A DNA stretch of 64,000 nucleotides, taken from assembly GCA_019638595.1 (NCBI GenBank), contig JAHBTJ010000008.1, forward strand, positions 215,730 through 279,729, in the 5' to 3' direction. Below, piece after piece: positions 1 through 64,000 of this stretch. The position numbers were made by a program, and so were the translations under genes. A model generated the notes under the pieces. It was given only the letters and a program-made list of their open reading frames with translations. It made no database searches and was not told the DNA's origin. Position 1 is the first letter of the stretch. Every line of letters begins with the position of its first letter. The stretch is from Chitinophagaceae bacterium (GTDB lineage Bacteria; Bacteroidota; Bacteroidia; Chitinophagales; Chitinophagaceae).

Positions 1-264
1 CCAGAAATTATATACAAATTCACCCCAAACTTTCGGATAAGCTATTTTATCGGTAGAATTATTGATCTCAAGACTCTTATTATATATAGCCTCATACTCT
101 TTTACCTGTTGAAGCTTTTGAAGGGTGGTTTTATTGTGAGCGTTTACAAACTCCAAAGATCTTTTACCTTCAATTTCTTCGAGCCACTGGTAAGGATCGT
201 CCTGCGCCTGCAGTGTAAAACAATACATACAAACAGTTAGTAAAGGCAAGATGTGCTTTTTCAT
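1..264 (-). CDS. Prolyl oligopeptidase (S9A family), N-terminal part, cut by window edge
   Basis: The first 88 codons of a secreted serine peptidase that runs off the left edge. Residues 1-20 form a signal peptide (MKKHILPLLTV..., cleavage near LQAQ). It is followed by DDPYQWLEEIEG and a stretch ending FVNAHNKTT, which match the start of the beta-propeller of S9A prolyl oligopeptidases (typical opening DPYRWLED). These enzymes cleave proline-containing oligopeptides; the signal peptide suggests a periplasmic location. The catalytic domain lies outside the window, so activity cannot be judged. It is transcribed divergently from the oxidoreductase at 452. The ATG at 262-264 directly precedes the signal peptide. 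Confidence 0.8.
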   Translation of the reverse strand, partial: MKKHILPLLTVCMYCFTLQAQDDPYQWLEEIEGKRSLEFVNAHNKTTLQKLQQVKEYEAIYNKSLEINNSTDKIAYPKVWGEFVYNFW

Positions 265-451
265 TTTTATTGATATTTAGTTATACAGAATACGGTTGCA
301 CATTTTTAAATTGACCCCTTGCAAGTGTTACCGAACTTACGTTATTTTTAAGATATTGAAAATACCTCAATGTGGGGCTCCTGTTCTTATTCTCCGGGAG
401 TTCGCTCTTTCATTTTTTAAAAAGGTTTACATTTATACAAAAAGGATTGCT

Positions 452-1729
452 ATGCACAGAAAGGATTTTATCAAATCGGCAGTAATGGGCGCGGCCGCTT
501 TTACTATTGTACCCCGCCATGTGCTGGGAGGAAATAATTACCTGGCGCCCAGCGACAGGATCAACCTGGGATTTATCGGTAATGGCAAAATGGGGCTGGG
601 GCTTCTTGGCTCACTTTCCAAACTCAACGAAACCATAGTAGTGGCTACTTCGGATGTTGATAAAAAAAAGCTGGACAGGTTTATTGAAAAAGCCAATGAA
701 GCCAACAGTAAAAAAGTAAACACCAATGTGGCCGGTTACGGCCATTACCGTGAGCTGCTGGAAAGAAAAGATATTGACGCGGTTGTAGTAGCCACTCCCG
801 ACCACTGGCACGCACAAATAGCAATAGACGCGGCTAAAGCAGGAAAAGATATTTATTGCGAAAAGCCACTGGCTTTAACCATTGCGGAAGGCAGGGCCAT
901 GGTGAGCGCCGTTAGAAAATATAAGCGTGTACTGCAAACCGGTAGTATGCAGCGATCATCTTACAACTTCAGGCAGGCCGCAGAACTGGTGTTGAACGGG
1001 TATATAGGAGACATTAAAGAAATAAACGTATCAGTTGGCGAACCGGTGAGAGAATGCGATTTACCGGCACTGCCTGCTCCCGATTACCTGGATTGGGATA
1101 TGTGGATCGGTCCATCGCTATACAGGGGATATAATCCAACTTTATCGCCCCCTATTGAAGACAATTCGTGGGCATGGTGGCGCGGCTATAAAGGTTTTGG
1201 CGGAGGATTGATAACCGACTGGGGCGCTCACATGTTTGATATTGTACAATGGGCTTTAGACATGGACAAATCCGGCCCGGTAAGCTTTACGCCGCCCGAC
1301 CAGCCGGGCGCACAAAGCGGGCTGTTCTACACGTATAAAAATGGTATTACCGTACATCATAAAAAATGGGGAGAAGACAATGCCATCCAGTTCATCGGTA
1401 CCGAAGGCACTATTGAAGTATCAAGGTCATTTATCCGCTCTAATCCCGCCCCTATAGCCACACTGAAAATCAAACCCACCGATAAACGGGTATATTTCAG
1501 CGACAACCATCAACAGGACTGGATAGACGCCATTAAAAAAAGATCGAAGCCTATCGCGGACGTAGAGACAGGTCATCGTACCGCTACCATATGTAATGCC
1601 GTTAACATCGCTTACGAATTGCGTCGCCCGCTTAAATGGAATCCGCATAAGGAAAAGTTCGATAATGAATTTGCCAATATGATGATATCCCGTCCGTACA
1701 GGGCGCCGTGGAATTTTATGGATTTTTAA
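452..1729 (+). CDS. Gfo/Idh/MocA family oxidoreductase with export signal
   Basis: A 425-residue NAD(P)-dependent sugar or cyclitol oxidoreductase of the Gfo/Idh/MocA family. The ATG at 452 is chosen because it begins a Tat/Sec-like leader (MHRKDFIKSAVMGAAAF). The reading frame is open further upstream but is not protein-like there. The Rossmann fold starts at INLGFIGNGKMG. The substrate lysine motif is EKPLAL, and TDWGAHMFDIVQWAL is the usual C-terminal-domain signature (H within GAHMFD). Such exported members in Bacteroidota often act on sugars released from glycans or glycoconjugates, sometimes as NAD-dependent glycosidases (GH109-like). The substrate is unknown. It stands alone between a divergent peptidase and a convergent HAD phosphatase. 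Confidence 0.88.
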   Translation: MHRKDFIKSAVMGAAAFTIVPRHVLGGNNYLAPSDRINLGFIGNGKMGLGLLGSLSKLNETIVVATSDVDKKKLDRFIEKANEANSKKVNTNVAGYGHYRELLERKDIDAVVVATPDHWHAQIAIDAAKAGKDIYCEKPLALTIAEGRAMVSAVRKYKRVLQTGSMQRSSYNFRQAAELVLNGYIGDIKEINVSVGEPVRECDLPALPAPDYLDWDMWIGPSLYRGYNPTLSPPIEDNSWAWWRGYKGFGGGLITDWGAHMFDIVQWALDMDKSGPVSFTPPDQPGAQSGLFYTYKNGITVHHKKWGEDNAIQFIGTEGTIEVSRSFIRSNPAPIATLKIKPTDKRVYFSDNHQQDWIDAIKKRSKPIADVETGHRTATICNAVNIAYELRRPLKWNPHKEKFDNEFANMMISRPYRAPWNFMDF

Positions 1730-1856
1730 TTGAGCTATACAGGAAGGTTATGTGCAGGCATTTGTTTGTGCATGACCTTTCGTATTGTATTTTGTCCATC
1801 AGTTAGTCCCGGTCATTCAGTTGCCCCGGTCAATAATTCTATCGCCACGCACGGTA

Positions 1857-2663
1857 TCAGCTCATCGTATCCAGCAATTCACCCAAAACCTTTAACACGC
1901 CGTCATCATCGTTAGACGCTGTAACAAAGCGCGCGGTTTCTTTAATTTCAGGATGCGCGTTCTCCATTGCGTAGCTGAAATATCCCTCCTTCATCATTTC
2001 AAGATCATTCAGGTAATCGCCAAAAACCATTGTTTCATTATAGTTGATATTAAACTCCTGCTGCAACACCTTTATAGCCCTTCCCTTATTAGCCAACCGG
2101 TGCGAAAGGTCGAGCCACAGCGTGCCCGACACTTTTACCTGCAATTCGTTTTCGAGATGTTTAAACCAGGTATAGCTGTTTTGTTCCGATCCCCTGAAGT
2201 CGCATATTGCAATTTTCAGGAACTGGTCATGTTCTACTTCCAGCAAATCGCTTACAACCTTTTGCCTGTCGTAATACATATTTACATGTTCCATAAAACG
2301 GGCATCGGTCTTTTCAATATAGGCTTGCTGCTTACCGCATAAAATTATATAGGTGTCAGGAATATTACGGGCTATATGAACCAGGCTGTGAACAACTTCT
2401 TTATCTAAAGCCTGCACCAGCAGATCCTTATTTTTATATACTATATAGCTTCCGTTCTCCGCAATAAATATCACATCGTTTTTAACGGCACTCAATTCAT
2501 TTTGCAGGTTATAGAACTGCCGCCCGCTGGCCGCCGCGAACAAAACACGCTTTGCTTTGAGCTTATCAAATATGTTAAAGAAAACGGGATTCAATTCTTT
2601 TTTTGAATTCAGCAGGGTACCGTCCATATCGGTCGCTATCAACTTAACATCTGCCAGGTTCAT
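1857..2663 (-). CDS. HAD-superfamily hydrolase, Cof/YidA type
   Basis: A cytosolic 268-residue phosphatase of the Cof-type HAD IIB group, which dephosphorylates sugar phosphates, flavin or nucleotide metabolites. All motifs are present: motif I DMDGTLLNSKKEL (nucleophile Asp and acid Asp) near residue 12, motif II AASGRQ near residue 45, the motif III lysine in NKGRAI near residue 196, and motif IV GDYLNDLEM near residue 220. The region between motifs II and III is the C2 cap that sets substrate choice. The length is normal. The substrate cannot be read from the sequence. It is monocistronic; its 5' side faces a long non-coding region that carries a 7-nt repeat array. Confidence 0.88.
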   Translation of the reverse strand: MNLADVKLIATDMDGTLLNSKKELNPVFFNIFDKLKAKRVLFAAASGRQFYNLQNELSAVKNDVIFIAENGSYIVYKNKDLLVQALDKEVVHSLVHIARNIPDTYIILCGKQQAYIEKTDARFMEHVNMYYDRQKVVSDLLEVEHDQFLKIAICDFRGSEQNSYTWFKHLENELQVKVSGTLWLDLSHRLANKGRAIKVLQQEFNINYNETMVFGDYLNDLEMMKEGYFSYAMENAHPEIKETARFVTASNDDDGVLKVLGELLDTMS

Positions 2664-2702
2664 GTATACTCAAATTTCCGGCGAAAGTAATTCTTTTGAA
2701 CA

Positions 2703-2841
2703 AGCTATGAGCGGTCAGCAGTCAGCTATGGGCTATCAGCGATCAGCCGTCAGCAATTTATAGTTTTTTGTTTATAGTTAAGAAACCACAAATAGTGTGC
2801 GTGCCCAAATCCGAAACTTCAAACCATAAACTATAAACAAA
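2703..2841. repeat. 7-nt periodic intergenic array A
   Basis: Twelve consecutive heptamers in perfect register run from 2703 to 2786. They begin as AGCNNTC/G variants (for example AGCTATG, AGCGGTC) and change to TATAGTT-type units. The run continues less regularly and re-forms at 2814-2841 as AAACNNN units. There is no reading frame. The 25 bp at 2771-2795 recur exactly at 43206-43230. Confidence 0.75.
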
Positions 2842-3277
2842 TTGCACCGACTATCCCGTTCCGTCCTGCTGCATGCTAAAGAAAGATGGCATGGTTACGG
2901 CTGAAGAAAAAAGCAATATATCGCTTTACCACTTTCTCCTGGATCATCCAAATCCTTTACCATAAAGCATTACACCTGTTTTAACCAGCATTCTTCCTGT
3001 AGCAGTCAGCACCGGCAAAGGTTAATGATTGTTAAGAAAAAAAGGTTGCTGAAAAATAGTAGCGGCAGCGTTAAAATAATCCCGCTATCAAACTGATACT
3101 ATAATTTTTATATAGTATTTTACCGCCTAAATCGGTTTATACGTAACAACAGGTGTTGAATAATAAGCTGATTACAGGTACAAAGGATGATAAGATTGCC
3201 ATGCCATTTCGATCATGTGGATTCTCCGGTACCGGTTTAATGTAGAAAATTGTTTTTTGTAATATTAATTTTCCACT
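2842..3277. other. Non-coding stretch upstream of the cytochrome-c lipoprotein gene
   Basis: About 430 bases between the repeat array and the next start codon. I see no convincing gene, RNA or operator. A short open stretch near 2848-2960 is too small to call. The last 60 bases are A/T-rich and probably hold the promoter for the gene at 3278, but no clear TAnnTTTG box is visible. Confidence 0.4.
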
Positions 3278-5980
3278 ATGTATCGAAACTTCCCTTCTGT
3301 AAAGTTGGTTTTAGCCCTCTTTATGCTTGGCTGTATTGCCATTTCGTGTAACAATGAAGAAAAGCAGGATGAAAAATCTGCCGGGCCTGTTGATCCAAAA
3401 GTTGAAAAGCTGAAGCTGCCCTCCGGCTTTAAAGCAGACAGGTTGTACGGACCTTCGGAAAACAAAGAAGGCTCATGGGTGTCGATGGCTTTTGACGATA
3501 AGGGCCGGCTGATCGCGTCGGACCAGTATGGTGCACTTTACAGGCTTGCACTTCCCTCCATTGGCGACACCAGCACAAAAACAAGTATTGAAAAGCTGAA
3601 TATTACTACCGACCAGGTGGTAGCTGCAGATACCAGCGGTAAAAAAGTAAGCATCGGTTATGCGCACGGCCTGTTGTATGCTTTCAATAGCCTGTATGTA
3701 ATTGTAAGCCATACCAGCGATGACCGTATGAATAAAAGCAGCGGCTTATACCGCCTGCAGGATACAGACGGAGATGACCAGTTTGATAAAGTAACCCTGC
3801 TGAAATCACTAAAGGGCGAAGGAGAGCATGGCCCGCACAGCGTAGTGCTGGCTCCCGATGGAAAATCAATATATGTAGTGGCAGGTAACCATACCGATAT
3901 ACCGGAAATGAACGCTTATCGCCTGCCTTCCAACTGGCAGCAAGACAATCTTTTTCCTTTATTTACCGACCCTAACGGTCATGCGGTTGACCGCAGGGCT
4001 CCCGGCGGGTGGATTGCCCATATTGACTCAACCGGCAGTAATTGGGAATTGGTAAGCGCAGGTTACCGTAACGAATTTGATATAGCTTTTAATGACCTGG
4101 GCGATATGTTTACCTATGATTCAGATATGGAATGGGACTTCGGTACACCCTGGTATCGCCCTACCCGTATTTGCCATGCCACAAGCGGCAGCGAATTTGG
4201 CTGGCGTACGGGTAACAGCAAATGGTCGCCCACCTATCCCGATAACCTGCCCGCTATAGCGAACGTAGGCCAGGGATCTCCTACCAACGTTGTGTATGGA
4301 GGAAAAGCTAAGTTCCCTGAAAAATACCGTAAGGCAATATTCGCTTTCGACTGGAGCTTTGGCATTATTTACGCCATACTGATAGAACCCGACGGAGCTT
4401 CTTATAAAGCAACCGGCGAAGAATTTGTATCAGGTTCTCCTTTGCCCTTAACGGATGGGGTGATAGGTCCCGATGGTGCTATGTATTTCCTTACAGGCGG
4501 GCGCAGGCTCGAGTCTGATCTGTATCGTGTGTATTATACCGGGAAGCTGGATGAAAAAGACCAGAAAACCACAGAAGAAACACCTGAAAGAAAAATACGT
4601 ATTCAGCTAGAGGCTTATCATGGTGCGCCTAAAGCGGGCGCTGTAGATTTTGCATGGCCTTATCTTAAGCACAGCGACAGGTTTATACGTTATGCAGCCA
4701 GGATAGCGGTTGAACACCAACCCGTGGCAGAATGGAAAGATAAAGTACTGGCAGAAAAAGACCCGGTTACTTTAATGCAGTCAGGATTGTCTCTTGCAAG
4801 ACAGGGAGACGCTTCACTGAAAGGACAATTGTTGCATACACTGGCAGGTATTGATTTCAGCAAGCTTTCCGAATCGCAGCAAATAGACCTTGCACGTACG
4901 TTTGAGGTAGTTATTGCCAGGATGGGCGTGCCCGACGCCGCAGGTAAAGCGGAAGTGATCAATTACCTCAATGCACAGTTCCCGGCAAAAAACAATGAAA
5001 TCAACAGGATATTAGCCAAAACACTGTTATATCTTGATGCGCCTGAAGCGGTCAATAAAACCATGGCGCTTTTGGCAAACGCTAAAGACGACAATTCATC
5101 GGGCCAGAAAACACTGATGGAATCGTCCGATCTTATTATGCGTAACCCTCAGTACGGTATGGACATCGCAAGCATGCTTTCCAGTGTTCCGCCAGCCCAG
5201 CAAACATACTATGCGGTTGCGCTCAGTAAAGCAAAAAATGGCTGGACTCCTGAGCTGCGTGAACAATACTTCAAATGGTTTTACAAAGCTTTCAGCTATA
5301 AAGGAGGTCACAGCTTCAGGGGCTTTATCAACAACGCAAGAAAAGCGGCGTTGGAAAATGTACCAAAAGCCGAGTTCGCGCTGTACAATACCATGTCCGG
5401 CGATTCTATTGTAAACCGCCCCAGCAACGCCTGGGCAGACAATGCGCCGCAGCCTAAAGGCCCCGGCAGGAACTGGAAAATGGAAGAAGCTAGTTCTATT
5501 GTTATAGACAGCCTTACACTTACTCCCAGGAACTTTGAGAACGGTAAAGCCATGTTCGCGGCATCTTTATGCATTTCCTGCCACAATATGAAGGGCGAAG
5601 GCGGCACTTCCGGCCCCGACCTTACACAACTGGGTACGCGCTTTTCTGCCAAAGACATACTGGAGGCAATTATTGATCCAAGCAAAACCATTTCCGACCA
5701 ATATGGCGCAACGGTTTTTTACCTGAAGGACGGAGGATCGGTTGTAGGCAGGATCGTAAGCCAGGATGACCAGAAATACTCTATCTCCCAAAACCCGTTC
5801 GCTCCGCAAATATTAAGAGACGTTCCCAAGAAAGATGTAACCAGGACAAGAGTCTCGGAAATTTCGCCTATGTTGCCGGGCATGGTAAACAGGTTAAATC
5901 CCGAAGAGCTGAGAGATCTTACCGCTTACCTGATATCCGGCGGTAATAAGGATCATGAAATATACAAAGGCAAAAAGTAA
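3278..5980 (+). CDS. Lipoprotein with sugar-dehydrogenase-like propeller, HEAT-like middle and C-terminal cytochrome c
   Basis: A 900-residue envelope protein. The N-terminus is a lipoprotein signal with the acylated Cys at 24 (AISCNNEE) or possibly 19. Residues about 40-430 form a beta-propeller related to PQQ-dependent sugar dehydrogenases and the membrane-bound dehydrogenases common in Planctomycetes, Verrucomicrobia and Bacteroidota. Residues about 450-720 are helical repeats. The C-terminal 170 residues are a heme domain with CISCH near 765-769 and a distal GPDLTQLG region, as in the family of c-type heme-binding domains fused to such propellers. It probably oxidises a sugar or alcohol at the membrane and passes electrons to the attached heme. 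Conserved PQQ ligands cannot be confirmed by eye. It is monocistronic, followed by a strong terminator. Confidence 0.8.
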   Translation: MYRNFPSVKLVLALFMLGCIAISCNNEEKQDEKSAGPVDPKVEKLKLPSGFKADRLYGPSENKEGSWVSMAFDDKGRLIASDQYGALYRLALPSIGDTSTKTSIEKLNITTDQVVAADTSGKKVSIGYAHGLLYAFNSLYVIVSHTSDDRMNKSSGLYRLQDTDGDDQFDKVTLLKSLKGEGEHGPHSVVLAPDGKSIYVVAGNHTDIPEMNAYRLPSNWQQDNLFPLFTDPNGHAVDRRAPGGWIAHIDSTGSNWELVSAGYRNEFDIAFNDLGDMFTYDSDMEWDFGTPWYRPTRICHATSGSEFGWRTGNSKWSPTYPDNLPAIANVGQGSPTNVVYGGKAKFPEKYRKAIFAFDWSFGIIYAILIEPDGASYKATGEEFVSGSPLPLTDGVIGPDGAMYFLTGGRRLESDLYRVYYTGKLDEKDQKTTEETPERKIRIQLEAYHGAPKAGAVDFAWPYLKHSDRFIRYAARIAVEHQPVAEWKDKVLAEKDPVTLMQSGLSLARQGDASLKGQLLHTLAGIDFSKLSESQQIDLARTFEVVIARMGVPDAAGKAEVINYLNAQFPAKNNEINRILAKTLLYLDAPEAVNKTMALLANAKDDNSSGQKTLMESSDLIMRNPQYGMDIASMLSSVPPAQQTYYAVALSKAKNGWTPELREQYFKWFYKAFSYKGGHSFRGFINNARKAALENVPKAEFALYNTMSGDSIVNRPSNAWADNAPQPKGPGRNWKMEEASSIVIDSLTLTPRNFENGKAMFAASLCISCHNMKGEGGTSGPDLTQLGTRFSAKDILEAIIDPSKTISDQYGATVFYLKDGGSVVGRIVSQDDQKYSISQNPFAPQILRDVPKKDVTRTRVSEISPMLPGMVNRLNPEELRDLTAYLISGGNKDHEIYKGKK

Positions 5981-6007
5981 GTAATAACCTGTTTAAGTAC
6001 TTCAAAA

Positions 6008-6036
6008 ACTCCACCGTTAGCTGTGGAGTTTTTTTT
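6008..6036 (+). terminator. Rho-independent terminator
   Basis: A perfect 7-bp stem (ACTCCAC at 6008-6014, GTGGAGT at 6023-6029) with an 8-nt loop and an uninterrupted T run to 6036. It lies 27 bases after the stop of the cytochrome-c lipoprotein gene. Confidence 0.88.
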
Positions 6037-6204
6037 ATGCCTTAAAGGCTAACAGGAACGTGCTTGTCGAAAAATTTACCGTTCTTACTATATATATTAT
6101 TTTTTTAAAATTTATTTTATACTTTTACCCGTTGGTGGTACAGCCCTTTATCATTGCAGGAGTAGTATTACGAACATCCACACCACAGAAAACTAATTTA
6201 TCCG

Positions 6205-7656
6205 ATGCTGTTCAACTCGATCGAATTTGCACTATTCCTGCCGATAGTATTTGCATTATATTGGTTTGCTACTAACAAATCTCTTAAGCTTCAGAACATA
6301 CTCCTTTTAATAGCCAGTTATTTCTTTTATGCCTGCTGGGACTGGAGGTTTTTATTTCTCCTCATGTTTTCTACTTTACTGGATTATTTCACCGGTTTAA
6401 AACTAGACCAGGTAACCAATCGCAGGAACAAAAAAATATGGCTCTGGATCAGTATTACCATTAACCTTGGGTTTTTGGTTTTTTTTAAATACTACAATTT
6501 CTTTATAGACTCTTTCGCGCAAATGTTCTCTGCCGCAGGGCTGCATTTCAGTCCCATTACCCTAAACATCATCCTGCCGGTTGGCATTTCGTTTTATACA
6601 TTTCACGGGCTGTCGTATGTAATTGACATATACAACGGGAAAATAAAGTCGGAAAAAAGCTTTGTTGACTATGCCGTTTTTGTAAGCTTCTTTCCTTTGC
6701 TGGTAGCGGGTCCTATTGAAAGAGCTTCTCATTTATTGCCACAGATAAAAAAGGAAAGAACGTTTGACTACGGCCGTGCCGTGGATGGGCTGCGACAGAT
6801 ATTATGGGGACTTTTCAAAAAAATAGTAATTGCAGACCAATGCGCCACCTATGCCAACCTCATATTCAATAGTCCCGAAGATTTTACCGGAAGTACCCTG
6901 ATAATAGGGGCTTTGTTTTTTACTTTCCAGATTTACGGAGACTTTTCGGGTTATTCGGATATTGCGCTGGGTACAGCCCGCCTGTTCGGGATAGAATTAC
7001 TGCGCAATTTTGCCTTCCCCTATTTTTCGCGCGATATAGCGGAGTTCTGGAGACGATGGCATATCTCCCTTTCCAGTTGGTTCAGAGACTATTTGTATAT
7101 ACCGCTGGGCGGAAGCAAGGGTGGCACATGGATGAAGGTGAGAAACATATTTATCATTTTTCTGGTAAGCGGGTTCTGGCATGGAGCTAACTGGACCTTT
7201 ATTCTTTGGGGGGCATTGAATGCCCTGTATTTTTTACCATTGCTGCTTAGCAACCGGAACAGGGTAAATCTTGAAATTGTAGCCGCCGGAAAAACATTTC
7301 CAACGTTCAGGGAAGCATTCAATATAGCCATAACCTTTACGCTTACTGTTTTTGCATGGATATTTTTCAGGGCTGAAGATATAGGGCACGCGTTCGGTTA
7401 TATATCGCGGATATTCACCGCGCCATTTTTTCCTGTAACGGTTTTTGAAGGCATTTACCAGGCATTGGGCGCCGCCGTTGTTATTGTATTTTTCATGTTA
7501 ATTGAATGGAAAGGAAGAGAACAGCAATACGCAATCGCAAAACTGGGCTTTACATGGAGCAGACCCTGGAGATGGGCATTCTATTCCTTTATTATATTCC
7601 TGATCGGTATGTTTATGGAAACCAATGAAATGCCGTTTATTTATTTCCAATTTTAA
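6205..7656 (+). CDS. MBOAT family O-acyltransferase (AlgI/PatA/DltB-like)
   Basis: A 483-residue polytopic inner-membrane protein of the MBOAT family. Such proteins move an acyl group, usually acetyl, across the membrane to a partner that acylates a polysaccharide, peptidoglycan or teichoic acid. The N-terminus MLFNSIEFALFLPIVFALYW is the classic opening of AlgI-like proteins, followed by YFFYACWDWRF. The segment EFWRRWHISLSSWFRDYLYIPLGGSKGG is the conserved MBOAT core, and SGFWHGANWTFILWG carries the presumed catalytic His. Ten or more hydrophobic segments are visible. The next gene encodes an SGNH partner 11 bases downstream, as expected for a two-gene acylation module. The acceptor glycan is unknown, since no polymer biosynthesis genes are adjacent. 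Confidence 0.93.
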   Translation: MLFNSIEFALFLPIVFALYWFATNKSLKLQNILLLIASYFFYACWDWRFLFLLMFSTLLDYFTGLKLDQVTNRRNKKIWLWISITINLGFLVFFKYYNFFIDSFAQMFSAAGLHFSPITLNIILPVGISFYTFHGLSYVIDIYNGKIKSEKSFVDYAVFVSFFPLLVAGPIERASHLLPQIKKERTFDYGRAVDGLRQILWGLFKKIVIADQCATYANLIFNSPEDFTGSTLIIGALFFTFQIYGDFSGYSDIALGTARLFGIELLRNFAFPYFSRDIAEFWRRWHISLSSWFRDYLYIPLGGSKGGTWMKVRNIFIIFLVSGFWHGANWTFILWGALNALYFLPLLLSNRNRVNLEIVAAGKTFPTFREAFNIAITFTLTVFAWIFFRAEDIGHAFGYISRIFTAPFFPVTVFEGIYQALGAAVVIVFFMLIEWKGREQQYAIAKLGFTWSRPWRWAFYSFIIFLIGMFMETNEMPFIYFQF

Positions 7657-7667
7657 AAACATAAGTG

Positions 7668-8603
7668 ATGCCTGAAGTTCGCAAGTTCATAAAATCGGTT
7701 GGTATATTCCTGCTGTTCACGACAATAATGTATTTCGCCTATCTTTTTATGTGGGCCGATTTTATGCCCAGGTTCCTGCAAAAGAATATATTTTACCGTA
7801 TCGGCTCTACGGGGTATACGTTTACCAGGCTGCAGGAAGTAAAAACAACCCAAAATGTAGATGTCCTTTTTCTTGGCTCCTCACACACTTACCGGGGCTT
7901 TGATCCACGCATATTTGCAAAGCATGGCATGAAGTCTTTTAACCTGGGATCAAGCTTTCAATGCCCCACTCAAACAGAAATTTTATTAAAAAGATACCTG
8001 CACACACTTAATCCCAAAACAATCGTTTACGAAGTTTATTATCCAACCCTGGCCAGCGATGGCATAGAATCATCCGTGGATATCATTTCAAATGATAAAA
8101 ACGATATGGAGTCTTTGAAAATGGCATGGAAGCTTAAGCACATTGGCACGGCAAATACGCTCCTATATGCCTATTGCAATGAGCTGATAGGAGCAACGGA
8201 CGGGTTTAAGGAAAAGCTGGTTAAGGAAAGCGATGCATACATACCCGGAGGCTACGTAGAAAAAAAAGCGGAAGCCCCCAAGAGCGCGGTGCTCAAGCAG
8301 TCGCCCTGGCGATACGATTTAAATCCCCTGCAGGTGCAGGCTTTCGAAAATATCATCGCCTCAATTAAAAAAAACAATATAAGACTTATATTGCTGCAGG
8401 CTCCCATTACTAAAAAGCTGTATCAGTCTTTTAATAAAAAAGAAGAGTTTGATAAAAAAATGCGCGGTTACGGCGAATACTACAATTTTAATGAAATACT
8501 CAACCTGGATGATTCGCTCCATTTTTATGACTCGGACCATTTAAGCCAGGCAGGAGTGGAGGTATTTAACAAGAAGCTCATTGAGCTGGCGTTCAAAAAA
8601 TAA
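7668..8603 (+). CDS. Membrane-anchored SGNH-type protein, partner of the MBOAT transferase
   Basis: A 311-residue protein with one N-terminal membrane helix (about residues 9-28, VGIFLLFTTIMYFAYLFMW) and a periplasmic SGNH/DltD-like domain. The nucleophile motif is FLGSSHTYRGFDP near residue 66. A C-terminal Asp-His pair occurs in YDSDHLSQAG, giving the Ser-Asp-His set of DltD, AlgJ/AlgX and PatB-type acyltransferases. It probably receives the acyl group from the MBOAT protein and transfers it to an extracytoplasmic glycan. The ATG at 7668 is preferred over a GTG just before it. The gene is translationally close to the MBOAT gene (11 bases), so one transcript is likely. No terminator is seen; a palindrome cluster follows. 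Confidence 0.82.
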   Translation: MPEVRKFIKSVGIFLLFTTIMYFAYLFMWADFMPRFLQKNIFYRIGSTGYTFTRLQEVKTTQNVDVLFLGSSHTYRGFDPRIFAKHGMKSFNLGSSFQCPTQTEILLKRYLHTLNPKTIVYEVYYPTLASDGIESSVDIISNDKNDMESLKMAWKLKHIGTANTLLYAYCNELIGATDGFKEKLVKESDAYIPGGYVEKKAEAPKSAVLKQSPWRYDLNPLQVQAFENIIASIKKNNIRLILLQAPITKKLYQSFNKKEEFDKKMRGYGEYYNFNEILNLDDSLHFYDSDHLSQAGVEVFNKKLIELAFKK

Positions 8604-8691
8604 CCGGTAGCCATTGGGGCGTATTCACTCAGGTTAAGCCAGGCGCCCATGTTCCCAACTGAACACAATAAAGACTGTTTCGTATCAGGCG

Positions 8692-8963
8692 CCGTCCGTC
8701 CCGGAGGGATGGAAGGTCTGTAGCCAGATATACAGCAAAAATGTGTATGCGTCCTGTAGGAACGCCAGGTGATCACCGGGAAATGCAAGATGAATGTATA
8801 GTTGCATGAATAAGGGATTTCGAACCTTACAGAACAGGTTGCACAATATGTACGCCGGTGCACCAGGTTCGCCCCCTTTGCTATAAGGTAGATTTTTGAA
8901 AAGGAACCATGTTTTACAACACCAGGCATCCCGATGAGATGCATTGCTGCGGCCAGCCAAACG
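8692..8963. repeat. Cluster of REP-like imperfect palindromes
   Basis: Non-coding. Palindrome 1 at 8696-8712 is a 7-bp stem with a 3-nt loop around TCCCGGAGGGA. Palindrome 2 at 8749-8765 pairs GCGT-CC with GG-ACGC. Palindrome 3 at 8926-8942 pairs GCATC with GATGC. Palindromes 1 and 3 are each followed, 5-6 bases on, by a shared tail (TGTAGCCAG at 8719-8727, TGCGGCCAG at 8948-8956), so they are diverged copies of one unit. Between them an inverted repeat (8812-8826 with 8866-8878) encloses GGTGCACC. This resembles the repeated palindromic units dispersed between genes in many bacterial genomes, in some lineages moved by REP-associated transposases; no such transposase is in the window. An open frame across it on the minus strand is not a gene. 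Confidence 0.6.
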
Positions 8964-9022
8964 GATTTACCTTCGGTGAGAAAGTGACCTCTCGCAAAAA
9001 GTGATTTAACTATGTGTATATA

Positions 9023-9053
9023 GGGTTCCGAACTTTTGGAAGGTTCGGAACCC
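9023..9053. repeat. Perfect 11-bp inverted repeat
   Basis: GGGTTCCGAAC at 9023-9033 pairs perfectly with GTTCGGAACCC at 9043-9053 across a 9-nt loop. There is no T run on either side, so it is not a standard terminator. It lies 120 bases downstream of the palindrome cluster and 170 bases upstream of the esterase gene. Confidence 0.7.
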
Positions 9054-9193
9054 TGCTTTGAACTTGTTTTAATGCTGATTGCAAAACCAAATACATCATT
9101 GGCATGGCACTGCAGGTTATTTGAATGAACGAGCTGTTGCATGCCTGAGTTAATTTGAAATACATCCTAGACGCTATTTATCGTTCCTGCCAT

Positions 9194-9201
9194 TAATTTT
9201 G
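9194..9201 (+). promoter_or_regulatory. Candidate -7 promoter box (TAATTTTG)
   Basis: It matches the Bacteroidota TAnnTTTG -7 element and sits 25 bases before the esterase start codon at 9227. A -33 TTTG at the usual distance is not clear. Confidence 0.45.
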
Positions 9202-9226
9202 TGCTGTTCATCATAAAACTCCAGGA

Positions 9227-10096
9227 ATGCGTTGTATAATAGTTATATGCTTATGCGTTTTGCTTTCTATTTCCCTCAAAGCACAGCTTGCCGATTCTGT
9301 AAAGATTGAAGGTCATTACAGAACATTTCATTTTAATCAGCCGGAAGTACAGCCCAATGCCGCGCTTGTATTTGTACTGCATGGATCGGGCGGCGATGGA
9401 AAAGGCATAATGCGAACAACCTCAAAGCTGGAAGCAATAGCCAAACGGGAAAATATAGTGATCGTTTATCCCGATGGGTATAAACGCTTCTGGAACGAAT
9501 GCCGTAAAATGGCGGATACTCCTCCCAACAGGGAAAATATTAATGAAGAAGCTTTTTTCAGCGCAATGATTGATTATTTCACAACGAAATACAAAACAGA
9601 CCGCAGGAAAGTTTTTGTGGCAGGTACTTCGGGCGGCGGGCATATGGCATACAAGCTTGCCATGAACATCCCCCTCAAAATAAGGGCTATTACTGCTATT
9701 ATTGCCAACCTGCCGGATAACGCTAACATGGATTGCGCTCCTTCCGGGAAACCGGTTCCTGTAATGATCGTGAACGGAACAGATGACACTGTAAATCCTT
9801 ATGCAGGCGGGCTGATCCGGTCGGCCGGCATGAGCCTCGGCACCGTTCGCTCTACCGAACAAACTTTCGCGTATTGGTCGGGCATTGCAGGTTACAAAGG
9901 AGAGCCCGTAAAAAAAGCATACCCCGATACAAACCCTGCCGATGGAAAAATTATTGAAGGATATACCTATAAAAAGCCGGGTAAACCGGAAGTGACCTTA
10001 TTGAAGGTTATTGGCGGCAGGCACGATTATCCCGGCGATATAGATGTTTACCTGGAAGCATGGGACTTTTTTAAACGGCAATTAAGCGCCCGTTAG
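9227..10096 (+). CDS. Secreted alpha/beta-hydrolase, PHB-depolymerase/feruloyl-esterase-like
   Basis: A 289-residue secreted esterase of the CE1/LpqC type. A signal peptide covers residues 1-20 (MRCIIVICLCVLLSISLKAQ). The oxyanion motif is FVLHGSGGDGKG, the nucleophile elbow is VAGTSGGGHMAYKLA (Ser near residue 146), the acid residue is probably in NGTDDTVNPYAGG, and the His is in GGRHDYPG. Relatives hydrolyse ester links of polyhydroxybutyrate or feruloyl/acetyl groups on plant polysaccharides. The conserved WNECR region is typical. It follows its own promoter-like box and precedes an unrelated membrane protein gene by about 60 bases. Confidence 0.85.
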   Translation: MRCIIVICLCVLLSISLKAQLADSVKIEGHYRTFHFNQPEVQPNAALVFVLHGSGGDGKGIMRTTSKLEAIAKRENIVIVYPDGYKRFWNECRKMADTPPNRENINEEAFFSAMIDYFTTKYKTDRRKVFVAGTSGGGHMAYKLAMNIPLKIRAITAIIANLPDNANMDCAPSGKPVPVMIVNGTDDTVNPYAGGLIRSAGMSLGTVRSTEQTFAYWSGIAGYKGEPVKKAYPDTNPADGKIIEGYTYKKPGKPEVTLLKVIGGRHDYPGDIDVYLEAWDFFKRQLSAR

Positions 10097-10154
10097 TTAC
10101 CGCTTGTTTGTTCAGATTTTGTTTTTGATATTTACTTTTTGATTTTATATTCCC

Positions 10155-10919
10155 ATGTTCATTATCGGCAAGCTGTTTATCATATTGTTAAATCCTGTAT
10201 TATGGATCGTGCTGATATTTTTATGGGGACTGCTCACCAAAAAAGAAAGAAGAAAGAAGCTTTGTTTTGTTGCCGGCATTGTGATGCTTCTATTTTTCAG
10301 CAATCCTTTTATTATACAACAATTAACCCTGGCATACCAGGCAAAAAAATATTCTTTACATAAAGAGGAAGCATACAGCGCCGGCATTTTGCTGGGCGGG
10401 TTTGCAGGAATGAACGATAGCGACCGGCAGGTATACTATGGAGAAGCCGCCGACAGGTTTATACAAACGGCGGAACTATACAAAACAGGGCATATCCATA
10501 AAATCATCATTGCTGCCGGCAGCGGATCCGTATTTGAGAAGCAATCTTTCCGGGAAGCAGATTTTGCAAAAGAGCAGTTGATCAATCTTTGTATTCCGGC
10601 AGACGATGTGTTTGCAGACCGCGATTCAAAAAACACGGCTGAAAATGCCATCAATGCGAAAAGGATCATTGATTCCCTTGAGCTAAAGCCACCTTACCTG
10701 CTTATTACTTCCGCCATGCATATGCCCCGTGCAGTACGTACTTTTACAAAAGCAGGGGTAGCTGTTAAACCCTTTCCGGCCGCTTTTACAGTATTTCCCC
10801 GCAGTGGCTTTAACCTGGAAGATTATATTATTCCCTCATCCACGGCTTTTAAAAACTGGAACGTTTTCCTGAAAGAAATTGTTGGTACAATAGCATATAA
10901 AATTACAGGCAGAGGATAG
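10155..10919 (+). CDS. YdcF/ElyC-like DUF218 membrane protein
   Basis: A 254-residue protein with two N-terminal membrane helices (residues about 5-25 and 35-55) and a DUF218 domain facing the periplasm. The domain core is visible as SAGILLGG, AGSGS, DRDSKNTAENAINAKRI and LLITSAMHMPRAVRTFTKAG. DUF218 proteins such as ElyC and SanA act in envelope integrity and in peptidoglycan or lipid-carrier metabolism; the reaction is unsettled. A BtuB-like receptor gene follows after 55 bases. Confidence 0.85.
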   Translation: MFIIGKLFIILLNPVLWIVLIFLWGLLTKKERRKKLCFVAGIVMLLFFSNPFIIQQLTLAYQAKKYSLHKEEAYSAGILLGGFAGMNDSDRQVYYGEAADRFIQTAELYKTGHIHKIIIAAGSGSVFEKQSFREADFAKEQLINLCIPADDVFADRDSKNTAENAINAKRIIDSLELKPPYLLITSAMHMPRAVRTFTKAGVAVKPFPAAFTVFPRSGFNLEDYIIPSSTAFKNWNVFLKEIVGTIAYKITGRG

Positions 10920-10958
10920 CCCGGTATTCAGGCTAACAACCGTTTTCACCAAGTTCCT

Positions 10959-10966
10959 TACATTTG
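10959..10966 (+). promoter_or_regulatory. Candidate -7 box (TACATTTG) before the BtuB-like receptor
   Basis: An exact TAnnTTTG match only 8 bases before the ATG at 10975. If used it would give an almost leaderless mRNA, so it may be chance. Confidence 0.25.
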
Positions 10967-10974
10967 CCCGCGTT

Positions 10975-12909
10975 ATGAACACAACTACCAGGATACTAAT
11001 TGCAATGGTTAGCTTTACTGCGGCTGTAAGGGCCAGCGCCCAGGAAATAGAATTAGACCCCGTTACGGTTACCGCATCCCTGAGCCAGAAAAGAGCTTCC
11101 GAAACCGGCCGGAATATTACCATTATAAAAGGAGAACGCTTTAAAAACCTGCCTGTTCATTCGGTAGATGAATTACTACGGTATGTACCGGGCGTAGAGA
11201 TACAGGCCCGCGGACCCATGGGCTCGCAAAGTGACATTGTACTACGGGGCGGAACTTTTCAGCAGGTGCTGGTAATACTGGACGGCATGCGGCTGAACGA
11301 TCCCAATACCGGGCATTTCAACAGCTACATTCCCATTGCTCCTTCAGAAATTGAACGCATTGAAGTGTTGAAAGGGGCTTCTTCGGCCATACATGGCGCC
11401 GATGCAGTAGGCGGAGTGGTTTATATTATCACCAAAGCGTTTGCGGCCAAACAAAACGATGATGTAGCCCGGGTAAATGCGGGTATAAGCGCAGGTGAGT
11501 ATGGCTTTTTAAATGCTGATGCCGGCTTTTTGTACAGTAAGAAAAATATCAGTGTAGGTGGTGGTGTGCTTACCAATAATGCAGATGGTGTACAGCAAAG
11601 AGGCGCCAAAGGTTTTTTTCATAATACTACCGCGTCTGTTTCCGCTAATTATCACCTGAGCAGCAAATGGAATATAGCCTACCGGTACGCGTACGACACG
11701 AGAGATTTTGCAGCGCAGAATTTTTACACCACGTTCCTTTCCGATACGGCAAGTGAAACAGTTATTTCCCGCTGGCACCAGGTAAGGGCAGCCTACCATG
11801 CTGAGAAGCAGTCTTTTTCAATAGACGCAGGAATTAAAAATGTAAGTGACCGGTATAGTTATAATACAATATCGGCCCCTAACAGCAGCTCCTCAAAATT
11901 GTTACAGGCTTTACTGGTTTACCAAAAACAGCTCAGTCAGTCAACCGTATTGGTAAGCGGGTTCAATTACCAGCAAAAAAACATTGAATCGAACGACCGG
12001 GGAGAACATACATTATTCCTCGCCTCTCCTTTTATCAATATATCGCAGCAAATAGGAAAACATTTTACCATCCGCCCTTCCGCGCAATGGGTATTCTTTA
12101 AAAATATCTCTTCCGAATTTGTACCGCAACTGGATCTTTCGTTTAAAACCAACGGTATACAGTTACGCGGAAGTGTGGGAAAAACCATTCGCGACGCTGA
12201 TTTTACAGAGCGTTATAACAACTATAATAAAACGTTGGTTACAAGCGGCAGGATAGGAAACCCTATGTTAAAAGCTGAGAGGTCGTTAAGCTATGAAGCA
12301 GGTGCAGACTGGTTCCTGCAAAACAAATTAAAAGTGTCGGCTACTTTTTTTCAACGCTTTCATGAACGTTTAATTGACTACAGCAACACAGATTATGCCG
12401 ATATGCCCAGGAAAGATAACCTTTCGCCTACCGGTACCTACGCACTGGCTAAAAACATTGCCGAGGTAAATACCAAAGGCTTTGAAACAGATATTCAATA
12501 TACACATGAACTGCAGAACCAGCAGTTTGTTACCGCGAGCATTGGATTGGTATGGCTGAGCAGTAACAGCAGCGATGCGGCTCCATCGTTCTATATCTCT
12601 TCGCATGCAAAGTTTCTCAGTAATTTTTCTATTATTTACCAATGCCACAATCTTACATTAAGCGTAAACGGCTTGTACAAAAAAAGGCAGGAACAAGCTG
12701 CCGATATCATCAATGCAAAAATTACACCCGACTATTTTATACTGAACGCCAAAGCGGAATATGGTTTTTTGAAGAAATCGCTCTCTATATTTGTACAAAC
12801 AGACAATATATTTAATAAACAATACAGCGACCTGCTGGGATCGGTTATGCCGGGCAGATGGATGATGGGCGGCATAAAATACCAGTTTGTAAAGAAAGGG
12901 AAGCAGTAG
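10975..12909 (+). CDS. TonB-dependent outer-membrane receptor, BtuB-like
   Basis: A 644-residue outer-membrane transporter powered by TonB. A signal peptide covers residues 1-22 (cleavage after ARASA/QE). A plug domain follows, with the TonB-box-like DPVTVTAS and the plug motifs LLRYVPGVEIQARG, DIVLRGGTFQQVLVILDG and IERIEVLKGASSAIHGADAVGGV. The rest is a 22-strand barrel ending in GGIKYQF. The size and lack of an N-terminal carboxypeptidase-regulatory domain place it with BtuB/CirA-type receptors for cobalamin, siderophores or metal chelates. No cobalamin riboswitch fits in the 55-base upstream gap, so a vitamin B12 role is not supported by context. The substrate is unknown. It ends 3 bases from the convergent nucleoside kinase gene. 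Confidence 0.85.
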   Translation: MNTTTRILIAMVSFTAAVRASAQEIELDPVTVTASLSQKRASETGRNITIIKGERFKNLPVHSVDELLRYVPGVEIQARGPMGSQSDIVLRGGTFQQVLVILDGMRLNDPNTGHFNSYIPIAPSEIERIEVLKGASSAIHGADAVGGVVYIITKAFAAKQNDDVARVNAGISAGEYGFLNADAGFLYSKKNISVGGGVLTNNADGVQQRGAKGFFHNTTASVSANYHLSSKWNIAYRYAYDTRDFAAQNFYTTFLSDTASETVISRWHQVRAAYHAEKQSFSIDAGIKNVSDRYSYNTISAPNSSSSKLLQALLVYQKQLSQSTVLVSGFNYQQKNIESNDRGEHTLFLASPFINISQQIGKHFTIRPSAQWVFFKNISSEFVPQLDLSFKTNGIQLRGSVGKTIRDADFTERYNNYNKTLVTSGRIGNPMLKAERSLSYEAGADWFLQNKLKVSATFFQRFHERLIDYSNTDYADMPRKDNLSPTGTYALAKNIAEVNTKGFETDIQYTHELQNQQFVTASIGLVWLSSNSSDAAPSFYISSHAKFLSNFSIIYQCHNLTLSVNGLYKKRQEQAADIINAKITPDYFILNAKAEYGFLKKSLSIFVQTDNIFNKQYSDLLGSVMPGRWMMGGIKYQFVKKGKQ

Positions 12910-12912
12910 CTA

Positions 12913-13548
12913 TCAGAACAGTCCGTATAACTGGCTGTCTATTTTACTGATGATCTCCCCTAAATGTTCTTCGTTTTCCGCGAATTTGTTTTTATCTATG
13001 TTAATAACAAGCAGGGCGCCCTCTTTATAGCTGTCAATCCATTTATTGTAATATTCATTCAAACGCTTCAGGTAGTCGAGCCGGATGTTCTCTTCATATT
13101 CCCTTCCCCGTTTTTGTATCTGCCCTACCAGTGTGGGCACCGACCCCTGCAGGTAGATCAGCAGATCGGGAGGGTTTACCATTTGCTTGAGCGTTTCAAA
13201 AAAACGGAAGTAATTATCAAAATCACGCTTGCTCATTAAACCCATTTCGTGCAGGTTGGGAGCAAAAATATGGGCGTCTTCGTAAATGGTCCTGTCCTGG
13301 ATAACAGTTTCAGCACCCTTCTGTATTTCTAATAAGTGGTTAAGCCTGTTGTTTAAAAAATATATCTGCAGGTTAAAGCTCCAACGGGGCATATCTTCAT
13401 AAAAATCATACAGGTAAGGGTTATGTTCCACATCTTCAAACTGCGGTATCCAGCGATAGTGTTTGCTTAGCATTTCAGTGAGGGTAGTTTTACCTGCTCC
13501 TATATTCCCGGCAATAGCAATATGCTTGGGTTTTTTAGTTTTCGCCAT
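12913..13548 (-). CDS. Deoxynucleoside kinase (dAK/dGK family)
   Basis: A cytosolic 211-residue kinase that phosphorylates deoxynucleosides in the salvage pathway. The P-loop is GNIGAGKTT (residues about 12-20). The base/sugar-binding region is QFEDVEHNPYLYDFYEDMPRW-like, and the DRTIYEDAHIF motif supplies the catalytic Asp-Arg. The LID-type RGREYEENI follows. The length and order of motifs fit bacterial deoxyadenosine/deoxyguanosine kinases. The start at 13548 directly precedes the P-loop strand. It is a single gene, convergent with the BtuB-like receptor. Confidence 0.88.
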   Translation of the reverse strand: MAKTKKPKHIAIAGNIGAGKTTLTEMLSKHYRWIPQFEDVEHNPYLYDFYEDMPRWSFNLQIYFLNNRLNHLLEIQKGAETVIQDRTIYEDAHIFAPNLHEMGLMSKRDFDNYFRFFETLKQMVNPPDLLIYLQGSVPTLVGQIQKRGREYEENIRLDYLKRLNEYYNKWIDSYKEGALLVINIDKNKFAENEEHLGEIISKIDSQLYGLF

Positions 13549-13650
13549 TACAAATGAAGGTTCAAGATTTTTTAAAAGACAGATGCCCGGTAAAGACGAC
13601 TATCAAGATAAAGCATTTTAGCTGCTTTATACGGTTACATTACAATTTTA

Positions 13651-14658
13651 TTAAAAATATTTTATTCCTATAGACTGTCTTACAAGCTGCATGGTTGCTT
13701 CGGCGCTCCGACGTGCTTTAAAAGCTCCTTTTTCAAGCACTTCCGCCAGGTATTTTTCGTCGTTGCGAATAGCTTCAGCTTTTTCACGGATCGGCGCCAT
13801 GAACCGGATCATCTCTTCGGCTAATTGCTTTTTCATATCACCATAACGGATATTACAATTGGAATAATCAGCTTCAAACTTATTATATACATCTTCAGCG
13901 CCCGTAAGCCTTACCAGTTGAAAAAGGTTTTCAATATAATCCGGCTTGGGAGTACCGGGCGCTTTAGGGCCTTCATCTGTTTTAGCCTTCATGATCTTTT
14001 TGCGGATCAGCTCATCACTGTCGGAAAGATATAAAGTGGCATTCTGATTTTCACTTTTGCTCATTTTACCGGTACCATCCAGGCTGGGTACTTTTACCAG
14101 CTCCTGTCCAAAATTAAAAGCCACCGGCTCGGGGAATACTTCAGCATACCTGTGGTTGAACCGGGCCGCAAAATTCCTGGCCATTTCAAGGTGCTGCTCC
14201 TGGTCTTTACCTACCGGCACATACAGCGCGCGATGCAATAAAATATCCGCCGTCATCAACACCGGGTAAGTAAGCAACGCCGCGTTGATATTTTGCGGTT
14301 GCAGCCTTGCCTTGTCTTTAAAAGTAGTTGTTTTTTCAAGCTCGCCTTTATAGGCCAGTGTATTAAGATAGAAATAAAGCTCTGAGGTTTGATAAATGCT
14401 GCTCTGGCAGTATAAAGCCACTTTTTCCGGATCAAGGCCGCATGCAAGATATTCAGATATTACATGCAGCACATTCTTTCTCAACTCGTTTGTATCGGGA
14501 TGTGTAGTGAGCGAATGCAGGTCGGCGATCATAAAATAGCACTCATATTCATCCTGCATGCGCAAATAGTTTTTGAGCGCTCCAAAATAATTGCCCAGGT
14601 GTAAAATACCCGTGGGGCGAATACCGCTCATTACAATCTGTTTACCACTTTTTTCCAT
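13651..14658 (-). CDS. trpS: Tryptophanyl-tRNA synthetase
   Basis: A class Ic aminoacyl-tRNA synthetase that charges tRNA-Trp. The HIGH-type signature is PTGILHLGNYFGALKNY, the KMSKS loop is GTGKMSKSENQN (residue about 200), and the active-site segments LTYPVLMTADILLH and PVGKDQEQHLEMAR are conserved. The start MEKSGKQIV at 14658 gives 335 residues, the usual length. The frame stays open to an earlier ATG at 14706, which would add 16 residues not typical of the family. It is transcribed away from the dehydrogenase at 14950; the shared upstream region holds a short 7-nt repeat array. Confidence 0.95.
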   Translation of the reverse strand: MEKSGKQIVMSGIRPTGILHLGNYFGALKNYLRMQDEYECYFMIADLHSLTTHPDTNELRKNVLHVISEYLACGLDPEKVALYCQSSIYQTSELYFYLNTLAYKGELEKTTTFKDKARLQPQNINAALLTYPVLMTADILLHRALYVPVGKDQEQHLEMARNFAARFNHRYAEVFPEPVAFNFGQELVKVPSLDGTGKMSKSENQNATLYLSDSDELIRKKIMKAKTDEGPKAPGTPKPDYIENLFQLVRLTGAEDVYNKFEADYSNCNIRYGDMKKQLAEEMIRFMAPIREKAEAIRNDEKYLAEVLEKGAFKARRSAEATMQLVRQSIGIKYF

Positions 14659-14817
14659 AGGGCGCGAAGATACATTAATTACCGTAGTGCCGGAATGAGG
14701 TTTCATCCATTTTATATCATTATACTCCTTATGTATGGTATGGCATTCGTTTTGCGATCAATTTGTAATCATTGGCATACCTCACTTACTCCCTGCGCCG
14801 CAGGCGCGGCCCTGTAC

Positions 14818-14852
14818 ACCTTGTACCCTGCAACCTGAACCTTGTAACCTGA
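14818..14852. repeat. 7-nt periodic intergenic array B (short)
   Basis: Five heptamers in register (ACCTTGT and AACCTGA variants) between divergent trpS and the dehydrogenase gene. Read on the other strand the units resemble the GGTTnCA units of the array at 46.4 kb, so the two belong to one family in opposite orientation. Confidence 0.6.
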
Positions 14853-14949
14853 GTGTGTCCTATCGTCTCAAAACCATTATAAATAGGGTATTTTTGCAAT
14901 TAAAACGTACACTGTATAATATAACTATTCATTGTAAACTTATTGCAAC

Positions 14950-16437
14950 ATGGCATCGTTTAAAGATCTTACCAAAGAAGAAGTGAACAGTATTATAGAA
15001 AGATCATGGAAGGCTTTTGAAGCATACCGGAAATACCCGTTACAAAAAAGAGCGGCATTCATGAGGGCTATAGCCGCTGAATTAGAAAAAGGAGCCAAAG
15101 AAGTACTGCCCGTTGCCATGAAGGAAACGCATTTGCCGGAGCCCAGGTTACAAACAGAATTTACCCGCACATTGTTCCAGCTAAACAGCTATGCAGAGGC
15201 ATGTGAACAAGGCTCCTGGCTGGAAGCGAGGATAGATACGGCTATGCCTGACCGTAATCCATCCAAACCAGACATCAGGAAAACAATGATACCATTAGGC
15301 CCCGTGGCTGTGTTCGGTGCAAGTAATTTTCCCTTTGCTTATTCCACAGCAGGCGGCGATACGGCCTGCGCGCTGGCTGCAGGTTGCCCGGTAGTTGTAA
15401 AAGCGCATCCTGCCCACGCAGAAACATCTGAATGGGTTGCTAATACAGTGTGGAAAGCTGCTAAACAACTGGATATACCGGAGGGGATTTTCGGGCATAT
15501 ACATGGAGCCGGCTTTGAAACAGGCAAAGCGCTGGTAACACATCCACACATAAAAGCGGTGGGTTTTACAGGTTCGTATGCTGGAGGAAAAGCGCTGTTT
15601 GACTGGGCCAACCAACGTAAAGACCCCATACCCGTATTTGCCGAAATGGGCAGCATCAATCCCGTATACCTGCTTCCGCAAAAGCTACGGGAAGCGGCAG
15701 CCGAAACCGCGAAAATGTATGCAGCTTCCATAACATTGAGCATGGGCCAGTTCTGTACCAACCCCGGATTGATCATTGGTATTGAAAGCGCTGAGCTTGA
15801 TCGGTTTATTTCTGTATTGGGTGATGAAATAAAACAAGTGGCGCCGGCTCACATGCTTCATACGGGCATTGCCAAAGCTTTTGCCGCCAACAGGGCAAAG
15901 GCTTTAATGCAGGAACAGGTAACTACGGTAGCCGTTTCCGTTACCCCGGCAAAAGAGGAACAGGGCATTCCTACTATCGCTTCTGCTTCTGCTAAAACCT
16001 TCCTGAACAACCCGGTGCTGCACCAGGAAGTATTCGGGCCATATTCATTGGTAATACAATGTAAAAATATGGAAGAGATGCTACAGGTGGCAATGGACAT
16101 GGAAGGACAAATTACCTCTACCTTAATGGCTACCGTAAACGATATGCTCCGTTACGAAGCGCTGGTTGATATTGTTAAGCAAAGCTGCGGAAGAATGATC
16201 GTGAACGGTGTGCCTACGGGAGTGGAAGTTTGCCTGGGCATGCAGCATGGCGGACCTTTCCCTGCAACTACCGATGCCAGGTTTACTTCGGTAGGCGCCG
16301 ATGGCATTAAACGATTCGCCCGGCCCATCAGCCTTCAAAACTGGCCGGATGAGCTTTTGCCCGATGAGCTGAAAAATAATAATCCGCTGATGATATGGAG
16401 AACAGTCAACAATAAGCTTACACAGGAACCTTTGTAG
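14950..16437 (+). CDS. Aldehyde dehydrogenase, alpha-ketoglutarate semialdehyde type
   Basis: A cytosolic 495-residue NAD(P)+-dependent dehydrogenase. The pattern VFGASNFPFAYSTAGGDTACALAAGCPVV, the FTGSYAGGKALFD cofactor loop, FAEMGSINPV (general base Glu) and SMGQFCTNPGL (catalytic Cys near residue 269) place it in the KGSADH / 2,5-dioxovalerate dehydrogenase group. This group completes oxidative pentose or hexuronate degradation, or hydroxyproline breakdown, to 2-oxoglutarate. The C-terminal MQHGGPFPATTDARFTSVG is typical. The start at 14950 begins the first helix and is preceded by an A/T-rich region. No pathway partners lie beside it; the downstream SMP-30-like gene has its own promoter-like element. 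Confidence 0.88.
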   Translation: MASFKDLTKEEVNSIIERSWKAFEAYRKYPLQKRAAFMRAIAAELEKGAKEVLPVAMKETHLPEPRLQTEFTRTLFQLNSYAEACEQGSWLEARIDTAMPDRNPSKPDIRKTMIPLGPVAVFGASNFPFAYSTAGGDTACALAAGCPVVVKAHPAHAETSEWVANTVWKAAKQLDIPEGIFGHIHGAGFETGKALVTHPHIKAVGFTGSYAGGKALFDWANQRKDPIPVFAEMGSINPVYLLPQKLREAAAETAKMYAASITLSMGQFCTNPGLIIGIESAELDRFISVLGDEIKQVAPAHMLHTGIAKAFAANRAKALMQEQVTTVAVSVTPAKEEQGIPTIASASAKTFLNNPVLHQEVFGPYSLVIQCKNMEEMLQVAMDMEGQITSTLMATVNDMLRYEALVDIVKQSCGRMIVNGVPTGVEVCLGMQHGGPFPATTDARFTSVGADGIKRFARPISLQNWPDELLPDELKNNNPLMIWRTVNNKLTQEPL

Positions 16438-16465
16438 TTGTAACCGCTATTATTTTTTATATTTG
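16431..16465 (+). promoter_or_regulatory. Candidate promoter TTTG / TATATTTG for the SMP-30-like gene
   Basis: TTTG at 16431-16434 and TATATTTG at 16458-16465, spaced 23 bases, resemble the Bacteroidota -33/-7 promoter. The -33 element overlaps the end of the dehydrogenase gene. The start codon follows 52 bases after the -7 box. Confidence 0.5.
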
Positions 16466-16517
16466 AAATCTTTTTAAAAATACCAGGTAATATTTTCCAA
16501 ACCATAAAATCATCATC

Positions 16518-17354
16518 ATGAAACCAGCCTTAATTTGCATAGCGCTTTTCAGCTTTGTTCTTGTATTCAGCACCGCTCAATCGCAGGAGCGCAAACTGGT
16601 AAAACAATGGGAGACCGATACTATTTTAAAAGTTCCTGAATCGGTTTTATTTGACGGAAAAAACAAAGTGTTGTATGTAGCTAACATTGACGGGGGCCCG
16701 TGGGAAAAAGACGGGAAAGGCTCTATTGGAAAAGTGGGTTTGGACGGGAAGATAATAGCTACGGAATGGGTTACCGGCTTAAACGCGCCTAAGGGGATGG
16801 GCATACATGCCGGCAAGCTATACGTTGCAGATGTGGATGCCATTGCGGTAATTGACATAGCGCAGGGAAAGATAGCAGACAGGATTGTTATAGACGGGGC
16901 AAAGGGCTTGAACGACATCAGCATTGATGCGAAGGGTGTGGTATACGTTTCTGACTCTCACAACAAAACGATATTAAAAGTGGAGAACGGCAAAGTTTCT
17001 ACCGTGCTGGAAAACCTGAAAGGCCCCAACGGTGTGCTGGTGGTAGGAAAGGACTTATACATTACGGACGCGGGTACGCTTAACAAAGTAGAAGCGAATG
17101 GTTCATTAAAGCAACTGGCAGATGGCATGGAAGGTGGCACCGACGGTATTGAACATGCAGGCAAAGGCGACTTCATCGTATCATGCTGGGCCGGTTCTGT
17201 TTGGTATATACACGCCAACGGTAAAAAAGATCACCTGCTGGATACAAGAGAGCAAAAAATCAATTCAGCCGATATTGGGTTCGATCCTGTAAAAAAGATA
17301 CTGTATGTACCCACTTTTTTTAAGAACAGCGTAGTGGCATATGCCGTTCAATAG
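16518..17354 (+). CDS. Secreted SMP-30/NHL-type beta-propeller protein
   Basis: A 278-residue protein with a signal peptide (residues 1-23, ...STAQSQ) and a six-bladed propeller of the SMP-30/gluconolactonase/NHL class. Blade-like repeats are visible: VPESVLFDGKNKVLYVANIDGG, APKGMGIHAGKLYVADVDAI, GLNDISIDAKGVVYVSDSHN, GPNGVLVVGKDLYITDAG and STDIGFDP-like closing units. Gluconolactonases are metal-dependent lactone hydrolases; the Glu/Asn/Asp ligand set is not obvious here, so it may be only a binding or scaffold propeller. It lies behind the semialdehyde dehydrogenase but with its own promoter-like sequence. Confidence 0.75.
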   Translation: MKPALICIALFSFVLVFSTAQSQERKLVKQWETDTILKVPESVLFDGKNKVLYVANIDGGPWEKDGKGSIGKVGLDGKIIATEWVTGLNAPKGMGIHAGKLYVADVDAIAVIDIAQGKIADRIVIDGAKGLNDISIDAKGVVYVSDSHNKTILKVENGKVSTVLENLKGPNGVLVVGKDLYITDAGTLNKVEANGSLKQLADGMEGGTDGIEHAGKGDFIVSCWAGSVWYIHANGKKDHLLDTREQKINSADIGFDPVKKILYVPTFFKNSVVAYAVQ

Positions 17355-17614
17355 TCAAATATTTTAATCGTACAATTATTGCCGAAAAACGAATAAAAGC
17401 AACCTGTTGTCGAATAAAGTTTAAATGTACCGGCTTAATCAGCATCTTTACACCGACAACAACAGTAGTCAAAAACAGATAGGAATTTAAATCCGGTATC
17501 CGAACAGGAACCAGGGCTGTGTATCCTTCCGGCCAATTGTTTTAAAAAGAAAATTAAACCGATCCAAATAATACTGAAGGATAAGCCGGGCTATAACAAC
17601 CCGGTTTTTTTATT
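17355..17614 (+). other. 3' region with distant terminator, possible small RNA
   Basis: 260 bases follow the stop of the SMP-30-like gene before a strong plus-strand terminator. There is no reading frame. The near-palindrome GGAATTTAAATCC and several short inverted repeats occur in the second half. Either this is an unusually long 3' UTR or a separate small RNA ends at the terminator. No clear promoter was found. Confidence 0.35.
17586..17611 (+). terminator. Rho-independent terminator
   Basis: CCGGG at 17586-17590 pairs with CCCGG at 17600-17604 across a 9-nt loop, followed by seven T residues (17605-17611). It sits against the stop of the convergent L,D-transpeptidase gene. Confidence 0.82.
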
Positions 17615-19237
17615 TCAGTTTGTAAACATTTTCTTTTCTGTTCTCGCGTCATGCCCATAAATATCATCCCTGAAATTCAGGTCGCCTTTAGCATCTACCC
17701 AGGCGGTAAAATAACCAATATATACCGGTATGGCATCGCGAAGCGTAACATACTTTTCTTTACCGCTGTTCATTGCCTTATCTATAGCTGCCGATGTCCA
17801 GGTGCTGTCGTTGCGTAAAAGAAATTCCGCCAGTTTTTTAGGTTCGCCCAGGCGTATGCAACCATGACTGAAAGCCCGCCTGCTTTCTCCGAACAAGCTT
17901 TTTGCAGGTGTATCGTGCATATAAATACTATAGTTGTTAGGGAACAGGAATTTTACCTTGCCCAGCGAATTATTGGAACCGGGCTTTTGCCGTATATTAG
18001 GTAAATCACCGGTATACCCGGTAATTTCCATATTGTGCTTAGCCAGGTAGTTCTTATCTTTTTTCATTCCCGGCAACACTTCATTTTTTAAAATCCCCGA
18101 TGGCACATTCCAGTAAGGACTAAAAACAATGTATTTAAGATCGCCATAAAAAATCACCGTATTGTTCTGGTTGGTGCCCACTACCACATTCATGGCATAA
18201 ACGGGTTGACTGTTTTCAAAAATATGCAGCTTAAAATCCGGGATGTTTACCAGCAGGTAATCTCCCTCCACTTTAGCCGGCACCCAGCGCATTCTTTCGA
18301 GGTTGATAAGCATTTGCCGTATGCGCTTTTCTATCGGCGTATTTAGCTCCCGCAGCATTGCCGGACCAATAATACCATCTTCTTTTACCCCATACCTGTG
18401 CTGGAACCTTTGCACGGCGGCGGCCAGCGAATCGGTAAACAAAGCGGAGCTGTCCGTTAAATCAAAATCCCCGGTAAGCCTCAGCCTGTTTTTTATTGCC
18501 GTAATTACTTCGCCGGTATCGCCCTGCTGTAATTTTTTTTGCCCCGTAATTACCGGCTTCCACCCACCGGCTTTCTCTATTTCGTAATAGCGCAGCAAGC
18601 TTTGCTTTAATCGCTGGTAATAAATATTAAGAGGCTCATAAGCTACCGGCTTTTCGCCTTTATGCGCGATCAGCGAATCCAGGGTAGCTACCAGGTCTAT
18701 TTTCTTGCGGGGAATAAACCATTTAAGATCCGTACTGTTCAACCGGCTGTTTCCCTGGTACGCGTTTTCCGCGTAATGAAAGAACTGGCGGGTAAGCAAC
18801 AACTCGGCCTTTAACCGGTTGCTGTCATTGACCGGCACTACCTGTCCGCCACTTTCAAGCTTATCGAATATCTGCCTCAGCACAGGATTGTTAAGACTTG
18901 TATCGCCACTGTATTTCATATATTCCGCCTGCTGGTTAAGAAAGTTAAATGCCTGCTCAGCAAGGCCATCCTTAAAAAACCAGGCATACTGGTAATTACG
19001 GGCATTGTAAAAATCACGGAACTGTTTGGCTTCCACCTCGTCCGGCACCTGCGTGGTTATATAGCTTTCCAGTGTAGTGCTGTCAAAGAAAAGCTCTGTA
19101 AAAGCATTTTGAACGGTAATGCTGGTATCCCTCTCCTCCGCCGGCAAAACAGCATCCAGGTTCTTTTTTTTATGTGTGCAGGCATATATGCCACACAGTA
19201 ATACGGCTACTGAAAATAAATATCGCATGAAACTCAC
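17615..19237 (-). CDS. L,D-transpeptidase, LdtD/YcbB-like lipoprotein
   Basis: A 540-residue envelope enzyme that makes 3-3 peptidoglycan cross-links or related links. The N-terminus MSFMRYLFSVAVLLCGIYACTHKKK is a lipoprotein signal (Cys near 20). An all-helical scaffold region covers about residues 30-235. A peptidoglycan-binding domain follows (LQQGDTGEVITAIKNRLRL ... VQRFQHRYGVKEDGIIGPAMLREL). The YkuD domain starts at YLLVNIPDFKLHIFE, with active-site YMHDTPAKSLFG and SHGCIRLG (catalytic Cys near 460). This order matches YcbB. It is monocistronic; its plus-strand neighbour shares the intergenic terminator. Confidence 0.93.
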   Translation of the reverse strand: MSFMRYLFSVAVLLCGIYACTHKKKNLDAVLPAEERDTSITVQNAFTELFFDSTTLESYITTQVPDEVEAKQFRDFYNARNYQYAWFFKDGLAEQAFNFLNQQAEYMKYSGDTSLNNPVLRQIFDKLESGGQVVPVNDSNRLKAELLLTRQFFHYAENAYQGNSRLNSTDLKWFIPRKKIDLVATLDSLIAHKGEKPVAYEPLNIYYQRLKQSLLRYYEIEKAGGWKPVITGQKKLQQGDTGEVITAIKNRLRLTGDFDLTDSSALFTDSLAAAVQRFQHRYGVKEDGIIGPAMLRELNTPIEKRIRQMLINLERMRWVPAKVEGDYLLVNIPDFKLHIFENSQPVYAMNVVVGTNQNNTVIFYGDLKYIVFSPYWNVPSGILKNEVLPGMKKDKNYLAKHNMEITGYTGDLPNIRQKPGSNNSLGKVKFLFPNNYSIYMHDTPAKSLFGESRRAFSHGCIRLGEPKKLAEFLLRNDSTWTSAAIDKAMNSGKEKYVTLRDAIPVYIGYFTAWVDAKGDLNFRDDIYGHDARTEKKMFTN

Positions 19238-19300
19238 ATTAAAGGTAAAGGTTGATAATCAATGTAATTTAACTTATATACCTTAAACGATAGCGCCTGC

Positions 19301-19330
19301 CCGGCCGTATTTCAGCCGGTCCTTTTTTTT
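19301..19330 (+). terminator. Orphan plus-strand terminator upstream of the L,D-transpeptidase gene
   Basis: CCGGC at 19301-19305 pairs with GCCGG at 19315-19319 across a 9-nt loop, followed by TCC and eight T residues. No plus-strand gene precedes it, because the L,D-transpeptidase gene is read away from it. It may end a short antisense transcript. Confidence 0.5.
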
Positions 19331-19645
19331 AGAATACGCGCAACCGGGAGTTTTTTTCCCCGATGTGATTGTGAGTATAAAACAGACATTCCTGTCTTAT
19401 ATATATTTGTAGTATATAACTACTATCCCCCGGTCCCCCTAAATCGTCCGGATCCATGAAAAAATCACCTGCCCATCCTGAAAGAAAGATATAATACTAA
19501 GATCACACCTGTTAAACCCTGTATTGAGAAAGAGAGAAATCTGTATCAGCAGCTTATTTGCAAAAGCAATCATTAAGCACATAGGATTACCGCCTCTGAA
19601 CGATTTCGCATGTAAGCCGGGTTCACCCGGGAACCTGGCTTTACA
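19331..19645 (+). other. Non-coding stretch with promoter-like box and dyads, possible small RNA
   Basis: 315 bases between divergent elements with no believable gene. An exact TAnnTTTG box lies at 19402-19409. It is flanked by the dyads AGACA-N4-TGTCT (just upstream) and GTAGT-atata-ACTAC (just downstream). A strong hairpin ends the stretch at 19610-19646. Together they could define a plus-strand RNA of about 230 nt running towards the 3' end of the beta-helix gene. Confidence 0.35.
19402..19409 (+). promoter_or_regulatory. Candidate -7 box TATATTTG inside paired dyads
   Basis: It matches the Bacteroidota -7 consensus. Its position between two short dyads suggests a regulated promoter, but no gene starts downstream on this strand. 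Confidence 0.35.
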
Positions 19646-19646
19646 T
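19610..19646. terminator. Strong hairpin at the end of the beta-helix gene
   Basis: A stem of about 15 bp with one bulge and one wobble pair: AGCCGGGTTC (19615-19624) with GAACCTGGCT (19631-19640), extended by ATGTA/TACAT. It overlaps the first base of the minus-strand stop codon. It lacks a long T run on either strand, so it may terminate weakly or protect the mRNA end. Confidence 0.55.
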
Positions 19647-21643
19647 TATCTTTTCCGTTCAAAGAGTGCTTCCTCCGAAGCCACCTTCACCCAGTACTTT
19701 CCACTATCTGTTACAGGATCCTGCACCTGTGCCCCTCCCACTATTGCTTTGTAAATATTATTATCGGAGCCTTTTACATAATCGTTGAGGATGTAAGTGC
19801 CCGAAGCGCTCCAGCTTCCCGAATGAAGCGCTCCGCCCTGCTTACAAATCATTCCATGGCGGCTTCCGGAGCCTGATACATGTACCATATCTCCTATATG
19901 CCATATTCCCCACTGCGGCATTTTATCCGCCCAAAGCATGTTTTCGCCTTCCTTTGCCCCGGGGAACGATTTGGCCCCCACGGCATTCACTATAATGGGC
20001 TTGCCCGACCGGGTAATATTTTGCCTGCCGGCCATATAGGAAACATTTAAAGCTTTCACAGGCTTATCGGCATCCGAAACGGTATTGCTGTCTATAACAT
20101 ACATTCCCTCTCCATACCTGGCCGGTATGGTAGAATACACATATATGCCTGAAAGCTTTTTATCGGCAAGCGTTATTGTATTACCGACCGCCCGGCCATT
20201 TCCCGCATTGGTAAACTCAATGGCGTTAACGCCCGATTGAATGGTATTGTTAACAACGCTTACACCGCCTACCTGGGTTACTTTAACCGCTAATTTGCCA
20301 TCTCCGTCCTTAATATCATTGTCGCTTATATAAATATCTTTCATGTTCCTGAAGCCTTTTCTTTTACCCACCGATGTTATAAATACGCCCCGGTTCAATA
20401 CATTGTTTTTTATAGTTCCCGGCCCGGTGGGCGATACCTGTAGCCTGCCGTTCAAAACGGTGCGGGTAATATAAAAATCGCTTACATTGTTGCATTTGTT
20501 ATCAACGGCGGAAGTAGTGGTAACGCTGTCTATCAACAAGCCCTGGATGCCGGAAGCAGAAAAATCGCTGATGCGGCAATGGCGGTAACTGATATTTTTT
20601 ACGGTAGCCGCAGGTTCGGTATGGATAGAAGTACCACCTTTTATCACGCCGCTTTCAAAGGGCAGGTCGTATATATGCTTTACGGTAATGCTGTCAACCC
20701 CGCCGCTGCCGCCAATGCTGATCCCCTGCCGCAGGTAATCGCGCTGGTATATTCTTTCTATCGTAATATTTTTACTGTTTTTGGATATGCCTATAATATC
20801 GCCGCTTACATCGTGAATAAATAAATCATGAAAATAGGCGTTGCGCACCACGTTGGATCCGCTATAGCAGAATATGCCCGCCGATTGCGCATCTTTTCCG
20901 AAAGAAGGGGGTGGAGGATACGTTTTAAAAGGATTGCTCATATCTATACCCAGGTGAGAAATTTCAACATTCGTAACATCGGCGGAGCTGTCTCCCAGCG
21001 CAAACACCCGCCTGAAATTTCCCATATCGCCTGGCGACAATTTTACCGAGCTTACATACATCCCCTCTCCTGTTACCCTGGTGTTGGAGTATACGGATAT
21101 GATCCTGTAAGGAGGATCTTTCTGCCTGCTGACCATATAGGTACCTTTGGGAAAGAGAATATTTCCCCCTTTTTTCTGGCGCACCATTTCAAATGTTGCC
21201 CTCAAAGATTCTGTATCATCCGTAACAGCATCTCCTTTTGCACCATACCATTTTACGCTAAACTGCGAGCTGGTATCATCCAATAATACGGTTAGCCGCT
21301 TATCAAATATCCATGCGTGCTTATCAGCCTGCACGCTGCCGCCCTTTATAAGGCCGGCGCCCACTATACGCGCGTTATTTTCAAAACGGATCATTTTTCC
21401 CTGCGGAATATTCACTACCCCGTTTACTACTATTTTTTCACCCGGCTTGCTGAAAACAAGTTCATTTACCCCCGGCTGTGCAAATACCCGGCTGAGCTTC
21501 CCCGACATGTCTTCTCCATTACCTGATATACCCCAGGCTGCAGCGTTATATACTCCGGCAGCAGGGATATTTGCTTCTGCGGCATTTTCACTTCCCAAAA
21601 AGAAATGCAAAAAGCTTATAAAACTTACATATAATAAGAACAT
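19646..21643 (-). CDS. Secreted right-handed beta-helix (pectate-lyase-3-like) protein with C-terminal binding module
   Basis: A 665-residue secreted protein. The ATG at 21643 starts a signal peptide (MFLLYVSFISFLHFFLGSENAAEA); the frame is open to a TTG slightly upstream. The segment VKWYGAKGDAVTDDTESLRATFEMV followed by GGNILFPKGTYMVS is the hallmark of pectate-lyase-3 / GH28-like beta-helix proteins. Repeated coils follow to about residue 580 (NVEISHLGIDMSNP, NITIERIYQRDY, SVVNNTIQSGVNAIEF). The last 80 residues contain GSWSASGTYILNDYVKGSDNNIYKAI, which looks like a CBM5/12-type carbohydrate-binding fold. It is probably a lyase or hydrolase acting on an acidic or plant polysaccharide, with the substrate unknown. 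It has no PUL partners. Confidence 0.78.
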   Translation of the reverse strand: MFLLYVSFISFLHFFLGSENAAEANIPAAGVYNAAAWGISGNGEDMSGKLSRVFAQPGVNELVFSKPGEKIVVNGVVNIPQGKMIRFENNARIVGAGLIKGGSVQADKHAWIFDKRLTVLLDDTSSQFSVKWYGAKGDAVTDDTESLRATFEMVRQKKGGNILFPKGTYMVSRQKDPPYRIISVYSNTRVTGEGMYVSSVKLSPGDMGNFRRVFALGDSSADVTNVEISHLGIDMSNPFKTYPPPPSFGKDAQSAGIFCYSGSNVVRNAYFHDLFIHDVSGDIIGISKNSKNITIERIYQRDYLRQGISIGGSGGVDSITVKHIYDLPFESGVIKGGTSIHTEPAATVKNISYRHCRISDFSASGIQGLLIDSVTTTSAVDNKCNNVSDFYITRTVLNGRLQVSPTGPGTIKNNVLNRGVFITSVGKRKGFRNMKDIYISDNDIKDGDGKLAVKVTQVGGVSVVNNTIQSGVNAIEFTNAGNGRAVGNTITLADKKLSGIYVYSTIPARYGEGMYVIDSNTVSDADKPVKALNVSYMAGRQNITRSGKPIIVNAVGAKSFPGAKEGENMLWADKMPQWGIWHIGDMVHVSGSGSRHGMICKQGGALHSGSWSASGTYILNDYVKGSDNNIYKAIVGGAQVQDPVTDSGKYWVKVASEEALFERKR

Positions 21644-21731
21644 TTTAATTCCGGTTATGGAGAACAAGTTCTATTTTTTAATTCCCGCGGGCAAACATCC
21701 CGCTCTTAATTAACCAATTCTTATGAATCGT

Positions 21732-22406
21732 TTAATCTGCAATGTCAGGCCTTCTTTCTTCGGTGCGTTTTACCGACATCTCGTGCCTCCAGTCGGCTAT
21801 TTTTTTAGGATCGCCGCTTAACAGCACATCCGGTACTTTCCAGCCCCTGTATTCGGCAGGTCTTGTGTATACGGGCGGCGCCAGTAAATTATCCTGGAAG
21901 GAATCGAACAGCGCGGAAGTTTCATCATTCAGCACTCCGGGTAATATACGTCCCACCGCATCTACCAGTATAGCCGCCGGCAATTCACCGCCGCTTAATA
22001 CATAATCGCCAATAGATATTTCCCTGGTAACAAAATGTTCCCGCACTCTTTCATCTATTCCTTTGTAATGACCGCATATCAGCAACAGGTTTTCTTTCAG
22101 CGACAGATAATTCGCTGTTTTTTGGTTGAATGTTTCGCCATCGGGTGTAAGATAAATGATCTCATCATAGCTGCGTTTGGCCGACAGCTCTTCTATAGCG
22201 TTCACCAAAGGTTCACACATCATAACCATTCCTGCCCCGCCTCCGTATTGATAATCATCTACCTGCCCATATGCATTTACCGCCCATTTACGCAAATGAT
22301 GTACTTCTACGCTTAATATTCCTTTTTCCCTAGCACGTTTCATAATAGAATGCGCGAAAGGGCTTTCAAGCAGCTCCGGCAAAACGCTTACAATATCTAT
22401 ATGCAT
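21732..22406 (-). CDS. trmD: tRNA (guanine-N1)-methyltransferase TrmD
   Basis: A cytosolic SPOUT methyltransferase that makes m1G37 in tRNAs and prevents frameshifting. The start [17 protein letters not shown] at 22406 gives 224 residues, normal for Bacteroidota; an upstream extension to 22499 is not conserved-looking. The trefoil-knot SAM site is visible as [13 protein letters not shown] and [52 protein letters not shown] is the C-terminal tRNA-binding segment. The usual rimM-trmD-rplS operon is not kept here. Confidence 0.96.
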
Positions 22407-22719
22407 AACCGCAAAGATAATCAGCGTATTTACAAGATGTTGCCCGGATATGGCTTTGAGTGAAAACAAGAAATGCAACAGGCCAACACAATAGTGCACA
22501 ACGCCAGGGATCCGGGACGGGTTATGCGCCGTGCGTTTAAAGGTTGGCCTGTATGCAAAGGCTGAGACTGTAATAAACAGGGATTAAAAAGCGGGGCAGG
22601 GCTTTCATAAAAACGGTTAGCCTCCTCATAATGCGTCATTCAATCTCATTAAACACTATTAAGGACGATAGAAGAAATAGAAAAGATGTACGGGCAACTA
22701 AAAAAATGAAAATTAGCGG
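22407..22719. other. Intergenic stretch between the S4-protein gene and trmD
   Basis: 313 bases, G/C-mixed, with no reading frame that looks like a protein and no clear terminator. A 69-codon open frame at 22430-22639 (minus) has no recognisable features. I see nothing else. Confidence 0.4.
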
Positions 22720-23112
22720 CTATTCTTCTCCCAGAAAATCATCCATATCCCGGCGCTCTTTTTTGGTAGGCCTGCCTATCTTACTCAGGCGTTTGCCGGT
22801 ATGAAAGCTGGCTGCCTGGTATTGCAGCCTTTCCATTTCATCTGCAGGCGTTATATCTACATAATACTTAACGGCTTCTGTATATTGTACCCGGTTATGC
22901 AAAAGCCCCGCTACTTTTATACGCCAGCGGCGGGCTTCGGTTTTAATTTCGTATTCATCGCCCACATGCACGTTTTTAGACGCTTTTGCCTGGTCGCCGT
23001 TATATTTCACTTTCCCCTTGTCGCAGGCTTCTGCCGCCAGTGAGCGCGTTTTAAAGATCCGGATAGCCCATAAATATTTGTCCAGCCGGAGCTTTTCTTT
23101 TACATCCGCCAT
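22720..23112 (-). CDS. S4-domain RNA-binding protein, Hsp15-like
   Basis: A 130-residue basic protein with an S4 domain at residues 7-60 (LRLDKYLWAIRIFKTRSLAAEACDKG, then VKYNGDQAKASKNVHVGD). The C-terminal region is basic and matches Hsp15 (KRLSKIGRPTKKERRDMDDF). Hsp15 binds stalled 50S subunits carrying peptidyl-tRNA after heat shock and helps recycle them. It is a single gene with its 5' end facing the divergent DPP-IV gene. Confidence 0.9.
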   Translation of the reverse strand: MADVKEKLRLDKYLWAIRIFKTRSLAAEACDKGKVKYNGDQAKASKNVHVGDEYEIKTEARRWRIKVAGLLHNRVQYTEAVKYYVDITPADEMERLQYQAASFHTGKRLSKIGRPTKKERRDMDDFLGEE

Positions 23113-23248
23113 ACCCTTACTAATTAATTTGTATGCAATTTACTTACACCCTGCAAAAAAACAGTGTAATTCCCTTCCTGCAACCATTTATCAAAACCTT
23201 CTGTTATGTAACGGTTTGTCATTTAAATTTACCTCCAAAACACTTTAC

Positions 23249-25453
23249 ATGCCAGTTATTTACTTCCGGCGCCGCATGGCCCTGCTACTTTTTCTCGCTA
23301 TCTATGCTATGAACGCCGCAGGGCAGTTCAAGCCCCGTGAAATTACCTGGACCAGCGATGGTACCGGCTTTTACCAGGTTGATAATAACAGCCTCTTAAA
23401 GATCAGCCCCCTTGCTCCCCAACCGGTTGAAACGGTGGCCACAGCCAAACAGCTTACCCCCCACAACAATGATCAGCCATTAGAGATAGCTGATTTTGAA
23501 TTGAGCGCTAATAATAACCTGCTCCTGCTGTTTACCAATACAAGCCGTGTTTGGCGCTATAATACCAGGGGAGATTACTGGTTGCTGAACCGTGCCACCG
23601 GTCAGCTCAGGCAGGTAGGAAAAGATCGTACCGCCCAGTCGCTGATGTATGCGAAGCTCTCGCCCGATGGTCAAAAAGTTGCTTATGTAAGCAACAGGAA
23701 TCTTTTTGTGGAAGATATAGCTACCGGCAAAGCCACCCCGCTCACTACCGATGGCAACAGGCAGTTGATCAACGGCACTTTCGACTGGGTATATGAAGAA
23801 GAATTTGGATGCAGGGACGGATTTAGATGGAGCGCCGACAGCAAACACATTGCTTACTGGCAGGTGGATGCAGGAAAAACACGCGATTACCTGATGCTGA
23901 ACACAACCGACTCCATCTACTCTTTCGTAATACCTGTTGAATATCCAAAAGTAGGTGAACCTCCTTCTGCCGTGCGTATAGGCGTAGTAAAAGCCACGGG
24001 GGGCAAAACCACCTGGATGAATATTCCCGGCGATGCGCAACAGCGCTACCTGCCACGGATGGAATGGGCATTGGATAATACTACACTGCTTGTGCAGCAA
24101 CTGAACAGGAAACAGAATGAAAGCAACATTTACAGTTGCAACATAACTAACGGTAACGCACATACTATATATACCGAAACCGACAAAGCATGGATTGATA
24201 TAAAATCGAGGTGGAACGATGACGACCCTAAAGGCTGGGATTGGATAAACAATGGCAATGCCTTTTTATGGGTGAGCGAAAAAGATGGCTGGCGACATAT
24301 TTACAGCATTACAAAAGACGGCAAAAAAGAAACCTTACTTACCAAAGGTGATTATGATATTGAAAAGATAAGCGCTGTGGACGAAAAGAATAATTATATT
24401 TATTTCATAGCCTCGCCCGAAAGCCCGGTACAGCGGTATTTATACCGGGCCAGGCTGGATGGAAGCGGCAAAGCGGAATTGGTATCTCCTGCCAGCCTGA
24501 AAGGTACACATGGGTATGAAATATCTCCCGGCGCCCAACTTGCGCTACACACATTTACCAACCGTACTACGCCTGCGGCATACGAATTTCTGCGGCTGCC
24601 GGAACATGCTCCTTTAAAACCCGAAGAAAGTATAGCCCGTTCCATCAAATCCAACCCTTCCAGGAATATTGAGTTCTTCCAGGTTACCACCGAAGATGGA
24701 ATAACCATGGATGGCTGGATCACAAAGCCCGAAAATTTTGATGCCACAAAAAAATACCCGGTATTATTGTACGTGTATGGCGAACCTGCCACCACAACCG
24801 TTGAAGACAGCTATTATACGGGGCAAAACCGTTTGTTCAACGGTGATATGGCGCAAAGCGGATACTTTTACGTTTCATTCAATAACAGGGGAACGCCTAC
24901 ACTTAAGGGAGCCGCATGGAGAAAATCAATTTACAGGAATATAGGCGTTATTAATATACGCGACCAGGCAATGGGTATGAAGCAACTATTGCAGGAGCGG
25001 CCTTATCTTGATACTTCCCGCGTTGCTTGCTGGGGATGGAGCGGCGGCGGATCTTCCACCCTGAACCTGTTGTTTCAGTACCCGGATATTTTTAAAACGG
25101 GTATAGCGGTAGCCGCAGTGGGCAACCAGCTTACTTACGATAATATTTACCAGGAAAGATATATGGGATTGCCCCGGGAAAATAAAGAAGACTTTATAAA
25201 AGGTTCGCCGGTTACCCACGCTAAAAACCTGCGCGGAAATTTATTGTATATACACGGTACAGGCGATGATAATGTACACTATCAAAACGCGGAAATGCTG
25301 CTGAACGAATTAATCAGGTACAATAAACAATTCCGGTTTATGGCATATCCCAATCGTACGCACGGCATACACGAAGGAGAAGGCACAACACAACATTTAA
25401 AAACATTGTATACTAATTTCCTGCTGGAACATTGCCCGCCCGGAGCAAGATAG
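23249..25453 (+). CDS. Dipeptidyl peptidase IV (S9B family)
   Basis: A 734-residue secreted serine peptidase that removes X-Pro or X-Ala dipeptides from peptides in the periplasm. The start at 23249 precedes a signal peptide (RRRMALLLFLAIYAMNAAGQ); longer open frame upstream overlaps the Hsp15-like gene and is not used. An eight-bladed propeller covers about residues 30-470, including the DPP-IV signature DWVYEEEFGCRDGFRWSADS with the Glu pair that binds the substrate N-terminus. The alpha/beta-hydrolase domain follows, with CWGWSGGGSSTLN (Ser), HGTGDDNVHYQN (Asp) and NRTHGIHEG (His). All catalytic residues are in place. A bidirectional terminator follows. Confidence 0.94.
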   Translation: MPVIYFRRRMALLLFLAIYAMNAAGQFKPREITWTSDGTGFYQVDNNSLLKISPLAPQPVETVATAKQLTPHNNDQPLEIADFELSANNNLLLLFTNTSRVWRYNTRGDYWLLNRATGQLRQVGKDRTAQSLMYAKLSPDGQKVAYVSNRNLFVEDIATGKATPLTTDGNRQLINGTFDWVYEEEFGCRDGFRWSADSKHIAYWQVDAGKTRDYLMLNTTDSIYSFVIPVEYPKVGEPPSAVRIGVVKATGGKTTWMNIPGDAQQRYLPRMEWALDNTTLLVQQLNRKQNESNIYSCNITNGNAHTIYTETDKAWIDIKSRWNDDDPKGWDWINNGNAFLWVSEKDGWRHIYSITKDGKKETLLTKGDYDIEKISAVDEKNNYIYFIASPESPVQRYLYRARLDGSGKAELVSPASLKGTHGYEISPGAQLALHTFTNRTTPAAYEFLRLPEHAPLKPEESIARSIKSNPSRNIEFFQVTTEDGITMDGWITKPENFDATKKYPVLLYVYGEPATTTVEDSYYTGQNRLFNGDMAQSGYFYVSFNNRGTPTLKGAAWRKSIYRNIGVINIRDQAMGMKQLLQERPYLDTSRVACWGWSGGGSSTLNLLFQYPDIFKTGIAVAAVGNQLTYDNIYQERYMGLPRENKEDFIKGSPVTHAKNLRGNLLYIHGTGDDNVHYQNAEMLLNELIRYNKQFRFMAYPNRTHGIHEGEGTTQHLKTLYTNFLLEHCPPGAR

Positions 25454-25497
25454 AACGCAGTGCATCTGAACACCGGCATACCCTAAAAAGATGAAAT

Positions 25498-25530
25498 AAG
25501 AAAAGGGCTCCATTACGGAACCCTTTTCTT
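25498..25530. terminator. Bidirectional rho-independent terminator
   Basis: A long stem: AAGAAAAGGG (25498-25507) with CCCTTTTCTT (25521-25530), an internal C/A mismatch, then TCC/GGA and a 5-nt loop. It is A-rich on one side and T-rich on the other, so it can serve both the DPP-IV gene and the convergent esterase gene. Confidence 0.85.
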
Positions 25531-25552
25531 ATTTGGCTTGGGAGTAATAAAT

Positions 25553-27601
25553 TTATTGTTTAATAAAACGAATGGCTTTTTGAATTTTGCCATTCATTTC
25601 AACCTGTAAAATATATGCGCCCGCAGGCAAGCCGGCAGCAGGTATTGTTATAACCGGGTGGGCTGCCGGTTGTTTTACAAAGCTGCTATGCTTTACCAGC
25701 CTGCCCTGCAGATCGTACACTTTTATTAAACCGCTACCTGTCGCGTTGCCTTCTATGTAAATACGTACCGCTGTTATTACAGGATTAGGCCATACCGATA
25801 ACTGAATATCATTACCATTTACGCTTGTTGCAGGAATAGCAGCAACCATGTTATTTTCATTATCCGCGGGCGCTACTCTTGCAGAAGGTTTCGTGTCTAC
25901 AACAGTTATGATAACTGTATCTTTAGACCGGTTCCGTTTTTCATCGCCTATTGTAAGCTGGTATACATACACACCGGCAACTTTTGTGGCAGTACCTGTA
26001 ACCAGGTTGGTAGAAGGGTACATTACCGCTGCATGGGCGCCGGGACCTGAAATCCTGGACCAGCCGCAGGACATACGCGCGCCGGCCGGTGCTGTAGAAT
26101 TGCTTCCGTCTAATATCATGGATTTAGCCTGTGCAATGGTGAGCACGGTATCCCTGCCCGCGTTTGCCCGCAAACTCCCTGCTTTATAATGCACGGTAAC
26201 ATTCACAGTATCCTGCATGGTTTTACCATTATTATCAGTAATGGTAAGCTGGTATGCATACTCGCCGGGAATTAAACTGAGCAACGGCGTTATAGCGTTG
26301 GCCGGTTTGCTTACATTGCCGCTATTCTTCGGGCCCGATAATCTTGTCCACAAATAAGAAGCAATGCTTTGCCCGGTGCCTGCAAAGGACCCCGTGGCAT
26401 TGAGCGATACATTATCGGCCGGCATAGTTAGCACCTGGTCTGCGCCCGCGCTGGCGGTAAGCGGCACAGGAGCAGGTTTCACCGTAATGGTTACACTGCC
26501 TGAAGCGCTGTTACCATTTGAATCGGTTGCTTTTAATGTGAACACATATGTGCCTTGCAGCAGCTTTTTTACAGCAGTGCTTTTTTGAGAAGAACTTACA
26601 ATAACCGGAGCCGCAGGCCCGCTCGTATACAGCCATTCATAGGTTTTAATGCCGGCGCCATTGGTAGCGGAAGCATTTCCCTGCAGCACAACACTATCCT
26701 CCGGAAGAGTAATTATCTTGTTTCCTCCCGCATCTACCACCGGTGGAACCGCCACCACAACAGGAGCCGGTGTACCTGTTCTTTTATTGGTATACGTTAA
26801 CATCCATTCATAAACATTCATTCCGTTTTCCTTAAAACCGGTACTATATGTTTTGGACCATGCATCGTGCCCTGTTTTATTGAAGATGGTGATCTTTGCC
26901 CTGGGGGCAGGATTGTTGGCATTGATCATATCCACCGTTTTAATGGCATTGGCGATCTTAGCAAGATTATCCTGGTCGTTATTGGTAAGCCATACCGGCA
27001 GATTTGAAGAAGCGATATTGCCGGCACGTCCTTCGATGGAATTCGCATTGGGGCAAACAAATAAAGCGGCGGCGATCTTATCTGCTGCGGCCTTTTTTGA
27101 ACCTACATAATTGTAGCTCATCAATCCCCCAAGACTCAATCCTGTTATATAGATCCTTTCTTCATCAACACGGTACGTTTTTAAGCAGTGACTGATCAAA
27201 GCAGCTATAGCAGCATTGCTACCTGAAGAGCCGGTTACCTGCGGCGCAACCACTATAAATGAAAACTCTTTTCCACCCACCTTAAATTTATCAGGGAACT
27301 TTCTCTCATTGATCAACTTAAACGGGCCGTTTCTTAAAAGTTTCGACAGGTCTGCCGGGGAGCCGTCTCCTCTTTCACCGGAGCCATGCAAAAAAATAAG
27401 CAACGGGTATCTTTTTGTCGGATTCTTCTCATAGTCCACAGGCAACGACTCCTGGTAGCCGCCAAGAGTGGTATACAATCGCTGATAGACCGGCCTGGAG
27501 GATTGTGTTTGTGCAAAGCCGGGAAAAGAAGATAGTGTTAATAAAAATACAGCCAGCAGTATAACAAGGGCAATACGTGGCAAGGGTACAATGTTTTTCA
27601 T
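25553..27601 (-). CDS. T9SS-exported esterase with three PKD-type domains
   Basis: A 682-residue multidomain protein for the cell surface or medium. The ATG at 27601 starts a signal peptide (MKNIVPLPRIALVILLAVFLLT...PGFAQ). An alpha/beta-hydrolase domain covers about residues 30-265, with the oxyanion motif LIFLHGSGERGDGSP, nucleophile YITGLSLGGLMSYNYVG and catalytic His in KTGHDAWSKTY. Three PKD/cadherin-like beta-sandwiches follow (repeated VNAGxDxxLTxP ... YVYQLTITDxxG patterns). The last 80 residues (LSVWPNPVITAVRIYIEG ... GAYILQVEMNGKIQKAIRFIKQ) are a type A T9SS sorting domain. It probably removes ester groups from polysaccharides. T9SS export fits the gliding genes at the right edge. 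Confidence 0.9.
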   Translation of the reverse strand: MKNIVPLPRIALVILLAVFLLTLSSFPGFAQTQSSRPVYQRLYTTLGGYQESLPVDYEKNPTKRYPLLIFLHGSGERGDGSPADLSKLLRNGPFKLINERKFPDKFKVGGKEFSFIVVAPQVTGSSGSNAAIAALISHCLKTYRVDEERIYITGLSLGGLMSYNYVGSKKAAADKIAAALFVCPNANSIEGRAGNIASSNLPVWLTNNDQDNLAKIANAIKTVDMINANNPAPRAKITIFNKTGHDAWSKTYSTGFKENGMNVYEWMLTYTNKRTGTPAPVVVAVPPVVDAGGNKIITLPEDSVVLQGNASATNGAGIKTYEWLYTSGPAAPVIVSSSQKSTAVKKLLQGTYVFTLKATDSNGNSASGSVTITVKPAPVPLTASAGADQVLTMPADNVSLNATGSFAGTGQSIASYLWTRLSGPKNSGNVSKPANAITPLLSLIPGEYAYQLTITDNNGKTMQDTVNVTVHYKAGSLRANAGRDTVLTIAQAKSMILDGSNSTAPAGARMSCGWSRISGPGAHAAVMYPSTNLVTGTATKVAGVYVYQLTIGDEKRNRSKDTVIITVVDTKPSARVAPADNENNMVAAIPATSVNGNDIQLSVWPNPVITAVRIYIEGNATGSGLIKVYDLQGRLVKHSSFVKQPAAHPVITIPAAGLPAGAYILQVEMNGKIQKAIRFIKQ

Positions 27602-28019
27602 GCAATTGGAATTATTGGATTTTGAATTATTAATTACCGTGCAAAGGAAATACAGGGATAGAAAAAAAGAAATAGTACTTGCAATGATAAATGGGACGAA
27701 CAATCTTATCTAACATGTAGACATGCATCTACCCGTTGTAGTAATTACAATACAAAGCGAAGCATTACTAAAAGAAAACAGTAAACGACAAATAGGTATA
27801 ACTGCTTAAAAAAGGAAAGCAACCGGTGATAAAACATCCGCGGTAACGCCGTTGATATATGATAATAAAAACAGGGTACAGGGCATTTACATGCTGCTGA
27901 AGAAGGTGCTGAAAAAAAACGTATAACTACCCTTTACAAAAGGGAATAAAGATCATGCTGCATAAAAATGGACTGATCTTTTCCAGACCAGTCCATGAAG
28001 TTTCTTTAACAAAGCGCTC
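27602..28019. other. Intergenic stretch with dyads upstream of the T9SS esterase
   Basis: 418 bases without a gene. It holds the near-palindrome GTAGA-N6-TCTAC at 27717-27732 (about 115 bases before the esterase start, a possible operator), a small hairpin CCCTTT-aca-AAAGGG at 27931-27945, and the terminator of the AhpD-like gene near 27968-27996. Confidence 0.45.
27964..27996 (-). terminator. Rho-independent terminator of the AhpD/TonB/MFS operon
   Basis: ATGGACTG at 27968-27975 pairs with CAGTCCAT at 27989-27996. On the minus strand the hairpin is followed by TTTTT (27964-27968). It lies 24 bases beyond the stop of the last operon gene. Confidence 0.82.
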
Positions 28020-28571
28020 CTATTTGCCATTTGCATCAGGCAGCGCATATCCTTTCTCTACCATTCTCTTCCCCATTTCCTTATATGCTTCCGGATCGGT
28101 AGGTGTTAAGGTAGCCAATCCATCTACGTAACGGTTAAACATACAAAACGCAGCGGCTATCAGCACGGTATCATGTATTTCGCGATCTGTAGCGCCAAGC
28201 CTTTTTACCTCCTCCATATCCTGCGCCGTTACCGATTTACCGCTTATCTGCACTTTACCCGCAACTACAAGCAAGGCTTTCAGCTTTTCGCTTATACCCG
28301 AGCGTTGCATGTCTGTCAGCACATCATCTACTATGGCAGACTCATCGCCGTATAAGCATCTTGCCGCCGCTGCATGACTGCTCATGCAAAACATGCAATT
28401 GTTCCTATGCGATACATAGGCTGCAATAAGTTCACGCTCAGCGGAAGACAGCGGAGAGTCATCCCTTAACAATACATGCGCCAACTGGTACAAATGCTTT
28501 CCCGTTTCAGGGCGATACATTACCAGGCTCCGTATGCCCGGTACAGCTTCAGGTACTTTTATATGTGCCAT
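28020..28571 (-). CDS. AhpD-like / carboxymuconolactone decarboxylase family protein 1
   Basis: A 183-residue protein of the AhpD-like fold. It carries the redox motif CMFCMSSH (CxxC plus His) near residue 60, preceded by ERELIAAYVSHRNN, as in peroxidase-related AhpD enzymes that use the two cysteines to reduce peroxides. True carboxymuconolactone decarboxylases lack this pair. It is the last gene of a four-gene operon and a paralogue of the first gene (shared ERELIA, CxFC, SEKxKALL, GATDxEIHDTVLIAA, NRYVDGL). The pairing with a TonB receptor and an importer suggests handling of a reactive imported compound, which is inference. Confidence 0.82.
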   Translation of the reverse strand: MAHIKVPEAVPGIRSLVMYRPETGKHLYQLAHVLLRDDSPLSSAERELIAAYVSHRNNCMFCMSSHAAAARCLYGDESAIVDDVLTDMQRSGISEKLKALLVVAGKVQISGKSVTAQDMEEVKRLGATDREIHDTVLIAAAFCMFNRYVDGLATLTPTDPEAYKEMGKRMVEKGYALPDANGK

Positions 28572-28580
28572 GGTTTTATT

Positions 28581-29840
28581 TTAAGAACGTTGAACAATTT
28601 CTTTCCGCTCAACATTTTTTATTAAAAAAATAATTATCAGTCCAATAATAAATACCAGTGAAAATATATAAATGGCATTGCCGTACCCGCCCAGGGAGGT
28701 TACAAGCATACCTACAAACAAAACCGCCGTGCCGGTAAACAGCCGGCCTATATTAAAGCAAAAGCCGGTTGCCGACGCACGTATACCGGTTGAGAACAAT
28801 TGCGGAATATAAGAGGAAAGCACCCCCTGGCTAATACCAAAAAAGAAGGCCAATATGCCTATTTCAACATAAATGAGCGGGCTGAATACGCCGTTGGTTT
28901 TAAATAGTATGAACGACAGAACCGAACACACCGCAAAACACAGCAGCATGGACCTGCGTAAACCGATCGCGTTGAGCAGCCACCCTGAAAAAAAGCCGCC
29001 CGCCAGTCCTCCCATACCCAGCAGCATCATACTCAGTCCACGCTCTTTTTGTCCGTCGGTGGTAGTAATTAAACTTTGCACCCAGGTAGGCAGCCATGAA
29101 AAAATAGCCCACAAGCCTATTAACATGGAACCGAAAATTAAAGATCCCTTTAATAGCTCCCTGCCCTGGCCGGCAGAAAACAACGATTCCCGCTTTTGAA
29201 ATCCCTGCCGGAAAGTATCGCGGTTGCTTAGCCATGTTTCTGACTCCCGCACCTGCCATACACCTGCAAAGGATATAGCCAGCGGCACCAGGCCCACTGC
29301 CACAAATGCCTGTCGCCAGCCCGGTACAGTATATGTAATAAGCCCGGCGGAAAATATGCCTACAGGGAAAGCGATAGACAGTATACCGATAAAGATAGCC
29401 CGGCTCCGTTGCGGCCACACTTCACTAATGAGTGTAAGCCCGCTTACCAGCACGCCCCCTACTCCAAAACCGCTGAAAAAGCGGCATGCTACTATTCCCC
29501 ACCACAACTGCATGAGCCCGGTAAGCACCGTAAATATTCCATAGCAGGCAACAGAAAGCAATACAGCTTTTTTACGGCCGATACGGTCGCCTACAACGCC
29601 CCAGCTAAAGCCTCCCAGCGCCCACCCGAAAATGAACACAGCATTGATATAAGCGCTGATACTGGAATGCAGCGCGGGATCTGCGGCAACCTGCATGTCT
29701 TTTATAACTACAGGAAGATATACAGACATGAGCGTTGACACGGTTCCGCCTAACGCTCCGCTTACAAAACAAATAAAAAACAACAGCCAAAAATATCCCG
29801 GCAGGTTCTTTTTTTCAGCTTGTGCCAATGTTATACTCAT
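28581..29840 (-). CDS. MFS transporter, aromatic/organic-acid symporter-like
   Basis: A 419-residue inner-membrane transporter with 12 hydrophobic segments. The A-motif is GVVGDRIGRKKAVL after TM2. RFFSGFGVGGVLVSGLTLISEVWPQRSRA resembles the TM4-5 region of the aromatic acid:H+ and sialate/hexuronate symporters. The central loop carries ESETWLSNRDTFRQGF. The gene lies 8 bases after the TonB receptor stop and 9 bases before the AhpD-like gene, so co-translation is likely. It probably moves into the cytosol the small molecule that the outer-membrane receptor brings to the periplasm. The substrate is unknown. Confidence 0.85.
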   Translation of the reverse strand: MSITLAQAEKKNLPGYFWLLFFICFVSGALGGTVSTLMSVYLPVVIKDMQVAADPALHSSISAYINAVFIFGWALGGFSWGVVGDRIGRKKAVLLSVACYGIFTVLTGLMQLWWGIVACRFFSGFGVGGVLVSGLTLISEVWPQRSRAIFIGILSIAFPVGIFSAGLITYTVPGWRQAFVAVGLVPLAISFAGVWQVRESETWLSNRDTFRQGFQKRESLFSAGQGRELLKGSLIFGSMLIGLWAIFSWLPTWVQSLITTTDGQKERGLSMMLLGMGGLAGGFFSGWLLNAIGLRRSMLLCFAVCSVLSFILFKTNGVFSPLIYVEIGILAFFFGISQGVLSSYIPQLFSTGIRASATGFCFNIGRLFTGTAVLFVGMLVTSLGGYGNAIYIFSLVFIIGLIIIFLIKNVERKEIVQRS

Positions 29841-29848
29841 AGCTTTTA

Positions 29849-32620
29849 TTATTTTAGTAATCCGTCAAACACAAACGATACATAATACAAAGCCCCGATG
29901 TATGGCGAACCAAACGACTGGTATACCCTGTTATTGAACACATTGCTGCCGCCGAGTTTGATAGTGGAATGAACAGCAGGCAGTTTTTTGTTGATCTGCA
30001 AATCCACCAGGGAATAAGCGCCTACACGCCCCGGGCGGTTGCCATTAAAGGTTCCGTACCAGTCGAACGCGTCCTGCCATCTCCACGCAACATTAAACCC
30101 GAAGTTTTTATATACATTGCTGTTACCAAACGTGAGGTTGGTAGTATACTTTGGAGTATTGAACGCCGGAATGTTGTTAGGGTTAGCATCCAGCAAATTA
30201 AATTCGGCCCAGGTAGCATTCCCCGATACGGTATATCCTTTGGATAGCATGTAAGTTAGCCCCAATGAAATTCCCTGTGCTGATACCTTATCGGCGGCAT
30301 TGGTATATAGCTGAAATGCCTGCACGTTACCATTCGGTATATCCATGGCAGCCTGGGAGTTGATCGTTCCATCGCCGGCCAATACAGCATGTTCCGGGCG
30401 GATCACCACCGTATTGATGATGAAATTATTATACGAGCTGTAATAATAATTAAGATCTATCAAAAGCTGGTTCCGGATCAACCCTTTATATCCTACTTCA
30501 AACGCTTTTTGCTTTTCGGGTTTGATATACGATACATTTGATTTTTGCAGCAATCCTTTATTATCTTCTATTGCCTGCGGGAAAGGAGTGCCGTTTGCCA
30601 TAGCAGCGCCAAAGGCGGCGCCAAACGCACCTACAGAAGAGGCGGTGAATGAATTTTCGTACACATTCATTCCTTTGCTGTTACCAGGCGCGCCGCCAAG
30701 TATGGTAATAGGTCCTACATTCAGGTGAATGTACAGGTCTACCGGCGTAGGATTTCTGAAACCTGTTTGGTAAGAGGCCCTGAAATTATGGTTCCTGGCT
30801 ACAGTATATACGCCTGAAAAGCGGGGCGTAAAGCTCCCTGAAAAATTATTGTTCTTATCGTACCTCACAGACGCGGTAAGCTTTAGCCTGTCATCGAGCA
30901 ATTTTTTGGCTACCTGCGCGAACGCCCCGTATTCTTTGATAGTTATTTTCTGGTCTTTATCGTCGAACAATGAGCCATTGGTGAACATATCGTAATAGCG
31001 GAAGCTGCCGCCGGCGAGCAGCTCGAATATTTTTATGCTGCTCGAAAAATCATATTGCCCCTCCGCATGATAAAACTTGCTGTTGCTGAATACACCGGCT
31101 CCGCTCAATCCGTAATTATGAATAAGATTGTCTTTTGCCTGTTCGTAAGCCGCGCTTCCGGGCAACAGTCTTCCTTCATCGGCAAAAGCGCGGGCCGCCG
31201 AATGATTAGCAGCGTTCACGCCATTGATATCTCCATTATATGCCGCGGTATACCTGTTAAACCACATATCATCGGCATCGCCGGGAGATACCGTATTACC
31301 GTTCAAATCCTTTACCCACTCCCGGTTCAGGAACTGCGCCAGCGATCTTGTATTGTACGAGTCGTGCGAGTTTTCAATTACAGTATACCCGCGCAAAAAA
31401 TAATTGCTGCCTTTTAGCTCTGCACGATGCTGCTGCAGTACAAAATTGTTCAAATCAAAACGGCTGCTGCCCGTATAGCTGGCCGTACCCTTACCATAAT
31501 TGTATTGATACGACAGTTCCATATTATCAGATATCCGGTAATGCAATGCCCCGCTTAATTTCAGGCTGTATACATTATAGTTCATTAAATTTTTTTCTTC
31601 ATATCCCGTACGCGAGATACGACCAATTCCTTCAATGGTTTTTACCACTTCATCACCATAAATATTTACAGCGTCACGGCCGGGATTGTTAGGCCCACGA
31701 AGGTTTTCAGGCGTTTGAGCGTCTATATCGGTGTAATTATCCCCGTACCAGTCCAGGCCTGTTAAATACGAGGCATTGATCTTAAACGCAAACTTGTTAT
31801 TAAAGGCTTTGGCATACCGCAGGGCAAAATCATACAGACCATGCGGTTTTACATCATTTTCACCAATATGATTAATGCCGGCTTTAGCCTGTACCGTAAG
31901 CCCCTGGTACTGGAAAGGATCTTTTGTGTGCATCATTAATACCCCGTTGAACGCGATAGGCCCGTATAATGCCGACGCAGCCCCCGGGATAAGCTCCACA
32001 CTTTCAATATCAATATCTGATGTGCCGAATTGATTGCCCACCGAAAAATTTAAGCCCGGCGTTTGGTTATCAACGCCATCTACCAATTGTAAAAATCTTT
32101 GATTTCCCGTACTGTTGAACCCTCGTGTATTGATTTGCTTATACGTCAGGCTGCTTGTAACAGCCTCTACTCCTTTCATATTAGCCAGTCCATCATAAAA
32201 GGAAAGTGAAGGATTTTCACGGATTGACTTTTGATTCATTTTTTCGATGCTCACCGGCGAACGCAAAATGCTTTCGTTTACCCGCGAGGCAGCGAATACC
32301 ACTTCATTCAGTACTCCCTGTTTTTGTTTCAGTTGCACGCTTATGCTTTGCTGCGCGCCTGAAACAACGATCTCTTCATTGCCGAAGCCTGTTCCCGACA
32401 CAATAATGGTTACAGGCAGCTTTATCCTGTTAAGCGGCAGGCTGAAATTCCCTTTGGCATCGGTAATGGTTCCGGTTAGCTTATCCTTTACCGTTATGCT
32501 CGCTCCGGCAATAGGTTCTCCGGTAACCGCATCGGTTACATTACCGCTGATTTTCGTTTCCTGCGCGTACAGCGCCATGGAAAAAAATAAAAAAAATATA
32601 CAAGAAAATAATTGTTTCAT
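29849..32620 (-). CDS. TonB-dependent receptor without SusD partner
   Basis: A 923-residue outer-membrane receptor. A signal peptide (residues 1-19, ...MALYAQ) is followed by a carboxypeptidase-regulatory-like domain (ISGNVTDAVTGEPIAGASITVKD ... SVQLKQ, residues 22-105). The plug has GVLNEVVFAASRVNESIL, NTRGFNSTGNQRFLQLVDGVDNQ and VELIPGAASALYGPIAFNGVLMMHT. The barrel ends with LYYVSFVFDGLLK. There is no SusD gene, so it is not a polysaccharide-type SusC; the size and plug fit receptors for smaller ligands. It sits inside the AhpD-TonB-MFS-AhpD operon, 15 bases after the first AhpD-like gene. Confidence 0.9.
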   Translation of the reverse strand: MKQLFSCIFFLFFSMALYAQETKISGNVTDAVTGEPIAGASITVKDKLTGTITDAKGNFSLPLNRIKLPVTIIVSGTGFGNEEIVVSGAQQSISVQLKQKQGVLNEVVFAASRVNESILRSPVSIEKMNQKSIRENPSLSFYDGLANMKGVEAVTSSLTYKQINTRGFNSTGNQRFLQLVDGVDNQTPGLNFSVGNQFGTSDIDIESVELIPGAASALYGPIAFNGVLMMHTKDPFQYQGLTVQAKAGINHIGENDVKPHGLYDFALRYAKAFNNKFAFKINASYLTGLDWYGDNYTDIDAQTPENLRGPNNPGRDAVNIYGDEVVKTIEGIGRISRTGYEEKNLMNYNVYSLKLSGALHYRISDNMELSYQYNYGKGTASYTGSSRFDLNNFVLQQHRAELKGSNYFLRGYTVIENSHDSYNTRSLAQFLNREWVKDLNGNTVSPGDADDMWFNRYTAAYNGDINGVNAANHSAARAFADEGRLLPGSAAYEQAKDNLIHNYGLSGAGVFSNSKFYHAEGQYDFSSSIKIFELLAGGSFRYYDMFTNGSLFDDKDQKITIKEYGAFAQVAKKLLDDRLKLTASVRYDKNNNFSGSFTPRFSGVYTVARNHNFRASYQTGFRNPTPVDLYIHLNVGPITILGGAPGNSKGMNVYENSFTASSVGAFGAAFGAAMANGTPFPQAIEDNKGLLQKSNVSYIKPEKQKAFEVGYKGLIRNQLLIDLNYYYSSYNNFIINTVVIRPEHAVLAGDGTINSQAAMDIPNGNVQAFQLYTNAADKVSAQGISLGLTYMLSKGYTVSGNATWAEFNLLDANPNNIPAFNTPKYTTNLTFGNSNVYKNFGFNVAWRWQDAFDWYGTFNGNRPGRVGAYSLVDLQINKKLPAVHSTIKLGGSNVFNNRVYQSFGSPYIGALYYVSFVFDGLLK

Positions 32621-32635
32621 TACAGTAGAATTGGT

Positions 32636-33208
32636 TTATTGAACAGGGTTATTTTTTAGATGATCGTAACCGCCGGGCAACCTTGTATAGCCATGGTGCA
32701 CAATACGATCGGCAAGTGTTTTATAATATTCCGGGTCGCCGGGAGTAAAAGCGTTCAGCCCATCTACATACCGGTTATACAGGCAAAAAAGCGCCGCGAT
32801 CAATACGGTATCATGTATTTCAAGATCAGTAGCGCCCGCGTTTTTAGCTGTTTGTACCGCTTCTTCCGTTACCTGCTTCCCGCTTTTTTGAACCAGCGAA
32901 GCTATGTGCAGCAATGCCTTCATCTTTTCAGATACCGGCGCGGTATTAATATCGTTCAGCACACTTGCAGTAGTGGTAGTTTCTCCTAACAAAAGATTGG
33001 CCGCAGCAGTATGAGCGGTTGTACAAAACCTGCATTCATTACCATAGCAAACAATACTGGCTATCAGCTCCCTTTCACCTTCTGTTAATGAAGACGGACC
33101 TCGTAATAATATTTGAGTGAGCTCCCGGATAGGCGCCGCGCTATCTTTACGATATTCAAGCAAACCTGTAATACCCGGCAGGTGAGATTCAATCTCTATA
33201 TGAGGCAT
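32636..33208 (-). CDS. AhpD-like / carboxymuconolactone decarboxylase family protein 2
   Basis: A 190-residue AhpD-fold protein and first gene of the operon. The start MPHIEIESHLPGITGLLEYR at 33208 aligns with the N-terminus of the paralogue at 28571 (MAHIKVPEAVPGI); the frame is open further upstream without similarity. The redox motif is CRFCTTAH near residue 60, with the preceding Glu in ERELIASIV. It is probably a peroxidase-like or thiol-redox enzyme. Having two copies flank a receptor and a transporter is unusual and suggests heteromeric or stepwise action. Confidence 0.82.
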   Translation of the reverse strand: MPHIEIESHLPGITGLLEYRKDSAAPIRELTQILLRGPSSLTEGERELIASIVCYGNECRFCTTAHTAAANLLLGETTTTASVLNDINTAPVSEKMKALLHIASLVQKSGKQVTEEAVQTAKNAGATDLEIHDTVLIAALFCLYNRYVDGLNAFTPGDPEYYKTLADRIVHHGYTRLPGGYDHLKNNPVQ

Positions 33209-33348
33209 ACAATAATAATTATTAATGAAACGAATAAATGTTGCTGCACACTTTGTTATATGGTTGCATGCAGCATCGTACGCACAAGTTCCCCGGATCA
33301 TCTATTGATAACAGGAACTGTCCGTTGATTTTATCCTTGGTGAGGAAA

Positions 33349-33927
33349 TTATATCGCAGCAGTGTCCGGAGGTTGAATAATGCAGTCTGAAAAGGTATGT
33401 ATAAGAGAAGTTGAGACGTCGTAATATTTACTGCGGGCTGTTATTTCCGGCTCCTGCAGGTTATACATATCGCGCGACTGGATATAATCAGTGGAAGAAA
33501 CCGTTATTTTTACAACGATTTCCTTTCCTTTTTGTGATGAGGAGGAAAGATCATTCATTTTGCCGGCATAGCGGTTATGCGCGTTGGTAAGGCGCGTACG
33601 CTCTATATCCGGCAGGCAAAGCAGGTAAAGTGTATCATTCAAAACTTTACGCTTTACATAATTATAATGTACGCCTCCCCATTCAATCTCCCCATCATAC
33701 CGTTCATATTCATTCCAGTTGGTAGCATACGGTAATAATACCGGAACTTTTACCAGTATCAGCTCATCATCAGTATAATACCCTTTTTCAATTATTTGTA
33801 ACGTTCGCCTGGAGTTTTGCTGGTGCAGATAACGAAACATAACAGTATACCCAACCAAATTAAAGAGGTGTACAGAAAATAACAATATGGCGAAAACCTG
33901 TTTCAAGCAGCAGTTATAGTTTCGCAA
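33349..33927 (-). CDS. Hypothetical membrane-anchored protein
   Basis: A 192-residue protein I do not recognise. It has one hydrophobic segment at residues 9-31 (VFAILLFSVHLFNLVGYTVMF) and a polar, probably extracytoplasmic domain rich in Tyr and charged residues (NEYERYDGEIEWGGVHYNYVKRKV, then DYIQSRDMYNLQEPE). No ATG precedes the hydrophobic segment in frame; the likely start is the TTG at 33927. It is a single gene 141 bases upstream of the AhpD operon on the same strand, and could be co-expressed with it. Domain length and composition suggest a small beta-rich fold. Confidence 0.6.
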   Translation of the reverse strand: MRNYNCCLKQVFAILLFSVHLFNLVGYTVMFRYLHQQNSRRTLQIIEKGYYTDDELILVKVPVLLPYATNWNEYERYDGEIEWGGVHYNYVKRKVLNDTLYLLCLPDIERTRLTNAHNRYAGKMNDLSSSSQKGKEIVVKITVSSTDYIQSRDMYNLQEPEITARSKYYDVSTSLIHTFSDCIIQPPDTAAI

Positions 33928-34002
33928 TATAAATATTTAATGAAAAAAAATACAATATTATTTCCGGCTGCCCGGTGATACGATCCAAACAGGTAATAAT
34001 GA

Positions 34003-34029
34003 AAAGGGGCGTCATTGCTGCGCCCCTTT
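34003..34029 (-). terminator. Probable terminator of greA
   Basis: A perfect 9-bp stem AAAGGGGCG (34003-34011) with CGCCCCTTT (34021-34029). The minus strand continues TTTTCATTATT. It lies 23 bases after the greA stop. Confidence 0.7.
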
Positions 34030-34051
34030 ATAAATGCTTTTAGCTTTGCCG

Positions 34052-34525
34052 TTAAATGGCAATGTCCTCAATTTTAAATTTCAAAAGCCCTACAGGCGCT
34101 TTCACTTCCGCTACTTCGCCTACCTGCTTTCCTAATATTCCCTGGCCTATGGGAGACGTTACAGATATTTTGCCCGATTTCAGATCTGCCTCTTTTTCAG
34201 AAACAACCTGGTACGTCACCTTCTTTTTAGTATTTAAATTGGTAAGGGTTACCTTGGTAAGGATGCTTACCTTGCTGGTATCTATACTATCTGTTTCAAT
34301 AATACGTGCGATCGCTATATCGCTTTCCAGCTTTGCTATCCTGGCCTCCAGGAGGCCCTGAGCCTCTTTGGCGGCATCATATTCGGCATTTTCTTTCAGG
34401 TCCCCTTTTTCCCTCGCTTCGGCTATCGCTCTGGAAGCAGCGGGCCTTTCTACACCTCTCATCTTTTGTAGCTCGGCTTTCATTTGTTCCATCGTTTCGT
34501 GCGTAACGTAAATCACATCACTCAT
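34052..34525 (-). CDS. greA: Transcription elongation factor GreA
   Basis: A 157-residue cytosolic factor that enters the RNA polymerase secondary channel and stimulates cleavage of backtracked RNA. The N-terminal antiparallel coiled coil (residues about 1-75) has the acidic tip GDLKENAEYDAAKE with the key Asp and Glu. The C-terminal FKBP-like domain ends GILGKQVGEVAEVKAPVGLLKFKIEDI. The length is standard. It is monocistronic with a clear 3' hairpin. Confidence 0.96.
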   Translation of the reverse strand: MSDVIYVTHETMEQMKAELQKMRGVERPAASRAIAEAREKGDLKENAEYDAAKEAQGLLEARIAKLESDIAIARIIETDSIDTSKVSILTKVTLTNLNTKKKVTYQVVSEKEADLKSGKISVTSPIGQGILGKQVGEVAEVKAPVGLLKFKIEDIAI

Positions 34526-34699
34526 GGCTGACTTCGTTTTAGGTTATAAAAAAGAAAAAAATAACAACGCCTCAGGAAGTAAACCCGAAGCGTTGCACTA
34601 TGTATACTCACAAATATATATAAAAAAGCCGGTTTTACCAATAACGGCTTAAGTGTTCATTAAAATATTTTTGTTGCTCATAATATATACTTGTAATAG

Positions 34700-35623
34700 T
34701 TATATGCCCAGCTTATCCAGCACTACTTTAGCCATTTTTAAAAAAGCTTCATGGCTGTAGCCCGCTATATGCGGAGTAATAATAACATTGGGTTGGGCAC
34801 ATAACCAGTTCAGTTGTTCCTTCTCTGCCTCTGAATACGTATCAAGCTTTTCATTTTCCAGGACATCCAATCCGGCTCCGGCTATTTTATTCGCTTTCAG
34901 CGCGTTAATTACCGCCTGTGTATCGTGTACTTTTCCACGCGATGCGTTCAGGAACCAGGGCTGCTTTTGCAGGGCGTTAAAAAAAGCATCATCAGCCATG
35001 TGAAAAGTTTCATCAGTAAGCGGCAGATGCAGGCTTATTACATCCGCATACCTGGCAATTTGTTCCGGGGCGGCTTCGTGTATACGTCCACGTGCAAAAC
35101 CAAACCTGTACTTATCATAGGCCAGTATTTCCACATCGAACGAAGACAATACTTTCGCGAAAGCTCCACCGGCATTACCAAAACCAATAATGCCTACCGT
35201 TTTGCCGGTTAGCTCCGTTCCCCTGTTCGCATCTCTTATCCATTTACCCTCCGCCACTTCCTGCCGGCTGGTATGTATTTTATTCATCAGGCTCAGCAAT
35301 ACGCCAAGTGTATGCTCCCCCACCGCATTGCGGTTTCCTTCGGGGCTGCTTTCACACTGTATTCCCTTAGTTTGCGCATAGGGCACATCAATCAGCTCCA
35401 TTCCGCTTCCCAGCCGTCCAATCCATTTTAACCGTGGGGCCTTATCTATCAGGTTCTTGTCCACTTTAATGCGTGTGGTAATGATCAATCCATCGGCGTC
35501 TTTTATCGCTTCCTCCAGTTCCCGGTAAGTAATTTGGGGCAGGTAGGATACTGTATATTCTTTTTGCTGTAAACGGTCGAGGAGATACGGGTGTACTTTA
35601 GCGGTAACAATTACCTTTCTCAT
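34700..35623 (-). CDS. D-2-hydroxyacid dehydrogenase (phosphoglycerate-dehydrogenase-like)
   Basis: A 307-residue NAD-dependent enzyme of the D-isomer-specific 2-hydroxyacid dehydrogenase family. The NAD-binding loop is [20 protein letters not shown] (residue about 145). The catalytic set is visible: Arg in [11 protein letters not shown], Glu in LDVLENEKL and His in [12 protein letters not shown]. It lacks the regulatory ACT domain of full-length SerA, so it may act on phosphoglycerate, glyoxylate/hydroxypyruvate or lactate. The neighbours (rsmA upstream, greA downstream) do not indicate a pathway. Confidence 0.88.
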
Positions 35624-35681
35624 AATAAAATTATTGTTTCCTTTTACTTACAAATTATTAATGTCCAGTCTTTTTATTTGT

Positions 35682-36434
35682 CTAACCGAGCAACCTGTTC
35701 AACTCTGCAAAATCAGCTACGCTCAACTGTTCCGCACGCTTATCGAACACCGGCATTGCCAGTTTTTCCGCGCTAAACAGCTGTCTTACCGCATTACGCA
35801 GGGTTTTCCGCCGCTGGTTGAAAGCTGTTTTCACTAACACAAAAAATTGCTTCTCATTATGTATATGTACAGGCTGCCTGCATGGTAAAAGCCTTATAAC
35901 CGCGCTTTTTACTTTTGGCGGAGGTGTAAAACATTGCTCATGCACTTCAAACAAATATTCCACATCAAAAAACGCCTGTACCAGCACGCTTAATATGCCA
36001 TAGGTTTTACTGCCTGGCCGGGCGGCAATCCGCAGCGCTACTTCCTTCTGAAACATGCCTGTCATGCCTTCCACATCCTCTTTCCATTGCAGTATTTTAA
36101 AAAGGATCTGAGAAGAAATATTGTAGGGAAAATTGCCTACTATCGTAAAAGGCACATCAAACGGCTTGCTTATTTCCAGTATACTATCATGTATGATCCT
36201 GCCTTTAATAGCAGGGTAAGTATGCTCCAGGTAAGCTACCTTTTCATCATCCAGCTCAACAGCCTTAAAGCTGATACCGGGTATTTGCAAAAGATGCTTT
36301 GTAAGCGCGCCGCCACCGGGGCCTACCTCCAGCAAACAATTAAAAGGATGTTCCTGCAACGATGATATGATCCTGCGTACCACGTTCTCATCCCGCAGGA
36401 AATGCTGACCCAACGATTTCTTTAAAGTATACAT
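35682..36434 (-). CDS. rsmA: 16S rRNA (adenine(1518)-N6/adenine(1519)-N6)-dimethyltransferase
   Basis: A 250-residue methyltransferase (KsgA) that dimethylates two adenines in helix 45 of 16S rRNA late in 30S assembly. Visible motifs are KKSLGQHFLRDENVVRRI, the SAM-binding LLEVGPGGGALTKHLL, and the catalytic NFPYNISSQILFKIL. The C-terminal helical domain ends ADFAELNRLLG. It lies head-to-head with pdxA, 63 bases between start codons, so they share one promoter region. In gammaproteobacteria these two genes sit in one operon in the same direction. Confidence 0.97.
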   Translation of the reverse strand: MYTLKKSLGQHFLRDENVVRRIISSLQEHPFNCLLEVGPGGGALTKHLLQIPGISFKAVELDDEKVAYLEHTYPAIKGRIIHDSILEISKPFDVPFTIVGNFPYNISSQILFKILQWKEDVEGMTGMFQKEVALRIAARPGSKTYGILSVLVQAFFDVEYLFEVHEQCFTPPPKVKSAVIRLLPCRQPVHIHNEKQFFVLVKTAFNQRRKTLRNAVRQLFSAEKLAMPVFDKRAEQLSVADFAELNRLLG

Positions 36435-36497
36435 TGAAGCCCTAAAAGTACGAAAAGCAGTTACAAACCTGTAAATTCGCGAATTAACGGAAAGATT

Positions 36498-37595
36498 ATG
36501 TCAAATCAGCATCATAAACCTGTAATTGGTATTTCCTGCGGTGATATTAACGGCATTGGCACTGAGCTTATCATTAAAACCTTTGCCGACAACAGGATAC
36601 TGGATATGTGCACACCGGTAATTTTCGCTTCGAACAAACTGATCAACTTTTATAAGAAAACGGTTACCGATGTAAATCTTAATTTTCAAAACCTGAAAGA
36701 TATAAACCGCCCTTATCCCAAGCAAGTCAATATTTTTAACTGTTGGGAAGAAGAAGTGAATATTACCCCGGGGCAGTTTACCGATACAGGCGGAAAATAT
36801 GCTGTAAAATCATTACAGGCTGCCGTGGAAGCTTTAAAAGCCGGGCAGGTGCAGGGTTTGATAACAGGCCCCATTCATAAGAAAAACGTACAATCGCAGG
36901 AATTTAATTTTAGCGGGCATACGCCTTTTTTAAAGCAGTTTTTTGGAGTGAACGAAGTGCTGATGCTGATGTGCGCCGAAAACATGAGGGTAGGATTGCT
37001 TACAGAGCATGTGCCGGTAAAAGACATTGCACCTTTTGTAACCCGGCAGAACATCCTGAGAAAGCTGCTGATATTAAAAGACAGCCTGCAAAAAGATTTT
37101 GGAATAGACAAACCCAGGATAGCCGTACTGGGTCTGAACCCGCATGCCGGCGATGAAGGGCTGATAGGAAAAGAAGAGGAGGAGCAGATAAAGCCTGCCA
37201 TAAAAGAAGCCAAACAAAACAACATACTTGCCTTTGGTCCCTACAGCGCCGACGCCTTTTTTGCGAGGGGCAGTCATGAAAAATTTGATGCCGTGCTGGC
37301 TATGTACCACGACCAGGGATTGATCCCTTTTAAATCGTTAGCCAAAGGCGAAGGAATTAATTTTACTGCCGGTTTACCGGTGGTGCGCACCTCACCCGAT
37401 CACGGAACGGCATTTGATATTGCCGGTAAAAACAAAGCGGATGAAGCCTCCTTCCGCCAATCTGTATTTTCCACCATTGGTATCCTGTCTCAAAGAATTG
37501 AATATGCCGAGAACCGCGCCAACCCCATGAAACGTATGTCCGGGGCAGTACTGACCAATGCAGAAGATGAAAAAATTGAAGAGACCGGCGCATAA
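36498..37595 (+). CDS. pdxA: 4-hydroxythreonine-4-phosphate dehydrogenase
   Basis: A 365-residue NAD-dependent enzyme of the DXP-dependent pyridoxal 5'-phosphate pathway. It oxidises 4-phosphohydroxy-L-threonine, and the product decarboxylates to the precursor used by PdxJ. Signature segments are IGISCGDINGIGTELI, QGLITGPIHKKNVQ, SGHTPFLKQFF (metal His), GLNPHAGDEGLIG, AMYHDQGLIPFK (metal His) and VRTSPDHGTAFDIAGK (third metal His). The length is slightly above the E. coli enzyme. The gene ends 20 bases from the convergent isomerase-like gene. Confidence 0.96.
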   Translation: MSNQHHKPVIGISCGDINGIGTELIIKTFADNRILDMCTPVIFASNKLINFYKKTVTDVNLNFQNLKDINRPYPKQVNIFNCWEEEVNITPGQFTDTGGKYAVKSLQAAVEALKAGQVQGLITGPIHKKNVQSQEFNFSGHTPFLKQFFGVNEVLMLMCAENMRVGLLTEHVPVKDIAPFVTRQNILRKLLILKDSLQKDFGIDKPRIAVLGLNPHAGDEGLIGKEEEEQIKPAIKEAKQNNILAFGPYSADAFFARGSHEKFDAVLAMYHDQGLIPFKSLAKGEGINFTAGLPVVRTSPDHGTAFDIAGKNKADEASFRQSVFSTIGILSQRIEYAENRANPMKRMSGAVLTNAEDEKIEETGA

Positions 37596-37615
37596 AAAGC
37601 CTGAACTATGATTTC

Positions 37616-38542
37616 TTACAAAAAGCTATCGCTTTCGCGGTAAGCTTTTATCAGCGCCAATTCGCCTTCCTTACCCGGCTTTGCATTTCCATGCTCCATC
37701 CCCATCACGCCTTTGTATCCTTTTTCGTAAATATATTTGAACACATTTTTGTAATTGATCTCGCCGGTAGTAGGTTCTTTTCTGCCAGGGTTATCACCAA
37801 TCTGGAAATAAGCGATCTCACTCCAGGTAAGCTCAATATTCCTGATCAAATGCCCTTCATTTTTCTGCATATGGTAGATATCATACAGTATTTTACACGA
37901 CGGGCTGTTTACCGCCCTGCATATTTCGTATGTCTGGTCGGACGTGCGGAGGAAAAGATTGGGCGTATCGCTCAGCGGCTCCAGCACCATGGTAATACCG
38001 TGGGGTTCCAGTATCTCCGCACCCCTGCGAAGCGCGTCTATAACATGCCCGGTTTGCACCCCAACAGGGAGATTCCTTTCAAAATCTCCAGGTACAACGG
38101 TTGCCCATTTAGCATTCACTCTTTTGGCTATTTCAACCGACTGGCGGCAGCCGTTTAAAAATATATCTACATACTCTTTTTTACCGGCTGCCAGGGAGTT
38201 TTCGGAATTACCGCCTTTCGGCACCACAAAAACACCCATGGTCATTCCCAGCTTTGCCAGTGTTTCCCCAATCTTTTTCTGCTGCTCTACCGGCCTGCCA
38301 GACATACCATTGTCTTCGATGGCACGAAATCCCTGGTCGTACATATATTTGATCTGGTCAATAAAGTCGTTGCCGCCAAGATTCCTGAACATACCATCGT
38401 GGGGCGCGTAATTCAGGTTGAATGTTTTTTCTGCCGAATCCAAAGCCGGCGTTTCATTGCGTTCTCCTGCTACAGTACCCGATCCCACTAACGCCGACGC
38501 TCCTGCAAGCAAACCTGTTTGTAAAAAATTTCTACGTTGCAT
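37616..38542 (-). CDS. Exported sugar phosphate isomerase/epimerase-like TIM-barrel protein
   Basis: A 308-residue xylose-isomerase-like TIM barrel related to hydroxypyruvate isomerase (Hyi). The start MQRRNFLQTGLLAGASALVGSG at 38542 is a Tat-type leader (RRNFL), indicating export of a folded protein. The barrel shows FKAIEDNGM-like, GITMVLEPLSD (metal Glu), ILYDIYHMQKNEG (metal Asp/His), YFQIGDNPGRKEPTTGEINY and GVMGMEHG (metal Glu). The four metal ligands appear complete. Such exported isomerases are common in Bacteroidota beside Gfo/Idh oxidoreductases; one lies 1.1 kb away. Confidence 0.85.
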   Translation of the reverse strand: MQRRNFLQTGLLAGASALVGSGTVAGERNETPALDSAEKTFNLNYAPHDGMFRNLGGNDFIDQIKYMYDQGFRAIEDNGMSGRPVEQQKKIGETLAKLGMTMGVFVVPKGGNSENSLAAGKKEYVDIFLNGCRQSVEIAKRVNAKWATVVPGDFERNLPVGVQTGHVIDALRRGAEILEPHGITMVLEPLSDTPNLFLRTSDQTYEICRAVNSPSCKILYDIYHMQKNEGHLIRNIELTWSEIAYFQIGDNPGRKEPTTGEINYKNVFKYIYEKGYKGVMGMEHGNAKPGKEGELALIKAYRESDSFL

Positions 38543-38691
38543 AATTGAATTGAGTTTGAGAAAATAAAAATAGAACAAACCACAGCAAGATATTAAAACA
38601 ATTTTTTAAATCCATCCTTCAGAAGAATTTACAGGCGGTTTTCAATACTTTTCTTATCTTTCCCCTCCATAAATTTAAAAGTTTACAAAAG

Positions 38692-39657
38692 GTGAGAAAG
38701 CCCGGATTGACAGTTGCATTGGTTATTGTTACACTTATCGCCAACGCTCAAAATAACGACTCCCCGCAGGACTTTAAGGCATACGATCAAGAGGTACCCG
38801 GCAGCCAGTTTAAGATCGCAATGGTTCCTATACCGGCAGGCTCGTTTACAATGGGTGGCAACGCATCCGATAAAGCCAGGAAACCGGATGAAGGCCCCGC
38901 TAAAAAAGTGAATATAGAAGCTTTTTGGATGGGCGCCTACGAAATAACACACGATATTTTCGATATCTTCTTCCGCGACGAAGCCACTTCGGTGGGATCT
39001 GCCGTAGACGCGGTAACGAGGCCAACCCCGCAGTATATTGATTTGAGCTGGGGAATGGGTAAAACAGGCGGCTTTCCTGTAAACAGTATGAGCCAGGACG
39101 CGGCGATGATGTTTTGCAAATGGCTGTATCAAAAAACAGGGATTTTTTACCGGCTGCCCAGTGAAGCGGAATGGGAATATGCCTGCCGTGCGGGAAGCAC
39201 CACTATCTATCCCTTTGGGGATGATGTAAAAGAGCTGGGGAAATATGCCTGGTATAAAAGCAACAGTAAAAACAAATATCAAAAAGTAGGGCAAAAATTA
39301 CCGAACGCCTGGGGTTTGTATGATATACTGGGAAATGTAGCTGAATGGACGCTTGACCAATATGATGAACAATACTTTGACAAGATAGGCGAGAACGCTT
39401 CAGAGCCTGTATTATCCCCCACCAAACGTTATCCAAGGAGTATCCGGGGCGGCAGTTACCTGGATGGAGCAGAATTGCTGAGAAGCTCCGGCAGGCAACA
39501 TTCTGAACCATCGTGGAATAAAAGAGATCCGCAGATACCCAGAAGCCGCTGGTGGCTTACCGATGCCATGTTTGTGGGATTCAGGATCATACGCCCGGTT
39601 AAACAACCCGGCGCCGAAGAAGCGGAAACATTTTACAATACATATCTAAAAAATTGA
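38692..39657 (+). CDS. Secreted SUMF1/formylglycine-generating-enzyme-like protein
   Basis: A 321-residue protein with signal peptide MRKPGLTVALVIVTLIANAQN. The GTG at 38692 is the only reasonable start, because an in-frame stop lies 21 bases before it. The SUMF1 domain has MVPIPAGSFTMGGNASD, FWMGAYEITHDIF, RLPSEAEWEYACRAGS, NAWGLYDILGNVAEWTLDQY, RSIRGGSYLDGAELLRSS and VGFRII. In true formylglycine-generating enzymes the segment after GGS(F/Y) holds two copper-binding cysteines; none is present here, and no sulfatase is nearby. It is therefore more likely a binding or scaffold protein of this fold. The downstream oxidoreductase gene starts after 27 bases, suggesting co-transcription. Confidence 0.82.
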   Translation: MRKPGLTVALVIVTLIANAQNNDSPQDFKAYDQEVPGSQFKIAMVPIPAGSFTMGGNASDKARKPDEGPAKKVNIEAFWMGAYEITHDIFDIFFRDEATSVGSAVDAVTRPTPQYIDLSWGMGKTGGFPVNSMSQDAAMMFCKWLYQKTGIFYRLPSEAEWEYACRAGSTTIYPFGDDVKELGKYAWYKSNSKNKYQKVGQKLPNAWGLYDILGNVAEWTLDQYDEQYFDKIGENASEPVLSPTKRYPRSIRGGSYLDGAELLRSSGRQHSEPSWNKRDPQIPRSRWWLTDAMFVGFRIIRPVKQPGAEEAETFYNTYLKN

Positions 39658-39684
39658 TTGCTCATTTCATAAAATCAAAATAGC

Positions 39685-41004
39685 ATGAATAATAATAATG
39701 ACTCAGGGAACAATACTTCCCGCCGTGAATTTGTAAAGAACTCATCGCTGCTGGCCGGCGGACTGATCGCATCCCCGTTTTTAGGCAGGGCCAACTTTTT
39801 TTCCGGAGCCGATGATACTATTAAAATTGCCCTGGTAGGTTGCGGTGGCCGGGGCACCGGGGCCGCTACCCAGGCATTGTTAACCAAACAAAATGTAAAG
39901 CTGGTAGCTATGGCCGATGCCTTCCAGGACAGGCTTGACAGCGCTTATAAATCAATAGGCGAGGAAATTGATGCGAAAAGGATAGATGTTCCGGCTGAAA
40001 GAAAATTTGTAGGCTTTGACGCGTACAAAAAAGCCATCCCGCTGGCGGATGTGGTAATACTGGCAACACCTCCCGGTTTCCGCCCTATTCATTTTGAAGA
40101 AGCTGTTAAGCTGGGCAAGCATATCTTCATGGAAAAACCGGTAGCTACCGACCCTGCGGGCGTTCAAAAAGTACTGGCAGCCGCAGCAATAGCCAAACAA
40201 AAAAAGCTAAATGTTGTGGTGGGCTTACAACGCCACTATCAAAACTCGTATCGCGAGCTATTTAAACGTAAAGACCTTATAGGAGATATTACCGCAGCCC
40301 AGGCCTGGTGGGACGGCGACGGTGTTTGGGTTCATCCAAGAAAAGAAGGGCAAACTGAAATGGAATACCAGATGCGTAACTGGTATTATTTCAACTGGCT
40401 TTGCGGCGATCATATTACCGAGCAACATATCCATAATATTGATGTGATCAACTGGTTTAAAAGCGCATATCCCGTTAAAGCCCAGGGCATGGGAGGAAGA
40501 GAAGTGCGTACCGGTAAAGAATACGGTGAAATTTTCGATCATCACTATGTTGAATTTCACTATGCCGATGGCTCTATCCTCAACAGCCAGTGCCGCCATC
40601 AGCCTAAAACCATGAGTAAGGTAGATGAGCTGCTGATCGGTACAAAAGGAAAAATATTTGCGGGCGAAGCAAATATTAAAGACCACAAAGGCAAAGTGAT
40701 CTACCAGTTTGATAAGAAAACAGAGAACAATCCCTATCAAACAGAACACGATGAACTGTTTGAAGCGGTGGCAAAAGGACAATACAAGTTCGCAGATGCT
40801 GAAAACGGGGCCAGGAGCAGCATGACCTCCATCATGGGGCGCATGGCTACCTACAGCGGACAGGTAATTGAGTGGGACAAAGCCCTGAATTCAGGAATTG
40901 ACCTTCAACCCAAAACATACGACTGGGCGGCATCTCCATCGGTGCTTCCCAATGCAGATGGCTTTTACCCCGTTGCCATACCTGGCACTACCCGGTACGT
41001 TTAA
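39685..41004 (+). CDS. Gfo/Idh/MocA family oxidoreductase with Tat leader
   Basis: A 439-residue exported NAD(P)-dependent oxidoreductase. The leader NTSRREFVKNSSLLAGGLIASPFLG carries the twin arginines. The Rossmann motif is IKIALVGCGGRGTGAA, the catalytic Lys motif is MEKPVATDP, and NWLCGDHITEQHIHNIDVINWF supplies the active-site Asp/His. Related proteins are annotated as inositol 2-dehydrogenase-like or GH109-like. It is paired with the SUMF1-like gene 27 bases upstream and followed by a strong terminator. Confidence 0.87.
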   Translation: MNNNNDSGNNTSRREFVKNSSLLAGGLIASPFLGRANFFSGADDTIKIALVGCGGRGTGAATQALLTKQNVKLVAMADAFQDRLDSAYKSIGEEIDAKRIDVPAERKFVGFDAYKKAIPLADVVILATPPGFRPIHFEEAVKLGKHIFMEKPVATDPAGVQKVLAAAAIAKQKKLNVVVGLQRHYQNSYRELFKRKDLIGDITAAQAWWDGDGVWVHPRKEGQTEMEYQMRNWYYFNWLCGDHITEQHIHNIDVINWFKSAYPVKAQGMGGREVRTGKEYGEIFDHHYVEFHYADGSILNSQCRHQPKTMSKVDELLIGTKGKIFAGEANIKDHKGKVIYQFDKKTENNPYQTEHDELFEAVAKGQYKFADAENGARSSMTSIMGRMATYSGQVIEWDKALNSGIDLQPKTYDWAASPSVLPNADGFYPVAIPGTTRYV

Positions 41005-41030
41005 CAATGCATCGTCATTACTATTTTATA

Positions 41031-41057
41031 AAAAAGGCGTCTTACCGGCGCCTTTTT
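41031..41057 (+). terminator. Rho-independent terminator
   Basis: AAAAAGGCG (41031-41039) pairs with CGCCTTTTT (41049-41057) across a 9-nt loop. It follows the Gfo/Idh gene by 27 bases. Confidence 0.85.
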
Positions 41058-41433
41058 CATTATATAACAGTACCGGCTATGCGTAAATTATTGAATTAAA
41101 AAGAAGTAGAAAGGGCTTCATGCGCAACGCATATTAATTGATATTAATCAACAAAAAACACACAATAAATCCTGATTTTTAAAACATCACTCTCTACATT
41201 TGTCAAACAAATCCACTGCGGCGGCAACGCTGCCGCTACTCCAAATAACTCCTCTGTACAAAGCCGCTCATCCTCATTCCTGAACAACCTAATGTAAGAA
41301 CCAAGGGCCTTGCCTGTTATTCTTTACTGTTTCCATCCATCCAAAAAACCAATGAAGCTACCGGCCAACACTTTTCAATATCAGAGAAAAATCTTTCGGT
41401 TTAACAGCATCGGGAACCTCTAAATTGAAAAAA
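41058..41433 (+). other. Long leader region of the small secreted protein gene
   Basis: 376 bases without a gene. It holds an exact TAnnTTTG box (41195-41202) and then a 5' leader of more than 200 bases. The leader contains a G/C-rich inverted repeat near 41219-41237 (GCGGC... TGCCGC). No known riboswitch class is recognised. Confidence 0.4.
41195..41202 (+). promoter_or_regulatory. Candidate -7 promoter box (TACATTTG)
   Basis: An exact match to the Bacteroidota TAnnTTTG element, 230 bases before the start codon at 41434. It implies a long untranslated leader. Confidence 0.5.
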
Positions 41434-41865
41434 ATGAAAAAGTTGATCGTGATCATTTACATAGCAGCCGCTACAATTCTTTTTGGATACGCCCAGGCAG
41501 ATGGTTCGCCTGCAACCGATAATCAGCCCGTTGCCACAGCAACCATAACCGATCCGCAGGCGCCTGTTCAAATTGAGGAGTTGCACGCAAGATTCGTAAA
41601 GAATTTCGTAGAAATAAACTGGAGCATTGCAACAGAAGCCGGTAATAAGCAATTTGAAATTCAGAGAAAAGCCGATGGCGAAGATTTTAAAACAATAGGA
41701 ATTGTGTTTACGCTTGACGACAGCCATGCTTCCAAAAGCTATAGATTCAAAGACGATTTAAAAGGTGTAAAGAAAAGGAAAGTATCGTACAGGATCAAGC
41801 AAGTTGACATTAATGAACAATGCAGCTTCAGCAATATAGTGCTGGCAGAAGCGAAACATTCTTAA
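41434..41865 (+). CDS. Small secreted protein with fibronectin-III-like domain
   Basis: A 143-residue secreted protein. A signal peptide MKKLIVIIYIAAATILFGYAQ is followed by a short linker and a single beta-sandwich. The pattern VEINWSIATEAGNKQFEIQRKADGEDF ... SYRFKDDL ... VSYRIKQVDINEQCSFSNIVLAE matches the linker domain found just before T9SS sorting domains in large Bacteroidota surface proteins. Here it stands alone without a sorting domain. No enzyme motif is present. It is followed by a strong terminator, and a related protein is encoded 240 bases downstream. The ATG at 41434 is preferred to a TTG nine bases earlier. Confidence 0.72.
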   Translation: MKKLIVIIYIAAATILFGYAQADGSPATDNQPVATATITDPQAPVQIEELHARFVKNFVEINWSIATEAGNKQFEIQRKADGEDFKTIGIVFTLDDSHASKSYRFKDDLKGVKKRKVSYRIKQVDINEQCSFSNIVLAEAKHS

Positions 41866-41913
41866 AAATTTTTATCAAGAGTTTATATAGAGGTTGTGAA
41901 TTCCTAATCGGAA

Positions 41914-41939
41914 AAAGGCCCCTTGTCCAGGGGGCCTTT
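41914..41939 (+). terminator. Rho-independent terminator
   Basis: AAAGGCCCC (41914-41922) pairs with GGGGCCTTT (41931-41939), a perfect 9-bp stem, 48 bases after the stop of the small secreted protein gene. The T run is short. Confidence 0.78.
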
Positions 41940-42107
41940 CATTAAAAAATCACTTCCTCCGTTTTCCATCCAATGAAATATTACTATTTTTAAGTTACAA
42001 CCTCCCTTAATGTATTTCATTATTTGATCTCCTTTGAGTAAACCGGTAATTTAATTCGTAAGCATCATTGTCCGTACCCTTATTATTATTCAACTAAACA
42101 CGAGGCA

Positions 42108-42791
42108 ATGAAACACATTATCGGTACCTTTAAAACGATGGCACTCGGCGGTGCTTTCGCAATGCTCCCCTTTTGCATAATGGCAAATGAAGAAGGCATT
42201 GACAAAAAGAAAAAAAATCAGCCGGAAGCAGTTGAAAACGCTCCCGAGGTAGAGGTTGTATCTTTTACCGGCAGGCTGCAGAACAACAAAGTGGATCTGC
42301 AGTGCAAAGTAAAAAGCAATTGCTGCTATAGCATTACGGTGGAACGCAGCAGGAACGGAAAACGTTTTTCCGGGATTGGAAATTTTTCCGACAATAAACA
42401 GCTTGCGGAGTATACATTTTTGGACGACAGCCCTTTAAAAAATACGAACTACTATCGTTTAAGAGTAACCGATAACAAAGGGAATGTATCGTACTCCAGG
42501 CTAATGGTTGTGCAGCTATACAATACAGAGGCTTTATCTATGGTAAGCGTTACGCCCAATACCGCTTTGCAGGACATACACATTAATGTGCAATTGAAAA
42601 ACAGGGCATTTGTGGTAATGAAAATTACTGATGAGAAAGGACGGGAAGTAATACAAAAAAGACTGGCAGGAAAGGAAGGATTGAATACATACGAACTGGA
42701 AGGCACACATACAATGATTCCCGGTAATTACTCGCTGGAAGTGCGTGTTAACAATACGGATCAGTTGTTACTGCCTTTGATCAAAGAGTGA
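42108..42791 (+). CDS. Secreted protein with fibronectin-like and T9SS-sorting-like domains
   Basis: A 227-residue secreted protein. The signal peptide is residues 1-26 (...AMLPFCIMA), followed by a Lys-rich linker. A beta-sandwich at about 50-140 (VDLQCKVKSNCCYSITVERSRNGKRF ... YTFLDDSPLKNTNYYRLRVTDNKGNVSYSRL) parallels the preceding gene product. The last 85 residues (VSVTPNTALQDIHINVQL ... VVMKITDEKGREVIQKRLAGKEGLNTYELEG ... PGNYSLEVRV) look like a type A T9SS sorting domain, though the canonical PNP motif is altered to PNT. It is therefore mostly linker plus sorting signal, without a cargo domain, which is odd. It may be a surface or adhesion component. Confidence 0.7.
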   Translation: MKHIIGTFKTMALGGAFAMLPFCIMANEEGIDKKKKNQPEAVENAPEVEVVSFTGRLQNNKVDLQCKVKSNCCYSITVERSRNGKRFSGIGNFSDNKQLAEYTFLDDSPLKNTNYYRLRVTDNKGNVSYSRLMVVQLYNTEALSMVSVTPNTALQDIHINVQLKNRAFVVMKITDEKGREVIQKRLAGKEGLNTYELEGTHTMIPGNYSLEVRVNNTDQLLLPLIKE

Positions 42792-42837
42792 TGAAAGATT
42801 GTAAAAGGCAAACCCCGTTTTCTCAGGTATCCTACAG

Positions 42838-42870
42838 GCGCAGAATTTTTCTGCGCTATTTTTTTATTTT
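42838..42870 (+). terminator. Rho-independent terminator
   Basis: GCGCAGAA (42838-42845) pairs with TTCTGCGC (42849-42856) across a 3-nt loop, then a T-rich run to 42870. Its end overlaps the stop codon of the convergent winged-helix gene. Confidence 0.85.
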
Positions 42871-43155
42871 CCCTTTCCCCACATAATCCTGTAAATTTTT
42901 TACATACTCTTCAAAAGCATTGACGCCTTTTGGAGTGAGCTTACATAGTGTTTGAGGATAATTGTCTTTAAATTTCTTCTCTACATCAATATAGCCGGCT
43001 TCCTTTAATTTTTGTATCTGCACACTAAGGTTGCCGGCTGTAGCATTGGTTTTTTCGCGTAAAAAAGTAAATTCAGCTTCTTTCACGCCTATCAGCAACG
43101 ATACCACAGCCAGCCTGAGTTGTGAGTGCAATATGGGGTCAAGGTCTTTAAACAT
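42856..43155 (-). CDS. Winged-helix transcriptional regulator (MarR/ArsR-like, single domain)
   Basis: A 99-residue cytosolic DNA-binding protein. One winged-helix domain fills the protein: HSQLRLAVVSLLIGVKEAEFTFLREKTNATAGNLSVQIQKLKEAGYIDVEKKF. This matches the short winged-helix regulators often annotated as transcriptional regulators beside membrane protein genes in Bacteroidota. The start is the ATG at 43155. Upstream on the same strand lie a TPR-protein gene and a TonB receptor gene, separated from it by a 7-nt repeat array. It may control these genes, but the array makes a shared operon uncertain. Confidence 0.85.
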   Translation of the reverse strand: MFKDLDPILHSQLRLAVVSLLIGVKEAEFTFLREKTNATAGNLSVQIQKLKEAGYIDVEKKFKDNYPQTLCKLTPKGVNAFEEYVKNLQDYVGKGKIKK

Positions 43156-43201
43156 TTATTTCGTTTCGTTGATCGCTAAAAGATGGCAGATGCGGATGTT
43201 T

Positions 43202-43327
43202 GGAGTTTATAGTTAAGAAACCACAAATAGCTTTCAGCCGTCAGCAATGAGCCATCAGCTTTCAGCTATTAGCCGTTAGGTAGCAGCTACCCAATCTCAA
43301 ATTCCCAACATCTCCAAACCATAAACC
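43202..43327. repeat. 7-nt periodic intergenic array D (longest in register)
   Basis: Eighteen consecutive heptamers without a phase slip, from 43202 up to the stop codon of the TPR gene at 43328. Units drift from ATAGTTA type through GCNNTCA type (GCTTTCA twice, GCCGTCA) to AANNTCN and ATAAACC types. The 25 bp at 43206-43230 are identical to 2771-2795. Confidence 0.78.
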
Positions 43328-43957
43328 TTACTTACACTGTGCCAACATTTCTTCTGTTTGCTGCTTACCCCAATTGGGATACAAGGGTGCAGGCTTTTCG
43401 GCATTGAACAAAGAAAGCGCCTTTTCCAACATGGGTTTGGCTTTTGCTTTACCGCCACCAAACTGTTCCGGAGTATTGAATATACCCGCAGCCTGCAGGT
43501 AATGCAACCTCGGGTTGGCGGGATCAAGCTGTAAGCCTTTTTTCATGGCAGCTTCGCCTTCGGCCCCATACGTGCTCCAGCGCGACTGAGGGTCCACCAG
43601 CATTTGCTGGGTAGCCGCCATATTGCGAATGGCATACAATTCGGCATTATCCTCTATGGCAGCAGCTTTATCACATAATTCTTTTACCCTGGCCGCGTTC
43701 GCGTCCTTATCTAATAAAGCATCCGTCCATCCCGGGGTTATTAAGCAAAGTGCCGCGTAATAGTAGGGAAGCCATTGCGTTTTTTCGGCATCGCCTATTC
43801 TTTGAAAAGCATCAGACAGGCTTTTCCATCCGGATGTTGATTTTACCGTATCCATTGCAGCCAGTCTTGCTTCCATCGCCTTTACATATTTGTCGCTTTG
43901 CGCGGCAACATTCAGCATGGCTATACTCAAAACAGTAACTATTAATGTCTTTTTCAT
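43328..43957 (-). CDS. Secreted TPR-like protein
   Basis: A 209-residue periplasmic protein with signal peptide MKKTLIVTVLSIAMLNVAAQ. The rest is helical with tetratricopeptide-like repeats (NAARVKELCDKAAAIEDNAELYAIRNMAATQQMLVDP, then GEAAMKKGLQLDPANPRLHYLQAAGIF, and AKPMLEKALSLF). No catalytic motif is seen. It lies 45 bases after the TonB receptor stop on the same strand, so the two are probably co-transcribed and the TPR protein may help assemble or work with the receptor. Confidence 0.75.
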   Translation of the reverse strand: MKKTLIVTVLSIAMLNVAAQSDKYVKAMEARLAAMDTVKSTSGWKSLSDAFQRIGDAEKTQWLPYYYAALCLITPGWTDALLDKDANAARVKELCDKAAAIEDNAELYAIRNMAATQQMLVDPQSRWSTYGAEGEAAMKKGLQLDPANPRLHYLQAAGIFNTPEQFGGGKAKAKPMLEKALSLFNAEKPAPLYPNWGKQQTEEMLAQCK

Positions 43958-44002
43958 ATTTGTTTGATTTCTGAATTATTGTATTATCGCGAATAAAAAA
44001 TT

Positions 44003-46252
44003 TTACAGGTTATTGTTAATAGCATCTTCGGTCCTGTCAATACCAAGACTCATAAAAACTCCCAGGAATACGAATATGCGCGATGGCGGCACTATGGCTG
44101 ACTTGCGATATCCGTTGTAAGAATAATTATATCCATATACCTGGTTAATACCAAAAATATTGTTTACCGACAGTACCAGTACCGTAAATCGCTTGCTGTC
44201 TTTTTTAAACAAATCAGGCAGGTAATTCAGGCTGAAGCTCACATTGTGATAATCCCTGGTTTCTCCTTTATCCGAAAATTCATATTCCGTACCGTCAAAA
44301 ATAATATTATAATAAGGGCGACCGCTGGCATAGGTATACGACATGTTAAACCCTGTTTTCCATTCTGTCACAAACTTCTTCATTACCAGCGAAGCGGTAT
44401 GCTTTGATGCAAAATTGGGCTGAATGGCAAAGGGAAAATTCGTAAAATCTCTTTTGGTATCGAGGTACGAATACGAAACCCAATAGTCGAGATTTTTAAA
44501 AGTTTTTTTATCGCGCCAGAACAACTCAAATCCTTGGGCATCGCCAAAGCCATTATTATTTACAGCTACCTGCTGGTTGGTGACGCTGCTGAAACCGGTT
44601 TTTATAAGATCATTGTATTTTTTGTAAAATGCTTCCAACCGGAAGGTGATCTTACCGGTTACTTTTTGATACTGTGCTATATAATGCGTGGCTTTTGAAA
44701 ATGTAAGCACATGGGGCGTAGGTAAGTATTTATTTTCAGGATTCTGGTAAAAAATACCATACGCCAGGGACGCCTGGCTGCTTTTACCTGTTTTGTACGC
44801 AAGTGAGATCCTGGGCGCAATATTGTTTTTGTTCAGCAACGAAGAATGCTCAAACCTGCCTCCTATTTTTGCAGCCAGGTCGTTGGTAAGATAAATATCT
44901 GTTTCCGCAAACAAGGCGTTCATATTTTCCACAATGCTATTGCTGAACTGATCGCCCGTGTACAATGTATACCGGGTTTTATCGTGACTGTAATTATACT
45001 CCGTTCCGAACCTGATTACTGAAATGCCCCGAAGCCTTTTATCAAACAGCAATTTGGCATTAAAATATTTACCGGGCATCACAACATTAAAATTTTTATA
45101 CTCAAGCCCCTGTAATGTTTGCTCTTTATTTTGATCATCCAGCAGATTGCCTTCAATATTATCCCTGTTGGTAGTATAAGACAGCCCCGCATTCAGCTTC
45201 CAGCCATTGCCCAGCAGTTCCCGGTACGACAGGTTATGATACATATTGAAGTTCTTGATGGAAAACGCGTCCTTATAGCCAACTGTATCCAGGCTGGGGT
45301 TCCTGATGCCTACTTTATTTCCACTGAAATAACCATAATATTTTATAATGCCCGTGGAAGATGTTTTGATACGGAAATTAGCATCGGCAGTATGAAAATC
45401 AGGTATTCTTGTATATTCGGGGCGTTGCCTGATTGCTTTGAACGCCAGCCAAAGGTTGGCGTAGCTGTAACTGAAGCCCCACGATGACCTTTTATTTTTT
45501 GCAAGATGCTGGTGCCCTGCGTTCATGCTTAATACCGATATACCAAAATCACTTGAGCTTTGTTCGGGCAGATCTATAGACTCCAGTATCAAAGCAGAAG
45601 AAAGCGCCTGGCCATACAATGCCGAATAACCGCCGGTGCTAAAAATCGTTCCCTTAAATAAAAAAGGAGAAAATCTGCCGCGTTGCGCTATATTAGGTAC
45701 ACTGCTATAGAAAAAATTATTGACGAGTGTGCCATCAATAAAGGTTTTGGTTTCAGCAGCGGTACCGCCTCTTACAAATAAACCTTCGCTCTCGCCCACC
45801 TGCTGCGCACCCGGTAATGTTTTTAAAGCGCCTGTTACATCGGCATTGGCGCCTGCCGTTGTAGCAACATCAATAGAGCTTAATACCGTCACCCGCTTCC
45901 GGTCTCCCGCTTCAAAGCTGCCTGCCGTGATCAGCACGGCTTTTAATTCGCTGATCTCTTCTTTCATGTCTATATCCATCGCAACAGGTGTGTCAGCAAT
46001 TTCTATATTATTTTCTACCGGTTTGTATCCCAGGGCTGTTATTACCAATACAAACTTTCCTTTTTCACCGGTTGTAAAATGATAGCCGCCGGTTGAATCG
46101 GAGGTGGCTCCGTCATAGGTATCCTTTAACGTTATGCTCGCCCCCGCAACAGGCTTGCCTTTTCTATCCCTTACATGCCCTGAAATTTCCGTTTGGGCGT
46201 TAACAGCCACTACCCACATCATACTTACGGCTAATACTAATACTTTTACCAT
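44003..46252 (-). CDS. TonB-dependent receptor with carboxypeptidase-regulatory domain
   Basis: A 749-residue outer-membrane receptor. Signal peptide residues 1-19 (...VVAVNAQ) are followed by a carboxypeptidase-regulatory-like domain (ISGHVRDRKGKPVAGASITLKDTYDGATSD..., to about 100). The plug has GALKTLPGAQQVGESEGLFVRGGTAAETKTFIDGTLV, and a short barrel with aromatic-ending strands closes with VFLGVFMSLGI. There is no SusD partner. The fold and length fit receptors for small ligands or metal chelates. Its neighbours downstream are a TPR protein and a winged-helix regulator; upstream lies a repeat array and an IS110 remnant. Confidence 0.88.
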   Translation of the reverse strand: MVKVLVLAVSMMWVVAVNAQTEISGHVRDRKGKPVAGASITLKDTYDGATSDSTGGYHFTTGEKGKFVLVITALGYKPVENNIEIADTPVAMDIDMKEEISELKAVLITAGSFEAGDRKRVTVLSSIDVATTAGANADVTGALKTLPGAQQVGESEGLFVRGGTAAETKTFIDGTLVNNFFYSSVPNIAQRGRFSPFLFKGTIFSTGGYSALYGQALSSALILESIDLPEQSSSDFGISVLSMNAGHQHLAKNKRSSWGFSYSYANLWLAFKAIRQRPEYTRIPDFHTADANFRIKTSSTGIIKYYGYFSGNKVGIRNPSLDTVGYKDAFSIKNFNMYHNLSYRELLGNGWKLNAGLSYTTNRDNIEGNLLDDQNKEQTLQGLEYKNFNVVMPGKYFNAKLLFDKRLRGISVIRFGTEYNYSHDKTRYTLYTGDQFSNSIVENMNALFAETDIYLTNDLAAKIGGRFEHSSLLNKNNIAPRISLAYKTGKSSQASLAYGIFYQNPENKYLPTPHVLTFSKATHYIAQYQKVTGKITFRLEAFYKKYNDLIKTGFSSVTNQQVAVNNNGFGDAQGFELFWRDKKTFKNLDYWVSYSYLDTKRDFTNFPFAIQPNFASKHTASLVMKKFVTEWKTGFNMSYTYASGRPYYNIIFDGTEYEFSDKGETRDYHNVSFSLNYLPDLFKKDSKRFTVLVLSVNNIFGINQVYGYNYSYNGYRKSAIVPPSRIFVFLGVFMSLGIDRTEDAINNNL

Positions 46253-46318
46253 CCTTACAAATTACTTCTCAAATGTAAAGTAGTTTATGTTATAAACCAA
46301 ATATTATTTAAGATTCAA

Positions 46319-46458
46319 AGTTTACGGTTTCGGGGTTGAAGTTTATAGTTTCAGGAGCCGGGGGGTACTTACAACAATTAATGGTTTCGGGCCTATAGTG
46401 TATGGTTGCAGGTTACAAGTTGCAGGTTTCGGGTTTATAGTTTTGAGGTTGTGGTTTG
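46319..46458. repeat. 7-nt periodic intergenic array E
   Basis: About twenty heptamers, GGTTTCG / AGTTTAT / AGGTTAC type, with a one-base phase change near 46382. The array begins 66 bases upstream of the TonB receptor start and ends where recognisable IS110 transposase sequence begins. Its reverse complement resembles array B. Confidence 0.75.
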
Positions 46459-46682
46459 CTTAGCTCAAAGCTGGCCCCGGGGTAACGCTTCCTTAAATGA
46501 GTGATCACCCCTTCAGCCCTGGCTCCCATACGGTGATTACCTAAGGTCATACCTTCATAAACAGCTGCTACCTGCCAGTCTTTTTTGTGAACATCAATTC
46601 CTACATAAATTACGCTTCCTGCATAACGTTGTTGCTTACCTTTGTTGTCGGTTTCGGGTGCGGCAGAAGTTTGTTGTTTCAT
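46459..46682 (-). pseudogene. IS110-family transposase, N-terminal fragment
   Basis: About 73 codons of a DEDD transposase remain: after a Gln-rich start the RuvC-like motif VIYVGIDVHKKDWQVAA (first catalytic Asp in GID) is intact. Then EGMTLGNHRMGARAEGVITHLRKRYPGASFE follows before the sequence runs into the 7-nt array. Full transposases have 300 or more residues including a second, Ser-containing domain, all missing here, so this is a dead remnant. The open frame continues about 16 codons through the repeat to 46413, which is not homologous. IS110 elements use a bridge RNA encoded next to the transposase; any remnant would lie at 46683-46794. Confidence 0.85.
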
Positions 46683-46794
46683 TGTAAAATGATTTTAGTT
46701 TCTACAAATTTCTTCTTTGCAGCGTAAAGAGCAATCTTTTCGACTGATGCTGTTCCGAAACCTTTTTCATATAGACTGATAGCCAATGCCCCCC
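46683..46794 (-). other. Short open fragment upstream of the IS110 remnant
   Basis: On the minus strand this stretch reads open for 36 codons from just after the AraC stop codon, with coding-like segments ISLYEKGFGTASVEKIALY and AAKKKFVETK, and stops in TGA overlapping the IS110 start (ATGA). It could be the 3' scrap of a displaced gene (the first part resembles a TetR helix-turn-helix start) or the IS110 left end that encodes the bridge RNA. I cannot decide between these. Confidence 0.35.
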
Positions 46795-47685
46795 TCACGC
46801 CTCATACACATGCGCGTTAAATGACATCAGGTATTCACTGGGGGTCATTTCCTTTACCGCCCTGAAAACCCTGTTGAAGTTGGTGATGCTGTTAAACCCG
46901 CAATTATATGCGATGGTCGATATCCCTTCATTAGAATTGCTGGTTAGCTTACTGCAGGCTTCATTGATCCGCACTTCATTCAAAAAACTGATAAAAGTTT
47001 TTCCTGTACGTTTTCTGAAATACCTGCAAAATGACTGGGTTGTCATATAGGCGATCGCCGCAACATCTTCCAGCGAAATATCGTTATTAAAATTATCCAT
47101 GATATACTTGTATATCTTGCTGATCCTGCTGCCATCCTCTTCGCTGTAATGTTTTGTTTCATTGCCGGAAGATAGGGCGCCGGTAGCCGGAAGAGCGGAT
47201 AAGAATTTCATCAGGTCAATAAAGTATATGATTCTTTCAATGCTCCCGTCTTTCAGTTCACTGATATATTGCATCCTGGTGCAAATATCATGGGCATATG
47301 GCTGTGGAATGCAAAAGCCTGATTGATTCTGCTGTATAAAATTTTTAAGCTGTCTCATTTCAGGCAAGCCGAAAAAAGAGGAAAGCATGCCATTTGGATT
47401 AAAAAAAATGGTGAGCGCCTGGATGCTTTTTGAGCTGCCCGGCATAAAATAAGTAGAATCATTTTTAAATACATGCGGCTGGTTGGCTCCCAGGAAAAAA
47501 ATATCATTGGATTGGAATGCATGCATATTATTACCGGCAACCAGGGTACCTTCTCCCTTAATGACCCAGGTAAGCTGCACTTCTTTATGACGGTGAAAAT
47601 GAGGAAAAAAATAAGGAAGCGATTCGGGAAGAACAATAATTGATTTGTTCTCGGGCACAGGAATGGTAAACTGAAGGACTCTCAT
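46795..47685 (-). CDS. AraC-family transcriptional regulator with cupin sensor domain
   Basis: A 296-residue regulator. The N-terminal cupin (about residues 10-120: LPYFFPHFHRHKEVQLTWVIKGEGTLVAGNNMH, NDIFFLGANQPHVF) binds a ligand, usually a sugar. The C-terminal pair of helix-turn-helix motifs is ISLEDVAAIAYMTTQSFCRYFRKRTGKTFISFLNEVRI and ISTIAYNCGFNSITNFNRVFRAVKEMTPSEYL. It lies 257 bases downstream of the hybrid sensor gene on the same strand, at the left border of the fructan-type locus. A perfect 14-bp palindrome stands 182 bases before its start. It may act as a second, sugar-responsive regulator of the locus. Confidence 0.9.
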   Translation of the reverse strand: MRVLQFTIPVPENKSIIVLPESLPYFFPHFHRHKEVQLTWVIKGEGTLVAGNNMHAFQSNDIFFLGANQPHVFKNDSTYFMPGSSKSIQALTIFFNPNGMLSSFFGLPEMRQLKNFIQQNQSGFCIPQPYAHDICTRMQYISELKDGSIERIIYFIDLMKFLSALPATGALSSGNETKHYSEEDGSRISKIYKYIMDNFNNDISLEDVAAIAYMTTQSFCRYFRKRTGKTFISFLNEVRINEACSKLTSNSNEGISTIAYNCGFNSITNFNRVFRAVKEMTPSEYLMSFNAHVYEA

Positions 47686-47866
47686 GTTGTCTAAGATTAA
47701 TAAGCAGTTAAAAATACGTAACGGTGAAAATCAAAATAATGGCAACGTATTAAGCATAGGCATGAAAATCCAATCGAATATTTAAAATGATGCAGAAAGG
47801 ATTTTAAAGTCATGACTAAACTATAAAAATATATTCACTTTTTCCAGCAATATTTTGTTTAAATAG

Positions 47867-47880
47867 GGTAATATATTACC
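47867..47880. promoter_or_regulatory. Perfect 14-bp palindrome, candidate operator
   Basis: GGTAATATATTACC, fully symmetric, in the 257-base gap between the hybrid sensor gene and the AraC gene. It has no terminator features and could be bound by the AraC protein or another dimeric regulator. Confidence 0.4.
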
Positions 47881-47942
47881 ATATCCGGCATATCCCGGTA
47901 TCGTTTAACCAGGATACAATTCTGACCTGCACCTGTTCACTT

Positions 47943-50735
47943 TCAGCACCGCTTTCCTTCCCGGTATTCTGAGGGTGTCATCGAAAATTTTGACCGGAAC
48001 ACGGTGGAGAAATATGCTTGCGATGAAAACCCCACTTTACAGGCTACTTCAAAAATGGAAATGGATTCATTGGACAGCAGGAATTTTGCTTTCTGCATTC
48101 TTGCAGTAAGTATATAGTCATTGATATTGTACCCAAGCAGCGCTTTTACCTTCCGGTATAACTGCACACGGGATATCCCGATCTCCCTGCATATTTCATC
48201 AATGGAAAAACCCTCATTCGACAAGTTGCTTTCTACTATGGCTGTAAACTCGTTAATGAATTTGCGGTCAATTTTCTTTGAATGACCGGGCCGGGCTTCA
48301 TAAGGTAGTTCGCTGCTGTAATGCTCGCGTAGCTGCAGGCGACTTTTCAGCAGGTTCCTGATCGTTTCACACAGGTATTCCATATTAAATGGCTTTACAA
48401 TGAATGCATCTGCCTGCATCCGTATGCCCTGTATCTGCTCCTCTATGCTGTTCTTGGCCGTGAGCAGGATCAAAGGGATATGCGATGTGCGGATATCCTG
48501 CTTGATCATTTCTGTGATATGCAGTCCGTTTTTGCCTGGTAATATGATATCTGAAATAATGAGATCCGGAACGATCTCACGGGCAAGTGCCAGTCCGCTT
48601 ATGCCGTTGTCTGCTTCATGTAGTTCATAATGCCTGCCTAAGCGGTTTTTTAAAAAGCTTCGCATATCCAGATCGTCTTCTATGATCAATACGGAATGTT
48701 CCCTGGGGTTGTTATTATCCGGATAATATTCAGGCTGGTGGCTGGGCTGCTCTAATTCCTGCATGAATATTTTTATATCTTCATAGCTGGTATTCCCTGA
48801 AGAAGCGTCAGGCTGTTTAAAGTCGCAGGCGTCAAAATGATCTTTTCCCAGGGGCAGGTATACTTCAAAGCATGCACCTTTCCATTTTTCACTTTTCAGC
48901 GTTATTTTCCCGTGATGCAGCTTTACCAGCTCTTCCGATAAAGACAGTCCCAGGCCGGTTCCCTTTGAAGAGGACGAATTTCCCTGGTAGAATATATCAA
49001 AAGCATGTTTGATTTCTTCATGTGTCATCCCTATCCCCGAATCCTCCACTCTTATTACTGCCATTGTTTCCTCCGCACTTTTTCCGATAGTGATGCTGAT
49101 CAACCCGTCATCCGGAGTGAACTTGAAAGCATTGGAAAGCAGGTTGAATAAAACTTTGTCAAGCATGTTTACGTCAAACCATACATGCAACTGTTTGTAC
49201 CTGCTGTCTACAAAAAAACCGGTAGACTTTTTACGGGCGATTACTTCGAAGGAATCTGCAATTTCCCGGACGAACGCAATGAGATCGTTTTCAGAAACCT
49301 GCAACTTCATCTTCCGCTCTTCTATCTTCCTGAAATCCATCAATTGGTTAACCAGGCGCAGCAGCCGGAGCGTATTTTTATGAACGAGATGCAAACTGTT
49401 TTTGATAGTATAGCTTAATTTCTCTGTAGACAATACTTCTTCAAGCGGGCCTAATATCAGCGTGAGCGGTGTTCTGAATTCATGGGATATATTGGTGAAG
49501 AAATTGAATTTGGCATCCGTTGCCTGTTTTGCATAGGCTGTCATTTCAATCAACTGGTTACGCTGGGTCAGTATTTCCTGGTTCTGGGCAGAAAGTCTTT
49601 TATTGATCCTCCTGTTGTTTCTTAACGCCACCACTGCAATACCGCCAAGAATTAATACCAGTATCAAAGCCCCGATGAAAATATAAATAATGACCGCCTG
49701 GCTTTCCTGTATACGTTGTTGCTTAAGGAGTACATCCTGCTGGTTGCCGATATCCCTTTGCTGCGCGTTGATCTTTTCCGTCTGCAATTTCATGATACGC
49801 ACATTGGTGGAATCTATAACAACCGTGGACAAAGTGTTTTCTTTACTAAAGGTCTCTTTGTTAAGAATTTTAAAAGCGATCTGGACAGCTTCTTCTCCGC
49901 CGGTAGGATTGAGCAGGGTAGCTTTCAGTTTCTTATCCGCTACTAAGTCTATACCCCCGTTTGGCCCGGCCAGCCCATCCACACCAATGAATGTTGCCTG
50001 TTTTTCAAAGCCCAGCTTTTTGTATACTTCATACGCACCAAGCGCCATAGGATCATTCTGGGCAAAAATGATATCATCCGGTGATAACAGGTCCCTGATC
50101 TTCCATAATTCTTCCGACGCTTTTTCCTTAAGCCAGTTACCGTAAATGCTGGCTTTTATCTTTATTTCCGGATTCGACTGTATAGCCGCTTCAAATCCTT
50201 TTTTTCTTTCAACCGAAGAGGTTGAACCCTTTAGTCCGATGATCTCGATAATATTGGAATGGGGTTTATATATATTAGACAGGTAGTTGCCCGCCATATT
50301 ACCTATTTCATAATTATTGGCACCCACGAACGCCGTATACTGATCAGATAAGATCCTCCTGTCAATTACTACAACAGGTATTCCCTTGTTATACACTTCC
50401 TCAACGATGGCTGTCAGCGGTTCTGCCTCGTTCGGAGAAACGAGCAATATATCAATTCCCTCCCTGATCAGTTCCCTGATCTGCCTGATCTGCAGGGTGC
50501 TGTTATCATCGGCATTCTTATACAATAATTCTGATCCGGGATGGAAAGTAAACTCCCGGTTAACACCGTCGAGGGTGGCATTACGCCATTTGATATCACC
50601 GGTACATTGAGAAAAACCTATCTTATACTTTTTAGGAGGGATCTCGACATTTGTATTGCAGGCACCCGCCATCAGCAGAAATGCAATAACGATATAAACA
50701 GCACTTTTTGACTTTACTACAGGCAAACTGATCAT
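47943..50735 (-). CDS. Hybrid two-component sensor/regulator with periplasmic sugar-binding domain (HTCS)
   Basis: A 930-residue one-protein two-component system. The start is the ATG at 50735 (an in-frame TTG lies 15 bases upstream), leading to a signal/anchor ending LLMAGACNTN, which also resembles a lipobox. Residues about 30-310 are a type I periplasmic sugar-binding fold like RbsB (KKYKIGFSQCTGDIKWR, VVVIDRRILSDQYTAFVGANNYEIG, IFAQNDPMALGAYE, FIGVDGLAG). One membrane helix lies near 350-370. HisKA (NISHEFRTPLTLILGPLEE, His near 417) and HATPase (NLLSNAFKF, GTGLGLSLSEEL) follow. A receiver (IISDIILPGKNG, Asp near 730) and an AraC-type DNA-binding domain (about 830-930) complete it. The layout is that of Bacteroides BT1754, a fructose sensor of the fructan locus. 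It probably activates the divergent PUL operon. Confidence 0.95.
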   Translation of the reverse strand: MISLPVVKSKSAVYIVIAFLLMAGACNTNVEIPPKKYKIGFSQCTGDIKWRNATLDGVNREFTFHPGSELLYKNADDNSTLQIRQIRELIREGIDILLVSPNEAEPLTAIVEEVYNKGIPVVVIDRRILSDQYTAFVGANNYEIGNMAGNYLSNIYKPHSNIIEIIGLKGSTSSVERKKGFEAAIQSNPEIKIKASIYGNWLKEKASEELWKIRDLLSPDDIIFAQNDPMALGAYEVYKKLGFEKQATFIGVDGLAGPNGGIDLVADKKLKATLLNPTGGEEAVQIAFKILNKETFSKENTLSTVVIDSTNVRIMKLQTEKINAQQRDIGNQQDVLLKQQRIQESQAVIIYIFIGALILVLILGGIAVVALRNNRRINKRLSAQNQEILTQRNQLIEMTAYAKQATDAKFNFFTNISHEFRTPLTLILGPLEEVLSTEKLSYTIKNSLHLVHKNTLRLLRLVNQLMDFRKIEERKMKLQVSENDLIAFVREIADSFEVIARKKSTGFFVDSRYKQLHVWFDVNMLDKVLFNLLSNAFKFTPDDGLISITIGKSAEETMAVIRVEDSGIGMTHEEIKHAFDIFYQGNSSSSKGTGLGLSLSEELVKLHHGKITLKSEKWKGACFEVYLPLGKDHFDACDFKQPDASSGNTSYEDIKIFMQELEQPSHQPEYYPDNNNPREHSVLIIEDDLDMRSFLKNRLGRHYELHEADNGISGLALAREIVPDLIISDIILPGKNGLHITEMIKQDIRTSHIPLILLTAKNSIEEQIQGIRMQADAFIVKPFNMEYLCETIRNLLKSRLQLREHYSSELPYEARPGHSKKIDRKFINEFTAIVESNLSNEGFSIDEICREIGISRVQLYRKVKALLGYNINDYILTARMQKAKFLLSNESISIFEVACKVGFSSQAYFSTVFRSKFSMTPSEYREGKRC

Positions 50736-50892
50736 AACACAAATTTGCAAGATTTACAAAATATCATTTCAGGAATTATTTCATTGTTTTTCAATTTTGA
50801 TCTTTTATGTTTTTAGCAATGAAGCTTGTGTAATAAAATTGAAAAAGGAACGTATCTTTTTTAAAAATTATTTAAACTTATAATACTTTTTA

Positions 50893-50916
50893 TGCTGAAT
50901 ATTAATATTATGAGCA
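50893..50916. promoter_or_regulatory. Dyad in the divergent control region of the PUL
   Basis: A perfect 12-bp palindrome AATATTAATATT (50898-50909) flanked by TGCT (50893-50896) and AGCA (50913-50916), between the divergent sensor and PfkB-fold genes. It is a candidate site for the hybrid regulator or the AraC protein. The region is very A/T-rich, so chance is possible. Confidence 0.35.
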
Positions 50917-51015
50917 GATAACAAAATTGATCTTCCTTTTAAAAAGATTGCATCTAAACTGAAAAGCGTGTCGGGGGTGCTGATATTAAATTGCCTGCCA
51001 GTAACAATTGCTTAT

Positions 51016-51909
51016 ATGGAAAATTCAGGCAACAAATCTCTTCAGGCCGCTTGTTTCGGGGAAAGTTTTTGGTATGCTTCAGGCAACGGTTTTTATCCGA
51101 TCGGGTTCCCGGTAATACTATCCTTTTATCTTCATCAGCTTGGAGTAGATCCTATGCTGATTACCCGCGTGGGATTGGATGAACAGGGCAAGAAGGTCAT
51201 CCGGTTTGTAGAAGAAAAAGGGCTCTGCACAGATTATTTTCAAATTGATTATGACTATCCCACAGGTGAATGGACAAATAATGGAACAAAAGCATCTATG
51301 CACGCATCCCCGCAGGCATGGAACAATATCATAGCAGAGCCCGCTTACATCAGTAAATTTCAGCACGCAGACATTTGGGTACACAGCTCCATCCCGGCGT
51401 ATTATCCCGGCACTCCCTGCCTGCAAACCCTTCTTTCAATCATTGAATTGAATGTCAGGAGGGTTTTTTACCTGAGCTTACCAGCTTCTATCATCTCCAA
51501 AGCGCTTCTGGAGCAATGTTTAAAGGGAACTTTTATGCTGTATACCGGTGTGGAGGAACTGGAACTGATCACCGGCTGGTTCAGTAACATACAGTCTTTG
51601 ACCGACAGGGTGAACCTGTTGCATCAAAAATTCATGATACCCTACATTATTATATCAACGGGAAAGGGCGGCTATTTTATCAGTGCAGAGGACAAGAGCT
51701 ATCAATACGAAAACCAGGATGGTAAAAAATCATTAAATCCCTTTGCAGATCACATTTTTCTGGCAGGACTTATCCCGGCAATATTGAATGGTCATGATAT
51801 ATGCAGAGCAGTAGCAACCGGCGCACAGTTAACAGAACTTGTATCCTCTTCAGGGGAGCTCTACCCGGTGAATCCTGTCTCTCTCCCTGATCAATACAGG
51901 GGCGGATAA
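51016..51909 (+). CDS. PfkB-fold (fructokinase-like) protein lacking catalytic motifs
   Basis: A 297-residue protein with the overall pattern of PfkB-family fructokinases: ACFGESFWYASG at the start, LHQLGVDPMLITRVGLDEQGKKVI, YPTGEW, a C-terminal ISTGKGGYFIS strand-loop and IFLAGLIPAILNG. However, the defining residues are gone. The N-terminal GGAP/GGxxxN sugar motif is IGFP (about residues 29-32). The WD of fructokinases is WY. The DxNxR-type strand is YLSLPAS. The catalytic GAGD motif is FADH (about 242-247), replacing the base Asp and anion-hole glycines. It is probably a pseudokinase, perhaps sugar-binding or regulatory. The ATG at 51016 gives normal family length; a GTG lies 48 bases upstream. 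It is the first gene of the PUL operon. Confidence 0.75.
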   Translation: MENSGNKSLQAACFGESFWYASGNGFYPIGFPVILSFYLHQLGVDPMLITRVGLDEQGKKVIRFVEEKGLCTDYFQIDYDYPTGEWTNNGTKASMHASPQAWNNIIAEPAYISKFQHADIWVHSSIPAYYPGTPCLQTLLSIIELNVRRVFYLSLPASIISKALLEQCLKGTFMLYTGVEELELITGWFSNIQSLTDRVNLLHQKFMIPYIIISTGKGGYFISAEDKSYQYENQDGKKSLNPFADHIFLAGLIPAILNGHDICRAVATGAQLTELVSSSGELYPVNPVSLPDQYRGG

Positions 51910-51995
51910 ACCGGTTAATAACAAAACGACGCTAATAGTATCCGGGCAACAGGATCATGTAAACCATACAACAGACAATACAACCCCATCATTTT

Positions 51996-53351
51996 ATGAA
52001 CAATAAGCATGTAACCGTTTTTATTTGGTCCATCATTCTGGCTTTGGGAGGGTTTCTTTTTGGATTTGATACCGCTGTTATTTCGGGAGTGGAGAAAAAA
52101 GTGCAGGCATTATTTGATCTTTCCCCGTTCTGGCATGGCTTTACTATTGCCTCCGCGTTGATCGGCACGGTTGCCGGCGCGCTCTTCGCCGGAAAGCCTA
52201 CAGACCGGTACGGCAGGAAACCTGTGTTGTTTGTAGTAGCCTTATTGTTCTTCATTTCGGCTATTGGCAGTGCAATCGCCTTTAACGTAGAAATTTTTAT
52301 TCTGTTCCGTTTCCTGGGCGGCATTGCTGTTGGCGCGTCATCGGTAGTAGCGCCGATGTACATATCGGAAGTATCGCCGGCTTTCATGCGGGGCAGGATG
52401 ACAGCCCTGTTCCAGTTCAATGTAATATTCGGAATACTGATCGCTTATGTATCCAACTATGCGCTCCGCGATATGGGAGATGATGCGTGGCGCTGGATGC
52501 TGGGAGTAGGCGGGTTACCCGCCGTAGCTTATTTCTTTTTATTGTTCATAGTTCCCGAAAGCCCGAGATTTCTTATCAAGAAGAACAAAACCGACGCGGC
52601 GCTGGCAGTGCTCCGCAAAATTGAAACAGGAAATACAGAAGCCGAAATGGAAGAAATCAGGCAAAGCATGAGTGGAACCAGGGATAAGCTGTTCTCAGGC
52701 AAATACGCCAGACCCATTCTGATAGCCTTCCTGGTAGCCATGTTCAACCAGTTATCCGGCATCAATGCCATTCTTTATTATGCGCCCCGCATTTTTGAAT
52801 TGACCGGGTTGTCCACTGCAGATGCTATGCTGCAACCTGTACTGATTGGTATTACTAACGGCATATTTACGATGCTGGGACTCATTGTTATTGATAAAGT
52901 AGGGCGCAAAAAATTGTTGATCGCAGGCTCTGTTGGTATGGCTGTCTGCCTGGGACTTACTGCCAAAGCTTTCCATGATCAAAGCTTTCATGGTTACAGC
53001 CTGCTGGTATTTCTTACAGGCTATATTATATTCTTTGCCTTCTCTACGGGAGCAGTGATCTGGGTGCTGATCTCGGAAGTTTTCCCCAATGCCGTACGTG
53101 GCCAGGGACAATCGCTGGGCAGCTTTACCCACTGGCTTTTTGCGGCCATCATCACATTTATCTTCCCGGTAATGGTAGAAAAAGGAGAAAATGGTGCAGC
53201 CTATACATTTATGCTGTTTTCTGTTGCCATGGTATTACAAGCCATTGTAGTCTGGAGATATTTCCCTGAAACAAAAGGGAAGACGCTTGAACAACTGGGA
53301 GATGAGCTTTCTGTAAAAAATATTGATCAATTCAAAAAAATGGAGGCATGA
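51996..53351 (+). CDS. Sugar-porter MFS transporter (probable fructose/H+ symporter)
   Basis: A 451-residue, 12-helix inner-membrane transporter of the sugar porter family. Signatures are GGFLFGFDTAVISG (TM1), AGKPTDRYGRKPVL (motif A), RFLGGIAVGASSVVAPMYISEVSPAFMRG, PESPRFLIKKN before the central loop, FNQLSGINAILYYAPRIF (TM7 sugar-binding QLSG/N) and FPETKGKTLEQL at the end. In fructan loci of Bacteroides a transporter of this family imports released fructose; the same role is inferred from its position between the PfkB-fold gene and susC. Confidence 0.93.
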   Translation: MNNKHVTVFIWSIILALGGFLFGFDTAVISGVEKKVQALFDLSPFWHGFTIASALIGTVAGALFAGKPTDRYGRKPVLFVVALLFFISAIGSAIAFNVEIFILFRFLGGIAVGASSVVAPMYISEVSPAFMRGRMTALFQFNVIFGILIAYVSNYALRDMGDDAWRWMLGVGGLPAVAYFFLLFIVPESPRFLIKKNKTDAALAVLRKIETGNTEAEMEEIRQSMSGTRDKLFSGKYARPILIAFLVAMFNQLSGINAILYYAPRIFELTGLSTADAMLQPVLIGITNGIFTMLGLIVIDKVGRKKLLIAGSVGMAVCLGLTAKAFHDQSFHGYSLLVFLTGYIIFFAFSTGAVIWVLISEVFPNAVRGQGQSLGSFTHWLFAAIITFIFPVMVEKGENGAAYTFMLFSVAMVLQAIVVWRYFPETKGKTLEQLGDELSVKNIDQFKKMEA

Positions 53352-53475
53352 AAAGACCCAAATTGTACCTGGCTCCATCTGCAAGAGACGGGTGAGGGAC
53401 TATACTGAAACGAAAAAATAAGTATGTAAACGGCATTCATTGCGATTGCTATTATTAAGCCAAAATATCTATGTT

Positions 53476-56400
53476 ATGAACTTAACTGCTCATTACAAAA
53501 TGCATCAAAGCCTCAACAGCAGGCTTACGAAGATAGGAGCACTGTTGCTTTTTATCTTTCTTTCAACAACTGCTGCGGGTGCACCCGCCGAAAAAGACAA
53601 TCCCCTCCGATGGATGCTACCGGAGAAAAGTGCCGCCCCCATTACCGGCAAAATAACAGACAGTGATGGGAATCCTCTTGAAGGCGCTACCATAACGGTA
53701 GCGGGTACTTCAGTTTCAACAAAATCAGACAGAAACGGAAACTTTTCTATTGCCGCCAATACCGGCGATATCCTCGAAGTAAGCTTTGTAGGATTTGGTA
53801 AAGCCGTGATCAATATCGGTAATCAAACAGATGTTGCCATTCAGTTGGAGCCTGCATATGCGGCGGCACAGGAAGTTGTGGTAGTAGGGTATGGAACACA
53901 AAAGAAAGCCAGCTTAACGGGCGCCGTATCCGTGGTAAAAATGACCGACATCAAAGAACAGGCTCTTGCTACCGGGAATGTGGTAAAAGCCATGGACAAC
54001 AGGGTGCCGGGCATTACAACTTCTTTTAACGGAAATCCCAATGGCGGAGCATCTATACTTATCAGGGGAAGAGGCTCCTTAAACAGCAGCACTGCACCTT
54101 TGATCATAATTGACGGGGTACCTACCAACAGGGGTTTGAATGAGCTCCCTGTTAACGAGATCGAATCTATACAGGTGCTGAAAGATGCTTCTGCTGCTAC
54201 AATATATGGATCGAGGGCGGCGAATGGTGTATACATCATCACCACCAAATCAGCCAAAAAAGGCACAAAGGTAGAAGTGAACTCTTCTTTAACGGTTGGA
54301 TTCCTGCCCGGGAACCCAATTCCATTGTTAAACACAGAACAGTACGGCAGAGCACAATGGATGGCAGCCAGGAATGACAATGTGGATCCTAACTATGGTG
54401 TGTACAGTTTTGAGGATCACCAGGATGCCAATGGTAACTGGGTGCTCGACAGGATCATTTTACCGGAATACCTGGATGCTGCTCAAACAATGAAACCTGC
54501 GAACACGAACTGGCAAAAAGAAATATCCCGCAATGCGATATCATATAATAATAATGTGAGCCTTTCGCATGCAGGAGACAACGGAGGTGCTTTGCTGGCA
54601 GTAGATTACCTGAAAAGTGCAGGAACAACTAAGTATAACGAATGGGACAGGTTCAGCGTACGATTGAATTCAAACTATAAATTGTTCAGCGAAAGAGTTA
54701 AAGTAGGGGAGAATTTTTCAGTTACTAAAATGAAATATACGGGCGGAAGTTGGTTAGGGAATACAGTAAATATACAATCTATTGTTCCCGTAAGAACAGT
54801 TGATGGTGTTGGCTGGGGCGGCCCGGTCATGGGCATGAGCGACCGCAATAACCCATTGCTTGATATCATGAGAAACAGGCAGAATTTCACTACCGACATC
54901 CGGTTACTGGGTTCTGCATACCTGGATATTGAGATCATAAAAAATCTTCATTTCAGATCTACTATTGGCATTGACTATGTAGGCTACTGGAATAACAACT
55001 CCGTATTAAAATATCAGGCAGGTTTTATGTCGGAAACTGTCAGCAGGTTGCAAACCAATGCCAACTATGGAGGCAGCTGGACATGGAATAATGTGGCGGA
55101 TTATGGCTTTCATATCGGAGAAGGTAATAATTTCCAGGTAATGGTGGGGCAGGAAGCAACCAAGGCCCGTGGAGCAAATCTCTGGGGTGCCAGGGACGGG
55201 TTTGCAAGCGAGGATGTAGACTACATGTATCTTGATGTGGGAGACGGTAATGTAAGGAACGGCGGGCTTGCCTGGGGAAATTCGCAAAATTCCTATTTTG
55301 GAAGGCTGAACTATGATTATAAGGGAAGATACCTGCTTACCGGTATTATGAGGAGAGATGGTTCTTCACGCTTTGGGGCAAGCAACAGGTATGCATTCTT
55401 CCCTTCTGTTTCCGGTGGCTGGGTAATAAGTGAAGAAGCATTCATGAAGAATGTGAGCTGGATATCAAACCTCAAGCTGAGATATGGATGGGGCAAAACC
55501 GGTAACCAGGCTATTGACAATTATGCATCTTATGCACAATACCAGGCGCTGTATGGCGACAATGCATGGCCGGTATATAACAGTGCTGCCTATGATATTT
55601 ACGGAGCCGACCAGGGCAATCTTCCCTCGGGTTATATCAGGCTCCAATTGGGAAATCCCAATCTGAAGTGGGAAGCAACGACACAGAGCAACTTCGGCCT
55701 TGATTTTTCTTTATTACAGAATAAATTAAGCGGATCTTTCGACTATTATATAAAGAATACTACAGACATCCTGGTGAAGCCACCCACCCTCACCGTTACA
55801 GGTTATGGGGCAGGAATGTGGATCAATGGCGCCACTATGAAGAACTGGGGATGGGAAGCGATACTGTCTTATTCGGATAAAGCAGGCAATGTTGAGTATA
55901 GCGCTACCGCAAATTTCTACAGGAATACGAACAGGTTTATGTATATCGTTCCGGAAGCTGTTGGCGCTTATCCGGGCAACGGGCGGGACCAGATCATTCT
56001 CGGCAGGCCGCTCAACTCCCTCTATGGCTATGTAGTGGAAGGTATTTTCCAGGATCAGCAGGAAGTAGATAATGCTGCTGCACAACCCGGAAAGGGCGTT
56101 GGCAGGCTGAAATACAGGGACGTCAGTGGTCCACAGGGAAAGCCTGACGGAAAGATTGACGCAGATGACAGAACCTGGATCGGTGTTAATGAACCCAGGC
56201 TCGCATGGGGACTAAACCTGCAGGGTAAATGGAAAAATTTTGATGCGGCAGTATTTTTTAATGCTGAAATCGGCAGGCAGATCCCAAGTCCTACCAAGGG
56301 ATATACTGATTTCTTCGGGTTCTTTGGAGGGCAAAATTATGGTACCAGGGTGCTGGACAGTTGGTCGCCTACCAATACATCCTCCACGATACCCGCTATC

Positions 56401-56673
56401 ACAAAAGCAGACCTTAACTCTGAAAATCGCTTTTCTACCTATTTCGTAGAAAAAACTTCCTATGTGAAGCTTCAGTCCGTGAGTCTCGGCTACAGCCTGA
56501 AGCCGTCTGCATCAAAGGCTTTTGTAAAAGGAGCAAGATTTTTCCTGCAGGGAGAAAATTTACACGTATTTAAGTTGCCCGGTAATACTTTCACCGGCTT
56601 TGACCCCAAAAGCTGGGATGTCAACTTTCCCTTACCTACTTCCGTTACTGCAGGTATTAACATCAACCTCTAA
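53476..56673 (+). CDS. SusC/RagA-type TonB-dependent outer-membrane transporter
   Basis: A 1065-residue outer-membrane importer for oligosaccharides. The ATG at 53476 is chosen; an in-frame TTG lies 36 bases earlier. The signal peptide spans the first 40 residues (IGALLLFIFLSTTAAGAPA). A carboxypeptidase-regulatory domain follows (ITGKITDSDGNPLEGATITVAGT ... VAIQLEP), then the SusC signature EVVVVGYGTQKKASLTGAVSVV and the plug (VPGITTSFNGNPNGGASILIRGRGSLN, PLIIIDGVP, IESIQVLKDASAATIYGSRAANGVYIITT). The barrel continues to GINI. It works with the SusD lipoprotein encoded 7 bases downstream, which closes the barrel as a lid over captured glycan. Confidence 0.97.
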   Translation: MNLTAHYKMHQSLNSRLTKIGALLLFIFLSTTAAGAPAEKDNPLRWMLPEKSAAPITGKITDSDGNPLEGATITVAGTSVSTKSDRNGNFSIAANTGDILEVSFVGFGKAVINIGNQTDVAIQLEPAYAAAQEVVVVGYGTQKKASLTGAVSVVKMTDIKEQALATGNVVKAMDNRVPGITTSFNGNPNGGASILIRGRGSLNSSTAPLIIIDGVPTNRGLNELPVNEIESIQVLKDASAATIYGSRAANGVYIITTKSAKKGTKVEVNSSLTVGFLPGNPIPLLNTEQYGRAQWMAARNDNVDPNYGVYSFEDHQDANGNWVLDRIILPEYLDAAQTMKPANTNWQKEISRNAISYNNNVSLSHAGDNGGALLAVDYLKSAGTTKYNEWDRFSVRLNSNYKLFSERVKVGENFSVTKMKYTGGSWLGNTVNIQSIVPVRTVDGVGWGGPVMGMSDRNNPLLDIMRNRQNFTTDIRLLGSAYLDIEIIKNLHFRSTIGIDYVGYWNNNSVLKYQAGFMSETVSRLQTNANYGGSWTWNNVADYGFHIGEGNNFQVMVGQEATKARGANLWGARDGFASEDVDYMYLDVGDGNVRNGGLAWGNSQNSYFGRLNYDYKGRYLLTGIMRRDGSSRFGASNRYAFFPSVSGGWVISEEAFMKNVSWISNLKLRYGWGKTGNQAIDNYASYAQYQALYGDNAWPVYNSAAYDIYGADQGNLPSGYIRLQLGNPNLKWEATTQSNFGLDFSLLQNKLSGSFDYYIKNTTDILVKPPTLTVTGYGAGMWINGATMKNWGWEAILSYSDKAGNVEYSATANFYRNTNRFMYIVPEAVGAYPGNGRDQIILGRPLNSLYGYVVEGIFQDQQEVDNAAAQPGKGVGRLKYRDVSGPQGKPDGKIDADDRTWIGVNEPRLAWGLNLQGKWKNFDAAVFFNAEIGRQIPSPTKGYTDFFGFFGGQNYGTRVLDSWSPTNTSSTIPAITKADLNSENRFSTYFVEKTSYVKLQSVSLGYSLKPSASKAFVKGARFFLQGENLHVFKLPGNTFTGFDPKSWDVNFPLPTSVTAGININL

Positions 56674-56680
56674 TCATAAA

Positions 56681-58411
56681 ATGAATTGCAATATGAAAAA
56701 GATAAAGAATATAGCTGCAGCAGGTGTGATACTGTTGTTATGTGCGTGTAACAATAAATTTCTTGAAGATGCCCCCAAAGGGATCATTACCGAGGGGCTG
56801 CTCGCCTCGCGGGAAAATGCAGAGAAAATGGTAATAGCCGCTTATGCAGCGCAGGGGAATGAACGATATTATTTGCGACCGCTCACTCCTTGGCCATATG
56901 GTGATCTGAGAGGTGGGGATGCTTACAAAGGAGGAGCAGGCATCGGCGACCTGCCTGAATGGAATGTATCTGAGACCTTTGTAAATATGACCACAGATGA
57001 AGGCGGTGTGGCGGGGAAATGGGAGATTGAATACCAGTGTATCTCCCGTACCAACCAGGCTTTGAAAATTTTGAGCATGGTGGATTTCCCGGAGAAGACA
57101 ACAAGGGTTGCAGAAATGCGCTTTCTCAGGGCTAACAATTATTTCTGGCTGAAGCTCAACTTCCGGTATGTTCCATTTATTGATGAGACACTGGAGGTAG
57201 CTGATTATAAAAGCGTGGGCAATGATCTCACCGATGAAGAGCTTTGGGGAAAGATTATTGATGATCTTCAGTTCGCCATCGATAATTTACCTGAGGTACC
57301 TACAGACGGTGCAGTAGGGCGCCCCACCAAATTTGCAGCGAAAGCCTATATGGCCAAAGTATTGCTATATGCATCCTATGAGCAGGACGAGAAAAACCAG
57401 GTGGTAAATATAAACACGGACAGGCTGCAACAGGTAGTGAATCTGACGACCGATGTAATTCAAAATTCCGGCAAGCAACTGTTTGCAGACTTTGCTGATA
57501 ATTTTCAATGCGAGACACAAAACGGTATGGAATCCATTTGGGCGATACAATTTTCGCATAACGATGGCACACCAACCGGCCGTATCAATGGAACAAACCA
57601 GGTGGTATACCCCATGGTAAAAGAATATGGCTGCTGCGGTTATCATACCCCTTCTCAAAACCTGGTGAATGCATTCAGAACAGTTAACGGATTACCGGAT
57701 TTTGATCATTATAACAGTATAAATATTGTGAATGCTGCCAGCGTAAAAACGCATACCATCGATCCCCGTTTGCTGCATACTGTAGCAATGGATGGGCTGC
57801 CTTATAAATATAAGGCGGATTTTATTTTTGATGGCGACACCTGGCCGCGCCAGCCGGAGAGCTACGGTAGCTTTATGTCAATGAAAGAAACAGTACCTTA
57901 TGACTCTCCGTGCTATCAACCGGTTAATCCCTGGAAAAGTGATTCCAAGAACAGGGATGTGATCCGCCTGGATGATGTGATACTATGGAAAGCAGAAGCG
58001 CTGATCCAGTTGAACAGGCACGCGGAAGCCTTACCGCTGATCAATCAATTGAGGAACAGGGCTGCTCAAAGCACCACTTTACTGGTTGACTTACACGGGG
58101 ATCCTACCGGTAATTTTGATATAAAGCCGTATTTGGATGGCGTAAATTGTACCTGGACGAAAGAGTTTGCATGGAAAGCGTTGAAATGGGAACGCCGACT
58201 GGAAATGGCATGTGAAGGATTCAGAGCGTATGATCTTCTGCGTTGGGGTGTTTTTGCAGAAGAAATGAATACCTATTTCAGCGTGGAAAGAACCAGGAGA
58301 TCACACCTGGCAAATGCTAAATTTACAAAGGAAAGAGATGAATATCTCCCGATACCTAAAGGACAGATAGATTTGAGCCAGAATCTTTACAGGCAGAACT
58401 ATGGCTATTGA
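56681..58411 (+). CDS. SusD/RagB-type glycan-binding lipoprotein
   Basis: A 576-residue surface lipoprotein that binds the target glycan and pairs with SusC. The ATG at 56681 is 7 bases after the susC stop; a second ATG at 56693 would also work. Lipobox VILLLCACNNKFLEDAPKG with the Cys near residue 22 is the typical SusD opening. TPR-like helices follow (RFLRANNYFWLKLNFRYVPFI; RPTKFAAKAYMAKVLLY). The C-terminal KALKWERRLEMACEGFRAYDLLRWG and EYLPIPKGQIDLSQNLYRQNYGY are diagnostic of the RagB/SusD family. The ligand is probably a fructan, inferred from the GH32 neighbours. Confidence 0.96.
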   Translation: MNCNMKKIKNIAAAGVILLLCACNNKFLEDAPKGIITEGLLASRENAEKMVIAAYAAQGNERYYLRPLTPWPYGDLRGGDAYKGGAGIGDLPEWNVSETFVNMTTDEGGVAGKWEIEYQCISRTNQALKILSMVDFPEKTTRVAEMRFLRANNYFWLKLNFRYVPFIDETLEVADYKSVGNDLTDEELWGKIIDDLQFAIDNLPEVPTDGAVGRPTKFAAKAYMAKVLLYASYEQDEKNQVVNINTDRLQQVVNLTTDVIQNSGKQLFADFADNFQCETQNGMESIWAIQFSHNDGTPTGRINGTNQVVYPMVKEYGCCGYHTPSQNLVNAFRTVNGLPDFDHYNSINIVNAASVKTHTIDPRLLHTVAMDGLPYKYKADFIFDGDTWPRQPESYGSFMSMKETVPYDSPCYQPVNPWKSDSKNRDVIRLDDVILWKAEALIQLNRHAEALPLINQLRNRAAQSTTLLVDLHGDPTGNFDIKPYLDGVNCTWTKEFAWKALKWERRLEMACEGFRAYDLLRWGVFAEEMNTYFSVERTRRSHLANAKFTKERDEYLPIPKGQIDLSQNLYRQNYGY

Positions 58412-58496
58412 TGTCTGGCCGGGCAGAAGTCATGCAAATGAATGGTATGGCTTCCGCTTTTTTTGGATTTTACACTCTTACAAATGAATTGAGACC

Positions 58497-60167
58497 ATGA
58501 ATAAAAAGAAAATCTGCATTGTAATCATTGCCGCTACGCTTTGCAGCGACTTGTGGGCACAGCTCAAAGAAGACCAGCCACTGGTCAATGAAGAAAAAGA
58601 TATTCCGGCTAATGTGATCAGCGCTACAGCGGCATTCCGCGAAAGACTGTTAAGTGATCCTTACCGCCCGGGGTATCATTTTAGCTTTCCTGAAGGTGAT
58701 GGACGCCCGGGAGATCCCAATGGGGCATTTTATCATAACGGGCTTTATCACCTGATGTTTTTGTATAAGCGTACAGACGGTAAGTTTGCCTGGGGACACG
58801 CTTCCAGCAAGGACCTCCTCCACTGGAGATACCACCCCGATGCGATAGGGCCGGGCGATGGCGATGAAGGCTGTTTCAGCGGTGGCGCGTTTGTAGATGA
58901 TGACGGCACTGCTGTATTGTCTTACTGGATGCTGTGGGGTGCAAAGGGGATCGGCCTTGCCAGCAGCAAAGACCCGGATTTTTCACATTGGCAAAAATCC
59001 GGCGCTAATCCCGTGATACAGTCAACAGAGTGGGGCATTACTGCCCTGAAAAATAAAGAGGGAAAACCTTATTACGTTGGTTCGGCCGACCCTTCCAATA
59101 TCTGGAAAAAGAATGGGAAATACTATATGGCTACCGGCAACCTGCTGGTACTGCGTAAGTTTGGCTCGCGTGGCGCCGGGCTGCCGGCTAATTTCACTGA
59201 AGGAAGCTTACCGGAAGATTCACTTAACTACCAGGGAGACCGGCTGTATTTATTTGAATCGGATAACCTGAAGGACTGGACGTACAAACATGAATTCTAT
59301 CAGTCCAACCGGAAGTGGACACAAAAGACGGAGGATAATATGTGTCCCAGTTTCTTACCGCTGCCATCATCACCCTACGGAGGCAAAAGCGATAAGCATC
59401 TCCTGCTGTTCATCAGTCATAACCTGGGTTGCCAGTATTATATCGGCAGCTACCGGGATGATCAATTTTTTCCTGATAAGCACGGGAGGATGACCTGGAC
59501 TGACAACGCTTATTTTGCACCTGAAGCGTTGGTGGATAACAAAGGGCGGCAAATTATGTGGGCCTGGATTTTTGACGACCGGCCCGATAGCCTGAAAAAT
59601 TATTACGGCTGGAATGGCATATATGGATTACCCCGGTCGCTTTGGGTGAACAGGGATGGCGAATTGGGGATGCGCCCGGTGGAAGAATTGAAAAACCTTC
59701 GCATGAATGAAAGGGAAAGGAAAAATATCAGTCTTACTACAGGCAACCCGTTGACATTGCATCGGCAAAGCAGCCGGTACACAGAAATGGATATCACCCT
59801 ACAGCCCGGCACTGCGGCACAGGCAGGCATTGTAGTAGCCCGTTCGGAAGATGGAAGAGAAGAAACGGTCATTTACTACGATGCCCAAGAAAAGAAGCTG
59901 AAGCTGGATGCGTCAAAGTCAAGCTTGAGTTACGGGAGAAGAAATGTAGAGAGCGCCCCGTTCGAATTGAAAAAGGGAGAGCCGCTTAACCTGCGGGTAT
60001 TTATTGATAATGGAATTATAGAAGTTTTTGCAAACGACAGGCAGGCCATCGCAAGAACAGTATATCCCACATTAGGAGGCTCAGCCGTACAGCTTTTTTC
60101 CAAAGGTGGTAACGCGGTAGTGGTGTCTGTTAAAACATGGGATATAGCTCCTTCCAATCCATATTAA
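58497..60167 (+). CDS. Secreted GH32-family glycosidase 1 with atypical motifs
   Basis: A 556-residue secreted enzyme: signal peptide 1-21 (...CSDLWAQ), a five-bladed propeller to about residue 400 and a C-terminal beta-sandwich (LNLRVFIDNGIIEVFANDRQAIARTVYPT). The nucleophile motif is GRPGDPNGAFYHNGLYHLMF (Asp near 71); FAWGHASSKDLLHW and CFSGGAF are conserved. Two hallmarks differ: the RDP transition-state motif is SADPSN, and the acid/base EC motif reads EDNMCPSF, with Glu four residues before Cys instead of next to it. HNLGCQYYIG and FAPEALVDNKGRQIMWAWIFDDR are normal for GH32. It most likely hydrolyses fructosyl linkages, with specificity uncertain. The next GH32 gene starts 23 bases after its stop. 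Confidence 0.88.
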   Translation: MNKKKICIVIIAATLCSDLWAQLKEDQPLVNEEKDIPANVISATAAFRERLLSDPYRPGYHFSFPEGDGRPGDPNGAFYHNGLYHLMFLYKRTDGKFAWGHASSKDLLHWRYHPDAIGPGDGDEGCFSGGAFVDDDGTAVLSYWMLWGAKGIGLASSKDPDFSHWQKSGANPVIQSTEWGITALKNKEGKPYYVGSADPSNIWKKNGKYYMATGNLLVLRKFGSRGAGLPANFTEGSLPEDSLNYQGDRLYLFESDNLKDWTYKHEFYQSNRKWTQKTEDNMCPSFLPLPSSPYGGKSDKHLLLFISHNLGCQYYIGSYRDDQFFPDKHGRMTWTDNAYFAPEALVDNKGRQIMWAWIFDDRPDSLKNYYGWNGIYGLPRSLWVNRDGELGMRPVEELKNLRMNERERKNISLTTGNPLTLHRQSSRYTEMDITLQPGTAAQAGIVVARSEDGREETVIYYDAQEKKLKLDASKSSLSYGRRNVESAPFELKKGEPLNLRVFIDNGIIEVFANDRQAIARTVYPTLGGSAVQLFSKGGNAVVVSVKTWDIAPSNPY

Positions 60168-60190
60168 ATCAACATGGTCAATCATCTAAA

Positions 60191-61771
60191 ATGAACAACA
60201 TTATGCGCAAAAGTATGTTTTGGGTGCTGGGCATCCTCTTTTCCCAGGTTTGTTACGCTCAGTACGACAAGAAAGACGATGCCGATCTGATGAATGCCAG
60301 CCGCAAGCTCAGGCAGTTGATCCAGCGTGATCCTCACCGGCCGATCTTTCATTTTGCAAATCCTGAAGGCATTGCCATGCCTTTCGATCCCAACGGTGGC
60401 ATTTACTGGAACGGGAAATACCACCTGGGCTTTATTTACCAGAGCCTGCAAAATGGAAAGCGGGAACATTTTTGGGGTCATGCTGTCACCCGCGACCTCT
60501 TCCACTGGACGCTTTACCCCGATATGCTGGACGTAAAGCCGGGTGATGTTGAGCTGGGCATATTCAGCGGGGGCACCTTCCTTTCAAGGGAAGGAATTCC
60601 CCATATTATTTATCATGGGGCGGGAGCTGATGTTAACCTTGTTGCCTACTCGAAGGACAGGGATCTGAGAAAGTGGATAAAGTTTGAAGGCAACCCCGTA
60701 CTGGCTACGCCGGCTAAAGGCAGCGCCCTTGAAGGAGAGTACCGGGCCTGGGATCCCGAATGCTGGTTCGACAAAAAGACAGATCATTATTACCAGATCG
60801 CCGGAGGAGAGATAGCCGGGTTGTTTAAATCAAAAGACATGTATAAATGGAACTATATCGGTGATTTTATAGACAGGAAAAACAACCGGCTTTTTAATTA
60901 TGAAGACATTTCCTGCCCTGATTTTTTCAGGATCGGTGACAAAGATATTTTGTTGTTTATCAGCCATCAGTTAGGTACGCAATACTATATTGGAAAATTT
61001 GAGAATGATAAATACACCATAGAAAAGCACGGTCGCATGAATTGGCCCGGCGGTACCTTTTTTGCCCCGGAGCAGTTGGTGGATGATAAGGGCAGGAATA
61101 TCATATGGGGATGGGTGCTGGAAAGAAAGCCTGCTCATCTTCCCAATTATGGCTGGTCGGGCATCATGAGCCTGCCAAGAGTATTGACACTTTCTAAAAG
61201 CGGCGAAATGCAGGTTAACCCGCCGGAAGAAATCAGGAATATAAGATTACCTGGTGGACTGAAGGAAAAGCCGGGAACCATTGCCGCCAATACGGAAAGG
61301 GTAGTTTCCATGGAAGGTACATCGCTGGAAATAAAAGCAGACTTTAAAGGTTCAGACAAATCGGCTTATGGTGTTAAAGTGTTTTGTTCTCCGGATGGCA
61401 GGGAAGAAACGGTTATCCAATACGACCCGGTAGCGAAAGAGATCATTATTGATTTTATCAAGTCATCCTTTCATAACCCTGTAGAGATGGTAACCCATGT
61501 TATTTCAAAGCCTGAAAAAATAGAAGGTTTTGGGAGCACCACATCCCGGCAAAGAGCGCCGTTTGAGTTGAAAAAGGGAGAGCAGTTGCAACTGGATATT
61601 TTTATTGACCGGTCCATTATCGAGGTTTTTGCAAATGGCAGGCAATGTGTTACCCAGGTAGTATACCCCGAATTAAAAACCAGCACGCAGATAAAATTAT
61701 TCGCAACTGACGAACCTGTAATTGCCGGGAACTTGGAAGTATATGAAATGTCGGAAACGAATAATTATTGA
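60191..61771 (+). CDS. Secreted GH32-family glycosidase 2 with atypical motifs
   Basis: A 526-residue paralogue of the preceding enzyme. The start at 60191 precedes a signal peptide (RKSMFWVLGILFSQVCYAQ); an open frame extends back over the upstream stop without similarity. Motifs are AMPFDPNGGIYWNGKYHLGF (nucleophile near residue 66), FWGHAVTRDLFHW and GIFSGGTF. RDP is replaced by AWDPECWF, and the EC region reads YEDISCPDFF (Glu near 238). The C-terminal sandwich has LQLDIFIDRSIIEVFANGRQ. The EDxSCPD pattern also occurs, as I recall, in a branch of GH32-like proteins of Bacteroidota and Planctomycetes. Last gene of the PUL operon; a hairpin near 61778-61795 and a 7-nt array follow. Confidence 0.87.
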   Translation: MNNIMRKSMFWVLGILFSQVCYAQYDKKDDADLMNASRKLRQLIQRDPHRPIFHFANPEGIAMPFDPNGGIYWNGKYHLGFIYQSLQNGKREHFWGHAVTRDLFHWTLYPDMLDVKPGDVELGIFSGGTFLSREGIPHIIYHGAGADVNLVAYSKDRDLRKWIKFEGNPVLATPAKGSALEGEYRAWDPECWFDKKTDHYYQIAGGEIAGLFKSKDMYKWNYIGDFIDRKNNRLFNYEDISCPDFFRIGDKDILLFISHQLGTQYYIGKFENDKYTIEKHGRMNWPGGTFFAPEQLVDDKGRNIIWGWVLERKPAHLPNYGWSGIMSLPRVLTLSKSGEMQVNPPEEIRNIRLPGGLKEKPGTIAANTERVVSMEGTSLEIKADFKGSDKSAYGVKVFCSPDGREETVIQYDPVAKEIIIDFIKSSFHNPVEMVTHVISKPEKIEGFGSTTSRQRAPFELKKGEQLQLDIFIDRSIIEVFANGRQCVTQVVYPELKTSTQIKLFATDEPVIAGNLEVYEMSETNNY

Positions 61772-61867
61772 GGAACCGGGCGGCAGCAGCCACCCGCAGT
61801 GTTGCGCAAAAACATCATTACAAAATTTTATGCCGCTGAAAAAGCAATTGGGTAGCTAAAAGATGTT

Positions 61868-61923
61868 CCCAACTATAATAAATAAACAATAAACAACAAA
61901 CTATAAATCACAAACAAACAACC
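61868..61923. repeat. 7-nt periodic intergenic array F
   Basis: Eight heptamers in register (ATAAACA, ACAAACT types) between the convergent GH32 and gldD genes, ending seven bases before the gldD stop codon at 61930. Preceding bases from 61850 can be read in the same 7-nt phase. The units match the AAACTAT class of array A. Confidence 0.68.
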
Positions 61924-61929
61924 CGCTCC

Positions 61930-62571
61930 CTATTTCCATTTCAACGTATTTACCAGGTGCAGCATGTCTTTTTCGAGGAAGTTATAAACAATATTCAAAG
62001 AATCTTCGTTAGGGGTGCTGTTAAAATAAAGCGCGCCGCGTAAAAAATGCTTTATCGAATCGGTAGCGTAAAACTGCTTGCCTGTGGCCGCGTTGCCGCC
62101 TATTGAAAAAAATACTCCTTCCAGGCCGGTGGGTGTTCTGAAAGCAGAATCCTGGATGGAAGACGCACGCGAAGTATGTTTATACGTAATCTTGTAAGCT
62201 TCTTCGCGCAGGTTTTCAAACGTATTGACAACCGATGAGTCTTTGTATCCTTTCTCTGTTTTTACTTTATATACCGAGCGCCCGCCAATCGTTTTATAGC
62301 TGAGATACATACGCGCATTGAACGCAGGGAAGTCAACGTTGATCCAGTAAGGACTATCGGGATTGTCATCAAATAAACTGCTGTCTTTAACGATGTGGCT
62401 GTATACAGGGTATTCGAAGTTGTAAGGATAGTTGTCTTTTTCAAATGTTTGATACCGGTGCTCGGGAAAATCAATTGAAAAATATCCCCTGGGGCGGGGG
62501 GTATAATCACTATTGCACGATAACAAAAGTAGTATCCAGGCAACCAATAAAATTACGCCGGTTTGTTTCAT
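61930..62571 (-). CDS. gldD: Gliding motility lipoprotein GldD
   Basis: A 213-residue lipoprotein required for gliding motility in Bacteroidota. The N-terminus MKQTGVILLVAWILLLLSCNSDYTPRPRGYFSIDFPEHRYQ has a clear lipobox (LLSC, Cys near 19) and the GldD hallmark PRPRGYxRIDFP. The remaining GldD core is PYWINVDFPAFNARMYLSYK and the C-terminal ATDSIKHFLRGALYFNSTPNEDSLNIVYNFLEKD. It follows gldE by 22 bases, the conserved gldE-gldD order. It works with the Gld/Spr machinery that also secretes T9SS cargo, of which this window holds at least one clear example. Confidence 0.95.
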   Translation of the reverse strand: MKQTGVILLVAWILLLLSCNSDYTPRPRGYFSIDFPEHRYQTFEKDNYPYNFEYPVYSHIVKDSSLFDDNPDSPYWINVDFPAFNARMYLSYKTIGGRSVYKVKTEKGYKDSSVVNTFENLREEAYKITYKHTSRASSIQDSAFRTPTGLEGVFFSIGGNAATGKQFYATDSIKHFLRGALYFNSTPNEDSLNIVYNFLEKDMLHLVNTLKWK

Positions 62572-62593
62572 AGTATTACGATTTTATAACCGG

Positions 62594-63937
62594 TTATTGA
62601 TCAGTCAACACCCTTATGGTTACTTTTACCTTTTTAATTCTGTTTTTTTCTATTTCCATTACTGTAAATTCAAAATCTCCGATGGGTATCACCTGGTTTT
62701 CTTTGGGAATCTCTCCCGCCAGTTCAAGCACCAGCCCTGCAATCGATTCGCTGTCTCCTCTTACCTGGTCAAAAGTGTCTTCCGGTAAGCCCATTGCCTT
62801 GCAGGCGTCGGTTATCATGATGCGCCCTTCGAATATATAATTGTGGTCATCAATTTTTTTATTAACGCTTTCTTCATCATCAAACTCATCCCGTATATCG
62901 CCGATGATCTCCTCCATGATATCTTCCATTGTTACAATCCCCTCTGTTCCTCCAAACTCATCTACTACTACTGCAAAGTGAACACCCTTGCGCTGCAGAT
63001 CTTTCAGTAAATCTTTAATCAGGTTTTGTTCCGGCACAAAATAAGGTGGGCGTATCAGTTGCCGCCAGTCGTAATCGTCTTTTTCCCCAACATAGGATAA
63101 TACATCTTTAGTGTGAATAATTCCTACTACGTCATCAAGGCTGCCCTTGTATACCGGCAGACGGGAATAATGCAGCTCTTCTATTTTTTTTATAAGATCG
63201 GGAAAGCTCATGGAATAATGAATGGCACTTACGTCGAGCCGTGTACGCATGATCTGTTTTACGGTAACCTGTCCAAACCTGGCTATGCCGCGCAGTATAT
63301 TCTTTTCTTCTTCCGTAGTCTGTTCATTGGTATTCATTTCAATGGCCTGGTCTATGTCTTCGGGGTTGTATACATGATGTTCTTTAATACCCCCGAAACT
63401 TCTTTCTATGCCATCGGAGAATTTTGTAAAGGACCTGCTCATGCTGCCAAAAAATGCATCCAGTATTTCAACCAGCAGTGAAGCGCTGTAAGCTACCCGC
63501 AGATTATTTTGGGTTGCCCATACTCTGGGCAGGATTTCCCCAAAAAACACCAGCAGGAATACGATAACAAAGAGCTTTATAAAGAAATTAAGTCCGGTGT
63601 TTGCTTCCGTAAGAAATTCATCCATCAGCACATTGGCGACAATAATGATGCATATGTTCACGAATATGCCGGATATCTGCAGTGTGGTAAGCAGCTTTTT
63701 GGGTTGCTCCAGCAGGGAGGTGATCCTTCTTGCAGCAGGATGCTGTTTGGTTTTAAGCATATTAATATCGCGGTAGCCAAGAGAGAAAAATGCAACCTGC
63801 GCGCCGGAAAGAAAAAAGGCGATAATTAACAGTACAATGAGCAGTATAAGCAGTATGGTAACACTTTGCGAATTGACAGCCAGTAAAAAAGGCTTTAAAG
63901 CAGTAAAGCTTAGATGTGCCGCAGATGGATAATCCAA
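62594..63937 (-). CDS. gldE: Gliding motility-associated protein GldE (CNNM/CorC-like)
   Basis: A 447-residue membrane protein of the CNNM/HlyC-CorC family. The N-terminal DUF21/CNNM region has three or four membrane helices (ILLILLIVLLIIAFFLSGAQVAFFSL first, then two near residues 85-150). Two CBS domains follow (VTVKQIMRTRLDVSAIHY ... SRLPVYKGSLDDVVGIIHTKDVL; LLKDLQRKGVHFAVVVDEFGGTEGIVTMEDIMEEIIGDI). The CorC_HlyC domain closes it (RIMITDACKAMGLPEDTFDQVRGDSESIAGLVLELAGEIP). In Flavobacterium, gldE sits before gldD and can substitute in part for it. Its first-gene position here indicates a gldE-gldD transcript. Confidence 0.93.
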   Translation of the reverse strand: MDYPSAAHLSFTALKPFLLAVNSQSVTILLILLIVLLIIAFFLSGAQVAFFSLGYRDINMLKTKQHPAARRITSLLEQPKKLLTTLQISGIFVNICIIIVANVLMDEFLTEANTGLNFFIKLFVIVFLLVFFGEILPRVWATQNNLRVAYSASLLVEILDAFFGSMSRSFTKFSDGIERSFGGIKEHHVYNPEDIDQAIEMNTNEQTTEEEKNILRGIARFGQVTVKQIMRTRLDVSAIHYSMSFPDLIKKIEELHYSRLPVYKGSLDDVVGIIHTKDVLSYVGEKDDYDWRQLIRPPYFVPEQNLIKDLLKDLQRKGVHFAVVVDEFGGTEGIVTMEDIMEEIIGDIRDEFDDEESVNKKIDDHNYIFEGRIMITDACKAMGLPEDTFDQVRGDSESIAGLVLELAGEIPKENQVIPIGDFEFTVMEIEKNRIKKVKVTIRVLTDQ

Positions 63938-63974
63938 AATATTGGTTTTAGATGAATAAGTATTGAATCATAAA

Positions 63975-63994
63975 GGCAGGTCAACCGGCCTGCC
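63975..63994 (-). terminator. Possible terminator of a gene to the right of the window
   Basis: GGCAGG (63975-63980) pairs with CCTGCC (63989-63994). On the minus strand it is followed by TTTATG. It lies 38 bases before the gldE start, so it may end an upstream minus-strand gene that begins outside the window. Confidence 0.45.
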
Positions 63995-64000
63995 TGGTAC

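Follow-up and report, generated by a model that had tools for sequence, protein, structure and literature searches.

Five stretches of intergenic DNA in the window analysed here (64,000 nucleotides; bases 215730-279729 of the 280-kb contig C51) keep a seven-base period while the sequence of the repeated unit drifts, and the question they raise is how such arrays come into being, spread and persist. The window belongs to a 7.06-Mb draft genome, G000. For one window protein the nearest family is the Chitinophagaceae, with 88% identity to the best named relative, a MAG (L031; genome G147), and 77% identity to Terrimonas sp. NS-102 (L033; genome G149). Coding DNA of G000 and G147 is about 80-90% identical. 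Genes were called as greedy, uncurated open frames with a minimum length of 80 or 130 aa, and these calls underlie the segment counts for C51 and G147, the count of elements outside frames, the distances to gene 3' and 5' ends, and the identity and register of stop codons reported below. The five arrays are listed in Table 1.

Table 1. Heptad arrays of the window and parts of them, with their words, their seats and their lag-7 matches.
Feature	Position	Strand	Words or identity	Seat	Lag-7 matches (shuffle mean)
Array A	2703-2841	.	Eight AGCNNTC-type units (2703-2758), then GTTTATA/AAACTAT	Divergent gap, HAD-type hydrolase (1857-2663, -) / cytochrome c protein (3278-5980, +)	72/132 (34.2)
26-bp core in array A	2770-2795	+	100% identical to 43205-43230 in array C
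Array B	14818-14852	.	Short CCTGNAA-type run	Divergent gap, tRNA synthetase class I W/Y (13651-14706, -) / aldehyde dehydrogenase (14950-16437, +)	18/28 (7.1)
Array C	43202-43327	.	In order: GTTTATA core, AGCNNTC-type units, TCAAATC and AAACCAT words	Tandem gap, abuts 3' end of open frame 43328-43957 (-)	63/119 (31.1)
AGCNNTC-type units in array C	43229-43277	+	Seven units
Array D	46319-46458	.	GTTTATA and CAGGTTN, about 20 heptads in a single phase	Upstream of carboxypeptidase-regulatory/plug-domain protein (44003-46252, -); other side AraC-type regulator (46795-47685, -), its 3' end 337 bp away	68/133 (38.4)
Array E	61868-61923	.	AAACAAT/AAACTAT words	Convergent gap, 6 bases from GldD 3' end (61930-62571, -); other side GH32 protein (60137-61771, +)	30/49 (22.1), p 0.003

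A seven-base period in intergenic DNA

All five arrays exceeded dinucleotide shuffles in lag-7 matches, and for arrays A-D none of 2000 shuffles reached the observed number. The preliminary description of a period that is kept while the words drift is therefore borne out. It had also held that array D runs without a phase slip, and the phase of this array was indeed coherent over its whole length (period-7 power 8.74 vs 0.82, reached by no shuffle). Array B was coherent too. The same whole-array test gave p 0.0105 for array C and p 0.087 for array A, which are weaker because the word class changes along both. That word classes switch while the phase is kept was likewise supported.

When the window was scanned at lags 4-15, 21 and 28, the threshold was passed only at 7, 14, 21 and 28; the scan recovered arrays A, C, D and E, array B being too short for it. 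On the whole contig we found 19 lag-7 segments, where lags 4-6 and 8-13 gave 0-1; in 400 kb of G147 there were 51 against 0-6. The excess of lag-7 matches over dinucleotide shuffles that had been predicted for intergenic DNA was present in the window (z 2.7), in contig C51 (z 8.8) and in the 400 kb of G147 (z 18.6), with echoes at 14 and 21. Intergenic DNA has an excess at lag 3 too (z 4.5, 11.0 and 10.6, respectively), which stands above that at lag 7 in the window and contig and probably reflects missed coding bases. Across 65 loci around one gene (65 records, 1.02 Mb) we counted 44 lag-7 segments and 2-13 per lag at 4-6 and 8-13, two segments at every lag being runs of N. Outside the family, 40 stretches from the phylum, some of them short (0.66 Mb), held 8 lag-7 segments against 0-2 per lag at 3-6 and 8-13. 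The trait is thus widespread across the phylum and very uneven.

Words, free positions and turnover

The same words recur across several loci of one genome, and other genera favour other words. AGCNNTCAGCNNTCAGC, which spans two and a half AGCNNTC units, had 155 matches in the whole genome, against 0 for a reversed control; at least one match was present in 40 of the 147 genomes from the family and in 36 of the 118 from the phylum (the window's own counted in both), and genome G055 held 501 matches. The reversed control was common in four other genomes, as CGACTGC, CGACTTA, CGACTGT and CGACTGA in mostly near-perfect arrays, and GGCNNAA words were found in one genome (L145). Judged by eye, the frequent order in the window's genome is AGCNNTC, GTTTATA, AAACTAT, CCTGNAA, TCAAATC, with a continuous 7-base phase. 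The core common to arrays A and C is GTTTATAGTTAAGAAACCACAAATAG, diverged versions of which occur in other composites.

The AGCNNTC class was the one covered by unit-by-unit tests. Its 743 units (151 runs, four genomes) have two adjacent free positions, the second of which is C in 6 units. For 60 units of G000 and G147 that lie between two perfect units, and so were not selected by their own letters, conservation along the unit was 0.82, 0.93, 0.97, 0.35 (free), 0.53 (free), 0.90 and 0.75. Neighbouring units carried an identical free pair in 110 of 592 cases, where 105.5 were expected from a global shuffle and 124.1 from a within-run shuffle; the last base of the unit showed neighbour likeness at lag 1 (z 8.3 and 5.2). 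If slippage were followed by neutral decay, neighbouring units should be alike and all positions should decay equally; since both predictions fail, this account is refuted for AGCNNTC. For this class, the earlier claim that ordinary slippage does not suffice holds. Two further ideas about the free positions were rejected. An apparent avoidance of the same second free base by neighbours (20 vs 39.9 in 100 G000 hits) came from overlapping hits, so that the pairs were not independent, and it shrank to z -2.0 in a larger set. A coding origin failed as well (second free base at lag 3, z 1.8; lag 2 not negative).

Perfect AGCTATC and AGGTATC runs occur in G055, as would be expected from fresh growth. 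Two near-perfect AGCTATC arrays of that genome (L183, L184; about 13 units) look recently grown, and L183 sits, by eye, directly at a reading-frame end. A universal word grammar was considered and is not claimed. Cross-genome word alignment scored 1.58 vs 1.38 after column permutation (sd 0.04, 105 arrays) and 1.90 vs 1.66 in a second set (sd 0.05; 52 arrays, 35 other genomes), with profiles that differ between the sets; strand asymmetry makes up part of the signal (mean absolute GC skew 0.49 vs 0.23 in flanks), and of four words from the literature three did no better than 15-24% of random words and one no better than 2%.

Orthologous gaps of G000 and G147 contained shared arrays, arrays differing in length by whole units, or arrays of other words. 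The array at C16:14.4 kb, in a region of about 6% divergence, differs by 14 nt (two units), and its free pairs are kept over some 110 aligned bases despite the two units gained or lost; that at C51:151.6 kb differs by 7 nt. Aligned arrays also show gaps of 2, 13 and 18 nt, which are not multiples of seven. Arrays B and C keep their seat in G147 with differing words, the counterpart of the array B gap holding a 167-bp array, and at C51:73.1 kb the word order reads as inverted between the two genomes. Inspection of orthologous gaps by eye revealed no clean empty site, and no fixed ends were noticed. Array E is identical in G147, which we rejected as a sign of constraint because the surrounding 2.4 kb is fully identical too. 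This tract, window positions 61612-64000 at the contig end (about 2.4 kb), matches G147:C1 at 100%, the DNA just before it at about 90%, and reflects either recent interspecies exchange or a contig-end assembly artefact. Synteny with G147 stops in the array D gap (46253-46794), the next block lying elsewhere and inverted, so array gaps may be rearrangement points.

As for spread between loci, two distant loci share an identical 38-bp stretch; of the four hits that it gave, three are loci that overlap at a single place. No full-length copy of array C was present among the 45 matches listed for it in its own genome (40 of 122 candidates scored). Three-unit strings shared between loci were counted in sampled parts of the genomes, and the observed and expected numbers were 53 and 59 in G000, 10 and 8.5 in G149, 21 and 12.6 in G147 (p 0.03), and 101 and 84 in G055 (p 0.08). 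Dispersal is thus argued from the shared words and the composite order, with little direct evidence of block-copying. Another dispersed repeat, which matches both strands over part of its length, lies at L103:6185-6406 (about 146.2-146.4 kb of C51) and has a few dozen matches in G147; as far as seen, it is unrelated to the heptads.

Seats at gene ends and in a helicase loop

Because 53 of 57 elements lie outside predicted frames, the arrays as a class are not decayed reading frames. The 53 non-coding elements are flanked by 57 gene 3' ends, 36 of which are no more than 15 bp from the array, where 20.6 (sd 2.0) would be expected if each element were randomly placed within its own gap. This bias contradicts the preliminary view that position carries no information. 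Gene 5' ends showed no excess (13 of 49 within 15 bp, 14.7 expected; start codons not curated). In four array-rich genomes the stop beside the array was TAG in 48 of 92 cases, against about 25 from genome shares; the excess was absent in 25 stop-adjacent arrays of other genomes (5 TAG). Among 114 stop-adjacent arrays, the stop fell in the best of the seven registers in 35, with 16 expected. The open frame whose 3' end array C abuts has no Pfam match.

One gene, which from its motifs we take to be of the Lhr helicase type, carries an in-frame heptad array, and in both G000 and G147 this array lies within one loop. The same loop contains CACCATT-type words in G157, a short resembling stretch in G150 and none in G151. 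Eight helicase loci entered the comparison (among them L099:15743-18307, L131:14708-17314, L261, L262 and L266), with L263, L264 and L265 left out for lack of a motif match. Together with the arrays behind stop codons, the helicase loop shows a route for such DNA into coding sequence.

Origin of the arrays and their known relatives

REP/BIME or MITE-type elements are dispersed, intergenic and composite and often lie near gene 3' ends. The present arrays are likewise dispersed, composite and placed at 3' ends, but they have an internal 7-base period, and no fixed ends or consistent hairpin were seen. Closer relatives are described in two papers. Intergenic heptamer arrays, including heterogeneous units with five conserved positions and seats at stop codons, are already known from them (PMC4679880, PMC4692102). 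The TAACTGA intergenic direct repeats are tandem, dispersed and mostly intergenic heptamers, and include five Bacteroidetes (MacGregor 2015, PMC4679880); in some Bacteroidetes and cyanobacteria they are mixed with other heptamers, some gaps holding several, so the earlier statement that nothing like the arrays had been described in Bacteroidota is not supported. Between two Cyanothece strains their length changes mostly in 7-nt steps, and some overlap stop codons or sit within frames (PMC4679880). Their complement, TCAGTTA, is one transition from the TCAGCTA of the present arrays, just as AGCTATC is one transition from the complement of TAACTGA, and the in-frame peptides are alike (LSVISYQ for the TAACTGA repeats, SYQLSAL in the G147 helicase). 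That system, however, has one word, mostly just upstream of start codons (PMC4679880), whereas the present arrays have several degenerate classes and a 3'-end bias. TAACTGA itself did not appear in the lists of the 14 leading tandem words of the groups.

The GGGAATC and GGGGA(C/T)T repeats of Xanthomonas and Nostoc have heterogeneous units with five conserved positions (GGGANTN). They are dispersed and intergenic, rare between divergent genes and in many cases near or over stop codons, with inverted pairs, length changes between species and no function found in the account given there (Rehm 2015, PMC4692102). The seat at 3' ends and stop codons is common to these Xanthomonas repeats and the present arrays, but the former are G-rich and quadruplex-forming, with free positions 5 and 7 (PMC4692102), where AGCNNTC has two adjacent free positions and the main words AGCNNTC, AAACTAT, TCAAATC and CCTGNAA contain no GGG. 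Heptamers have been reported as the most abundant long SSR unit, in repeats longer than chance runs, for which a polymerase interaction or footprint was suggested as the cause (Mrazek 2007, as cited in PMC4679880 and PMC4692102); most of the present arrays are degenerate. Within the open-licence literature, searches for heptamer, tandem or repetitive repeats in Chitinophaga found no paper, and MacGregor 2015 was the only relevant one for heptamer repeats in Bacteroidetes. Within the reach of these searches, neither the degenerate AGCNNTC unit, with its adjacent pair of free positions, nor the composite order seen in Chitinophagaceae has been described.

The best reading is that the arrays are a known kind of intergenic heptanucleotide repeat in an old mosaic form. 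As to their origin, we give an even chance to a model in which lineage-specific heptamer words expand seven bases at a time and are carried into tolerated DNA by copying across short homologies. Each lineage would own a vocabulary of heptamer words, present at many loci per genome. Arrays would grow and shrink by whole 7-base units through slipped copying, and a mutated unit within an array could become the template for further growth and thus a new word, so that the class would change without loss of phase. We infer that DNA synthesis or repair near a gene end may use short homology to copy part of an existing array and so found a new locus. Tolerance of extra DNA would let arrays survive right after stop codons and within some protein loops, and they would mostly be passengers without a regulatory role.

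This growth-and-copying model accounts for the phase through class changes, the shared vocabulary, the seat and the turnover. Counting for it are the vocabulary common to many loci, the fixed class order, the whole-unit length differences, the shared 38-bp and 26-bp stretches, the 3'-end seat, the stop register, the TAG excess and the word variation in the helicase loop. Against it count the free pair at chance between neighbours, the very unequal conservation of positions, the three-unit strings that are not clearly shared, the lack of a listed full copy of array C and the gaps that are not heptads. It leaves unexplained why AGCNNTC has a free, memoryless pair beside about five held positions; for this, a reader protein that imposes selection or an iterating polymerase would be the better fit.

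The first of these, which we consider unlikely, holds that a DNA- or RNA-binding protein reads about five of the seven bases in steps of seven, that selection keeps the conserved positions, and that the free pair is a spacer. Three 7-base units make two helical turns. Such a reader would suit the unequal conservation in the 60 units not chosen by their own letters, the C at the second free base in merely 6 of 743 units and the presence of one word class in several genera, but the word classes or their order often differ between orthologous gaps, words differ among genera and seats vary.

The second, which seems to us quite unlikely, is that a polymerase (a reverse transcriptase, an end-joining enzyme or another) adds 7-base steps with about five bases templated and two open, so that arrays would be born with random pairs. 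We know of no enzyme that does this. Free pairs do act as independent draws within arrays, and mostly between arrays, and the C16:14.4 kb array kept its pairs while two units were gained or lost. A Ku gene was present in 11 of 13 array-rich genomes against 47 of 117 other complete family genomes (p 0.003, array richness being measured by two word patterns only); after size-matching p was 0.11, and array-rich G089 had no Ku match. Genome size explains much of this association, which we keep as a lead. The reverse transcriptase link raised in the preliminary description did not hold up in the same genomes: RVT_1 was found in 7 of 13 against 40 of 117 (p 0.22), with p 0.06 under laxer thresholds and p 0.42 after size-matching. 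The near-perfect arrays of other genera also speak against iterative synthesis. In a more specific form, which we hold to be decidedly improbable, an iterating polymerase would make the arrays in bursts, working on breaks or stalled ends close to gene 3' ends, and the fixed pentamer of a lineage would reflect the template.

Plain neutral microsatellites, formed by 7-base slippage and then unconstrained point mutation, are as a general account also quite improbable. Perfect arrays and two whole-unit length differences (7 and 14 nt) are what they would give, and in many bacteria no long repeat unit is commoner than the heptamer (PMC4679880, citing Mrazek 2007), but such microsatellites would not produce one vocabulary at many loci. 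Already refuted for AGCNNTC by the failure of both of its predictions, this reading may apply to the other classes.

RNA hairpins or terminators behind genes would match the 3'-end seat, the frequent presence of a word and its complementary word in one element, and strong single folds (Y:22483, z -8.6; Y:86788, z -6.2; array C, z -4.0 on the minus strand, which is the sense strand for the gene preceding it, and 0.1 on the plus strand). As a class, however, the 57 elements folded weakly (mean z -0.99 and -1.27 on the two strands, against -0.62 and -0.55 for 57 control gaps), the window had no Rfam match and a terminator scan of 42700-47000 named none in array C or D, so we rejected a general role of this kind as very improbable, although array C itself folds well on one strand. 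Cassettes that place a stop every 7 bases and close all three frames behind genes are scarcely credible and largely ruled out as a general role, since TNA is frequent in the words (0.76 vs 0.58 permuted in G000 and G147, z 3.9; G055 z 3.6; G149 z 4.1) but only at z 1.7 in independent genomes, and mRNA-strand words with a stop show no excess (0.64 vs 0.60 permuted, sd 0.04), the excess sitting on the other strand (0.60 vs 0.49, sd 0.04).

Why many bacteria prefer seven-base repeats is posed as an open question in the parts of both papers drawn on here (PMC4679880, PMC4692102). About five held and two memoryless positions do not come from slippage alone, and the choice is therefore narrowed down to three: selection, inter-locus copying and a special mode of synthesis. 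If the iterating polymerase were true, the arrays would be a genomic fossil of a repeat-adding activity so far unknown in bacteria, and it would explain why heptamers are a favoured long repeat in unrelated phyla. With the many arrays and the related species that these genomes provide, strain collections could be used to trace how arrays are born.
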